Shown: piece after piece, positions 1 to 64,000 of the stretch
How the letters are laid out: each line of letters starts with the position of its first letter
How positions within the stretch are numbered: position 1 is the first letter of the stretch
Assembly: GCF_907164915.1 (NCBI RefSeq)
Contig: NC_061870.1
Coordinates: 24,589,348-24,653,347 of the forward strand
Source: Impatiens glandulifera
Taxonomy: Eukaryota; Streptophyta; Magnoliopsida; Ericales; Balsaminaceae
Length of the DNA stretch: 64,000 bases
Direction of reading: 5' to 3'
Notes under the pieces: model-generated
Seen by the model: only the letters and a program-made list of their open reading frames with translations
Databases searched by the model: none
What the model was told of the DNA's origin: nothing
Program-made: the position numbers and the translations under genes

Positions 1-850
1 TTTGTTGTACCTAGCGACTAAGGACGACTAAGGACTGTTGTTGTTTGTTGTTGCTGACTGAAGATTGTTTCTGCGTACTGTTCGACCAAGGACACATTTC
101 AGGACCGACAGAGGGACTTGCACCAGCATCCGACCGAGCTGGGTCTGATTTTCGACCGAGGGCTATCTTAGACCGTAGAGGCTTAGCTGCGACCCATTTT
201 TTATTTTATTTTTTGTTTTTTATTTTTATTTTTAATTTTTGTTTTGTGGACACTTTTTGTATTCTTTTAGATAAGTTTGTGTCTTGCTTGATCCTATGTT
301 AGAAATTTTTTAAAAATAGAATTCTTAACTAAAATTGAACCTAGTCCTAACTTAGACTTAAGATTTTTCTTATATTTAGGACTTTTTCTCTTGAACTCGA
401 AATCATTTTAAAAAAATAATAATAAAAAATTTAGAGCCTCTATATAATTTACTTCAATAAAGTTAAAAAAAAAAATTAATCTAGACTTAAGCCAATTAAA
501 TTTTGATTAATAATTTGTTTAGTTTTGATTCTTTAGGATGATTTTATGTGTGAATTATTTGTTCAGGTTTTTCTTTTAAGTTTTGTTTTTGTCTATTCTT
601 TTCTTGTCTTTTACCTACTGCAAACTCTTTAAATGTTAAATGTAAAATTATATATTGTAAAGCGTAAGGAATTTAAAGAACGACTAACATTAATTAGTAG
701 AAACCTTATGGGCGTTGTGAGACATAGCGTGATCTAAAAATCCCCTTTCCCACACGTAACCAAACGCCGAACTTACTCTCTTAATTTCCTAATTTTTAAA
801 ATTAGGTTACGACTCTTTAGTCGTGAGGTTAATTAATATTGAAAAAGTTA
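1..850. other. AT-rich, possible decayed LTR-retroelement end
   Basis: No supportable gene. A stretch near 700-830 (accaaacgccgaac ... cgactctttagtcg) resembles the stretch at 12890-13010 (accaaacaccggac ... ggcgactcttaaag). Both resemble the R/U5-to-primer-site junction of plant Gypsy LTRs as I know them. No partner LTR or coding domain is visible, so this is only a hint. Confidence 0.25.
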
Positions 851-2189
851 AAGTATGCCTATGACATACTTTTCATTAAAAAAAACTCACAATCTCTTCC
901 AAATTCGAATGGATGATAAGCTAAGGATTGTTTACCAAGCTTGTTTTATAAATTTAAAATTTTCTAATCTTAAAATTAATTCCCCTCATATTTTTAAAAT
1001 AATATTTTTTAAAAGTGTTCCAGATTTTTCAAAACTCTTATTTTTTTTATTTTTTTTAAACGATCACAATTATAATTTTTTTTTATAATATATATATATA
1101 AAAATATTAATATATGTGAGAGAAAATATATTAATTAATTTATAATATATATTTATTAAAAAAAAATTAGAAATTTGGGCCATAGAATAATAGAAGTCAT
1201 GATGAGCGGAGGATGATTAACATATTAAAGGATAATTAAATAAAAAATCTATATAAACAAAATTAATTTGTGTACCCAATTCATACTAATTAATGAATAT
1301 AATTAGTTTGGTAATGAATTAAATAAATTTAATCTAAATTAAATAATTCGGGTTGAGTGTTCCCGTTTTTTTAATCACGCATGAAATCATTATTTGAATA
1401 CAAGTCTCGAATGGTTAGCTTAACACAAAGTTATCTATAATGTTATTCGTTCTAGTAGCCACAAATTAAATTTGGGATCCAAAACATATAGATTTTTGTT
1501 CGTCAAACTACTTTTTTGTCTCCATCTTAATTTAATATCAAGATGTGACTCAAGTTCAATAATAATATGCATGGATAATTACTTTAATTTAATTTGTTGA
1601 ATTAAATTAATATAGGTAAGCAAGTAGTGAAAGCCAACTTTTGAAAGGAATTGTTGTAAACCTAAAGGTGGAACATTTTGGGGCCCAAATGACACAACTA
1701 GAAAGTAAAATAAATAAGGGTTAAGTGATAATCTCTCTCTTTCCACAATGGGGAAAAAAATATTGGAGGTAATGACAATAAATCTTTTCAAAAGATGCAT
1801 TTAGTTAAAAAAAAAAAATATTTACTCTACATGACCCAACTAAATTTATTAAGATTCGGATGGGTTAAATCTAATAATTAATTGAATCATATTAGAATTA
1901 TGAGTGATATACTATTACTAAGTGGTTTTAAGTGCAAAGTTATGATTGGGATTGAAATATACATCTGTTTTATATGCATGCACTAATTTGTCTTATCTTG
2001 ACATAATGACATATTGGGCCTACTAATTTCTCCATCTTTATATAATTATTATTAATTAATGTTATTTTAAGCTCTCACTCACTCTCTTATGGAGCATATA
2101 ATTAGGTTAGTGGAAAACAAAACGTACCATATATAGAGATGGGACCGAAAACATATCATAAAGGTTCATTCTTCCCATTGGAATTTTGT
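851..2189. other. AT-rich intergenic, nothing recognised
   Basis: Only short open frames with low-complexity translations occur on both strands. I see no RNA gene, transposon end or domain. Confidence 0.5.
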
Positions 2190-2572
2190 TTTTATGATGA
2201 AATGACCATAAATATATATATTAACAAATTGGTCTTCTCATGGTTTGTTGTAATCTCACCTCATGCGTCAGCATATTTAAGGAGTGGATTAGTACAAAAT
2301 TAGGCATAAAAATCAATGGAAATAGATCATTAAGTAATTCAAGCTCAAGGGAAAAGAATATAAACAAATGTCTTAAGTTTGATTATTTTTCTAAATTCAT
2401 ACAAAACAGACAGGAAAGAAAAAATTATAAGTTGCTTCATTGGAAATCTTTACACATTAAAATGTATATCCAAAAATATTATTTCTTAAATTTTAAATTA
2501 TCAATTTTGATTTATTTTTCGGTTCAATCATTTTATTTGTTCATAGAAAAAATATTCAAAATAAATTATTGA
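2190..2572. repeat. Dispersed repeat, copy 1 (mate at 13222-13535)
   Basis: This ~380-bp stretch recurs in the same orientation 11 kb downstream. Shared words include tgaaatgaccata, ttggtcttctcatggt, tggattagtacaaaatta and ttcggttcaatca, interrupted by indels. The open frame here (2240-2572) is not kept in the mate, so it is probably not coding. Confidence 0.7.
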
Positions 2573-3703
2573 TATTTTGTAGTTAAACTTCTTTATTAGG
2601 TCTGGTTAGTTCTTTTGTCTCACTAATTAGAGCTTGTTTCATAATGTTTTTTTTTTTGATTTTACCAAAAAAAATTAAAATCTATTGGAACATCTTTTCT
2701 TTAATGAAATCGTTCTTTTATATATACAAAATATCAAAATACCCCATCATTTAAAAATTTTATAATTTTATTATACTATTATTTATGAACAATTAAGTAA
2801 ATAACTCTTTCAAAAACTAATTTTTTTCACTCTTTTATAAAACAAAAACATGTTTTATCCACAAATAACTAATATCACGAGCTCTTAGATTACTTCAACT
2901 TAATGTGTTTTAAATGAATCGATTTTGGAACTTTTTTCTCTTAAAAATCGCAATTATCACTTGAGTTATCTTAATATGCTATTCAAGAAATTTATATTTT
3001 ATTAAAAAAAGATTATTCAGAAAATAAATTAAGATCTTATAGCATGGATTATAACACATATATATAAATGACCACTATTGCAATTGTGGCTGATATTTAA
3101 AAAAAGTTTTTTTTATAGTATTAAAAGTTTTTGTAGTTTCCAAATTAGAAAAGATAAACATTACTTAAAATAAATAAAATCTAGAACAACGCACTCTTGT
3201 TCTTTTGCCAAAAAGGTTTGATTTTATATTCATGTTAGTTCATTAATTTGGTCTAAAACAATTTATCTAAATTTAGCGCGTATTGATCATGATCAATCAA
3301 AACCTTTATTTTTATCAAATTGCACGTCTTAATCACTTATTAGGTTGAAAGTGATATGATTATTTAAGAATAAATTCAAAGATATATATTTTAAGTCTCA
3401 TTTAGTTTTTAGTTGAGACTTGAGTGATATAGGACACAAAGCTTATAGTTATTTAAGGATTGACATTCCAAATTTCATTATCATTTAAAAGAAAATTAAG
3501 AGATATAATTTATTTTAACAAAGATAATTTTATTTAACAATGATCACGAACGCAGAAAAAAAAATTCAATAAAAGTAAATTAATAAAGTCAAAACAAGAA
3601 TCTATTGTACACAAAAGTTGAAGTAGTGCGAGCTTTAAGATATACTAAAATAGATTTACAATAAATTATATATTTCCGAGACCGAGAATCCCGATATTAA
3701 TTT
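2573..3703. other. AT-rich intergenic, nothing recognised
   Basis: No gene, repeat pair or transposon end was recognised on either strand. Confidence 0.5.
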
Positions 3704-3937
3704 TGTAACACCATCCCGTTACTAAGTTAAGCTTCCCAAAAGTCTTAACTAAAATGGGCTTAACAAATTTAATATTTAAACTAACTCAAAGAAATCTCCA
3801 AATTTTGGATAGATTGAATTAAAAGTATATACACAACTTATAGTTTTTAAGTTGTCAATGTGTTTTATCTCTAAAACCTAAAGTAACAAATATTTACTAT
3901 TTTCACTCCATTTTAAGGTTAAATTCATGGTGTTACA
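3704..3937. mobile_element. Candidate MITE with 11-bp TIRs
   Basis: The segment begins TGTAACACCAT and ends with its perfect reverse complement ATGGTGTTACA, 234 bp apart. A convincing target-site duplication is not evident: aattt on the left and caattt on the right are offset by one base. It could instead be an LTR-edge fragment, since TGTAACACC is also a common plant LTR start. Confidence 0.4.
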
Positions 3938-6900
3938 CAATTTGAGATAGTGGGTAAGAATCTATCATATAAAACCTATATAAAGTGAGAATTTTCTTAA
4001 AAAGATTGATAGGTATAAATGATTCATTAAGTAAGAAGTATAAGGTTCTTATTTATCCTCTAATATAATATTCTTCCCTTTTTAGACAACTTTAAATTAA
4101 GGTCCAATCAAAGCATAAGGATAGAGGAAGACCATATTATCACATATTTATTTGTTAAACCTTGGCCTCTAGATTTGGAATAGAATAATATTTACTATTG
4201 ACAATACTTTAATCCATGTATTAATTATTTTGATACGTTGGATTATGTTTGGGGTGTGGTAAATTGGTAATTCAATGCTGATAATTAGCCAAGATGTTGA
4301 ATTTTTCTTATCTTTATTCTTGTTTATACTTTTCTTTATCATATATAGTCATTTTATTTTATAATTTCAATCTATTAAAAATATTATCATAATTATTGTA
4401 ACTAACTTCAGGATCAAGAATAATTAAGACAGTGAGAAAGAATTAGAATCAATAACATGACATTAGAATTAAGCTAATTAACAACCCTGTAGTTAATTAA
4501 TCCAAGACTATTAGAAATTAAAGTTAGGGTAAACTAAAATTTAATGTAATAAATTATATATATATTAAAAATATTATAATATTTAAATAAGTTTAGTAAG
4601 AAAATCATTATCTATTTTATTGCGATTGCGATGTTCCGCCTTCATCTTCTCCTACATTGTTAAAAATGTTTGCTCAGTAGTAGTGATAAAAACAGGCAAT
4701 ATTTATTAAAACAAGATGAATCAATTTAGTTAACATAATATAAATTTTTGATCACACACTCTCGGTCAATTGTTGACACAACTCAACAAATGTAAAAACC
4801 ATCAAATTAGTCTCATCAAGTTTATATTAATGTACCAATTCATATTTCAAAGTTAATAATGTGTTATAAAATTTGTTGCAAATTTGTAAATATCATCACT
4901 ATTAAATGAGTCGATGATTTTTTTGGTTTAAAGATTTACTAAGAGATGAATTTTGGATTGTAGAGACTGTAGGTGTATGTGGAGAGTCTTTACTAGTTTG
5001 AAAATCTATCTTCTTAAAGAATGAAGATATCAATATTTTTTTTTAGAGTATATTGATGTTCTATTTTTTTTATATACATAATTTTCAAGATTCAGTATTT
5101 TATCGAAGAATTGAATATAAGGTTGAAAAAATATTAAAAAAAAGTAGAAAAAAATTTAAGTAATTCTAACATGATATATTTCAAAATTCCATATTATCAA
5201 TCATACATAAAATCAGTTATAAATATAATATATATAATTAAATTAACGATTATATCAATTAAGAACATAAAAATTATGAAAAGAATTAAAATAATACAAT
5301 TAAAGAGAAATATATTTTACATATTCTGAAATTAGAAAAATAAATATGAGAACTTTGATAAAATAATTAAAGAATAGAGAATTTAGTAGAATAAAAATGA
5401 TAAATTAGAAAGATTTAGGATATAAGAAAAGATTAAGGTACATATTGTTAATATTCTTGGAAATGTTATATTTTTTATTTTATTTTATAATATATATTAT
5501 ATATATTTTTCAATTTAAAAAAGTTAAAGATTAAGGAGGATTTTTTTAACACAAAATTTGCGCTACATGCTCTTTGAAACCGCGTCGCAATTTTATTTAT
5601 TTATTTTGATAAATTGAAATCTTATAACTAACATTCTCGTCGAATCCCAACCGAAATTGAGTATATAATGGTATATTTAATTTAAGTTTTTTTTAGATTT
5701 GTCGATTAAAAATATTTTTTCCGACTATAAAGTCGCCATATAGTTTTCTCGCAAAACTAGAAAAAAAAAATATATTGTGAGAACACTATTTAGAGATTCA
5801 CTCATTCGGTGTGGAAAAAGTCATATTCACGCTATGTCACACATGCCCGTCTCGTCTATTTAGACGGTCTCTACCAGTTAATTTTGGTAATTTTTAAAAC
5901 GATTTTATATTTTACTTTTTAAAACTTTTTATTGATTTTGTCGCATCGTACTCATCATAAAACTAATAATGAATTCAAATGGTGGACCGTTTATTTAAAA
6001 TTATTTTCATACGTGACACTTGTGATCAATTTCTATATATATATAAAAGTGAAAAGAATAGATTTATCTAAAAACGCTTTAAATGAAAGCGAGTGTCATG
6101 ATTATGGGTGTCATGCTCTTTAAAATAAAAAAAATAAAAGAAATATATATATTTTTTAAATTTTGTTTCACTAATTTAATATTCTACTAATTTGATATTA
6201 TTTAATTATTTTTATTTAAAATTTTATATTTATTTTTTTAATTCTCAAAAGAGATAAAAAAAAAATTTATTCTTTAATTCTCTTCTATAATATACATCTT
6301 ATTACTTTATTTATACCTTAAGAATTTATATTAAGAATTTATAATGTTAAAATCAATTAATTTTTTTTATAATTTCAGTATAACTTTTTAATAAAATATT
6401 TAATTAGCTTTAACATTATAATTTTTACTGATACAAAAAAGAGTAATAAAAATGTAAAAACGAAACTTTGTAATAAATTATAGGAGGCTCTTTGACGGTT
6501 TATATTATATTATATATATATATATATATATATTATAAATAAAGTTTATATTTTAAACTTATTTAAATATTATAATATAACGACTTTTTTTGATATAATT
6601 TATTATACAAAATTTAACAAATCCTAATACGAATTTCTAGGTTCGTAATTGTGCTAAACATAATAATCATAAATCAATTCGTATGGAACATACTAAACCT
6701 AAACAAAGTTGAGTTCATATAAACATATAAACATTGTTTAGAGTTTTATAGGGCATAGATTAAAAACATTAATCTATTATAAATAGGATTAATTTTATGA
6801 TTTTTAGAATCTTAAAACAAAAGTAAAATAATTAAATGTAAAAATGTGACCAAAAGAACCTTATCAGAAAAACAAATTTTTATTTTCTTAAAATTGATTT

Positions 6901-7739
6901 GTTAGTGGCTTTAAGAAGTTGAACCTTCATCTTCTTCAGGCATCCTCCCAAGAACACAACGTCTGGCTACCCAAATCGCAAATTAACTACTCCAACTTCT
7001 AAAGATTAAATTGAGGAATCAACATTAGAGTTGGTTATAGGTTAAATTAGATGTTAATTATGATTTATTTAAATAGCTGGCCTGAATTAGAAAGAAGCTA
7101 GAAAAGAGGTTGAAGAAAGCTAAGTTCCAAGTTAAATCACAAATCTCCACCCAACACGTAGATAATAAAATCAAATGACATAAAATTCAAACCTCAATGG
7201 TGAAATTTGATCAAATGTATAGTTTAAATTAATTAATTTGAATTAATTAATTTTAAATGACTAAAATATCAATTAACAAAATATTATTAATTTTCAGTAT
7301 AATTATTATAATCACTAAAATTTTACCTAACTAATTTATAAATTTTAAAATAATTATTTTGAATAAATAAATTCAAGATAACAAAAATTAAGGCCATAAT
7401 TAAATAATCAATATTGAAATAATTATTATAGTAATTAAATCACAATTAATTTGAAAAAAGGCAAAAAAAAAAAAAGTAAATAAAATAATATAAGATAAAT
7501 GTTATATTTATTTTACCTAAAATTAATTTTAAAGGGTAAAAAAAATAAAATAAATAATTTATGATAAATGCTAAATCTATTTTATCCCAAAATTAATTAT
7601 TTATAAAGCCCAAAAAATATAAAAATAAAATAAAATAAATAGACAAAATAAATATTATGTCTATTTAAAATATTTTGAAGATTGAAAACAAAGTTAAAGA
7701 GAAAAAAAAATCAATTTCAAACAATCCCCAAGACTGAAA
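3938..7739. other. AT-rich intergenic, nothing recognised
   Basis: Almost entirely A+T-rich, with a (TA)n tract near 6503-6532. The short open frame at 5932-6123 has no family resemblance. Near 6930-6985 the minus strand can be read briefly as a protein tail, but no gene structure supports it. Confidence 0.5.
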
Positions 7740-7974
7740 AGGATTGTGATCTTCTACCTCCGAAATTAGAAGAATTTAGTGCAATAGACCGCACAACCGT
7801 TAGATGAGCGTCCATACCTCAACCAACGCTTAAAAGCGAGTCACGTCGCCCGCTGTAATGAAAGAGGCTCGCGTTCGCGAAATAGTGAATCAACTAATGC
7901 GCGCTTCAACGTCGTTAGCCCGAACGTTGACGGAACGCCCATATGCGACAGAACGCGGAAGGAACGCCTAGGCG
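7740..7974. other. Local GC-rich island at duplication edge
   Basis: About 230 bp of much higher G+C and many CpG, repeatedly containing the word AACGC/GCGTT. It ends in a perfect 14-bp palindrome (AACGCCTAGGCGTT, 7963-7976) exactly at the left edge of the 2.3-kb direct repeat. It has no open frame of note. Confidence 0.5.
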
Positions 7975-10279
7975 TTGAAGTGGTTAATCTTTGAAATATT
8001 TTCTATTTGTTTTTGTTCATTTTGAAGTAAATATTTTTATTATCAAAATAATAAAGTTATGTTTGAGTCACGATTTTAAATCGTAAAAGAATTATTTGAA
8101 ATATAAATATTAATTTATAAAAATCATATTTATTAAATTTAGCCGATTAATAGTGTTATGTTTATTAACATAATTTTTCTTTGTTAATTTTCTATAGAAA
8201 TATTAGAATATATGAATATTTTGATTAATTATCTATAAAGGACTTTTATCTATAAATTTCTAACAAAATATGGAAACATATATAAAAGATTGTTATATCT
8301 TTATCTACATAGAACTCATTTATTTTAATTAAAATAATGATCACAAAAGGAATATAATTTTTATGGTAGTAAATCTTTTAATGAAATTTTATAAATATTA
8401 TTTTGAATTAATTAATCTTATTAGTTTTAGTTAATTAATAGAGTCATGCTATAATTCTTCATCTTATAAAATATTTTGAATTAAAATTTTCACTTTGACA
8501 GTATTTCCATTCAAAGTACAGTGATTTAGATTTGTAATGCATATATTATTAATTAAAAGCAAATATAAAATAAAGATTTTATTTTAAATACTAAATGACA
8601 TTAAAAACATTTTTCTCCTGTAATAATGTTTATGTTGAGGGGATGGTAAAACTTTATTGTATTGATAGGCTATAATATCTATTTTAAAGGAAAAAAAATA
8701 TTGTTTTAGGGATATTATCATTATAACCAAAAGACCAAATATTTTATTTTAAAAAAAAACTGATTTTGTAACATAATTATTTATTCAATCTAATCTACCA
8801 TAATATAGAAAATGAGTTTTTATGATAGTAAATATTACACAATTAGTTACAAAATCTAAAATTAAATTTTAAAGATTTGATAACACGTTGTATAGAAAGT
8901 GAGAGTATTTTAAATAAAATCCTATCATTTTTTTCTCTAAAAAATCTATATAAAGAGAGTTTTAGCATTGAGAATAATATACGATTTTTCTTTATTCAAT
9001 TCTTTATAAAATATCATGGAAAGAAAGTGAAGCTTTCTTACCTTCTCAATCACACTTAGAGAAGAAAGATAAAAGTATGTATTGTAACGAAACTAAATGA
9101 ACTGACGACTCTTTGTGGCATTGATAGATGTACTGTCATCTATAGTGAGTTTAATTCACAATCTTTAGTCCGGCCATCTATAAAGGAAGTACTGAGATCT
9201 ATCGTTAAGTACAAGAATTTCTAAAGGCTAATAGAGGAAAACGAAAGATCAACCAAGAGACCTTTACAAGGCAGAAGCTCGAAAAGGTGGAAGAGAGGTC
9301 GAGAAGACTACACAAAGAGAACCATCATAATTAAATGACGACATCATGTATCAAACCATGATAAATCCACTAACAGCAATGTTAAGGCTGAATGTGGAGG
9401 ATTTTGATTAGCTTTACCCTCTATGGATATGGATTTCCAACAGGTAAACATGGGATTTCAGCTTCCCAATATGGATTTTCAACATGCCAACATGGGATTA
9501 CCAAATGACCTGCCTTTCATGGATCCCCCAATATGGGAATCCCTGAGCGACCTGCACCCGTTTCATTAATTACGCAGACATGAGTTCACATTACCCATTC
9601 TCCAATATGCATATTTCTTTTTGTTATCTTTTTAGCCCCAATGTAATGTCTTTCTTTTAAACGAGAGTTTAAAGTCATCTCTAAACTAAGAATAAGATTA
9701 TTTTTCTAAATAGACTTAAGACAGGATAATGACAATCAAGAGAATTTTAATGAAATAATATCAACTTTTATCTAAATCTAATCAAAGCTTAGAGTCATAT
9801 TTGAATAAGGAATAATGTCAAACCCTTAGTTTAAGACAAGGTTAGGATCTTCACAAGTAAAAGAATTAAGAACTCAGAAGGCATATGTAACAAACCTTCA
9901 CAAAATACAATGGTCTCTACATTCGAGTAGAGACTGTCATTTGTACAGGCGCATAGGACATAGCGCTACGGCCCTTTCTTAATGCATAAGTACCGGACCT
10001 TTAATTCGTGAATACTCTGATTTTATTTTTTAAGTTTCTTTGTGAAATAAATTAAAATGACGACTTTTAAAGACAATTAGATTACTACGTTTCTACACAT
10101 ACTAATCTAAAATATGTACGGCCAACTAAAAAAACTATATTATAGAACTCCACTTTGATTCCTCATATCTAAAATAGGAGAACATCCTACATAGATAGTC
10201 TTCATATTTATTTTTGCGAGATTTGAAAAAAATGTAAGCCAAGAGTTCTATAACATAACTTCTTTAAAAAAAACTTTTT
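7975..10279 (+). repeat. Direct repeat copy 1 (2.3 kb)
   Basis: Starts ttgaagtggttaatcttt and matches 10884-13221 almost base for base, with scattered substitutions and small indels. The unit comprises ~1 kb of AT-rich upstream DNA, an AGL80-like MADS gene, and ~0.7 kb downstream. The shared start and end words place the edges within a few bases. Confidence 0.9.
9016..9568 (+). pseudogene. AGL80-like type I MADS-box pseudogene, copy 1
   Basis: Aligned with copy 2, the start codon at 9016 is followed by a 4-bp deletion that puts it out of frame with the MADS domain, so TGA follows after three codons. The domain start (KKVKLSYLLNH) is legible only in another frame. A second deletion removes the middle of the basic helix around 9058, and an in-frame stop lies near 9222. 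The C-terminal 48-codon tail (about 9422-9568, ending PPIWESLSDLHPFH) remains open and nearly identical to copy 2. AGL80-like (M-gamma) MADS proteins act as nuclear transcription factors in the female gametophyte and endosperm. This copy cannot make one. Confidence 0.85.
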
Positions 10280-10595
10280 CTAAAAATAAGTGCACATGTT
10301 GCGTCTATCATTCAAATCCTTCGTTACGTCCACCGTGAGTTGAGCACTCAAATGGATAGATAATGCATGAAACCAACCAACTTCGGATCGCTCACCTATA
10401 AAGACACGGCATTCGAATGGATAAGAAACATGAACCCATATGAACATATCCCTTATTCTCGCGCCCTTAAAATGATATAAGAGAGAGAATTTTTTTTTAA
10501 TGAGAGGGAAGAGATGAAAAAAACATATAGTTACAAATGATCAAAATAAATTAGCTATAATGGATTTTTTATTAGATAGGTTATTTAGCTACAAA
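10280..10595. other. Spacer between duplicated units
   Basis: About 316 bp of unique sequence without a gene, ending in GCTACAAA, the left target duplication of the adjacent MITE. Confidence 0.5.
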
Positions 10596-10837
10596 CAGGG
10601 ACGAACCTCACCCAGAAAAAAATTACGGTAAAAATGCGACATCACCCCTAATTTTTTAAATATTTATTCAATATAATTCACTTTTTATTTATCTAATTAT
10701 TAAAAATGATCAAACTTACTTTTATCTACTCATTTTATCAATTTTTTTTTTTAAGTTTACCTTAATTTTTTTTTAACTCACCCTAACTATAAATTAGTGA
10801 AATTATTCCATTACTACCAACCCTAAGGTCCTCCCTG
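10596..10837. mobile_element. hAT-like MITE, 242 bp
   Basis: It begins CAGGGACGAACCT, and the reverse complement of its end reads CAGGGAGGACCTT. It is bounded by a perfect 8-bp duplication GCTACAAA (10588-10595 and 10838-10845), the length typical of hAT elements. It has no coding capacity. A relative lies on the other strand at the right edge of the window. Confidence 0.85.
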
Positions 10838-10883
10838 GCTACAAAAGGTGGTTAAGATCTACCACCTTCATGATTATGGGGCT

Positions 10884-13221
10884 TTGAAGTGGTTAATCTT
10901 TGAAATATTTTCTATTTGTTTTTGTTCATTTTGAAGTAAATATTTTTATTATCAAAATAATAAAGTTGTGTTTGAGTCACGATTTTAAATCGTAAAAGAA
11001 TTATTTGAAATATAAATATTAATTTATAAAAATCATATTTATTAAATTTAGCCGATTAACAGTGTTATGTTTATTAACATAATTTTTCTTTGTTAATTTT
11101 CTATAGAAATATTAGAATATATGAATATTTTGATTAATTATCTATAAAGGACTTTTATCTGTAAATTTCTAACCAAATATGGAAACATATATAAAAGATT
11201 GTTATATCTTTATCTACAGAGAACTCATTTATTTTAATTAAAATAATAATCACAAAAGGAATATAATTTTTATGGTAGTAAATCTTTTCCAAGATTAATG
11301 AAATTTTATAAATATTATTTTCAATTAATTAATTTTATTAGTTTTAGTTAATTAATAGAGTCCTGCTATAATTCTTCATCTTATAAAATATTTTGAATTA
11401 AAATTTTCATTTTGACAGTATTTCCATTCAAAGTACAGTGGTTTAGATTTGTAATGCATATATTATTAATTAAAAGCAAATATAAAATAAAGATTTTATT
11501 TTAAATACTAAATGACATTAAAAACATTTTTCTCCTATAATAATGTTTATGTTGAGAGGATGGTAAAACTTTATTGTATTGATAGGCTATAATATCTATT
11601 TTAAAGGAAAAAAATATTGTTTTAGGGATATTACCATTATAACCAAAAGACCAAATATTTTATTTAAAAAAAAAATGATTTTGTAACAGAATTATTTATT
11701 CAATCTGATCTATATTATATAGTATAGAAAATGAGTTTTTTTGGTAGTAAATATTACACAATTAGTTACAAAATCTAAAATTAAATTTTAAAGATTTGAT
11801 TAACACGTTGTATAAAAAGTGAGAGTATTTTAAATAAAATTTTATCAATTTTTTTTCTCTAAAAAATTTATATAAAGAGAGTTTTAGCATTGAAAAGAAT
11901 ATACAATTTTTCTTTATAAAATATCATGACTAGAAAGAAAGTGAAGCTTTCTTACATTCTCAATCACGCTCGGAGAAGAACCAAGTTTAAAAAGAGAAAA
12001 GTATGTATTGTAACGAAACTAAATGAACTGACGACTCTTTGTGGCATTGATAGATGTACTGTAATCTATAGTGAATTTAATTCACAATCTTTAGTTCGGC
12101 CATCTATAAAGGAAGTACGGAGATCTATCGTTAAGTACAAGACTTTTCCAAAGGCTGATCGAGGAAAACGAAAGATCAACCAAGAGACCTTTACAAGGCA
12201 GAGGTTCGAAAAGGTGGAAGAGAGGTCGAGAAGACTACACAAAGAGAACCATCATAATGAAATGACGATATCATGTATCAAACCTTGATAAATCCACGAA
12301 CAGCAATGTTAAGACTGAATGTGGAGGATTTTGAAGAGTTTTACCGGTTATGGATATGGATTTCCAACACGTAAACATGGGATTTCAGCATCCCAATATG
12401 GATTTTCAACATGCCAACATGGGATTACCAAATGACCTGCCTTTCATGGATCCCCCAATATGGGAATCCCTGAGCGACCTGCACCCATTTCATTAATTAC
12501 GCAGACATGAGTTCACATTACACATTCTCCAGCATGTTTCTTTTTGTTATCTTTTTTTAGCCCAATATAATGTCTTTCTTTAAACGAGAATTTAAAGTCA
12601 TCTCTAAACTAAGAATAAGATTATTCTTCTAAATAGGCTTAAGACATGATAATGAAAATCAAGAGAATTGTAATGGAATAATATCAACTTTTATCTAAAT
12701 CTAATCAAAGCTTAGAGTCATCTTTGAGTAAGGAATAGTGTCAATCTCTTAGTTTAAGACACAAGGTTAGGATATCCACAAGTAAAAGAATTAAGAACTC
12801 AGGAGGCATGTGTAACAAACCTTCACAAAATACAATGGTCAACTACATTTGAGTAGAGACTGTCATTTGTACAGGCGCATAGGATATAGCGCTATGACCC
12901 TTTCTTAATACATAACCAAACACCGGACCCTTAATCCGTTAATACTCTGATTTTCTTTTTTCTTTTTTCTTTTTTTATTTTTTCGTGAAATAAATTAAAG
13001 TGGCGACTCTTAAAGACAATTAGATTACTACGTTTCTACACCTACTAATCTAAAACATGTACGGCCAACCAAAAAATCTATGTTATAGAACTCCACTTTA
13101 ATTCATCATCTCTAAAATAGAAGAACATCCTACATGGATAGTCTTTCTATCTATTTTTACGAGATTCGAGAGAAATGTAAGTCAAGAGTTTTATAACATA
13201 ACTTTCTTAGAAAAACTTTTT
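10884..13221 (+). repeat. Direct repeat copy 2 (2.3 kb)
   Basis: Second copy of the unit at 7975-10279, offset by about 2.9 kb. Copy 2 keeps the MADS start region intact. The dispersed repeat related to 2190-2572 begins immediately after its right edge. Confidence 0.9.
11926..12496 (+). pseudogene. AGL80-like type I MADS-box gene, copy 2, probably frameshifted
   Basis: A 120-residue open frame (11926-12288) starts MTRKKVKLSYILNHARRR and carries a full MADS domain in residues 1-60, with the type I hallmark LTTLCGIDRC and IYSEFNSQ. It then has a basic stretch and HHNEMTI. The expected continuation lies one frame away (MYQTLINPRTAML...), so a single-base indel near 12265-12275 ends the frame early. 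The conserved tail (12350-12496: 48 codons with a FQHxNM repeat, ending SLSDLHPFH) is in yet another frame. MADS M-gamma proteins bind CArG-type DNA as dimers. A truncated DNA-binding protein is conceivable, but decay is likelier. The tail could be joined only by an unannotated intron. Confidence 0.8.
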
Positions 13222-13535
13222 ATCATGAAATGAAATGACCATAATATTAACAAAAAATTGGTCTTCTCATGGTATGTTGTAATCTCTCCTCATGTGTGGA
13301 TTAGTACAAAATTAGCCATACAAATTAACATTAAAAACGTTTTAAATTAAATGGGTTGTTTTGAATTTCTAAATTCAAACAAAGCAAATTGTAATGAAAA
13401 TATTATAAGTTGTTTCATTGGATATCTTTATACATTAAAATATATATCCAAAAATATTATTTTATCACTTTTGATTTATTTATCGGTTCAATCAATTTTA
13501 TTCGTTCATACAAAAAAATATTCAAAATAATACTA
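13222..13535. repeat. Dispersed repeat, copy 2 (mate at 2190-2572)
   Basis: Same-orientation relative of 2190-2572 (atgaaatgaccata, ttggtcttctcatggta, atatccaaaaatattat, atcggttcaatca), with indels. It abuts the right edge of the MADS-containing duplication. Confidence 0.7.
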
Positions 13536-14079
13536 CAAATTTACTTGGAAATTCTCAAATGGACATGAAGAACTTCAACACTCCTGATTCGATGTTTCAG
13601 TCGTCTACTAAGCCGACTTTATGGTTAAAGTCATTTGGCTCGACCAGTTGGGCTCCTCGTTGCTTATCCATCTGACATATTTTAATCGATCGTAATCAAA
13701 TTACCAAATTTTATTTTGTTCAGTTTACTGTCTTCAACACAATTGTTTCAGAAATAGTTAAATGAATCTAGTAATACATACTACGCCCTTAACTATTGAA
13801 AATGAAAGGTTGAACATTCAATAAGACCATCATAATAATGGAATATCATGAAGAAGTCTAAATTATATGACTCCGCAAAAATTAGCTGCTCTAAAAAAGT
13901 TCCAGTTATACATAACCTTTTTGTTTTTGTGTAGGATAAGCAATTATCGAGTCACCTAATTAATTATACGGGTGTAATAATTAAAAATTAAAAATTGTAA
14001 ATAAAGAAAACATTCTTTTTCTTTATCATATATATATAATCGTTTACCGTGGAAATCACCTTTAAAGTTCTCGACATCA
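13536..14079. other. Intergenic, nothing recognised
   Basis: No open frame or repeat of note on either strand. Confidence 0.45.
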
Positions 14080-14250
14080 CACTAGTGAAAATTGCATCAT
14101 TAGCGACGACAAAAACTGTCGTTAAAAGCCTTATCGACGTCGCTAATAAATATCAGCGACAACGAACAAAATCGTCGTCATTCGTCGCTAAAAATGTCAT
14201 CTCTGAAAGGCAATGACTTTTAGCGACGAAGAGTTTCGTCGCTGTTAATT
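14080..14250 (+). mobile_element. CACTA-like transposon left end
   Basis: Starts CACTAGTGAAAATTGC, the form of a plant CACTA (En/Spm) terminus, followed within 150 bp by many direct and inverted copies of the subterminal word AGCGACGA/TCGTCGCT. No transposase frame is seen. A second field of related words lies at 18125-18410, so the element may have extended to there. No matching terminal CACTA was found. Confidence 0.55.
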
Positions 14251-14458
14251 ATTGCTTTCGGGTTTTGACACATTTTTTGCCTATTTTTGACCGAAAACAA
14301 CCTGTTTAATATCTTGTTTAACTACAATTAACAAAAAGATCATTCGTAAATAAAAATCAATTCGACTCAACTGGGGCTTACTCACATCTTGTTCAATTGT
14401 AAAAAGGCATTAAAGAAGATCTAGACAAGACTAATGATGTGAATGGGGATCTAGACAT

Positions 14459-15355
14459 ATGAACGGAACTATGAGCAGAGGTTCATCAAGCAGAAAACGA
14501 CATTCTTTTATAATTCCCTGCCCAGTTTCATCTCCGACTGATATCCAACCAGAGGTTGTTGTTGAAGAAGAACATGATGATAAGAAGCAACCTAATGTTT
14601 CTATTAGACGGTTGGCTTACCTGAACAACCCTGAACTGCCAATTTTATTGGTTGGAACAATTGCTGCAATAATCCAAGGCACAGTTTACCCCACATTAGG
14701 CCTTCTCATTTCTTCATCAATCAAAATGTTCTGTGAACTTAAAGAACAGCTAGGAAAAGATTCAAAATTTTGGGCTATATTGTATCTGCTAATGGGAGTT
14801 ATAGCTTTCATAGCCATACATACCAGTGCAAAATTACTTATTTTGAATGGCTGGAGGCAAGTTGATACAACGGATACGTTCCTTGACATTTCAGAAAGTT
14901 GTCCACCAAGAAATAATTAGCTGGATTGATGATCTGCAAATTCAAGGTGATCAGTTGTTGTTCATAAGTATAACCCATCAATTCTTTAATTAGTTTTTTA
15001 TATACATAATTCCTAACATGAATCGTTATTGCATGTAGTGGTGCAGTGGGGGCAAGGGTCTCGACAGATTCTGAGAACGTGCAGAGTCTTGTGGGCGATA
15101 CTTTGGCCCTACTTGTGCAAAGTATATCCACAATTGGAGCTGAGTGGTATTATCATAGCATTTACAGCTAACTGGATTTTGGCCTTCATTGTTTTGTTTG
15201 TCGTGCCCTTGGTGGGATTACAAGGATTCCTTCAAATGAGGTCCCTCAAAGGGTTAGCTAAGGCGGAGAATGCGCATAACTTCATAGTGGGATTGTACGA
15301 GGAATACGAAAGGGGACTTTGGAGAAAGAGAATTACAACTAAATTAGATGTATAA
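14459..15355 (+). pseudogene. ABCB (MDR/P-glycoprotein) transporter fragment, frameshifted
   Basis: Exon-like 14459-14947 encodes the linker (SRGSSSRKRHSF) and the start of the second transmembrane domain (RRLAYLNNPELPILLVGT, KDSKFWAILYLLMGV). A one-base indel near 14850 shifts the frame, and GGKLIQRIRSLTFQKVVHQE is then legible in another frame. After a probable intron (about 14948-15038), SGAVGARVSTDSENVQSLVG and GIIIAFTANWILAF follow with a further shift; the end is scrambled near EEYERGL. Nothing encodes the nucleotide-binding domains (no Walker or signature motif). Full-length ABCB proteins are about 1,250-1,300 residues, so this is a relic of the middle of such a gene. The closest class I recall is plant ABCB4/ABCB11-like exporters. 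Confidence 0.9.
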
Positions 15356-15392
15356 ACTAATAAAAGTTAATTTAAATGTACTATTAAAAATT

Positions 15393-16576
15393 GGGGGAAA
15401 TGCTAATTTTACTCACCAAGCTATAAGAAGGTGTCAAATTTACTCATTAAGTATCAAAATTCTATATATATACTAACTTGTCAAAAAATGTCAAATTTAT
15501 TTAAAATAACGGAAAAATTAAACGGAGTTAAAAACTTTGGCACATGTAATATTCACCTATTTTTTATTTGTTTTTAATTTATATTATTTTAATTCTTTTT
15601 CCATTCAAATAAAACATCTAAATTTTTTTTTATCCATTTTTTCTCTTTCTTTACTCTCAATTCTTCATTTTCTTCTCGATGTTCTTCTTCATCTTGTTTA
15701 TTCTTCATTGTCTATTTTTGTTTAAGTTGTAAATGGAATTAAAATTAATTTGATAGAGTATGGGTTACTACAATGAAGATTAATTTATGAAATAATGAAC
15801 TAATCATCTATAAAGATCTTTTCTTTCTCAACTTTTTCCAAAAAATTAAAGAACCATTTATGTCGACGTCAGATAATAATATTGTGACGGAAGAATTACC
15901 AGGTGACTGAAAAACTGTGACGACGATGAAGGTGGCGGAACAGCCGAAGAAGTGTTCGAGATGCGATTCTTCAAACACGAAATTTTGTTACTACAACAAC
16001 TACAGCTCGCGCAGCTGAGGCATTTCTGCAAGACTTGTAGAAGGTACTGGACAAAAGGTGGGCCCCTTCGTAGTGTATCGATCGGCGGCGACTGTCGGAA
16101 AAATAGGAAAATGAAATCTTGATCTATGCTTTCAAACGGAGTTGATTCCAAAGATTCCGGCGGTTCTTCATCAGATATGATTAATGGTGGGTTAAAATTC
16201 TTCCATGGCATTAATGAGATCCGACCGCTTTGAATTTTAGCATTTTATTTCATAATAATTACTCATATTAAATATGAAGAGATGAAAATTGGAAGAAAAT
16301 AAAGAGTTGAGAGTAAAGAAGGAGAAAAAATAGATAAAGAAAAATTTAGATGTTTTGTTTGAATGAAAAAAGAATTAAAGTAATATAAATTAAAAATAAA
16401 TAAAAAATAAGTGGATATTACATGTTGTAAAATTTTTAACTCCGTTTAACTTTTCCGTTATTTTAAATAAATTTGACACTTTTTGACAAGTTAATATATA
16501 AAAATAAAATTTTGATACTTAATGAGTAAATTTGACACCTTCTTACAACTTGGTGTGTAAAATTGGTATTTTTCCC
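15393..16576 (+). mobile_element. Pack-MULE-like element carrying a Dof fragment
   Basis: A 1,184-bp element with long TIRs: 15393-~15690 matches the reverse complement of ~16275-16576 at high identity, starting GGGGGAAATGC against GGGAAAAATAC. It is flanked by a perfect 10-bp duplication ATTAAAAATT (15383-15392 and 16577-16586), within the 9-11 bp of Mutator-like elements. There is no transposase; the interior holds a Dof gene fragment. This combination defines a Pack-MULE. It sits next to the ABCB relic and inside the TIR of an older AT-rich element. Confidence 0.88.
15861..16233 (+). pseudogene. Captured Dof zinc-finger gene fragment
   Basis: From ATG 15861 the reading is [15 protein letters not shown], a stop, then [20 protein letters not shown], the first half of the Dof C2-C2 finger. 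A shift at about 16010-16018 (TGA in frame) moves to [20 protein letters not shown] and [10 protein letters not shown], the second half with both remaining cysteines. A stop follows, then an open tail with DLKFF-like GLKFFHGINE to TGA 16231. Dof proteins are plant transcription factors that bind AAAG. With one stop in front, one shift inside the finger and one stop behind it, this copy is non-functional. It lies wholly between the TIRs of the Pack-MULE. Confidence 0.9.
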
Positions 16577-17340
16577 ATTAAAAATTAGCCCATTAATCTC
16601 GGTTAGTAACCACGATTAATTATTTTTTATAAAATTTATTAATTAAATATTCATTTATTATTTCTCTTTCTTTTTTTATTAATTAATTAATTAATTTTTA
16701 TTAATTCTTATTTTCTTTTGTCTAATTTTTATTAATTAATTAATTTTTTTTTTTTTTTTACTCTTTCTTCTTTTGTTATTTGATTTGATTTTTTTTATAT
16801 CAATTATTTTAAAATTAGTTGGTTTCTATTAAGGACTAATACTGAATATGTAATATATAAAGTAATGGAATGTTTTTTGATACTCTAATATTTTCATATT
16901 TTGTTCAAGTATTCTATATTAAATAATTACTTATATAAAGTTGAACACGGATTATGCAAATAAAGGGGAAGACAAATGAATATATTGTTCTATAAACTAG
17001 CTAATTAAATATTATAATAAATATTGAACTACTTTATACATTATAATATTCAAGTATTAGTGAGATCAAATAATTTTAAAATAATCTATGTTGATATATT
17101 AAGAAATAAAATAATAGAAAAAATAAAATAAAAATAAAATAATAAAATAATAAAATTAAAATAAAAAATAGTAAAAGAAGATAAATTAATTAATTAATTA
17201 ATAAAAAAGAATAAACAAAAGAAAAAATAGTAAAAGGAGATAAAGTGATTAATTAATTAATAATAATAAAAAATGAATATTAAATTTAAAAAAACTTAAT
17301 CATAGTTATTAATAGAGGCTAGATGAACTAATTTTTAATA
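16577..17340. mobile_element. AT-rich inverted-repeat (fold-back) element
   Basis: The left part (ATTAAAAATTAGCC..., TTAGTAACCACGATTAAT) matches the reverse complement of the right end near 17290-17337 (attaataactatgattaa, attaaaaattag), and similarity continues through TTAATTAATTAA-rich arms. The Pack-MULE inserted at the left edge of this element. Precise ends and target duplication are uncertain. Confidence 0.5.
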
Positions 17341-18124
17341 ATATATACGTTTATATAAATTTTTATTCATATTTCTATCAGAGCTTGTAGAATACATATA
17401 TCTAGTTGAGCTTGTTTAAATTTCAGATATTTATTTTTCTAATTCTCAAATAAATATTATCTCATCCTCCTTAATATTTTTCTAATTTTCTAATTTTCTT
17501 ATATAATTTTCATCTTTATAATTTAAATAATTATTAATTTAATTATATATAATGTTTATTATTATTATTATTTATGTTTGATTTAATGTATAACCATAAT
17601 AATGTATATTTTATCAATACTTCATACATTTTTAGACAATAATGATATTTGAAAACTTGCAATAAAGTTTATCATGAAAATTTTACAAATGAATACATAT
17701 CATTGAGTTGAAATAAGAATTGGTAAATTATAAACTTGAGATGAGAGAAGAATTTGAAGGTTTTACCTTTGTTGAGTTGTATAAATAACCGATGAAGAGT
17801 GAACGATCAAAAATTTATGTTAGGTTGACTATATTGATTTATTTTGCTTTAAAATTTTGTCTCTACCACTACTATTCAACAATGAAGATAGAACTTCGCA
17901 ATACAGTAACGATGATTTTCTTACTTAATATTTGACACTCGACATTTTGCTAAGGATAAAGAAATATATTTTATTAATACATTATTTTTATTCTTTAAAT
18001 CTCGTAAATCTTAACTTATTTAAATATTATAATAAAACATTTTATATTTTATAAATATATATATATAACTTTTTATATAATATTTAAGCCCACTCCGATT
18101 CTAATTCATAGATCCGTCATTATC
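17341..18124. other. AT-rich intergenic, nothing recognised
   Basis: No gene or clear repeat is visible. If the CACTA ends at 14080 and ~18.4 kb belong together, this would be its interior. Confidence 0.45.
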
Positions 18125-18410
18125 GACGCTGACAATCGTTCAAAAATGTGGCGGGAAAACATGTATATCAGCGACGGCAACCGACAATAGTGTCGCTGAT
18201 ATTATAGTTTATCTGCGACGGTATTATATTATCTCCATTGCTGATATTATTACAAGAAAACTAAAATCTTTTTTTTAGGACGACGTGTATAACGAAAACC
18301 ATCGCTGATAATAATTATCAGAAACGACATTATTTTACCGTGCTGATATTTTATTTTTTTCGGCAGCGATTTTTTTAGTCGGGTAGCTTTTATTGTGGGA
18401 CACCAAATTA
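18125..18410. mobile_element. CACTA-like subterminal repeat field
   Basis: Repeated words tatcagcgacgg, tgtcgctgata and catcgctgataa occur in both orientations around a degenerate terminus-like attacaagaaaac (compare the common CACTACAAGAAA). It is either the far end of the element starting at 14080 or a separate truncated element. Confidence 0.45.
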
Positions 18411-18943
18411 TTGTCATAGGCTTGAGACTCATTTAAATTGTATTATAGAGTAGTCTAGACTCTTGTGATCTATCTATATATATTCTGTCCATGCTTAAAG
18501 GATTTATTCTCGACATAGACATTGCTTTGACCACTTAGAAACTGATTTTCCGAGGTCAAAAGTGTGGATTATTAATTTAATAAGTGAATTTTAAAATTGT
18601 ACAATATTAAATAGGTATAAAAAAATAAAAATAAAGTAATATTCAAACAAAAAAAAAAGAAAATTATATAATATATACAGTATATAGATGAATAAAAATA
18701 CATGTAATTTTATGTTATTCTATATTAAAATAAAATCCAGAAAGTTCACGATTTACTGCGTCACGTGAAAATTGTGATTGGTTAAAAAAAAAAAAGGTTT
18801 TATCCAGTCAACGTAAGAATATGAATGGTCAAAGGACCAGCAACAACCCAACAAGAATCGCGGGAAACTTGGAAATATGGACTTTATATGGTAAACCCCG
18901 CAATCCCATAACCATTCATTTCATTGCCATCTATCTTTTCTCA
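18411..18943. other. Upstream region of the queuosine-salvage gene
   Basis: AT-rich, becoming less so after 18720. No clear TATA box was fixed. The proximal promoter presumably lies in the last 200 bp. Confidence 0.4.
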
Positions 18944-18952
18944 TTAGGGTTT
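18944..18952 (+). promoter_or_regulatory. Telo-box upstream of QNG1-like gene
   Basis: TTAGGGTTT, the reverse of AAACCCTAA, lies 59 bp before the start codon. Telo-boxes are common near the start of plant genes for translation and nucleotide metabolism. This fits a tRNA-modification salvage gene but is not proof of function. Confidence 0.45.
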
Positions 18953-19010
18953 TAGGATTTTTCGGTCCCCCATTTGTAAGAGAAAAAACCCATTTGCGGC
19001 GCCGCCGGTC

Positions 19011-21205
19011 ATGGAAGAAGTCAGGGAAACCGCTGCTTGGGTTGCGAGTCACTCTTCTCACGTCACTGTTGATTCCTCTGGTTCGTCTCTCTTCCTTATC
19101 GATTGCATGTCAGTTTTCTAGATTCTCTTTTGAACGATTAAAGATAATGTCGGGCAGGAATCGATGAGGTTGTAAGGAACATTAAAGATTCAATCCCAAA
19201 GGTCGAATGGAATTACGAAGGGATTCATTACTTCGATGATGGTCCTCTCACTGTTCAATATTTGTTCGTATTGGATGCCTTGAATTTCTGCTTTTGGCCT
19301 GGTAAGTAATGTTTCAAATTACTAAATCTTACAACTTTTGTTTCTGTAGCTTTGCATGTTGTCTTTTGTTCTGTTTATGACAAATCGAAACCTTATACTG
19401 TCATCTGTAGTTTTAAATTCGAGTTGGGAAATTGTCTAACAATTTGTTATTTCTTTGTAGATAAGGAATTGGATTATGACCATTTAGCTTCTGGATTGAA
19501 AGCTGCTCTTATTGCTGATAAATCTGCTTTTGATGCTGACCGTCTTAAGAAATACACTGGTACCATTTCCCTACTACATTGTACACTATTTACATGTCAG
19601 TCTGACATTAATGTGTTTATGCAGGACCTGAATTGCGCAAGTTATTGAACTGGCCAAGACCACTTCCTTTGGAGAATGAACGAGTTCGGCTTTTGCATGA
19701 GGTTAGCTTCAAAACATCAAATGTTTCCTTCCACAGAAATCTGATCTGTGAATGCTGGAATATTTTGTGGGTTAGGTTGGATGTGAACTAGAAAGGAACT
19801 TTGAGGGGAAAGCATCAAATCTTGTGGAATCATGTGGTAAATCAGCTGAAAAGCTTGTTGCACTCATCACACGCCATTTTCCAGGTACTTGTTTGAGTAT
19901 TCTTAGTTATCTTGTTATATCTTATATTAGTTTTTTTTTTGGAAATAAAAGGTAATTTATGATTTACTTACAAAATAATGAGAGCACAAAGAGGCTACCT
20001 TATGTCTCAAAAGACAGCAACAAATAGGCTGCTCTCATGCAAAAAAAACAATTAAAATACATCAAAATGTTTCTGTAATAACACAAAACACAAACCACCA
20101 TGAGTTGAAACATAAATAGAAAACTAGGCATTTATTGACCATTTCATTGAGGATGTTAACACCTTCAACCAAAGGTGTTCTCACCCTCTAAAAACCACAC
20201 CACGATAATGAATTGAAAATTAATCCTTCAGTTTATCTTGGCTGAGAGTCTTTCCTTCAAATGTTCTCCCATTCCTTTCTCCCCATATTCCACCAAAAGG
20301 GGATAAAAATCATACTCCAGCCTCTTTTAAGTTTGGTTGTTTTCACCCAACAAATTTTTGTTTTTGGGAAATCGGCGAATCATTTTATTAAAATCTCCCT
20401 AGTGTCCTTACATAAACTTTTGTAAACACAAGTTATAACACATTTTGTTTCCAAACTGCATGACCTAGTTAATCTTGAGAATTAGAGAAATCATCTCTAC
20501 AGTGAACTATCGAAGGGACAAAAGATAAACATATGATGGATAGATTCTTTAGAATACAACATCTACTAGTCATGATGAACAGTTTATCTTGTGTCGTCAG
20601 ACCTCTTCTGATTGCTGGTCATGGAAAGAAAGAGTAGTATTAAACTTTTTTTTTTCATATTTCTTATAATTGGGCAAATGGTGATTGATGCATGCAGGGT
20701 TCCGTGACCACTCGCTGTACAAAGGTCACCAAGTATTCTTATACAAAAGGGCTCAGATATTTGCAGCAGATTTATGGGGTGCATTCAAAGGAAAAGGGTA
20801 TGGTGAATTTCATGACATAACTAAAGTCACCATGTTTGCAGACTATATTGTTCCAGCTGTGCTTCAACAGCTTGGAGTACTCAAATATAGTCCAGGCCTT
20901 TCCAGCATTATTCAGTCAAGTAAGGAAATTGTTTCCGGCAGTGAGGAGGAAATTGAACTGCGAGCTTGTTCTGTTTATGCTGTCGAGAAAATCAGGGAGT
21001 CCATTTTGAAAGAAACTGGTAAAAAGGTACATTTCTATTACTCGATTAACAATAATATGTAGTAGTTTATTACCTTAATTGCTTATACTTGTGTGTTTCT
21101 GTATGGGGTCAGGTTTTAAGCGTGGACTTGGATCTCTGGTTGTGGTCTGTTGGAGTTCAATCTCCATCTCTGCAACATCATAGGACACTCTCCATATTTT
21201 ATTAA
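19011..21205 (+). CDS. QNG1: Queuosine-salvage glycosidase (QNG1/DUF2419), seven exons
   Basis: Exons 19011-19080, 19158-19301, 19461-19559, 19625-19701, 19776-19884, 20698-21026 and 21113-21205 join with GT/AG borders at every intron to 921 nt, 306 residues plus TAA. The start is the first ATG (MEEVRETAAWVASHSSHV). The order of conserved blocks fits the queuosine salvage family: HYFDDGPLTVQYLFVLDALN with NFCFWP, a lysine/aspartate-rich middle, GFRDHSLYKGHQVFLYKRAQ, ADLWGAF, TMFADYIVP, and the closing SVDLDLWLWSVG. In characterised members this cytosolic enzyme hydrolyses queuosine 5'-monophosphate to free queuine, letting eukaryotes recycle the tRNA wobble base. The length matches plant members (~300). 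Intron 5 (19885-20697, 813 bp) is long and may contain a decayed insertion. Confidence 0.92.
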
Positions 21206-21589
21206 GTAGTTAGTTATTTTGATCCAATTGGGGACAACAGAAATACTTAAAAAGGAAGGGGATTAGACTTTTAACACTGTTTTTTTTTTCTCCAAGTTTT
21301 TTCCTTACAACATTTGGAAGTGGATAAATTGTTGGTACTTAATTTAGCCTTTTGGATTTGATATTTGAATTAATCATCAAGTCACTCCATATTGATTTTG
21401 ATTTCAATCATCACATGCCCAGGAACATATCTGAATTCTGAAGGAAAAAAGTTTGATTCAAAAACCCACTAATAATGAGGGAAATGGAATGTTTGCAGCT
21501 TGATACAAACAAAATTGTCCTATTTGTATGATCAGCCATTGTGAGTCACATGATTATTAACTAAACTAATAGACAGGTACTTCATTAGC
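21206..21589. other. 3' flank of QNG1-like gene
   Basis: Probable 3' untranslated and flanking DNA. No other gene. Confidence 0.4.
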
Positions 21590-23460
21590 AAGGTTCTTAG
21601 TCACATGATTAAAAACAATAAATCCATACTTTTGATGGGAAAAAAATTGAAAAGATTAAGAAAGATGCTAATCTTAGGACATCATTGGTAAGAGAGAATT
21701 CCCTTTTGAAAAATTCCAAGAAATTCTCCAGCATTTTTCTTCACAATCCACACTGAAGTCTGATCTGACTCTAATGTCTTCTAGCCCTTGTTTCCTCAAA
21801 CATTGGGAATCCAGAATAAAAATTCTCAATAAAACTGCTTTAATTTTTTATCAAAGACTTCCCCATCTTTGAATTTACTTGATTCTCCCTTTCTGTTTCA
21901 TTTGGATTCTTCTTATCCTTTCTTTGGTTTCTTGTTGTTCCCAATAATTCCCTAGCCATGTTAAATTAAGATTAAGATAATTAATTGTCTGTATTATATA
22001 TGTGTAATTAATTATAAGAGATAAAGAGAGAAGTGCATCAGCTTTCCTTGCTGGACTTTTGGCTTTCAGCAATAGAAGAATGTCATGGTTTGGATTTTAC
22101 TAAATATTTAATTTACAATCAGGTATTGATTAGCAGATTATTTATTGGGGGTAAATCATATGATATGGATTCACTTTTAAGCATGTGTGTATGGCTTATA
22201 ATCACAAGATCATGAATTAATGTCTGCATTATTTTCAAAAAATAATGGACTTCATATGTTATCCTATGAGAAATATATATGTTATTTTGGAAGGATAAAA
22301 CATTTTTTATTGTTTTATAGTCCAAGCACAAGATCAATGTCATAACATGGTAACTCATGAGCTAATAAATCAACCAAATACAATTTAAAGAAATTCAGAA
22401 TCTTAATTTCCAAGGTCTAAGTTTTTGGTAGGAACACAAATCAACATGTACCACTATTATGTTTGTTTCTAGCAACTCTGAAAATCAAATATGGCATAAA
22501 CATAATTACAATTTGTTAGAAATTGTAGTCACATCCCTTAGATCATTTCCTTAACAAACAATGATTTCATTTTATTCTTACCATCAAAGAATGACATTAT
22601 ATACAAAAGTTTGTTTATGTAATCTGATTATCATTTGCAAGAAATAATATTTCAAGCTTGGAAGCTTGGTCTATTTTATCATTTCACGGTACAAAAAAAA
22701 CATTAACAAAGTTATCTTGTTTTTTAGTTCAGCAACTCCTTTCGTAGGGCGATTAATCTCCACGTGTTAAATACATAACTTGTAAACAAACTCAACGTGC
22801 TAGAACCCAAAAATTTAGCGAATCTTGAGATGTCCACATCTTTTGCCTCTAGATTAGAAGATGGTGGTTCATCCACAACTTGGATTACACTTCTCACTAT
22901 ATACATTATTATTATTATTTTAAAAAAATTGACTGAATTAATCACTATACAAATCTTATATATATATATATATACATATAAAATGTTAAAAATTGAAAAA
23001 TATTTTTTAGCCATTTTTCAATTGACATGATATGAGTACTTTTAAGATAGGATGAACAATTATTTAAAAACGACCTCTTAACCTTATCCTTTTATCGACT
23101 ATAGAAAAATTGGATTATTGAAATGTCATTTACTTGTTGGGTGTGAACAAAATGCTTGAAAGACAAAACAACAAATTGTTGATGCCGCGAGTCATTCCCC
23201 TAAATTAATTTCTTCGATCTACATTTCATTTCATGTTGAAGAATTAATAACATGGGTAATATAATAGAACATCTACATAGCTAGCTAGCTATAAACAAAT
23301 ACATCTGTAAAAATCAATGAATCATATATAAGGTAAAACAAAAAGTGCGTGGTCCATCAGCTAAATAAAGGAGTATCACGTGTATCGAGAAGACTATGAT
23401 ATGAACATTGTACCATTTTTATACAAATATAAATTAAATAACATGCATGCATATTTTTCT
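21590..23460. repeat. Paralogous non-coding block A
   Basis: Matches block B (28533-29890) in the same order and orientation. Matching words are ggttcttagtcacatgatta (~21590), gacatcattggtaagagaga, aagtgcatcagctttccttg (22033 on), the acaacaaattgttgatgc region, and ggagtatcacgtgt with a G-box core CACGTG (~23375). Conserved islands are separated by diverged DNA. No reading frame is shared, so the conserved content is non-coding or only transcribed. Confidence 0.7.
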
Positions 23461-23549
23461 TTTCTTTTTTTAAATATATAATAAAATTACTTCATTTTTT
23501 TTTCTATTTTTTTGTTAGTAGATGAACTCCCTACATGGACGAATATATT

Positions 23550-23550
<1 letters not shown>

Positions 23551-23602
<52 letters not shown>
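23551..23602. repeat. (AT)n microsatellite
   Basis: About 50 bp of AT dinucleotide directly left of the 455-bp hAT MITE. Confidence 0.9.
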
Positions 23603-23605
<3 letters not shown>

Positions 23606-23625
23606 GGTTCGGGTTGGCTGAAATC

Positions 23626-24080
23626 TAGGGATGACAATGGAGCGGTTCGGGGGCGAGTAAAATCATTTACCATCTCATCCCGTTTTAATTTCGGGGATTT
23701 TTTTAATACCATCCCCGTCCCGTTTGGTTTTTTTCGGTTTCGGGAAATCCCGCGGGACATCGTTAATAAAAAAAAATTTAAATAAATAAAATTATATAAA
23801 CAAAATTTTTAATATAATATATATATGATAATATATTAAAATTTTATATTATTATAAAAATTTAACATTATTACTCTTATAAAATACAGTAAAAAATAAT
23901 ATATTAATGATTTAATAAATTATGTTTATATTGTTCGGGAAAAAATCGGGGTAAAATCGGGACGGGACAAGGGACACAAATACTATTCTCGCCCCATTCC
24001 TGTTCAGTTTCGGGGAAAAACAGTCCGAAACAGGGAATTCAATTCGGTTTTCGCGATGCGGCTTCAAATTGTCATCCTTA
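23626..24080. mobile_element. hAT-like MITE, 455 bp
   Basis: TIRs TAGGGATGACAAT and (reverse) TAAGGATGACAAT are flanked by an exact 8-bp duplication CTGAAATC (23618-23625 and 24081-24088). The interior is rich in CGGGG/CCCCG words around an AT-rich core and has no transposase. It lies about 210 bp upstream of the proposed TATA box of the SCL32-like gene. Confidence 0.85.
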
Positions 24081-24292
24081 CTGAAATCTACCCCATTATT
24101 TATTAACCTTTTTTTTAATTTAATACATTATTTTTTGAATCTATTTTTTTAAAAAAAAATTACATTTATCTATTTTCTCGTTTTATTCATAATTTTCTCG
24201 TTATTTTTTTAAACCATCTTAATTTTTTTCGAGACTAACTCAACTCAAAGTTTTTTATTCTCTGTCTCAGCTCCCTACTTCTTCCATCTTCC

Positions 24293-24298
24293 TATAAA
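24293..24298 (+). promoter_or_regulatory. Proposed TATA box of SCL32-like gene
   Basis: TATAAA after a pyrimidine-rich stretch. The following leader (24320-24577), a GT-AG intron and a second leader exon reach the ATG at 25860. The choice is an inference from spacing. Confidence 0.4.
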
Positions 24299-24319
24299 CA
24301 CTAGCTTCCACTGCCTCTG

Positions 24320-25859
24320 TCAAGGACACACAAGAGCCACCATTGATTTTCTCAAGCTTTCCCTTCTCTTTAACCACTCATTTCTCAATCCTTCTATTCA
24401 CAACCTAATCTGGGAATCCAAATTTAGGGTTTTGATCCACATGATCTTGTGTCCAAATTTGAGCCTCTAAAATTGAACTCCAAGATCTCTTTTTTTAGCC
24501 CCTTCCGGTTATTCTTCGACGGCAAAAATGGTCTAGAAGATAATTTCACATCAGAGCTCCACGAAGAAGAAGAAGCTGTAAGTATTCTTCTTCTTTACTA
24601 ATTTTTGTTTCTCTTTTTGCATTTCGTTTTCCCCAAACTATTCCACTAGTTGTAAATTAGTACCGTGGAATAGTTATAGGTTAAATTTCACCCCAAATCA
24701 TAGTTTTATATATTTATTTAGATCCTTGATCTTTTACTTTCAGTCGAATCTACCTCCAACTCTAGTCAAGAGTCAAATTGACCCAAATGACTTTTTCTTC
24801 ATTAATCGGCCCTCCGCCTTTTCCCTTTCATCTATTTTGACTCCTAAACTCATTACTAAGTCAAATTGATCAAGTTTCTAAATTATTTGACAAAAAGTCA
24901 AATTGATCAAGTTTCTAAATTATTTGACAAAATCAGGCTCTTTAACATTTTTTTTATTCAAATTCACCCTTAAAATTTGGCCATCTGTCATTTCTTAACT
25001 TCATTATGTTGTAATAAAAATGACTCAACATTATAATAAATTTTAGCAATAACATTTTACTAATGACAAAAAAAAATGATTAAACTCTTCAATATAATTT
25101 AAATATAATAAGTTCTCTTCAATCCTTACTATATAAGAACAACCAAACACTTACCGTTACTACTATTAGATACTCCTCCCTAAAGGCTGGTTTGATATGG
25201 ATTATTTTGGTATTTTATTATAAATTCTCATTTCAACAACTAAAATATTAAAATAACTTTACTTTCTCTTTTATTAAATTTGGATTTTAAATAAAAAGAA
25301 TATTTTAGTAACTAAATCACTTAAAACTCAAATATTTTACTTTTTAATTTTACAAAAACCCCAAAAAAACCAAAAAAAAAAAAAAATAAATAAATCAAAC
25401 AAGGTCGAAGAAAATTATTGAATAAGTTAATAATAAAAGTGAAAGAGATTAGACGGATATGAATTGATCTGAAATGAATTCATAAAATAAAATTATATAT
25501 TATGTCTTTGTCTCTCTCTCTAGGTATGCAAGAAAACTGCAAAAAGGGCTTTTGATGGTGATGATGAGCAGCTTTCAAGCGGCCTCGTTGCTTCCTCAAA
25601 TGATAATATTAGTGATAGCAGAAAAAAGCTAAAATCTTTACTATGAACTGTCCCTATTCCTCTTCCAAATTGACTTTTTTTTCGCACCTCTCATATCTGA
25701 TGAACATCTCTTTCCACTTCAATTCAACTACCAGGCTCCATGATAAGTCTATTTCTCTATAGATTCATTTGCAGAAACAAAAAGAACCCAACCGCTTCCG
25801 GATCGCTTCCCAATAATTTCTAGATAGATCGATCCATCGATTCATTAACATCTTCTCAA
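24320..25859 (+). other. Probable 5' leader with intron, SCL32-like gene
   Basis: A plausible 5' splice site follows gaagaagctG (intron GTAAGT from 24578), and a pyrimidine tract with CTCTCTCTAG ends it at 25523, giving a 946-bp leader intron. The leader contains several short upstream ORFs: one of nine codons at about 24440, MV-stop at about 24528, MQENCKKGF at 25525, and a longer one starting near 25643. Across the splice one frame stays open for about 90 codons but has no ATG. Transcript evidence is lacking. Confidence 0.4.
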
Positions 25860-27158
25860 ATGATGCAATTTACGGAGACAACCTTTCTCTCCACCCAAAA
25901 CAACCAATTTCTCAATACCGGTTTTCCGGCTTTCCCCACCGCCGTCACTCCCCCACCGCCGCTGCCGCAACCCAAACCTCTTGAAAATTGCATGGAGCAG
26001 CTTTTAGTTCATTGTGCGAACGCAATCGAGAGTAACGATGCTACACTTTCTCAGCAAATTCTTTGGGTTTTAAACAATATCGCTCCTCCAGACGGAGACT
26101 CCAACCAACGACTCGCATCCGCCTTCCTCCGTGCCCTAATTACACGAGCCGCCACCTGCGGTTCCAGTAAACTCCTGTCTGCGGTTGCGGCAGCTTCTTC
26201 AGCCGCGGAAACTATCGAGACACATAGGTTCTCCGTCATAGACCTGGCTGCCTTTGTAGACCTCACTCCCTGGCACCGGTTCGGTTTTACAGCTGCAAAC
26301 GCAGCCTTATTGGATGCTGTTCTAGGGTTTCGAGTTATCCACGTGGTTGACCTAAGTTTGACCCACTGCATGCAAATCCCTACGTTAATCGACTCCATAG
26401 CCGCCCGGCGTCCGGAGGGGCTGGCTCTGGTGAAACTAACGACGGTGGTGGGTTCTGGCCAGGGAACACCGCCGTTGCTCGACCTCTCTTACGAGGAGTT
26501 AGGGTTGAAATTGTCGAATTTCGCTATGAGTAGGAATATCACTTTGGAATTCACCGTGGTTAAATCGGACCCATCCGACGGGTTCTCATCGTTAATCGAT
26601 CACCTCCGAACAACCCAACGAAATCAAAACGAAGCTTTGGTGGTGAACTGTCAGATGATGTTGCATCGGATACCGGAAGAAACTGTTTCATTTTGTCACC
26701 GTACGATGTTCTTGAATTCTCTACGAGGTTTGGAACCGACCATCGTTATCTTGGTGGACGAGGACGCGGACTTCACATCGAATAATCTCGTGACTAGGTT
26801 AAGATCGGCGTTTAACTATCTATGGATTCCGTTTGATACCATAGACACTTTTTTGCCCAAGGGGAGCAAGAAGAGACAATGGTACGAGGCTGAGATATGT
26901 TGGAAGATCGAGAACGTGATCGCGAGAGAGGGGAATCGGAGGGTGGAGAGACAAGAGACGAAAGGAACGTGGGGACAGAGGATGATGGCTGCGAATTTTC
27001 ATGGGGTAGGGTTTGGGGAGGAGGCGGTTAAGGAGGTGAAGGGGATGTTGGAAGAACATGCGGCTGGATGGGGGATGAAGAGAGAAGAGGATGATCTTGT
27101 GCTCACTTGGAAAGGTCATGATGTTGTTTTTGCAACTGCTTGGAAACCTGCAATGTAA
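25860..27158 (+). CDS. SCL32: GRAS transcription regulator, SCARECROW-LIKE 32-like
   Basis: 432 residues in a single coding exon. After a short Pro-rich N-terminus (1-40), the GRAS domain fills the rest: a leucine-rich region from ~48 (MEQLLVHCANAIESNDATLS), the VHIID-equivalent VIHVVDLS at 159-166 followed by LTHCMQIPTLIDSIAARRPE, a second leucine-rich region with LHRIPEE at 268-274, a PFYRE-equivalent region near VDEDADFTSNNLVTRL, and a SAW end (FATAWKP). LTPWHRFGFTAANAALLDAV is characteristic of the SCL32 branch as I know it. GRAS proteins act in the nucleus as transcriptional co-regulators. Length fits the family (~410-440), and there are no breaks. The first ATG (MMQFTETTF) is used; the second Met would lose nothing. 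Confidence 0.92.
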   Translation: MMQFTETTFLSTQNNQFLNTGFPAFPTAVTPPPPLPQPKPLENCMEQLLVHCANAIESNDATLSQQILWVLNNIAPPDGDSNQRLASAFLRALITRAATCGSSKLLSAVAAASSAAETIETHRFSVIDLAAFVDLTPWHRFGFTAANAALLDAVLGFRVIHVVDLSLTHCMQIPTLIDSIAARRPEGLALVKLTTVVGSGQGTPPLLDLSYEELGLKLSNFAMSRNITLEFTVVKSDPSDGFSSLIDHLRTTQRNQNEALVVNCQMMLHRIPEETVSFCHRTMFLNSLRGLEPTIVILVDEDADFTSNNLVTRLRSAFNYLWIPFDTIDTFLPKGSKKRQWYEAEICWKIENVIAREGNRRVERQETKGTWGQRMMAANFHGVGFGEEAVKEVKGMLEEHAAGWGMKREEDDLVLTWKGHDVVFATAWKPAM

Positions 27159-28532
27159 CTTTTGATTCATGATTTGATTTTGATGATACTGTTTATTAGC
27201 TAGTTCTTGATAATACACCTTAATTTGGAAGTGAAAGGAAAGAACAGAATGATGTCTTTCTTTGTAATAGATTGGGATAGGTGATTTCTGATCAAAGGAG
27301 ATTTGACATACTTTAGAATTTGTCATAATTAGGTTTGATTATGTGTTTCTGCAAGCATTAGGTCAAATTATATATAGCTGCGATCATGATATGTGTGTGT
27401 GTTTAGTCCATGTTTGTTAGGATTAACTTGTATTATCTTTGCACGAAGAAACCTATTTAAGATCTTTAATCGTAGAAGGTTTCAAGGTTTTTTGGTTTAT
27501 AGATCACACATAGAGAGAATAAGAAACACTAGATATTATGAGGTTCCAAAAATAATACATGCAACTTCATATATTTGTCAATCATATTAGCATTCATAAA
27601 ATCATAATAATTATATAGTGAAGACTCTCTTTGTATTTAAGATCATGTAATTCCTTTAATATTGTATATATTTAAGATCTGATTGATATTGCTCTAGATA
27701 TAGTTGTCGTCTTGTAGGTATGGTATTGCTCTAGATCTAGTATTCGGTTGTATATGTCTTGAAAGATGAGTTGTTGGTCAACGGAGGCAACTCGTCGATA
27801 TTTTAACTTCTATTTTACTTATTTTTTGAGATTTTTATTGTAATTTAAAAGACTCTTTTTTATCTTGGAAACTGTTTTTGAGATTAGAAGCCACATTGTG
27901 CTGGTATTATCTTCGTATCTAATTTGGTTGGTGGAGTTGCATTGAAGTGAATGCCCACTATTGTTGGTTATCGTTTTGATGCTTGAGGTGTTGTTTCCGC
28001 AGTACCAGACTACACCTCTTGACACGTGATGACATTGGTCGGCACTAAACTTGTAGTCTTTTGAGCGTAGCAATCTTTGTTAAGTACCTTAAGTTTAGAT
28101 GTCTTCTTTTGTATTGATGTTATATTTAATTTATTAATTTTCTTTTTACGAAAGTTTACGAGTTAGATTCTCACTTAAAATGTCACATAAATCTTATATT
28201 GAAATAAAGGTAATGATGGTATAATTTTGCTAAGTTAATTTTATCGTGACTTATAATAAAGCATGTCAAAACTTTTGGTCATTTGTTTGTTTTGTAGAGT
28301 TGTTTTTCACCATGTTTTATGTCATATACTTATTATATTACTAGATATTATTATAATCTAACTTCAAAACAATTAACCAATTTGAAACAAACTCAAGTAC
28401 TTGATGATGTCATTAATATGGACAAATCCATATATCATGTTGTAAAATTATCTGCAGATTATATTAATAACCCGTTAAACATGAATCAAACAAATTAATA
28501 ACTAACAAACAAAATCCTTTTCATTAATTATC
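27159..28532. other. 3' flank and intergenic DNA
   Basis: Probable 3' UTR of the SCL32-like gene, then unique sequence without a gene. The open frame around 27819-28073 on the minus strand has no recognised family. Confidence 0.45.
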
Positions 28533-29890
28533 AAGGTTCTTAGTCACATGATTAAAAACAATAAATCAATACTTTTGATGGCCAGACAAGCAAACTGTTT
28601 TACATAGTGTCCTTAAATTGATTATGAAGAAAACAAATTGAAAAAAATAAGAAAGATGCTAATCTAATCTAAGGACATCATTGGTAAGAGAGAATTCCCT
28701 TTTGAGAAATTCTCCACCAGTTTTTTTCACATTCTAATGTCTTCTAGCCTTTGTTTCCTCAAACATTGGGAATCCTCTTTAAAAAATCTCAAGAAAACTG
28801 TTTTTTTTTTTTTATCAAAGACTTCCCCCAATTTGAACTTACTTGATTCTCCCTTTGTGCACTTTTCTTTGGTTTCTTGTTGTTCCCAATAATTCCCTAT
28901 AAGCAATGTTTAATTAATTAAGATTAAGATAATCAATTGTCTTTGTTATATATATATAATTAATAAGAGATAGAGATCGAAGTGCATCAGCTTTCCTTGC
29001 TGGACTTTTTGGATTTCAGCAATAGGAAGAATTTCAGGATTTGGATTTTAGTAAATAATTAATTCAATTAGAATAAAGTTTAGATTATAAAATTGTTTAT
29101 TAGGGTTAATCATACCATATGGGTTTTCTATTAATCAATTCTTTTGTTAATTTGTATCATCTAAGACTTTCTCAATTATTGAGTTGAGTGTTCATTAATT
29201 ATATAGACTTCAATTGTTATCCACCAAAATAAGAAATTTAGGTTAATACTAATTCTTCTGAAAAAAAGACAAATTAAGTCATAATAAGTCTTTCAAGTAT
29301 TTAATCCTCAAAATATTCTAAAATGAGCAACAAATAATTTTGAAGGTTTGCCAATATAGGGTAGGTCTTTGATTAAAAAGTGTTTTTTAATCATAACTCG
29401 AGGGTTTAAACTAACTGCTTAATCCGGTTAGTGCATGCGAACACACTTTCAAATTTTATTTTTTTATTTTGGTTTCTTATGATTTGTCTTTCTCAACACA
29501 AATTATTTTGAAAACGACTTAATTGACTTTATCATTTTGGTGCCATTAGAAAATTAAAATAATTGAAATGCTATTTTTGTCAGTTTTCGGAGAAAAAAAC
29601 AACAAATCATTACTATTGCAAGTCATATCCGCCCTAAATTTGTTTCTTCAAAAAAATACTCTCATTCCATTGCATATTAAACACTGCATTCAATTAGTTA
29701 AAAGACCAATATCTTTTCTTATAATGGTTGGGTTATATATCTTTACAACATCTAATTAGCTAGAAACAAAAAATACAAAATTTAAAATTCAAATGTAAGT
29801 TAAAATAAAAAGTGGACCATCAGCAAAATAAGGAGTATCACGTGTGAAGAAGACTAAACATGAAAATCGTACCATTTTTCTTTTCATTTT
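28533..29890. repeat. Paralogous non-coding block B
   Basis: Second copy of block A (21590-23460). Both contain ggttcttagtcacatgatta, gatgctaatct...gacatcattggtaag, tgttcccaataattccct, aagtgcatcagctttccttg, and ggagtatcacgtgt followed by gaagac. It is about 0.5 kb shorter than A. The two blocks lie on opposite sides of the SCL32-like gene in the same orientation. Confidence 0.7.
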
Positions 29891-30420
29891 TTTTTTTTTG
29901 GTGTAATTAAAAATATAAAAAAAGATATATATACATGCATACATATATAAAAAAAAGAATGGGGTCCTTTGTCTCCAAAAGGTAGATAGACTGTGGTTTC
30001 AAATAAAATTTTGAGCATTTGTAACTAATTACCAACCCCACACTTATGTTTTAATTTTATTTTTTTGTTTTTTTATCTCACATTTCTGACCTATATATCC
30101 AAACTAATGCCCATCATGTTTGTATATACATGTTTGGTTTTCAGTGTGTGGGCGAGACTCATGGGAAAAAGAGTGGTCTCTAGATGACAAGTTTTAAAAA
30201 AATTTGTTTTTATGGAATTTTGAAGCTTTTTAAAATGAGTTATTGGATTTAAAGAGAAATTAATATGAGCATTAATTAGTTAAGTTTGAGTTTGTTAGAA
30301 AGTTAAAATATTGATTTAGACGAAAGTAAATTAATACGAACTAGTATGTATTCTATGTATTTGCACGAGTAATAATATAAAAAATTGTGAAAAAAATATT
30401 ACGATAAAAATGTGATAGCA
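29891..30420. other. Intergenic, nothing recognised
   Basis: AT-rich. No gene was seen. Confidence 0.45.
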
Positions 30421-30890
30421 TTTTTAATTTTATTTTTAACCGTTTTAAATTTATAGGCGGATCAACCCACAATCTGACTCAAGTATTCATTTACTCTCAC
30501 ATATATATATATTCAAATTAACCACAACTCTCGACCTGACAATCCGGACATAATTAAGCATAATTATATTTATATAGATTAGTTAGTTAAAAAGTTTAAC
30601 TTATATTGTTAAAATGTCCCGCGTAATCAGATTTGGTGTTGAATTTAAAATATAAAGTGTTATTAGTCTAGTTGGTTAAAGGGTTGTACTTGTTTTTGTT
30701 ATGTTGCAAGTTTGAACCATACTTATAACTTTTTTTAATTTTATTTTTAACCATTTTAAGTTTATGGGCGGGTCAACCCACAATCCGACCCAAGTATCCA
30801 TTTACTCTCACATATATATTTAAATTAATCACAGCTCTCGACCCGCCAATCCGGACACTTTAAAAATTAAGTATCATTATAGATATATAT
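30421..30890 (+). repeat. Direct repeat pair around a SINE-like segment
   Basis: Two ~130-bp copies (about 30421-30550 and 30735-30870) share gcggatcaacccacaatc/gcgggtcaacccacaatc, atttactctcacatatata and aatccggaca. Between them 30663-30715 resembles a tRNA-derived RNA polymerase III promoter: tagtctagttgg as box A and gcaagtttgaacc as box B, about 40 nt apart. This suggests a SINE family with a duplicated body. Its ends and target duplication are not determined. Confidence 0.45.
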
Positions 30891-31998
30891 AGATAAATTA
30901 TGAGTCAAATAAAAATTTACAAAATTTGATGAATATAAAAACATATTACAAGTAAGACATTAGTAGTTATATTTCTCTAGGAAAAAAAATACTAAAACAA
31001 TCTTTATGCAAACAAACTACAATCATTATTTTAAATGTTCATATATCAAAATATAAGTGGAACTAATAATAAGAGGGATACATTTAAAAAGAAAAAAATT
31101 ATTGTAGATTCTGACTACAACACATTCCTAAAACATTTATCAACTTCAAATGTTTTATATATTTCCCTTACAATGTTTATTCTTACAACATGGTTGTGGT
31201 GCTCTCTTAGGACATTGTCTGTTCTTGTGGGTAAATCTTTAAGAAATTTCACACTTAGATAATTTTTTCCTCATATTTGTCTCTTATTCTTTTACTTCAT
31301 TTAGGCTTTTTATAAAAAAAAATAACAAACTAGCATTAACTGGCAGTATGAATTTTATATTTATAAGTCTATTTAGTATATATTTTATCAATATATTATA
31401 AAAATTAATATTTTTCTTTTAAAAAAAATATAACATTATCTATAATTTTTTAAAAAAATTTACAGCTATTTACCTATTAAAATTGGTAGTTTTTCTTTTT
31501 ATCAATGGCCAAATACAAACAAATTTTATATTTTACTTTAACCATTTTTAAAATAAATGCGACAGTAATATAATATTTTAAATGTAAATACTTCAAATTT
31601 ATCTCATGCTTAGTTTTGTACTTAATTAGTAATATTTTTTCAATATACAAATCATTTTAAAAAAACAAACAAACAGATTTTCTAAGAATTTTTTTCAAAT
31701 AAACTGATTTTCAATACAAGCATATGCATCAAATATATAATATTATTTGAAAATAATTAGTTTAATCCTAAAAGAAACAAAGAGTAAGTGACAAATTCAC
31801 ATCCTCAACAATCAACATAGAGACAAATCCTTGGCCGGCCACCACCTCACATGCCACCAAAAATCCCATCAGAAGCCCCACCTCTCTTTTCACAGCTTGT
31901 TGATTTCATTTGCATCTTTCAAAATTAAATATTTACTTTTTTTTCAAATGTGGGTAAAATGTGAAATTGAATCCTAAATTATTAAGAGATATTTTAAA
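30891..31998. other. AT-rich intergenic, nothing recognised
   Basis: The short frame at 31035-31262 has no family resemblance. Confidence 0.45.
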
Positions 31999-32640
31999 CA
32001 TCACCTAATTAGATGTTGATTTGCACGTCCCTAAATTGCTTCACTTGATAAATTCAAAACAAGACTTAAATCATTTCTATAATTCAAAATACTTTCATAA
32101 GTAATGAAAACTCATTATACTAAATCGAATAATCTACATATCAATCAGACTTTTAATTTTATTGAGTATATTTGAAATAGAAAGATTTTTTTTTAAATAA
32201 GAAGAACTAGCATCACCTAATTAAATGTTGATTTGCACCATAAATTGCTTAAATGAAAATCACTTGATAAATTCAAAACAAGACTTAAAATATTGTTTTA
32301 AATTAAAACATTATGTTTAAGTAATGAAAACTCTTGATAATAATCTATATATCAAGCCAGCTCTAATTTTTATGGAGTGTATTTAAATTAGAGAGTTTTT
32401 TTTGTTTGAAAATAAAGAGAATTAACATCACCTAATTAAATGTTGATTTGCACCAAAATTGCTTTAATAAAAATCACTTTGATAAATTCAAAACAAGAAT
32501 TAAAACATTTCCTTAAATCAAAATATTCTCTTTAAGTAATGAAAACTCCTGATACTAAATTGAACAGTCTATATATCAATCAAGCTCTTTATTGAGTATA
32601 TTTGAATTAGAGTGTTTTTTTTAAATAAGGAGAATTACAC
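31999..32640. repeat. Three-unit tandem repeat, ~213 bp
   Basis: Units start at 31999, 32211 and 32426, each with catcacctaatt, then atgttgatttgcac, gataaattcaaaacaaga, agtaatgaaaactc and tatttgaa/aattagag, and each ends before the next catcacc. Spacings are 212 and 215 bp. Divergence between units is moderate, so the array is not recent. Confidence 0.9.
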
Positions 32641-34017
32641 GACACCCCACAATCATGATCTTTGTTTTCAGTGAGAATTGTACCCGTGATTAAATTTGTA
32701 AAATTTAAAATTTACTTAAAATAACATTAGTTATATATTATTACTATTATTATTATTTATATATATAATTAAATAATACTAATAAACAAATAAGAATAAA
32801 GAAGGAGTAATATTTATAAAATTAATTACATAAATTTATTTATTTGAATAAATATTTTTTTTTGATTTATAAGTATATATTCACATTTATTTTTACGTCT
32901 TATTAAATCTTAAAATCACATTATTTATAAATTCATAAAATCATAAAACTTTACTATAAATTTAAATACATACAAGTTTAACTGACACTGGTTTAGTCTG
33001 GGTTTAAAATTTGAAATTTTAATATTTAAAATTTTGATCATGAAATTTGCTCGGTAGTATATGGCACATAAAAGTTCTCTCTTATTATATAATGAGTTAG
33101 TAAAATTAAATTTATATGTTTTTTTTTTCAAACGGGTACATATATTAAAAATGAAAAACGAAATCATTTAAGCAAACGAAATAATGTGACATTAAAATAA
33201 AAATTAAGAAAACAGAAAAAAAAGTTATATGTGGTTTAATACGATGTAAATTCATCGTGTAAATTAAATGAATATCGAATTAATTATTTAAAATCATAAA
33301 AAAAAATATTACATTTTATAACATCTTTTTTATAAAAAAAAATTATGATTTTCAAATAATCTTATTTCTTTCTTAAACTTAAAGTCAAGCAGCCCAGATC
33401 CAATAGCCCATTTTCAGATAATGGCGTTGAGGCCTTTGCAATTTATTTTGAACAGAAGAAGAGGTTGCGGGATATTGATAGGCCTGGTCTTATCTGATTC
33501 TTTTTATCTGTACATTGGAAATTTACTTTTAAAGAATAACAAATAAAAAGTGAAATTCAAAGTTTTTCTTCAACATGTAATAAATTGAAAAAAATTAACA
33601 ACAAAATCAAGTTGTACATCAGTACGTTTATCTAACTAAAAACGAAAGAAAGATTAAAAACAGCAACAAATTTTGTATTTTTTACAACCATGTTAGGATT
33701 TTTTTTATATCAATACAAATAAAAAAAATTGTTTGATAAAAACAAAACGTAACATAAAAAAGAGTTCAAAACAAAATTTATAAATTAAAAGACAAACCTA
33801 CAATTAATTGGCTCGAAAATTCTCGAGAGGAGCGATCTGGTCCAAAACGAATCAACAAGTTTTTCGAATCTCGTTTCCGACATTTTCATGAAATTGTGAA
33901 TTCTTAAAAGCCTACTTTGATTATTAAATGTTTTCCGACTTTTATCAAGAATCGCGAATTAGAGTTTTTTATTTGCTCGAGCAATAGTTCTATAGAAATT
34001 TATAGGGATAAAATTTT
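32641..34017. other. AT-rich intergenic
   Basis: No recognised gene apart from a short candidate frame at 33421-33546. Confidence 0.45.
33421..33546 (+). other. Small ORF, 41 residues, unknown
   Basis: Begins MALRPLQFILNRRRGCG and continues with a hydrophobic stretch (ILIGLVLSDSFYLYIGNLLL). The basic N-terminus next to a hydrophobic helix resembles a mitochondrial signal-anchor, and the local base composition is less AT-rich than its surroundings. There is no homology I recognise. It could be a first exon or chance. Confidence 0.15.
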
Positions 34018-34154
34018 TGGTATTTATAGAATTATTAATATAATAAATAATTATGGAAATGTCATATTTAATATGAGTCAAAATATTGTGATTTAATATG
34101 AAACTAAGTTTATGACGGGTATATTTATAATGAGGATACCTAACCTTTCTAATT

Positions 34155-34160
<6 letters not shown>
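34018..34160 (+). mobile_element. Remnant of older Copia 5' LTR
   Basis: Matches 50968-51130 (aataataaataatt, aatgtcatatttaatat, gtgattta/gtgatcta, atgaaa-taagtttatg). A possible primer site (tggtatgag) lies near 34225 after AT-microsatellite expansion. Together with the RT/RNase H remains at 35.9-36.6 kb it frames an older element. Confidence 0.6.
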
Positions 34161-34187
<27 letters not shown>

Positions 34188-34689
34188 ATATATAACTATA
34201 ATTATATATATATAACTATAACAGTGGTATGAGTTTATGATAATTTTAAATCTTATCAATATTATTAGGAATATATATATTGGTTTTAATAATTTCAAAC
34301 CATAAAATTAGGAATATATTAATTTTGAATATATATAGATGAATAATCTATGTTTTAAATTTGAAAATTTTAATGGGAAAAATATAATGTATATATAATA
34401 TATATAAATTTTATTAAAATTCATATATTTATATTTAGGGATATTTAGATTCGAAAGGGATGATATGTATGAATTTATAAATAATTTCAAAGCATGTTTT
34501 TGGATTATATTAATTGTTTTTTGATAATTTCAAAAGAATTGAGTACGAGAATATAAGGATTATATATATATATATATAAAAGATTTGTTTAACGGTTTCT
34601 TTTAAATATCCATAAATTTAAAAACTTAACTAGACATTCTAAGTATTCATAAATATAACAAATTTTATATTCCATACTAATTATTTGAT

Positions 34690-34755
<66 letters not shown>

Positions 34756-35859
34756 CAATATATAATTAGGATTAAAAGATGGAGATTAATGATTATCAAT
34801 AAATTAATAAATAATTAAATTATATTATATTTTTTATTTGAAGATTAAAGTGGATATAAAATGAAAACTTAAAAATATTTGAAATATGGTCAAATAAATC
34901 TTGAAGATTTATTATTTAATTAGTATTAGACATTACAAATTTTAAATTCAAGTAAGATTTGGTCCAGATATAATTTTACTTTTTATAATAAAATAAATTA
35001 CATGTTTGTTTGAAAAATTATATACAAAATCCAAATTTAAGAATTAAGATTTGGTATATGGTATAATTTTATTTTTTATAATAAAATAAATTACATGTTT
35101 TTTTGATAAATTATATACTATTGATTTGGGTTATATAATATGACATTTAAATCTAAACTAATATACAATTATTCATTTGAATTTTATTAATTATACAAAT
35201 AATCATTAAAGTGACAATGTTTGTTGAAATTAATTTAAGAAAATTTTGAATAGTAGTATTATGTAATTCATTTGATTATATTATTTAGCTTATTTAGCCT
35301 TACAGAATTACATAAATACTTGTGATGGTAAACATATCTTATTTATGTGAATAATAAATCTATCTAAAGATAAATTGATTATTGACGTATCTTATCATTA
35401 ATGTTTGATCATTACACCAAAATATTATTACCAATTAATATTATTGTTCAAAAACTTGGTATTAATATATTGTATTAAATAATTTGAGATAAGATAAATC
35501 ATTATTTGAATTTAGTTGTTACTTAAGTTTATACATGTGAACAATTACTTTATTGAATATTCTAAGTGATTAAGAGTTATAATTTTATTATATCAAGTTA
35601 AATATAGTTTTTTTTAGAAGAGACTACAATATTGTTTTTTTTAGGATATTGAGTTTGAGGGGAGAAATGATTTTGTTTTTAAAAATGATTTAGATCAATA
35701 ATTCCTATTGAGGAATATTTGATTTGTATTTTAAATATTTTTTAAATTGATAAGGATTTTATTCATATTAATGATAATGTTACAAAAATCAAGAGTAACA
35801 AAACATTATTGATCAAATTAATTAAGTACAAACCCAACAACCCCAAAATCAAGTGTCTT
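34161..35859. repeat. AT-rich interior of older element, microsatellites
   Basis: AT-dinucleotide tracts lie at about 34159-34215, 34560-34580 and 34690-34753. A two-unit ~93-bp tandem duplication (34952-35044 and 35045-35130) shares tttttataataaaataaatt. No coding is legible. Confidence 0.55.
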
Positions 35860-36640
35860 TGTGATACTCGTGGCATATTTAATATGGAGCTTCACCAAAA
35901 TAGATGTTAAAGGGTTTTTCAATAGAGACATTGAAAAATAATTTGGTGCAATAAGAAAACTTTGTGTCGAGAGACCAAATTAATATGGTTTGCAAATTAA
36001 AGAAATTTATCTATGGACTTAAAGAAGTGTCTTATTAGTGGTACCATAAATTTCACAAAATAACAATTCTCTCTTTTGGTTTTGAAGCGAATTTAATTGA
36101 TTATTTGTATATCATAAGTTCAGTGGGAGTAAACGTCTATTTATGGTTTTATATATAGGTGACATTTTATTTGTCACAAATTTTGTTTGATATTAAGTAG
36201 TCCAATACTTATGAGATATTTGAAAAGAACTATGAATTAAATGTTCACATATAAGATGTTGAATAGTCTTGAGATCATTGGGTATTCTAACTCTGATCTT
36301 ACGGGATACCAAAATAGTATGAAATTCACTTCGGATTATCGTTTTTGTTAGTTGGCTTTGTCGTTTTTTTGAAGAAATATCAAACAAAAAAACTTACGAC
36401 GTCATCCACTATTGCATCGAAATTTGTGACATGTTACTATACATCAATTTAGGTAATATTGACATCAAGTTTCTTGTTGTGAAAGAAATGATACAAAGTG
36501 GATAGCTTTCTATAAAATAATTATGTACAAACTCTATGGTTATGAACCCCTTAACAATGGATTTATCGCCTAATGTCTTTCATGAGAATATTGCTCGTAT
36601 GAGTGTAATAAAGATTAATGGTCTTTAACTTCAGTGAAAG
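35860..36640 (+). pseudogene. Decayed Copia reverse transcriptase / RNase H
   Basis: Broken frames read DVKGFFNRDIE, KKFIYGLKE-like text, VYHKFSGSK and LYIGDILFVTN (RT with the catalytic YVDD changed). Then come AVKRILRYLK-like text, GYSNSDLTGYQ, HIDIKFLVVKEMIQSG and LSPNVFHENIARM (RNase H and pol C-terminus). Many stops and shifts mean it cannot function. It is a different, much older lineage than the intact element inserted 100 bp downstream. Confidence 0.8.
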
Positions 36641-36733
36641 TTTGTAATTTGATTGTCTTTCAGTTTAGTTATTTTATAGAAATTTATGAGGTTTTATTCT
36701 GATCAGAAATTAAGTATTAGTCAGTTCATTACA

Positions 36734-36738
36734 CTTTA
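36734..36738. repeat. Target-site duplication, left
   Basis: CTTTA, repeated at 50654-50658. Five bp is the usual length for Copia integrases. Confidence 0.95.
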
Positions 36739-37264
36739 TGTTAGATAAATTCATACCGGCTCAAATAAACCTAACTTAAACAAACTTCCTACGCAGGAAC
36801 AAGGAACCGGACCGGATGAACAAAAGAAAACCAACTGAAGAAACCGAACCGGTCAAGCTACCAAACCGATCAAGAGTATTCGGTACGTGACCGCACAGAG
36901 GAAGGATCGGCCAAAGCCTAAAAGCCAGATCCATCAAATAGCCGATCAACCCTCAAGACAAACATAACCGGAATAAGCCCGGTCACTTCACTATCAAAAG
37001 ATATTTGGCCAAGTCAAGCGGCCAACCTAGGCCAAGTCAAGAGGCCGACCTGCACAAGAAGACACTTTGGGTATCTGTTGAGAATGATACCAAAGGAACA
37101 GACTGAATACTTCCATATCCATGCAAGTCTGAGGAAAGACTGTAGGCTGCAGAAAACAGTACTACCGGATCTTTCCACTTCGGGATAAGCCAGAAAGGAA
37201 ATCTTCAAAGTACAGACAACTGTCCAAACAGACAGTGCCTACATTGAGTAAAAGACAAACCCGG

Positions 37265-37352
37265 CAGGTTTGCTTTACAGACCGGCAGGTCTGAAACAGG
37301 ATGCCAGGTCTGAGATTGACCGTCAGGTCTGAGGAGAAGACCGCAGGTCTGA
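37265..37352 (+). promoter_or_regulatory. U3 tandem motif array, candidate enhancer
   Basis: Five copies of CAGGTYTG(A) at 21, 19, 19 and 20 bp spacing, ending 76 bp before the TATA box. The arrangement is like the repeated U3 enhancer boxes known in tobacco Tnt1/Tto1, but the motif is different. It is repeated in the 3' LTR at +12572. Confidence 0.6.
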
Positions 37353-37427
37353 GACACTGAATCACTGCACCGCTGACCAGCCAATCAGATTCAAGGCTTC
37401 GAAATATGACCGTTGGCATATTTCACC

Positions 37428-37435
37428 TATAAAAG
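37428..37435 (+). promoter_or_regulatory. LTR TATA box
   Basis: TATAAAAG, also at 50000-50007 in the 3' LTR. A transcription start near 37460 is expected. Confidence 0.7.
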
Positions 37436-38083
37436 GAGGCAGTTGCAGAAGAGTAAATGCGGGACAAAAAAAAAAGCAGATATTGAGCAGTTACTAAGTG
37501 AGACAAACATTAAGTGCATTTACTACAAGTGATAACAGTGTGGTATTCTAAGAAAGCCTAAGTGCTAAATTCTAAGTGTGTGTTACAATTTCGGTGTAAA
37601 TTGTAAGAGTGTTATCGAGCAGGAAATAAGTCTCGATCGGATTGTATTTGTATTCCTTAGTGAATATCCTTCTCGCGGTTTCGAGAGGAAGGGGTGACGT
37701 AGGAGTTTTTATCTCCGAACATCCATAAAACTTTGTTGTGTTATTTACTTTCTGTTGGCTTCCTTACATAACCGACTAATCTAACAATACCGCTCAGAAC
37801 CGAATCTACATTAACCACATCAAGCATCCAGATTACCGAAACCGACCCACCATCCTTCAAATCATCATCATCCGAAACCGACTCCGCCTATCATACACGT
37901 GTACCGCTTCAACTTGAAAGCAAACCTCTTCCGCGCTTGAACCTAGTTCAAGGGTTTGTGACAGGTTGTGTAGTATTGAAACCCCGGTGTTAATCTCTAA
38001 CAGGATTAATCACCACCCTACGAGTCAGAACCGCTAACCGGTCCAACCCCCGGTCCACCAGCGGCGACCTAGATCCTAACAAT

Positions 38084-38095
38084 TGGTATCAGAGC
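38084..38095 (+). other. Primer-binding site (tRNA-iMet)
   Basis: TGGTATCAGAGC two bases after the 5' LTR, complementary to the 3' end of initiator tRNA-Met as in most plant Copia elements. Confidence 0.93.
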
Positions 38096-38120
38096 AGTTA
38101 GTTTCAATATTCAAGCAAAC

Positions 38121-39968
38121 ATGTATCAAGATAGGCCTCCAATGCTAGAAGGTGATGACTTTGCCAACTGGAAGGCACGCATGCACCTACATCTAGTCAC
38201 CTTGGATGATGAAATGGAATTCGTTCTAACCGAAGGACCGATAGTCATTGATAAAGACAGAAAAGAATGGACAGCTGATGATAGGAGAAGGAACAATCTG
38301 GACAACCATGCAAGAAACCGGATCTCCAACAGCGTGGACAGAAATACATACTGCAAGATCAGAGACTGCAAAACCGCGAAGGAGACTTGGAACACGGTCA
38401 TCCAGATCTTTGAGGGAAATGAAAGGACAAAGGAGAACAAAATAATGGTGGCCACACAGAGGTTTGAAAGCATCAAAATGAAACCAGGGGAAACTATGAA
38501 GGAATACAGTGACCGGTTCACTGGTGTATTAGATGAGTTGGCAAATCTGGGCAAGAAGTACGACAACAAAGAGGTCATCATGAAGGTTTTGAGGTCTCTT
38601 CCAAGTGCCTGGGATATAAAGACGATGGTCATGAGAGAATCAAAGAGCCTACGCAAGATGAAATTATACGATGTATTCGAAGATCTTAAGGCATATGAGT
38701 TCGAGATGAATTCCAGAACTGAAGAGGAAGTCTCGGCCTCAACGTCAACCAGAGCACTGTTCACATCTACGGAACCGGCCGCACCTGTTCCTGCTCCTAT
38801 ATCTACATCTGCACCGGTACCGATTCCTGCACCTGCACCGATCAGAACCGCCGAACAGTTTACTGAGGACGCCATGGCAATGCTTGCACAGAAGTTTGGG
38901 AGGTTCATGAAAAGGAGCCAACCGACAAACAACTACTATGGTGACAAATCCAATGTAAGATGCTATAACTGTAACTGTATGGGACATTTTAAGTGGGAAT
39001 GCAGGAAACCAAGGAGAGATACACAGAAACCAGACTACCAAAATAATCGGAACAACTATCAACAAACCGGTGAAGGAAGTGAAGTACCGAAAGCACTGAT
39101 AGCCGATGATGGAGGAAGCCTATGGGCTCACAGTGACAGTGACGATGACCTCACATGTCTCATGGCAAATGAGGAACAGGTATTTGACTCTCCTTGTGAT
39201 GAATTTACTAAAGATGAGTTATATGAAGCATTGAATGACATGGTAGAAGAATATAAGAACCTATTGACCATGTTACCTAAGCACCTCAACATCAAAACCG
39301 ATCCCATAGTACCTATCCCAGTAGAACCAGAGGTACCCATCACAACCGAACCGGAAGCCATACAACCTGATGATACTCATACCCTAGAAACCGAATTAGA
39401 CCTTAAGATCGAACAACCTAGTGAGCCGACTAGAGACCTAACCGAGAAAGAGAATGCCAGATTTCAGTATACGATGGCCGCCTATAGGAGATCTAGCGAT
39501 ATAGTAAAGAACCTGAATAAAGAATACAGGCATCCACGTTGTAAGAATGGCCTAGGATACACAGAGAACAGATCTAAAAACCGAAAATCCATATGGAAAG
39601 CAAAGCTTACAAAAGGAAACCTTCCCTTTATAAAATTCCTTAAGAGCATCTGTACAGCTGAAGAAGAGGAGACCGCGTATTATAGGGAAGAAAAGACAAA
39701 GTATGACTATGTTGGCCCAACCGATTCATGGCTTGACCTTGAGAAAAGGAAAGCAGAAATCCTCAACTATAAGAAAGACTTCCCTGAACCACGTAGATCA
39801 AACTATAGATCATCAAACCAAAGACCATCATCATTTAGGTCATCTGTAGGGAAACCGAATTACATCAGACCAAGTGTGAGGAGAACAGTTGAAACCTTAG
39901 CCAAGAAGACCGTTCGATTTATCAAGGTTTGGGTACCTAAGGGACTAATCGCATGTGGACCCAAGTAA
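38121..39968 (+). CDS. gag: Gag polyprotein of Copia element
   Basis: 615 residues from the first ATG after the primer site. The N-terminus RPPMLEGDDFANWKARM is typical of UBN2/SIRE Gag, followed by the helical capsid-like core (TAKETWNTVIQIFEGN, MKPGETMKEYSDRFTGVLDE). A Pro/Ala-rich linker precedes the zinc knuckle CX2CX4HX4C at C281, C284, H289 and C294. The C-terminal third is acidic, then basic, and ends KVWVPKGLIACGPK. Gag packages the RNA into cytoplasmic particles. The TAA at 39966 separates it from pol, which lies in another frame. Confidence 0.93.
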   Translation: MYQDRPPMLEGDDFANWKARMHLHLVTLDDEMEFVLTEGPIVIDKDRKEWTADDRRRNNLDNHARNRISNSVDRNTYCKIRDCKTAKETWNTVIQIFEGNERTKENKIMVATQRFESIKMKPGETMKEYSDRFTGVLDELANLGKKYDNKEVIMKVLRSLPSAWDIKTMVMRESKSLRKMKLYDVFEDLKAYEFEMNSRTEEEVSASTSTRALFTSTEPAAPVPAPISTSAPVPIPAPAPIRTAEQFTEDAMAMLAQKFGRFMKRSQPTNNYYGDKSNVRCYNCNCMGHFKWECRKPRRDTQKPDYQNNRNNYQQTGEGSEVPKALIADDGGSLWAHSDSDDDLTCLMANEEQVFDSPCDEFTKDELYEALNDMVEEYKNLLTMLPKHLNIKTDPIVPIPVEPEVPITTEPEAIQPDDTHTLETELDLKIEQPSEPTRDLTEKENARFQYTMAAYRRSSDIVKNLNKEYRHPRCKNGLGYTENRSKNRKSIWKAKLTKGNLPFIKFLKSICTAEEEETAYYREEKTKYDYVGPTDSWLDLEKRKAEILNYKKDFPEPRRSNYRSSNQRPSSFRSSVGKPNYIRPSVRRTVETLAKKTVRFIKVWVPKGLIACGPK

Positions 39969-40008
39969 ATGTGGGTACCAAATAGTTGTAAATATGTAAT
40001 TTTTGCAG
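39927..40008 (+). other. Possible 82-nt intron joining gag to pol
   Basis: AAG|GTTTGG at 39927 and TTTTTGCAG|GAT ending at 40008. Removing 82 nt (1 mod 3) deletes the gag stop and fuses ...RFIK to DPKKRLG... in frame. Unspliced RNA would give Gag only. The alternatives are frameshifting, or a recent disabling mutation. No transcript data. Confidence 0.35.
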
Positions 40009-43000
40009 GATCCAAAGAAACGGCTAGGAAACTCCGAATGGTTCTTGGACAGCGGTTGCTCCAGACACATGACCGGAAATAGCAATTTGATAATCGACAT
40101 CAGATCAGTAACCGGTGCTCCAATCACTTTCGGTGACAACTCTAAAGGTAAAACCGTGGGCAAGGGTAAGATTGTTCATGGTAACCTAACTATTGACAAC
40201 GTACTTCTAGTTGAAAACCTACGTTTTAATCTACTTAGCATTAGTCAGATGTGTGATGCCGGATACACAGTAGAATTCCTTAAACATGCATGCTTAGTTA
40301 AGAACTCTCAAGGAATAGTACTACTAACCGGAAATAGGATAGGTAACATCTACAAGGTAGACTGGAAAACTAGAATAGAACACCCTATATGCATGATAGC
40401 TAAAACTGATCAAACCTGGCTATGGCACAAAAGATTAAACCATCTAAACATGAAAACCTTAAACTACATTCGTGGTAAGAAACTAGTTGAAGGCATCCCG
40501 GATATAGTATTTAACCAGGATAAGGTTTGTTCAGCATGCCAGATGGGTAAACAAACTAGGTCATCGTTTAAGAGCAAAGGAAATCTCCAATCTAGCCGAT
40601 GCCTAGATCTTCTTCACATGGATTTATTTGGACCAATTCAGGTCATTAGTCTAGGCGGTATGCTCTACACCATGGTAGTTATTGATGATTATTCTAGATA
40701 TACATGGGTAATATTTTTACCATCTAAACGTGAAACGGTATCAAACCTAATCAACCTCCTTAAGCGTTTGCAAAATGAAAAGTCAACTCGTATAAATTGC
40801 ATTCGAAGCGATAGAGGTACCGAATTTACTAATAGCACGTTAACTGCATATCTTGATGAATCCGGCATTAGACACGAGTTGTCTAGTGCTAGGACTCCTC
40901 AACAAAATGGCCTGGCCGAGAGAAGAAACCGGACTCTCAAGGAAGCCGCACGGTCCATGATAGCCGACTCCGGCATTGCTCAGAAATATTGGGCTGAAGC
41001 TATCAACACTGCATGCCATACACAAAATCGGTCTCTTATTAACAGATTTCACAACAAAACACCATATGAGGTTTATTTTAATAGAGTTCCTAAACTTAAA
41101 TACCTCAGGATTTTCGGCTGTAAATGTTATATTCATAATAATGGTAAAACCCAACTCACTGCTTTTGATGCAAAGACCGACACCGGCATTATGCTAGGAT
41201 ACTCGTCGGTAAGTAAAGCATATAGAGTATATAACAACAGAACTGCAACCATGGAGGAAACAATTCACGTTGTTTTCGATGAATCGGTTGAAAGCAACAC
41301 TGCTTCATGCTTTGATCTACATAACAGACTGGAAAATAACGATATTCATTCTGATAGCGAAGATGAGACCCCGGTCTTCAGGGGATTTGTCCATGACCTA
41401 ATGGGTAATATTGATACCCAGCCGGATCAAGCTGTTTCACAGCAGGAAGCTGACACTTCGGTCCAACCCGAGGAAGCCGGTCAGTCTGACAATCTTGGTC
41501 AGCCTACCGACATGTCTAGCCTTGATCAATTAAACGGTAACTCGGTAGACACCCTTGAACTGAATCTCAGAAGAAACAGTAAACATCCTCCTGAGCAAAT
41601 TATAGGTGACCCTTCAGAACCTGTTCGAACTAGGAGTCAACTTCTGGAAGGATATTTTAACTCTGCTTTTATATCCCAGATTGAACCGAAAAGAATAGAT
41701 GAAGCATTGTCAGATCCGGACTGGATCTTGGGAATGCAAGAAGAACTAAACCAGTTCGAGAGTAGTAAAGTCTGGTACTTAGTTCCCAGACCGAAAGATA
41801 AATCGGTCATAGGAACAAGATGGGTATTCAGAAACAAACTCAATGAGGACGGTCTGGTCACGAGGAACAAAGCCAGATTAGTGGCTCAAGGCTACAAACA
41901 GGAAGAAGGCATTGACTTTGAAGAGTCATTTGCTCCTGTAGCCAGGATTGAAGCCATTAGGATTTTTCTTGCATTTGCTGCTTTCAAAAATTTCAAAGTT
42001 TTTCAAATGGATGTTAAAAGTGCATTTTTGAACGGTGATATACGTGAGGAAGTGTACGTTGAACAGCCACCCGGCTTCAAAAATGCTGCACTTCCAAACC
42101 ATGTATACCGGCTAAACAAAGCTTTATACGGTCTAAAGCAAGCACCAAGAGCCTGGTATGATACACTGACCGCATTCCTAGTAGAGCATGATTTCACCAT
42201 CGGTTCAGTGGATAAGACCTTGTTCAAATTTGAAAAGAAGGAACATATCCTACTTGTTCAAATCTATGTAGATGATATTATCTTTGGTTCCACCGATCCA
42301 AAGCTTTGTGACAAATTTTCAAAAATGATGACTGACAAATTTGAAATGAGTATGATGGGAGAATTAAGTTTCTTCCTAGGTCTTCAGGTTAAGCAACTCA
42401 AGGAAGGAACATTCATCAGTCAACCGAAATATACCAAGGAGCTTCTAAAGAAATTCGGTATGGACACCTGCTCCTCGGCGGCCACTCCAATGAGTTCATC
42501 CATTAAATTGGACAGAGATGATGAAGGGCAATCGGTAGATCAGATTGCATACCGGGGCATGATCGGTTCCCTGCTATATCTAACAGCAAGTAGACCGGAC
42601 ATCCTGTTTGCAGTTGGTGTGTGTGGGAGATTTCAAGCAAATCCAAAGCAGTCTCATTACACAGCCGCAAAGAGGATACTGAAGTATCTAAAGGGCACAC
42701 CTGATGTCGGTCTGTGGTACCCAAAGGACTCATCATTCAATCTAACGAGCTACTCAGACGCAGACTATGCAGGCTGCAAAATTGACAGAAAGAGCACCAG
42801 CGGAACATGTCAGTTCCTCGGTGACCGACTGGTATCATGGCATAGCAAGAAGCAGACATCCGTGGCTACATCAACCGCAGAAGCTGAATACTTGGCGGCC
42901 GGAAGTTGCTGTTCTCAACTTCTCTGGATCCAACAGCAACTGAAGGATTTCGGCATCACAGCCGAAGAATCCCCAATTTTCTGTGACAACACAAGTGCCA

Positions 43001-43230
43001 TTGCGATTACATACAACCCGGTTCTCCATTCCAGAACCAAGCACATCGACATAAGGCATCATTTCATTCGAGAGCATGTCACGCTGAAGCATATCCGGCT
43101 GGAATACGTACCCACCGATCAACAAGTAGCCGATATCTTCACAAAGCCTCTACAGGAAGCTAAGTTCTCTCAATTTAGACTTACTCTCGGTTTAACCGAC
43201 ATCAATCAGATCCTTCCTAAGGACACTTAA
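40000..43230 (+). CDS. pol: Pol polyprotein (PR-IN-RT-RNaseH) of Copia element
   Basis: Open from 40000 without an ATG. Numbering from codon 40003: protease DSG at 16-18 ([13 protein letters not shown]), GAG-pre-integrase [13 protein letters not shown] with CSACQMGK, integrase catalytic D207, D270 and E306 (DX62DX35E), RT from [11 protein letters not shown] with [13 protein letters not shown] and YVDD at 755-758, and RNase [10 protein letters not shown] at 917 on, ending with [12 protein letters not shown] and VADIFTKPL. All catalytic residues are present with no stop over 1,075 codons, so the enzymes look active. The frame is +1 relative to gag, so expression needs splicing, frameshifting or reinitiation. 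Confidence 0.95.
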
Positions 43231-43749
43231 AAGGAAAACCGGCTTCGACAGATAAAACAGGTAGTTCTTCTTAAGCTGCTGACTTTTGAATTCTCAAGAT
43301 GCCTATGGAAGAACCGCCCAGCTCATCAGACAGAGTAAACCGACCGGCTACTTGGTGGAAACACCAACTAACCGCATCTGGATGAACAACTGATGACTGA
43401 CCGGTTCGGAAGCAGGTCATCCCAGATTATTTGAATTTCACAGATATGGAACAACTACCAATGTTTATAGATATCTGTTCTGAAATGTTGCCTTTTCAAA
43501 GAAAACTGGTCGCGCCTAAAAAGACGTGAAGATCTTTTGATATCTTTCACGGTTCAGGCCTATGACCGACACCTAGACTGCAAATATACCCATTTTGGTG
43601 AAAAACCTTTTATCCTGCAGTTAATACATGTCATTACATTTAATGTCTGGACAATAGGATAGCCCCTAAACTAGTATTTAAGAGAGGGCAACACTCACCA
43701 CAAAAACTCACAAGTCACAAGAATACTCTCTCACTAAGGCAAACTAACC
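43231..43749 (+). promoter_or_regulatory. pol-ORF A spacer with candidate promoter
   Basis: 519 bp with no ORF. A weak TATA-like TATTTAAG at 43675 lies 75 bp before the ATG of accessory ORF A, followed by an A/C-rich leader. Confidence 0.4.
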
Positions 43750-44484
43750 ATGTCTCAATTCTCAAACATTCTCCAAGTAGACTTTGAATCCTGTACCGGT
43801 ACCGAACACTATGAAGTGTATCGGATGATTAAGAAGTTAGAAGATACTGGTCTCCAGTATTTTCTGGATGATAAGCAAATCATCTATCCTGCATCCGTTA
43901 TGGAATTCTACTACAATGCCAGAGTATTCCGGGGAACACCCCATTTCGAGACCCACATCCAATCCAAAGTTGGGGGGGTAATTTTCGACTTCACCGAGCA
44001 GGACTTTGGTCGGTGTTTCAGTCTGCCCAAGCAAGGGATCACAGATCTCAATCCTCCTGCGGACATTAAGGCTGAGGTATCCCTAGCCTTTGCCCGGTCG
44101 GATGAACCTGTCAATGACCACGGTTCTAAATCTCTCCTGAGGGCTGAGTACCAGCTCCTCAATGATGTGTTAGGAAGGGGCATCTTTGGAAGAGATGTCA
44201 CTAACACCTACTGCGTGGCGAGTTTCAATATGATGGCCGCCATCATTACTGGCACACCGGTAAACTGGTCCCGGGTGCTGTTCGACACCTTAGTTTGGAT
44301 GATTAACGTCCAGTCAGTCGGTCTCATTCCCCAAATGAGCACCCTCCTGGTGGAACTCGGTGTTCCAACTTGCCCTGGCGAAAGCCTGAACCAGGCTCAG
44401 GTGCTAACTAGGGAAATGACCGACTCTTTCTACAGTCGGTTTGAAAGAGAATGGAGGAGGAGAAACTTCAACCCTCCTCGTTAA
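43750..44484 (+). CDS. Accessory ORF A of retroelement, unknown function
   Basis: 244 residues, beginning MSQFSNILQVDFESC. It shares with ORFs B and C a domain of ~210 residues: VDF near the start, TGLQxFLD, an EFxxNA block, a +/- LP..G.. block (FSLPKQGITDL), a LLRAEYQLLxxV helix, and MMAAIITGTPVNWSRVLFDTL. The pattern resembles the 'putative plant transposon protein' / Athila ORF1 type of domain; I cannot confirm membership. There is no signal peptide or transmembrane helix, so it is not a typical env. It ends with a basic tail ERRRRNFNPPR-like. Function unknown. Confidence 0.8.
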   Translation: MSQFSNILQVDFESCTGTEHYEVYRMIKKLEDTGLQYFLDDKQIIYPASVMEFYYNARVFRGTPHFETHIQSKVGGVIFDFTEQDFGRCFSLPKQGITDLNPPADIKAEVSLAFARSDEPVNDHGSKSLLRAEYQLLNDVLGRGIFGRDVTNTYCVASFNMMAAIITGTPVNWSRVLFDTLVWMINVQSVGLIPQMSTLLVELGVPTCPGESLNQAQVLTREMTDSFYSRFEREWRRRNFNPPR

Positions 44485-44967
44485 GTCACTTCATCTGGCA
44501 TCCGGTCGTTTTGCTGCATGTACCGGATGCATCATTAACCATATCGGCCTCATCCATGTCCACTTCGGTTTTATTTGTGCTTTCCTTAACTTCATCATTT
44601 ATGTATGTCATTTTCGGTGTTGTCTCTACCGTCTTCGGTCTCCATCTAATATATATCATTATGTGTTAAATGCATTTAATGAGATAATCCAATTTAATGA
44701 GATAACTCCCAACCACCTGCACATTTAATTCCCAACTAATCTGGTTACTTTCCAACAAACATTTACCTCGAGATCTGCAAACCGCCACTTCCCAATGCAC
44801 TTTGGAAAGGAAAAGATTCTTTCCCTTAATAAGACAAAACCAACCATCAATGCTCTGATTTTCCCTCCAAAAACGATTCTATATAAGGAGCCATCCTCCC
44901 TTCACTTTCTCACATCCACAATCACTTGCACTTCTCTTGAATTTCTCTCTCTCTCTACATCATAATC
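44485..44967 (+). promoter_or_regulatory. Spacer with promoter-like sequence before ORF B
   Basis: TATATAAG at 44880-44887 lies 88 bp upstream of the ORF B start, followed by a pyrimidine-rich leader (TTTCTCTCTCTCTCT) like that of plant genes. Upstream it holds Thr/Ser-rich open frames without conservation. Confidence 0.5.
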
Positions 44968-45675
44968 ATGCCAAGCCGAACTCTGGGTAATTTTCTAAGT
45001 GTTGACTTCGGCTCATGCTTGGCCGAATGGGATTATGACCATCCAAAGAAACACATGTTTGAAAGCCTCATTGTTACCGGTCTTCAAGCCTTCCTTGACG
45101 AATCCGGTCCCATACTGACTGAGGATGTCAAGGAATTTTTCAGAAATGCTGTCAACTGGGGAGACCGCATTGTAACCACTGTAAGGAATCATACCTTCCG
45201 GCTTGATGAAGCCGAATTTGCCACCCTCTTCAATCTGCCCAAAGAAGGGTTCTCTGACTTTCCGGCATTGGAGGGCACTGATGAATACTACTATGTGTAC
45301 CGCTGCTTAGGAACCTTCGAGACGGTGGAAACCTATGGGTTAAAAACCCGCCTCGGTCGAAGCACTCAGCTACTTCTTGAGATTGTCACTCGGTCCATTC
45401 TGTGCCAATCTGTAAATCAGCGGTTTTCAAAGAATACCTATAATATGATGACCCACATCTACAACCACACGCCCATCAATTGGGCAGCGGTCCTCTTTCA
45501 AACTTTGAGGAAAATGGTGCGGACCAAGAAGGGTCTCGACTTTGCACCCCACATCAGTAGGCTGATTCTCAAGTACCGGCCAGATTTTGGACCGGGCACA
45601 CCGGCATCCCCCTCAAATATTCTCGATAGAGATGCCGTGGTGGAAAAGTACTCCAAAATGGTGTTTACTGATTAA
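44968..45675 (+). CDS. Accessory ORF B, paralogue of ORF A
   Basis: 235 residues, beginning MPSRTLGNFLSVDFGSC. The same domain order as ORF A: TGLQAFLD, VKEFFRNAV, FNLPKEGFSDF, GLKTRLGRSTQLLLEIVTRS, NMMTHIYNHTPINWAAVLFQ and LRKMV, ending in a GPGTPAS segment also seen as GPGVG in ORF C. Sequence identity to A is low, so the duplication is old, yet the frame is intact. No catalytic motif is recognised. Confidence 0.8.
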   Translation: MPSRTLGNFLSVDFGSCLAEWDYDHPKKHMFESLIVTGLQAFLDESGPILTEDVKEFFRNAVNWGDRIVTTVRNHTFRLDEAEFATLFNLPKEGFSDFPALEGTDEYYYVYRCLGTFETVETYGLKTRLGRSTQLLLEIVTRSILCQSVNQRFSKNTYNMMTHIYNHTPINWAAVLFQTLRKMVRTKKGLDFAPHISRLILKYRPDFGPGTPASPSNILDRDAVVEKYSKMVFTD

Positions 45676-46168
45676 ACATCTTTATTTAAATGTCTTCCTT
45701 TTGATCCTATCGGTTTCCATTCTAATAAAATACTGTTTCAGTTTTGATCGCTTCTCTTTACTCTTTGCATCTATCTAACATAACCGGCTTCACATCATTC
45801 GTATCCGGTTTCATAAAATATGCTTAAAACTGTTAAACACCGATCAATCAAAAATCTGAAACACTATTAGAAACCGATCTGCCATTCGGTCTCAAAGAAA
45901 TGATTGCGTGACCGATGACATAGGCAAAGAACTTTGGAGGGAAAATCTCCCGCCCAAAGACACCGCACACCGTTTCGCACGAAACCACGTCCTTTCGTTT
46001 TGGAGGGAAATTTCCCGCCCATTCTTGATGGGACGGTTTGGCTTCCAAACCGTGCCTATAAAAAGGGGGCCTTCGTCATATTTTTCATTCTTACATAAAC
46101 TCACTTTATCTCTCTAAATTTCTAAACTCTTTGAAGCCGATCTCTTTCATTTTCAAACTCCTCAAAAC
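45676..46168 (+). promoter_or_regulatory. Spacer with strong promoter-like sequence before ORF C
   Basis: Contains TATAAAAAG at 46057-46065, 112 bp before the ORF C start. Just upstream is a perfect 9-bp inverted repeat with a 3-nt loop (46033-46041 / 46045-46053). Two near-identical boxes lie at 45933-45955 and 45999-46020, each with GGAGGGAAA followed by TCCCGCCC. The second contains TTTCCCGCC (46011-46019), a consensus E2F site. Confidence 0.55.
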
Positions 46169-48994
46169 ATGGGTCGTGATGCGGCATTGTTCAAATTATA
46201 CTCTCAAGTGGACTTTGAGGAGATTCGGCAACATGGAACAGCCGAGGCAAAAGAAGTAATTAACCGGCTGATTGACACCGGTTTGGAACATCTACTTGAC
46301 GGTCCTCACATAATATACAAGGAAGCGGTAGAAGAGTTCTTCAAAACCGCAACCATCTCCTACGACAGGATCCTCGCAACGGTGTGCGGTTCTCAAGTAG
46401 AGATTACCGAAGCAGTAGTGGCCGAGAGTTTGCGTCTCCCAACTACCGGCATGGATGCTATGGAAGAGATGGACGAGGATACATATAGAACAGCCTGCCA
46501 ACTTCTATCGGCAACCAACGAACCGCTTACCACATCCGGAAAGAAACAGACGCTGAGACCGGAGCTCATTCCGGCATGTGACGTCTTTGCCAGGGCGATC
46601 CTGGCAAGGGGAGGAAACTTCAGTAATCTGACCAAAGACAAGATCAAAATGATTTTTCGTCTGATGGATGGAACAGAGATTAACTGGGCAAGGGCGGTGT
46701 TCAGCAACCTTATGGAAATGGTGAGACCGGCCTCGGACAGGTCTTGGGGATACGCCGTACAACTCGGCAAGATATTCTTACATCTGAAGATCAAAGTCGG
46801 TCCCGGTGTTGGGATACTAAAACGTAGCATCATCCGATCAAAGCAATTTCTTCCACGAAAGCCGTCGGCTTCCAGCTCCACAGGTGGCCGAAAGAAGAAA
46901 GCCGCAAAGAAAAAGACCCCGGCGAAAGAAAACACCGGAGGGAAGAGAAAAGAAAAGGTAGTTTTCGAAGACCTACCTCAACAAACAGAGGATGAGGAGT
47001 GGGCTGATGAGGAAGCCGAAACAGAGGGAACCGAAAATGAAACGGTCCATGAGGACGATCTCTCGGCTCGGAGTCCGACCGATGCCGAACAAAGCTTCAA
47101 TCCTGAGACCACCGAGGGTGGGGAAGGGAATCATGAGGGAGCCGATAATGAAGGCCTCAGCAGGGAAGAAGCCGATGATGCCGAGGCCGAAAGATTAGCC
47201 CAGAATATCTTTCAGGGCATCATCAGGCGGAATGAGGACGTTATAAACTTATACTTGGAGTGGCATGAGCACCGCTTCAACACGAACTATAATAACATGA
47301 TGACGGACTTGAACCAAGAGGATTGCTTCGCCAGGTTGGAGGACGTAGAGGACAATATCTTAAGCCTCACAAAATCCGGTACCATTCATGAGGTACAGTG
47401 CCGAACTTGCCTACTGATACCGAGAAGTCATCTTCGACAGATAAGAAGGCGTATCAGAAAGATTAAGGAAGAATATGCCGAAGGAGGATCGGTGTCTACC
47501 GTAGCACCGCGAGTAATAGAAAAACTTCAAAAAGGCAAATGGGAAGTACGCCAAGAGATAGCGCGGTTAGAAGCAATTTGCGTTCAGAAACAAGTTCCGG
47601 TGTATACCGCTCCGGTCATCGAAGACTTTCAAATGGACTGGGCATCAACTTCGAGAGAAAACACCGCGACACCGAGGGACATCGAGACTCCGATGCCAGA
47701 AGATGATGAGGTATCGACTCCAAGAACTGTTGAGATATCGACTCCAAGAACAGTCGAGGTACCGACTCCAGGAACTGTTGAGGTACAAACTTTAGAGGAT
47801 GTCGAGGTACCGATCCTGGAAAATGCGGCACTAAACTTGGTGGATGCGGTCACATTAGAAACACCTACTGAGGTTGTTGAAATACTAGACTCCGATGTTG
47901 AGAGAGCCGACCCTAATCAGACCGAGCAGTCCGCTCCCACTCCTCCACCGGCAGCCACCGTCTCAGTTCCCTCTAAGGAATGGATTGATGACCTATTTCA
48001 AAAATTTGAAGTAGTTGTTTCGAAGCGGATTGAGGACCGACTCCGGCAGTTTGACACTTCAATATCAGAGAAGATTGATGACCGCATACTTGACCACAAC
48101 GTCTCCAAGCTTCAACCGCTCAAGGATAGATGCGAGACCGTTTTCGATTCGGCCATGCAGTTCGCCGATGTGACAAAGAACGTTGTGGATTACCATCAAA
48201 CGCGCCTGGAGCAACTTAGCACCGGACTATGGGAAGAGGCCGGTGAGCGAGAAAATTGTGCTCATCATATTTTAGCTCTGGAGAGTCTCACTTCGAAATT
48301 ACAGAAGGATTTCGAACGGGTTGATCCGACAATTGAACGAGTCTCGGTACTGGAAAAGAAAAACGATGATCTCGTGGCCGAAGTAAAGGCACTAACTGAG
48401 CAGATGGCCGAAATTCTGAAGGCCAAGGAAAACGCAGATGCCGCGGCCATAGAGGCCGATGCTCTAGTTGCAAAGAGGGTCCAAGAAAGGCTGGACGCCG
48501 AAGCCAGCAAGGACAAAGAGCCGCAGCGAGTATCTCAGATGACCGACGAAGAAATAGAGGCCGAAAGAGTAAGAAGGGGCGAGGCCTTATTCCCAGGATA
48601 TGCTGAGAAAGCGGCCAGACTGGCTGCGGACGATGCCGCACGACTGGAACGGGAAGCACGAAGGCTGGCCGGCTTTGCAAAGGAAAATGAGAAAAAGAAG
48701 AAGGCAGCCACTTCCGTTTCAGCACCAGCAACTTCCGTTTCAGCACCGGCAGCCTCAGCTTCGGCATCAAAGAAAAGAAAGAGGCCGGCTAGTAAGAAAG
48801 TTCGAATTCTCGAGACGCTCAACACGATCTCTGAACCGGCAGAAACGGGCCCCTCGCAGCAAGCCGACCTAATCGAGGAGGAAGTCGTAGAACAGTTGCG
48901 GTCCCGATCAAAAAGGCCACGATCTTCCCAGCCGCAACCGCCACCACCACCGAAGAGAAAGAAGAGTGCCTACGAATTCACAGACTCAGAATAG
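46169..48994 (+). CDS. Accessory ORF C: shared domain plus long coiled-coil tail
   Basis: 941 residues. 1-220 is the domain of ORFs A and B (VDFEEIRQHG, TGLEHLLD, AVEEFFKTATISYDRI, LRLPTTGMDAM, LRPELIPACDVFARAIL, GTEINWARAVFSNLMEMV, GPGVG). Then follow a basic segment with GGRKKKAAKKKTPAK, an acidic stretch, a region with VxTPRTVE-type repeats (~510-550), a long heptad-like helical region (~620-840), Ala/Ser repeats (ATSVSAPA), and nuclear-signal-like KKRKRPASKK and PPPPPKRKKSAYEF at the end. The basic motifs and coiled coil suggest a nuclear, self-associating protein; this is an inference. It has no membrane segment and no recognised enzyme. Confidence 0.8.
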   Translation: MGRDAALFKLYSQVDFEEIRQHGTAEAKEVINRLIDTGLEHLLDGPHIIYKEAVEEFFKTATISYDRILATVCGSQVEITEAVVAESLRLPTTGMDAMEEMDEDTYRTACQLLSATNEPLTTSGKKQTLRPELIPACDVFARAILARGGNFSNLTKDKIKMIFRLMDGTEINWARAVFSNLMEMVRPASDRSWGYAVQLGKIFLHLKIKVGPGVGILKRSIIRSKQFLPRKPSASSSTGGRKKKAAKKKTPAKENTGGKRKEKVVFEDLPQQTEDEEWADEEAETEGTENETVHEDDLSARSPTDAEQSFNPETTEGGEGNHEGADNEGLSREEADDAEAERLAQNIFQGIIRRNEDVINLYLEWHEHRFNTNYNNMMTDLNQEDCFARLEDVEDNILSLTKSGTIHEVQCRTCLLIPRSHLRQIRRRIRKIKEEYAEGGSVSTVAPRVIEKLQKGKWEVRQEIARLEAICVQKQVPVYTAPVIEDFQMDWASTSRENTATPRDIETPMPEDDEVSTPRTVEISTPRTVEVPTPGTVEVQTLEDVEVPILENAALNLVDAVTLETPTEVVEILDSDVERADPNQTEQSAPTPPPAATVSVPSKEWIDDLFQKFEVVVSKRIEDRLRQFDTSISEKIDDRILDHNVSKLQPLKDRCETVFDSAMQFADVTKNVVDYHQTRLEQLSTGLWEEAGERENCAHHILALESLTSKLQKDFERVDPTIERVSVLEKKNDDLVAEVKALTEQMAEILKAKENADAAAIEADALVAKRVQERLDAEASKDKEPQRVSQMTDEEIEAERVRRGEALFPGYAEKAARLAADDAARLEREARRLAGFAKENEKKKKAATSVSAPATSVSAPAASASASKKRKRPASKKVRILETLNTISEPAETGPSQQADLIEEEVVEQLRSRSKRPRSSQPQPPPPPKRKKSAYEFTDSE

Positions 48995-49310
48995 GGACTA
49001 TCCTTCTTTTTCTTACTTACCTTAGTATTTTTGCTTAGCACTTTCCGGTTATCTATGAATATATAAAGTTATTTTTGAATACCGGCCTTATTTTGCATTT
49101 CTACTTGGTTTTGATAATTTTAAATAAAATAATCAAAAAGGGAGAAATTGTTAGATAAAAGATAGAGATTCATCCAAAACCCCTCCCCCAAAATTTTTCG
49201 AAAAACTCTCTAACTCTTTTTCAAAATCGGCCAAACAAAACAACCGGCCTACGGTCGCAAACTTACATAATTTTGATAATTTTAAATAAAATAATCAAAA
49301 AGGGAGAAAT
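48995..49310 (+). other. 3' non-coding region with duplicated polypurine tract
   Basis: The 50 bp at 49271-49320 (ttttgataattttaaataaa ... through the polypurine tract aaaaagggagaaat and the first ten LTR bases) occurs identically at 49109-49158. The functional tract ends at 49310. Confidence 0.85.
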
Positions 49311-50653
49311 TGTTAGATAAATTCATACCGGCTCAAATAAACCTAACTTAAACAAACTTCCTACGCAGGAACAAGGAACCGGACCGGATGAACAAAAGAA
49401 AACCAACTGAAGAAACCGAACCGGTCAAGCTACCAAACCGATCAAGAGTATTCGGTACGTGACCGCACAGAGGAAGGATCGGCCAAAGCCTAAAAGCCAG
49501 ATCCATCAAATAGCCGATCAACCCTCAAGACAAACATAACCGGAATAAGCCCGGTCACTTCACTATCAAAAGATATTTGGCCAAGTCAAGCGGCCAACCT
49601 AGGCCAAGTCAAGAGGCCGACCTGCACAAGAAGACACTTTGGGTATCTGTTGAGAATGATACCAAAGGAACAGACTGAATACTTCCATATCCATGCAAGT
49701 CTGAGGAAAGACTGTAGGCTGCAGAAAACAGTACTACCGGATCTTTCCACTTCGGGATAAGCCAGAAAGGAAATCTTCAAAGTACAGACAACTGTCCAAG
49801 CAGACAGTGCCTACATTGAGTAAAAGACAAACCCGGCAGGTTTGCTTTACAGACCGGCAGGTCTGAAACAGGATGCCAGGTCTGAGATTGACCGTCAGGT
49901 CTGAGGAGAAGACCGCAGGTCTGAGACACTGAATCACTGCACCGCTGACCAGCCAATCAGATTCAAGGCTTCGAAATATGACCGTTGGCATATTTCACCT
50001 ATAAAAGGAGGCAGTTGCAGAAGAGTAAATGCGGGACAAAAAAAAAAACAGATATTGAGCAGTTACTAAGTGAGACAAACATTAAGTGCATTTACTACAA
50101 GTGATAACAGTGTGGTATTCTAAGAAAGTCTAAGTGCTAAATTCTAAGTGTGTGTTACAATTTCGGTGTAAATTGTAAGAGTGTTATCGAGCAGGAAATA
50201 AGTCTCGATCGGATTGTATTTGTATTCCTTAGTGAATATCCTTCTCGCGGTTTCGAGAGGAAGGGGTGACGTAGGAGTTTTTATCTCCGAACATCCATAA
50301 AACTTTGTTGTGTTATTTACTTTCTGTTGGCTTCCTTACATAACTGACTAATCTAACAATACCGCTCAGAACCGAATCTACATTAACCACATCAAGCATC
50401 CAGATTACCGAAACCGACCCACCATCCTTCAAATCATCATCATCCGAAACCGACTCCGCCTATCATACACGTGTACCGCTTCAACTTGAAAGCAAACCTC
50501 TTCCGCGCTTGAACCTAGTTCAAGGGTTTGTGACAGGTTGTGTAGTATTGAAACCCCGGTGTTAATCTCTAACAGGATTAATCACCACCCTACGAGTCAG
50601 AACCGCTAACCGGTCCAACCCCCGGTCCACCAGCGGCGACCTAGATCCTAACA
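49311..50653 (+). repeat. 3' LTR
   Basis: 1,343 bp, identical to the 5' LTR except at 49800, 50048, 50129 and 50345. It is followed by target duplication CTTTA (50654-50658). TATA box at 50000. Confidence 0.97.
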
Positions 50654-50658
50654 CTTTA

Positions 50659-50967
50659 TATAATTATGATTAAAATATGATCTCATTAATATTAAGTAGG
50701 ACCAGTTGAAAATTGACATAAAAAGATCACCTTACATTAAATTTTCATTCCTCATATTCATGATATGATTTGACAATTAATTGTATTGATTTATGTGGTC
50801 ATTGTTGAGTCTAATTGTGCTTAAATACAACAACGCACTCTTTAGTTCTATATTGATATAATTAATTGATAAAATTGTTATACAACATATGATTTAGATA
50901 ACATATAACTTTAAGTGCATTATTGTTGATACATTTATTTTTGTACATACGTGACCTAGTGAGAGAT
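50659..50967. other. Interior of the older Copia, downstream part
   Basis: Continuation of the decayed element interrupted by the young insertion. It ends with a purine-rich gtgagagat before the old 3' LTR. Nothing coding is legible. Confidence 0.5.
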
Positions 50968-51432
50968 TGTTAGAATTTATAATGTCACTAGTATAATAAA
51001 TAATTGTGCAAATGTCATATTTAATATAAGTCAATATAATGTGATCTAATATGAAATTAAGTTTATGGCTCATGGGTGTATTTGTCATTAATATAATGTA
51101 ATGATACCTAAGTGACATTTCTAATTTTATGAAGGGGCTATATTAAAAATGATTAAACTACAATAATTAATTTAATGTTGGTTATTTTATAACGGTAATG
51201 GTCCACATTTGAGATACGGACAATTCTTCTTTGTGAGAGAGAAACTATTGACGTACTCATCAAATTGGAATAATCATTTTATCTAAAAAAAGTATAAAGA
51301 AAAAGGAGATTAAAGACTATTTTCATTCTAAGGAAAGAAAAGATTCACAAGATGAATTAAGGTACGCTTCTGCCGCATTCATATTTAATTTCTCATAATT
51401 TAAATTAGGAACTAATTAGGATAATTCTAACC
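50968..51432 (+). mobile_element. Older Copia 3' LTR remnant
   Basis: Starts TGTTAGAATTTATAATG after a purine tract. Its first ~160 bp match 34018-34160, and a possible end is ...attctaac near 51432. The two LTR remnants have diverged strongly, so this element is far older than the nested one. Confidence 0.6.
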
Positions 51433-51439
51433 CAAAAAA

Positions 51440-51605
51440 AATCATATTGTAATATGCTATTTTAGTCTTCTCAATGAATGTTTTCCAATAGCCACTAATA
51501 ATCACTAACATAATCCATTGAGTTCCTATCAAATTTCACAAAAGACTCCAAATATTGTCATAATATGATAATGTAAAAGAAAATAGGAATTCGTATCCAC
51601 CACCT
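51440..51605 (-). mobile_element. LTR tail fragment of a decayed minus-strand LTR element
   Basis: Resembles 55910-56040 (ttccaataNccactaata, aatgtaaaagaaaatagg, aattcgt). It is immediately followed by the LTR head at 51606. Confidence 0.6.
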
Positions 51606-52048
51606 AATTGTTGAGAAAATATCTAATCTAACACGCGATAAAAGTAGATATTGAGATAAATGGGTAAATAATAATGAACACAAATTATAACGAGATTCGA
51701 CTAACAAATGCCTACATTCTCGGGGAGTTGTTCATTCTATAGATTTCTATGGAATAATGGTTCAAATAACCATAGTTAAAATGTCTTTATTTATAAAAGT
51801 ACATCAAAAATCATAGAGATTAAACTACCAATCCTAAACCCAATAAAATCTTAAAGCCATTACAATAAACTCTAATAAAATATTAACCAAAAATCCAACA
51901 ATCTATGCCTTGAACGAATATCGCGCTTATTGAGATTTGTTAAATAAGTTACAAATTCAACAATCTTCACCTTGACGAATTTCATGTCCCTTAAAATACA
52001 TGAGTCGTACACTTGTACCCATCAATCTTCACATTGACAAAAGTCAAG
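51606..52048 (-). mobile_element. LTR head and flanking sequence, decayed minus-strand element
   Basis: TGTTGAGAAAATATCTAAT and the following ~260 bp match 55523-55790. After ~51880 the two diverge. It contains aatcttcaccttgacg motifs typical of antisense LTR-element DNA, and ends at the LINE insertion. Confidence 0.6.
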
Positions 52049-54496
52049 AAATTAAAAAACTGTTTTTCTCGACAAATGTTATCGAAAATCCTAGAAAGAG
52101 AGAAAAAAACTCTAGAGATTTTTAAGGAAGCGCGATCGGCACAGGAGGCACATCACGGCACGACGGCACGATAGGCACATACATACGATACGATCGTCAT
52201 GATGATACGATATTGTCTTGAGTCGGAAGTCATCAAATCGGCACCGAAATCACCATTTATCAAAAGAAGCGCGATCGGCACGGGCGACACGATTGGCACA
52301 GACGGCACAACCCGATCTGCACGGACGACACAATATTGTCTTGCTTCATAAGTGAGTCATTAAGTTTCTTTAGTCTAGAGTTTCTTGTGTATTTGTAAAC
52401 ATCGCTGGAATTTGCTCTCGATTGCGGTTTATCTATGATCATTTCTTAGGTTTTTTGCAATTACTTTTTCTTTTTCTTTGTTTCTGTCGTCATGGGGAAG
52501 GGAAAGAACAAAAGTAACAAATCTAAAAAAGTTAGGGATTTTTTGCTGGAAGTAATAAAGGAAGCAGTCGTCAAAGAAATTGAAAAAATTACTGAAGAAC
52601 TTATCAAAGAACAGTAGGATACCAACACAAGTAAGCAATCTGCTCCAACTGCTACAAGGAAAATTCCTATTGAAAATGATGTAGGAAAATATGGGGATAA
52701 TGAAGGAGCTTGGAAGATACGCTATAATGAAAGAGTTAATCTGTTTGGGCTCAAGAATCAGATTACAAAGCTCCTTATGCATGTCAAAAGGGGAGAAATT
52801 ATCATCAATAAGGAGAAAGCACAGCATATTATAATTTAACTCGTCATCTATTATCTTCAAGACTGGAATCTGTTGAAAAAAGAAGAATATGAAGAAATTG
52901 TGCAATGGTCAGTTGCTATAATGAAGGAGTTGATGAAGGCTCCCAAATCTAAGTCATATACTATTAGGAGCAACTCGAGATGAAAAACTAATGAATTTTG
53001 GAAGAACAACAATGCAAAAAAGTCAGAAGATCATGTCTATAAAGGGAAAATCTACTTGGGCAATACACATACAAAAGTGGAGGTATTGAATTCTCAATTT
53101 GAATTTAAATTACCTACTGAAGTAGAGGAAAACTGTATAAAGGAATGAGAAAATGTACTTGTGGGAAACTACATAGAGAAAAACAAAGTATCCTTCTCAA
53201 TTACTAAAGATGCATTGTTAAAGCAATGGGAAGGAAAAGGGCTGGAGAAGATTTCAGCAAATGTCCATGATTTATATTTCCTTAAATTAAAGAAATGATC
53301 TAATTTAGAGGAAATTCTATAAAATGGGCATACATATATAGGATCCATCTATATGAAATTGGAAAAATGGTCTGAAAACTTGAACATATTGAGTAAGCCA
53401 AAAGAAACTACACAGATATGGTTCAAGCTCTCGAATATACTTGTACATATGTACAATTCTGAAATACTTAGTCATTTTGTAGGTTTATTGGGTAGACCAT
53501 TATACATGGATCCAATTACTGAAGGAGGAGAGCACCTATTATTTGCTAAATTTAGCATTAAGGTGCATCCTAGAAGCACACTGCCGAAAAGTATGACCGT
53601 AGTAGACAGAAAAGGAAAACCTACTAGTATGGAAATCACTTATGAGTGGAGGCCAGACATATGCTCTTTCTGCAATACCTTTCAACATGCAAGCCTAAAA
53701 TATAATTTGGTTAAGGAAGAAGATCAGAAAATTCATAAAGGCCAGAAAGTAAATATGCGGGAAAATGAAACAGAGGTTCCTATTTTCAAAGAGGAAAATG
53801 TGGTTAAAGAACATTAAACAGAAGATAAAGAAAATTTTGTACAAGAAGAAAGCAATACGAAGAAGGAGGTGGAACCTCAACCTAATAATGTTGAAGAGAT
53901 AGTTGAGGATTCTTAATCAAATCAAGTTGAAGTGGTTGCTGATAAAAATATAGAGAAAGATACTCGGGTTAATCAAAAGGAAGAAGAGAATTCCAAGGTT
54001 GATACAGAGGAATCCAAAGTTGTTGACGATTCCAAAGCTGAAGTTGAAGGAAATAAAGACAATGATCTCGAAATTTAAGTTGAGAACAACAAGGTGAAAA
54101 GTCCGAAAATCCTGAATAATAATTATTTTTTTCAAATCAGAACAAGTTTATATAAAGAAAAAAATCAAAATGAGAATATGTAGTATTCATCAACCTCTTC
54201 AGTTCATCCCTCTTTCATTACAAGAGGAAGAGGAAGGGGAAGAGGAAAGACAAGGGGAAGAGGAAGACAATATGTTGAAACATCAGGTTGGTATGTAAAT
54301 AAAAATTCTAATTGAGATAATTAGGATTTGATACAGTTTGTAATCTCTGTTTCTTGTATGTTTGAATTCTACTAATCAGGTTCTTTAGGGTCATTTGATT
54401 GTCATCATTTAATAATAGCTAAAAATTGTCTAGCTTTGATTCTTGACCCTCCCACTTTTAGGATTTTAATAAAATGATTTTAACCGTTTTCCCCAA
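52049..54496 (+). mobile_element. Truncated LINE carrying only an ORF1-like region
   Basis: Flanked by AAAAGTCAAG at 52039-52048 and 54497-54506. It holds an ORF1-like reading with DUF4283/zinc-knuckle features and ends in a ttttaataaaatgatttt-type tail. No reverse transcriptase or endonuclease is legible. The target duplication is short and A-rich, so the bounds are moderate confidence. Confidence 0.55.
52491..54316 (+). pseudogene. LINE ORF1-like (DUF4283/CCHC) pseudogene
   Basis: Starts about ATGGGGAAGGGAAAG with a lysine-rich N-terminus and is broken by several stops (for example at 52616, 52837 and 53126). The central open part (53353-53817) reads IWFKLSNILVHMYNSEILSH, GRPLYMDPITEGG, FAKFSIKVHPRS and EWRPDICSFCNTFQHASL: the DUF4283 region and a CX2CX4HX4C knuckle whose last Cys is Tyr. 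The end is TRGRGRGRGRGKTRGRGR-like (54220-54275), an RNA-binding RG tail. Normal ORF1 proteins chaperone LINE RNA. Confidence 0.75.
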
Positions 54497-54506
54497 AAAA
54501 GTCAAG

Positions 54507-55522
54507 CAATCAAGAAATAAGTGGGTCAATCACTTCAATCTTCACATTTGCTCGAACAATTAATGAGATAATTTTTCATATCTCCACTTCCATTCAAGAG
54601 CCCTTACAAAATATCAATCTTCATCAAGACGTATATCGCGTCAACAAAAGGTTATGTCACACATCAATCTTCACATTTTCTCGAGTCGTTAATGAGATAA
54701 ATCATTGTACATCCACTTTTGCTATAAAAAAACCTTTAGAAGATAAAAATCATAGAGTTTATAACACTAAGAGAATTTGGGCAACCACGCTATATTAGCG
54801 AATAGAGACATTCAATACTCTTCACAATCTTTGTCCATATGCGTTAACATATGCTAAAACAAGAATTAACAATTATTTATTATGTCAAAATAATATTTAC
54901 ATTTGTTTGTCATAAACTAAGTATCTTATTCTTCATGTCTAATAATCGGCTGAAATCAAAACACCGATGAGACCCAAGACGAACTTTCATCATCTAATTT
55001 TTCAAAATCAGATATCTATTAAAAACCGGGGACACCTAAGACGAACTTACATTGTCTACTACTCAATAAAAGATATCGATCGAAAGCCGAGAAGACCCAA
55101 TATGAACTTTTATCGTCTACTAATTAATAACAAATAATTAGGTATCTCTTAACATCTCTTTACTTAAGTTCAAAATCTAGCAAAAAATATTTATCACCCA
55201 TCTTGTTTTGAACTTTACATACTCAATCAACTTGAACATTATATTTCTCCTTGAACAAATTAACTTGCAATCTAGTAGTTCTTTAATAATGTCAAAAGAA
55301 CTAGCGATTCAAGAATATCCTTTCAAGATTACTAACTATCTTCAATTGTTTTCATCATGCTTCAAATGATTATTCATAGTTTCTTCGAAAAAAATCACGA
55401 ATGTCTTTCCACTTGAATTGATCGAGTCTTTTATTTATCCCTTCAATGACGATCAGAGTTTCCGTCATGTCTTCACAAATACAGTAGGTTGAGTATTTTC
55501 AAAATATGTTTTGATACCACAT
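54507..55522 (-). mobile_element. Interior of decayed minus-strand LTR element
   Basis: On the minus strand, TGTGGTATCAAAAC (about 55509-55522, primer-site-like) follows the LTR end. It is followed by a short Gag-like start (MTETLIVIEGINKRLDQF, about 55410-55470), then decays. Nothing else is coding. Confidence 0.5.
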
Positions 55523-56050
55523 GTTGAGAAAATATCTAATTTAAACACACAATTAAAAAAGATATATAGATAAATGAGTAAAGAATAATGAACACAATAT
55601 ATAACAAGGTCGACCAACAATACATACATCCTCGGAGAGTCATCCATTTTATAGATTTCCATAAAATAATTGTTCAAATAACCCTATGTTACAATGTCTC
55701 TATTTATGGGAGTGCATCAAAAGTGATAAAAGAACAAATTACTACTCTTATGACCATTAAAAACTTAAAATCATTACAATATATAATTCTTGAAGACATA
55801 CTTTGATTTTTAAATGTTTTCAAATGTTTTCAAATTTTTTCAACAAGATAGTTCACTAGAAAATTATAAGGATAGAGATCCATCTTGTAAATATTACCCT
55901 TTTAGCCGCCTTGATTAATGATTTCCAATATCCACTAATAGTCTTCGGCATAACCTGTTGAATTTGACCAAAATTTTCAAATATTGCCGCAACGTGACAA
56001 TGTAAAAGAAAATAGGAATTCGTCTCACCTCCTTTTAACCTAAACGACAA
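55523..56050 (-). mobile_element. 5' LTR of decayed minus-strand LTR element
   Basis: From TGTTGAGAAAATATCTAAT at 55523 (the minus-strand LTR end is ...TTTTCTCAACA) to about 56050. The head matches 51606-51880 and the tail matches 51440-51605. The right edge is not exactly fixed. Confidence 0.55.
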
Positions 56051-56992
56051 CAACTAATAGTAATTATTCAGCCTCTTTCGCATTTCACAATGAGTTCCAT
56101 TAAGATATTTTATACAAATAAAATAATTTAAAACTTCAATCATTTTATATGAGTTTTATAACATCTTTATAGGTATAGATAGAAGGATATTGTAGGTTTA
56201 TGAGATGGGACACACAGAGTCACAGTCTAATGTCGGATCACAATGGATCATATACATGCAGAGATATGGAAACATTATTGGATCCACGTGATAATATTAT
56301 ACATATCATACATGTTTTTGTTTTCATATGCACATGCCCATGCACGCACATTCACATGCAAAAGCAAGATGGACATTTATATATATACATTGGTTGGCAA
56401 TATTGTTGAATCAAATGCTACCTAATCACGTTATGCCACCTTACAATGGCATACTTTGTTTGCTCATTTTTATTTTGTAACGATGACAATAAGATATGGG
56501 TTCTCGTCCTTATTATCATATATTCATATGCATGTGTATTATGTATACAATATTTTCAATAACAAGATATGCCCAATAATAATCATAAAGGTTTGATCCT
56601 AATACCTTCATCGAGGACAGCTAAGGGGTATTGGTTTCTTTTCCCGGATGAACTTATTTTAGACTCAACATGTTTTCTCCTTTCTTTTGGCAAGGTGGTG
56701 GTTACTCACAAGTCACAATGTGGGCCTTTTCCTTTTGTTGCATATTTGTTTATATTATTATTAAAAAAAAAATGTGTTAAAAAGAAAGATCAAAACCAGA
56801 AACAAAATTAAATTAAATCAAATATAATATAATCATCAATCACAACACTTGTCCATTCATTAATAACCCAATTAAACATTGAAGAAATTTCGTTATAATA
56901 AAAAATCTCAGCTCTTTTGTGTTCATTCTTATTTTACTTGTTTATGGCTCTAGCTTTCGTTGGGCTTGGAATAAAGACAGCGATGAAATAGA
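56051..56992. other. Intergenic, downstream of peroxidase gene
   Basis: No gene. Contains the probable 3' UTR of the minus-strand peroxidase near its right end. Confidence 0.45.
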
Positions 56993-58183
56993 TCAGTTGA
57001 ATGCATCGCATCTGACACGGATGTTACCGTTGGGTCCGGGCTTTCCGGTCTTGACTCCGACACGGCCGAGTTTGGTCATGGCGGTTATAAAGGCAGAGTT
57101 GAATGACTGGGAGCTGGTAGCCCAGGCGTTGACCACCGACTTAGACCTGGAGTCGGTGAAGAGCACTTGGTCGGATGTGAATAATCCCTTTCCTCCCTGA
57201 AGATTCTTGTAGTATGCATTGTCGAATTTTCGGGGCGTGGCTGGATCCATGTTTATTGCTATTCTCGGGTCCACATTCTTCGGGCACATTTGAATCAACT
57301 GGGATGCGTATTGCTTGTTAAGGGTCGGGTCAATCGGGTTGGACTTTGTGAAGTTGTAGATCCGGTTTGAGAATTTGCTGCAGTGGGAGAACCCAATTGT
57401 ATGGGCAGCTATATATATATACAATAATAATAATAATAATAATTTAAAGTCAAGATCCATCCATTAAATAAAATAAAAGATTATATATAATGAAAATATA
57501 GATTAATAATTAATTAGTTTGAACTTACCTGAGAGAGCTATCATGTCGTTTTGATTAAGGCCGTTGGCAGCAAAGAGGGAGTTGAGTTGGTTGAGGTTGA
57601 AGTTCGGATGAGGAAGTTTTCCGGTGACGCTTGCCGCCGTCGACTTAAGGCCGTCCAATCTCCCCAGCTCCACCGCGTAAGATGGCCCTCCGGTCTGCAT
57701 TCATTTTTATAATAAAAATTCATTGATTCAGGAGGAACAACAGGGCAGAACAGAAAAGTGATTCATTACCAAAGCGATGACATCTCTTGTAGCCATGGTT
57801 AGAATGTCGGCGCAGGATACTTTATTCCGGCAACCAGAGACGGCGTCAACTGCGGCCTTGGCCTTGATAACGGTGTCGAACCCATCTCCGGCTAAGGAAA
57901 TGTTATCTGGGTTATCCTTCTCCGCCTTGTTGCTTCCGGTCGATTGAATAATAACGGAAGCGTCGCAGCCCTGAACAAAGCAGTCGTGGAAGAAGAGCCT
58001 GAGAGTGGCCGGAGCTGTAACAAAGGTTTGCTGGAACTTCAGCTGGACGGCCTTCCGGACGATGGATTCAACGTTGGGGCATGTGCTTGCGTAGTAGTTC
58101 TGTTTCAATTGGGCCGAAGCCAGAATACAGAGGCAAGAGAGTGACAGCAATGTCAGAGGAATATTATTATAGAATCGACCCAT
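56993..58183 (-). CDS. Class III secretory peroxidase (PER16/45-like)
   Basis: Exons (minus) 58183-57770, 57694-57529 and 57408-56993, with GT/AG borders, total 996 nt, 331 residues. Signal peptide 1-24 ([13 protein letters not shown]). Catalytic distal R62 and H66 in [13 protein letters not shown], proximal haem-ligand H196 in [15 protein letters not shown], the conserved cysteines from C35 on, and [19 protein letters not shown] and RVRCDAFN at the end. These are extracellular haem enzymes that use H2O2 to oxidise phenolics in cell walls. The wording ([35 protein letters not shown]) is that of Arabidopsis PER16/45 as I know them. Length is normal and no break is seen. Confidence 0.95.
57409..57528 (-). 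repeat. Microsatellite-filled peroxidase intron 2
   Basis: This 120-nt intron holds an (AAT)n/(ATT)n run and a (TA)n run that reaches the 3' splice site itself (minus strand TATATATATAG|CT). Confidence 0.7.
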
Positions 58184-58255
58184 TCTAGAATGAGAGAAGT
58201 TACTAGGAAATTAATGTTGATGATGGTTTGATTGAGAAACAGCTAAGGAAATTAC

Positions 58256-58268
58256 TAGTATTTATAAG
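58256..58268 (-). promoter_or_regulatory. Probable TATA box of peroxidase gene
   Basis: On the minus strand CTTATAAATACT, about 75 bp before the ATG. Spacing is normal for a short plant leader. Confidence 0.5.
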
Positions 58269-58299
58269 GTGAAATAACAACATTGTGATTCCATTTGAT

Positions 58300-63782
<5,483 letters not shown>

Positions 63783-64000
63783 TAGGGACAGATCATTCAG
63801 AGTTGGAGTGAGTTTGAAAACAATTTGGGTATGTTTATAAAAGTAATGAGAAAATTTTGGATGAAATGAGTGGATAAAGACAAGTTATACCATTTTTTTA
63901 ATAATTAGATAAATAAACAGTTAATTATATTGAAATTTTAAAAAAAAATTAAAGGATTTTGTCACAATTTTACCGTAAAAAAAATAAAAGATTCAGGGTG
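63783..64000 (-). mobile_element. Partial hAT-like MITE, relative of 10596-10837
   Basis: The reverse complement of 63870-64000 matches 10608-10740 (ttacggtaaaa, caatataatt, tttatttatctaattattaa, tctttatccactcatttcat). The inner end (tagggacagatc at 63783) resembles the family terminus CAGGGACGAACC. The other end lies beyond the window. Confidence 0.6.

Follow-up and report, generated by a model that had tools for sequence, protein, structure and literature searches.

Three paralogous genes downstream of pol in a young Copia element of Impatiens glandulifera may encode DNA-binding accessory proteins with a predicted VANC21-like fold

We find that a young Copia element of Impatiens glandulifera carries three open, paralogous genes, here A, B and C, between pol and its 3' LTR, and structure prediction of the head of C gives a clear fold match to VANC21, a DNA-bound protein. 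We give an even chance to the proposal that the three products are accessory proteins of an old family, carried by the element, which bind DNA and act on the element's own sequence. The element lies in a window of 64 kb, the whole stretch of DNA that was analysed (Table 1).

The two LTRs show 4 mismatches over 1343 bp (K = 0.0030) and a CTTTA target duplication flanks the element on both sides, in line with the recent insertion claimed in the preliminary description. Substitution rates for LTR dating are 1.3e-8 or 7e-9, and the divergence of the LTRs at these rates sets the insertion age at 0.11-0.21 My. The pol frame opens at 40000, past the gag stop, and within the pol ORF the Pfam domain rve precedes RVT_2, which is the Copia gene order, integrase before reverse transcriptase. 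The primer binding site, TTGGTATCAGAGCAG, is presumably of the tRNA-Met type; gene order and primer type are Copia-wide, required for SIRE elements but not specific to them. The polypurine tract AAAAAGGGAGAAATTG occurs twice, and its copy at 49297 continues into the 3' LTR.

Table 1. Features of the element, in window coordinates
Feature	Position	Strand	Remarks
5' LTR	36739..38081	+	1343 bp; TATA at 37428 = LTR position 690
19-bp tandem repeats	37261..37354	+	4 exact CAGGTCTGA cores; candidate protein target
Primer binding site region	38083..38097	+	TTGGTATCAGAGCAG; from sequence
gag ORF	38121..39968	+	615 aa; PF14223 Retrotran_gag_2
pol ORF, from first ATG	40069..43230	+	integrase, then RVT_2 reverse transcriptase
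TATA-type box TATTTAA	43675..43681	+	weak; 75 bp before ORF A
ORF A	43750..44484	+	244 aa; Transposase_32-like head only
15-mer common to B and C spacers	44857..44871	-	holds TTTGGAGGGAAA on minus strand
TATA box TATATAA	44880..44886	+	88 bp before ORF B
ORF B	44968..45675	+	235 aa; Transposase_32-like head only
Two TTTGGAGGGAAA copies, each then YCCCGCCCA	45933..46021	+	upstream of C TATA box
TATA box TATAAAA	46057..46063	+	112 bp before ORF C
ORF C	46169..48994	+	941 aa; head 1-232 plus long tail
Two polypurine tracts	49135..49310	+	AAAAAGGGAGAAATTG at 49135 and 49297; from sequence
3' LTR	49311..50653	+	1343 bp; 4 mismatches vs 5' LTR

The three sense ORFs are open, with the lengths and positions first proposed for them, and pairwise BLASTP bears out their common domain (A/B, 30% over 232 residues, E 1.7e-27; A/C, 28% over 207 residues, E 5.4e-21; B/C, 31% over 206 residues, E 1.8e-21). 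Given that positions 1 and 2 of the aligned codons match well (0.43-0.55) while position 3 stays near the composition expectation (0.25-0.29 vs 0.25-0.26), the proteins diverged under constraint. Third positions are saturated, the protein sequence is constrained and the LTRs are nearly identical; the suggestion that long constraint preceded a recent insertion is supported. The tail of C consists of basic patches (241 to 263), an acidic stretch, a tandem peptide repeat and a basic C-terminus, with heptad-rich segments at 448-476, 677-707 and 721-762.

A lead to a putative transposon family in Pfam ends at Transposase_32 (PF20167), which is matched by A, B and C (26.1, 29.7 and 26.2 bits, E 9e-6 to 7e-7) and by the C head on its own (29.8 bits), but beneath the curated cut-off of 45 bits; we therefore call the proteins distant relatives of this family and not members. 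DUF1985 was absent from all 6 families matched by 14 heads, and likewise from the matches listed (25 of 34 families) for 32 proteins. The predicted fold of the C head is the same as that of VANC21, its one clear fold match, and by homology the heads of A and B probably share it. VANC21 was not among the matches listed in PDB profile searches. Through this predicted match, an early guess at nuclear factors that counter silencing becomes much more concrete. The weak but consistent match of all three heads to Transposase_32 recalls the 3' additional ORF of sunflower Athila 14, which is described as having partial similarity to the Transposase_32 domain and a predicted NLS (PMC11728184); Athila 14 is a Ty3/gypsy element with one such ORF, whereas the present Ty1/copia element has three. 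In the open-licence PMC literature searched, we found no LTR retrotransposon described as encoding a protein of the VANC fold, and no account of three paralogous ORFs downstream of pol.

How are these genes expressed? The TATA-type boxes said to precede the three ATGs are present, that of A being weak, and the sequence suggests that each gene would be promoted separately, with A as the weakest case. When each spacer was shuffled 2000 times and scored for a box 60-130 bp upstream, a box arose in 4.1% of the shuffles for A (loose pattern), 3.4% for B and 2.6% for C (strong pattern), and the loose pattern raised the latter two to 7.5% and 5.9%. It is somewhat unlikely that the boxes are chance occurrences and that translation of the ORFs uses the genomic RNA, or else subgenomic RNAs that start at the LTR and are spliced. 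These single-site chances of 2.6-7.5%, depending on pattern, and strong-pattern boxes inside gag and pol (39629, 40791 and 41228) speak for it, and splicing and stop-codon suppression are named as modes of expression in other plant elements (PMC2829016). Against chance, A, B and C each combine a box, a leader free of ATG and an ORF that starts at the first ATG, the closest earlier ATGs being 107, 118 and 141 bp away from the ORF starts, 29-32 bp 5' of each box. In addition, a 519-bp gap separates pol from A, and the 15-mer upstream of the box that is common to the spacers of B and C was shared in 0/300 shuffles. In the B spacer this 15-mer ends 9 bp upstream of the TATA box, and the second TTTGGAGGGAAA copy upstream of the C box contains TTTCCCGCC, which we take to be an E2F-like motif. 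For Sireviruses, an internal promoter is described as hypothesised and never conclusively identified (PMC2829016).

Gene models of Impatiens glandulifera (n=41) were used in place of other copies of the element. In 10 of the 41 a head piece of A type (6) or B type (4) is fused to the C tail. This would suit a single gene in which the A, B and C heads serve as alternative first exons for the C tail, so that one effector body would gain three DNA-binding specificities. By eye, two junctions recur, one preceding (G)GRKKK (7/41 models) and the other preceding PAP(G/P/S)S (8/41); the former corresponds to window position 46883 (CTCCACAG/GTGG), the top acceptor in 46800-47100 by a crude ad hoc score. 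We nevertheless regard such an arrangement as unlikely, as such models may have been predicted ab initio, several begin at internal methionines (P0019 at the equivalent of 43900, P0023 at that of 46664), their heads are cut at varying places, as would be expected of prediction around damaged or partial copies, and A and B in this copy close with their own stop codons. The family of three paralogs also suggests that a batch of Impatiens genes with names such as 'cingulin-like', 'titin-like' and 'myosin heavy chain' are in fact mislabelled ORFs of retroelements.

In hydropathy, the usual Kyte-Doolittle threshold for a membrane segment is about 1.6. The highest 19-residue means, of which the membrane and signal check solely consisted, are 1.42 (A), 0.90 (B) and 1.16 (C), and they uphold the preliminary description in its statement that the proteins lack a membrane segment. 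Being a large Copia element in which sense coding sequence follows pol and precedes the 3' LTR, the element is like the Sireviruses (SIRE/Maximus) with their eORF-3'F, and its repeated polypurine tract and the repeats 5' of its mid-LTR TATA box may be further parallels; unlike theirs, the post-pol region here holds three paralogous ORFs instead of one, lacking a membrane segment and each with a candidate promoter. In one survey 74% of SIRE elements carry eORF-3'F, and as its count took in only ORFs of at least 250 codons, neither A (244) nor B (235) would have been included (PMC6317226). Sirevirus polypurine tracts are described as several copies of the octamer AGGGGGAG near the 3' LTR, those of ToRTL1 and Tnd-1 also deviating from it (PMC2829016); here two copies, 162 bp apart, read AAGGGAGA instead. 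The Sirevirus LTR has repeated palindromic CGG-CCG boxes upstream of its mid-LTR TATA box (PMC2829016), as compared with 19-bp repeats with an AGACC-GGTCT palindromic core (by eye) upstream of the TATA box at position 690 of the 1343-bp LTR in the present element. That A, B and C are particle or envelope-like proteins that coat, move or chaperone the particle is suggested by their position after pol, by the heptad-rich segments of C, by the name 'env-like' given to Sirevirus post-pol genes and by the coiled-coil and transmembrane domains reported for these (PMC3414828). We consider it doubtful, given hydropathy maxima under the membrane level, 0/380 BFVD matches with E <= 0.001, the few capsid or envelope fragments there having E > 1 and probability <= 0.04, and a DNA-bound protein as the one clear fold match. 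It is very improbable that the genes were taken up from the host or are mere passengers that do nothing for the element, even though Sirevirus extra ORFs are described as very heterogeneous and their function was questioned in a survey (PMC6317226), since three paralogs are still open, their third codon positions are saturated but their protein sequence is constrained, and A-, B- and C-type heads recur in the relatives at differing identities.

If A, B and C are DNA-binding accessory proteins, as we propose, promoters inside the element would express them separately from gag-pol, and their VANC21-like heads would bind DNA, probably in the nucleus. They would most likely act on the element's non-coding DNA, holding off DNA methylation or raising transcription. 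The best candidate target may be the 19-bp tandem repeats, which end about 75 bp 5' of the LTR TATA box; their CAGGTCTGA cores start at 37286, 37305, 37324 and 37344 in the 5' LTR, and all 8 occurrences of CAGGTCTGA on both strands of the window fall within the two LTRs. A and B are bare heads, and the tail of C, about 700 residues, could dimerise or recruit partners through its basic patches and heptad-rich segments. VANC21 of VANDAL21, a Mutator-like DNA transposon of Arabidopsis, is a DNA-binding protein that relieves silencing by the host. It is likewise element-borne and resembles the present case in the predicted C-head fold, in tandem peptide repeats in one region and in having tandem repeats of the element's non-coding DNA as a candidate target. 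On the other hand, it is a single gene of a DNA transposon, without detected sequence similarity to the three genes of this LTR retrotransposon, for which an anti-silencing role is putative.

The role of extra ORFs of plant retrotransposons and the expression of Sirevirus post-pol ORFs are stated as open questions (PMC2829016, PMC6317226), and whether Tork and Athila elements have extra ORFs with products that influence their epigenetic landscape was left for investigation, with VANC named as the example (PMC12844716). Because the three retained paralogs come with a predicted VANC-like fold, candidate promoters and tandem repeats as a candidate target, both questions become directly testable. 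Tentatively, we envisage a lineage of LTR retrotransposons with its own multi-gene VANC-fold anti-silencing system, comprising three paralogous DNA-binding heads, three internal promoters and A and B heads that splicing may also join to the C tail; the short motif recognised in the LTR or spacers would differ from head to head. If true, such a system would explain the purpose of at least some of the 'envelope-like' genes of Sireviruses, and a single fold would connect VANC genes, which belong to DNA transposons, to the genes that Copia and Athila elements carry after pol.

We find that three sense ORFs, A, B and C, lie after pol in a Copia-type element and are paralogs. In pairwise BLASTP they are 28-31% identical across 206-232 residues (E values from 1.7e-27 to 5.4e-21), and all three are open, as the preliminary description had it. 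The long constraint it proposed is borne out as well: aligned codons match at positions 1 and 2 in 0.43-0.55 of cases, and at position 3 in 0.25-0.29 against an expected 0.25-0.26, so the genes have diverged to saturation while the encoded protein was conserved. The Pfam comparison it had suggested succeeds in part, since Transposase_32 (PF20167) is matched by all three ORFs, but at 26.1, 29.7 and 26.2 bits, under the curated cut-off of 45 bits; judged by sequence, they are distant relatives of this family rather than members. The element is young, again as described, its two LTRs of 1343 bp each differing at four positions and CTTTA flanking it on either side.

Features of the Copia-type element (window positions)
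Feature	Position	Details
Copia-type LTR retrotransposon	36739-50653	13,915 bp
gag	38121-39968	open, PF14223
pol	first ATG 40069, stop 43230	open; integrase, then RVT_2
ORF A	43750-44484	sense, after pol
ORF B	44968-45675	sense, after pol
ORF C	46169-48994	sense, after pol

Between 39900 and 40070 gag and pol share no open stretch: gag has already ended, at 39968, when the pol frame, shifted by one, opens at 40000 behind a stop at 39997. A simple overlap frameshift therefore cannot join gag and pol here, and the gap may be a lesion of this copy or reflect an unusual route to Pol. Downstream of the element, a 154-aa ORF (53353-53817) carries DUF4283, which is frequent among LINE-type elements of plants. 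Elsewhere the window contains a full-length GRAS domain (PF03514, E 1.4e-94) in an ORF of 432 aa (25860-27158), a MADS (SRF-TF) piece (11926-12288) and peroxidase pieces (56993-58183).

Beyond the head, the domain common to the three ORFs, C has a tail of about 700 residues that is absent from A and B. The tail contains a tandem coding repeat and heptad-rich segments (448-476, 677-707, 721-762), and basic clusters lie in C near residues 241-263, 426, 842, 868 and 929. A profile built from C, its relative P0001, A and B, scored against 7988 candidates, finds at least 41 relatives at E <=10 (E >0.001 for seven, P0035-P0041); those listed are all from Impatiens glandulifera, on 12 contigs as told apart by length. 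All are gene models, possibly with predicted splice structures, named cingulin-like, titin-like, calponin homology, myosin heavy chain and similar, or unnamed. They presumably sit within elements. By BLASTP at E 1e-4, C-tail segments are present in 41/41; an A-type head piece occurs in six (P0008, P0009, P0017, P0019, P0022, P0034), a B-type piece in four (P0002, P0024, P0025, P0026) and a C-type head in the remaining 31, so that in ten models the C tail is coupled to an A- or B-type head. None of the 41 covers the whole of C gap-free in the BLASTP table. P0019 is identical to A over 59 residues (100%), and P0017 95% identical over 83, so the window probably comes from I. glandulifera or a near relative.

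How old is the triplication? In a tree of 20 heads, of which three come from the window and 17 were picked among the 41 relatives for usable head length (P0025, P0026 and P0030 occupying less than half of the alignment columns), the A (3 rows), B (5) and C (11) heads each form one side of a branch, with support of 98/98, 95/98 and 85/91, the last under the tool's star level. The triplication thus most likely predates the subfamilies. Residues 565-648 of P0030, following a C-type tail, form a fourth, distinct Transposase_32-like head outside these groups.

The preliminary description gave each ORF its own promoter. TATA-type boxes do lie 75 (A), 88 (B) and 112 bp (C) upstream of the ATGs, and no ATG falls between box and ORF start, the whole spacers having 10, 11 and 5. 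In 2000 dinucleotide shuffles per spacer, a box arises by chance 60-130 bp upstream in 4.1% for A (loose pattern), 3.4% for B and 2.6% for C (both strong pattern); the loose pattern raises the latter two to 7.5% and 5.9%. Spacers B and C have GATTTTCCCTCCAAA in common, in opposite orientation, ending in B 9 bp before the box; a shared stretch of 15 bp was reached in 0/300 shuffles. TTTGGAGGGAAA, which forms the core of GATTTTCCCTCCAAA, has three copies in the 64 kb, both strands counted: one lies in spacer B and two lie in spacer C (45933-46021), where YCCCGCCCA follows each copy. These palindrome-like units upstream of ORF C, which we take to resemble E2F sites, are a possible hint at cell-cycle-linked expression. 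Spacer A contains neither GATTTTCCCTCCAAA, TTTGGAGGGAAA nor the E2F-like palindrome. Box statistics and shared motif together give B and C good candidate promoters, and A a weak one. An AATAAA at 45724, about 49 nt past the ORF B stop and inside the element, may serve B as poly(A) signal. For Sirevirus ENV an internal promoter had been hypothesised, but the authors of PMC2829016 could not conclusively identify one.

Many SIRE elements (74%) have sense ORFs downstream of pol, which fall into 19 groups with little mutual similarity (PMC6317226); A and B could not be counted in that survey because its minimum was 250 codons. Sunflower Athila 14 has a single 3' aORF partially similar to Transposase_32 (PMC11728184), whereas this element has three paralogous ORFs. 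A literature search of limited scope found no report of such a trio after pol, nor of any LTR retrotransposon encoding a VANC-like fold.

The predicted fold of the C head matches VANC21 of Arabidopsis VANDAL21, a good match though not beyond doubt (E near 0.01). VANC proteins bind short motifs within tandemly repeated non-coding DNA of the element that encodes them, and methylation is lost there (PMC5735166, PMC10398659). Here, 19-bp LTR tandem repeats that contain four exact copies of the core CAGGTCTGA and stop about 75 bp before the LTR TATA box are a candidate target, and CAGGTCTGA recurs in the window in the other LTR only. In sunflower SIRE elements, the region between the LTRs shows a dramatic reduction in CG methylation but keeps high CHG methylation (PMC12844716), a pattern from another species, with no protein linked to it there, that would fit an anti-silencing reading in part. 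On the best reading, A, B and C would be nuclear DNA-binding accessory proteins, which may target regulatory DNA of the element itself, either to counter silencing or to promote transcription.
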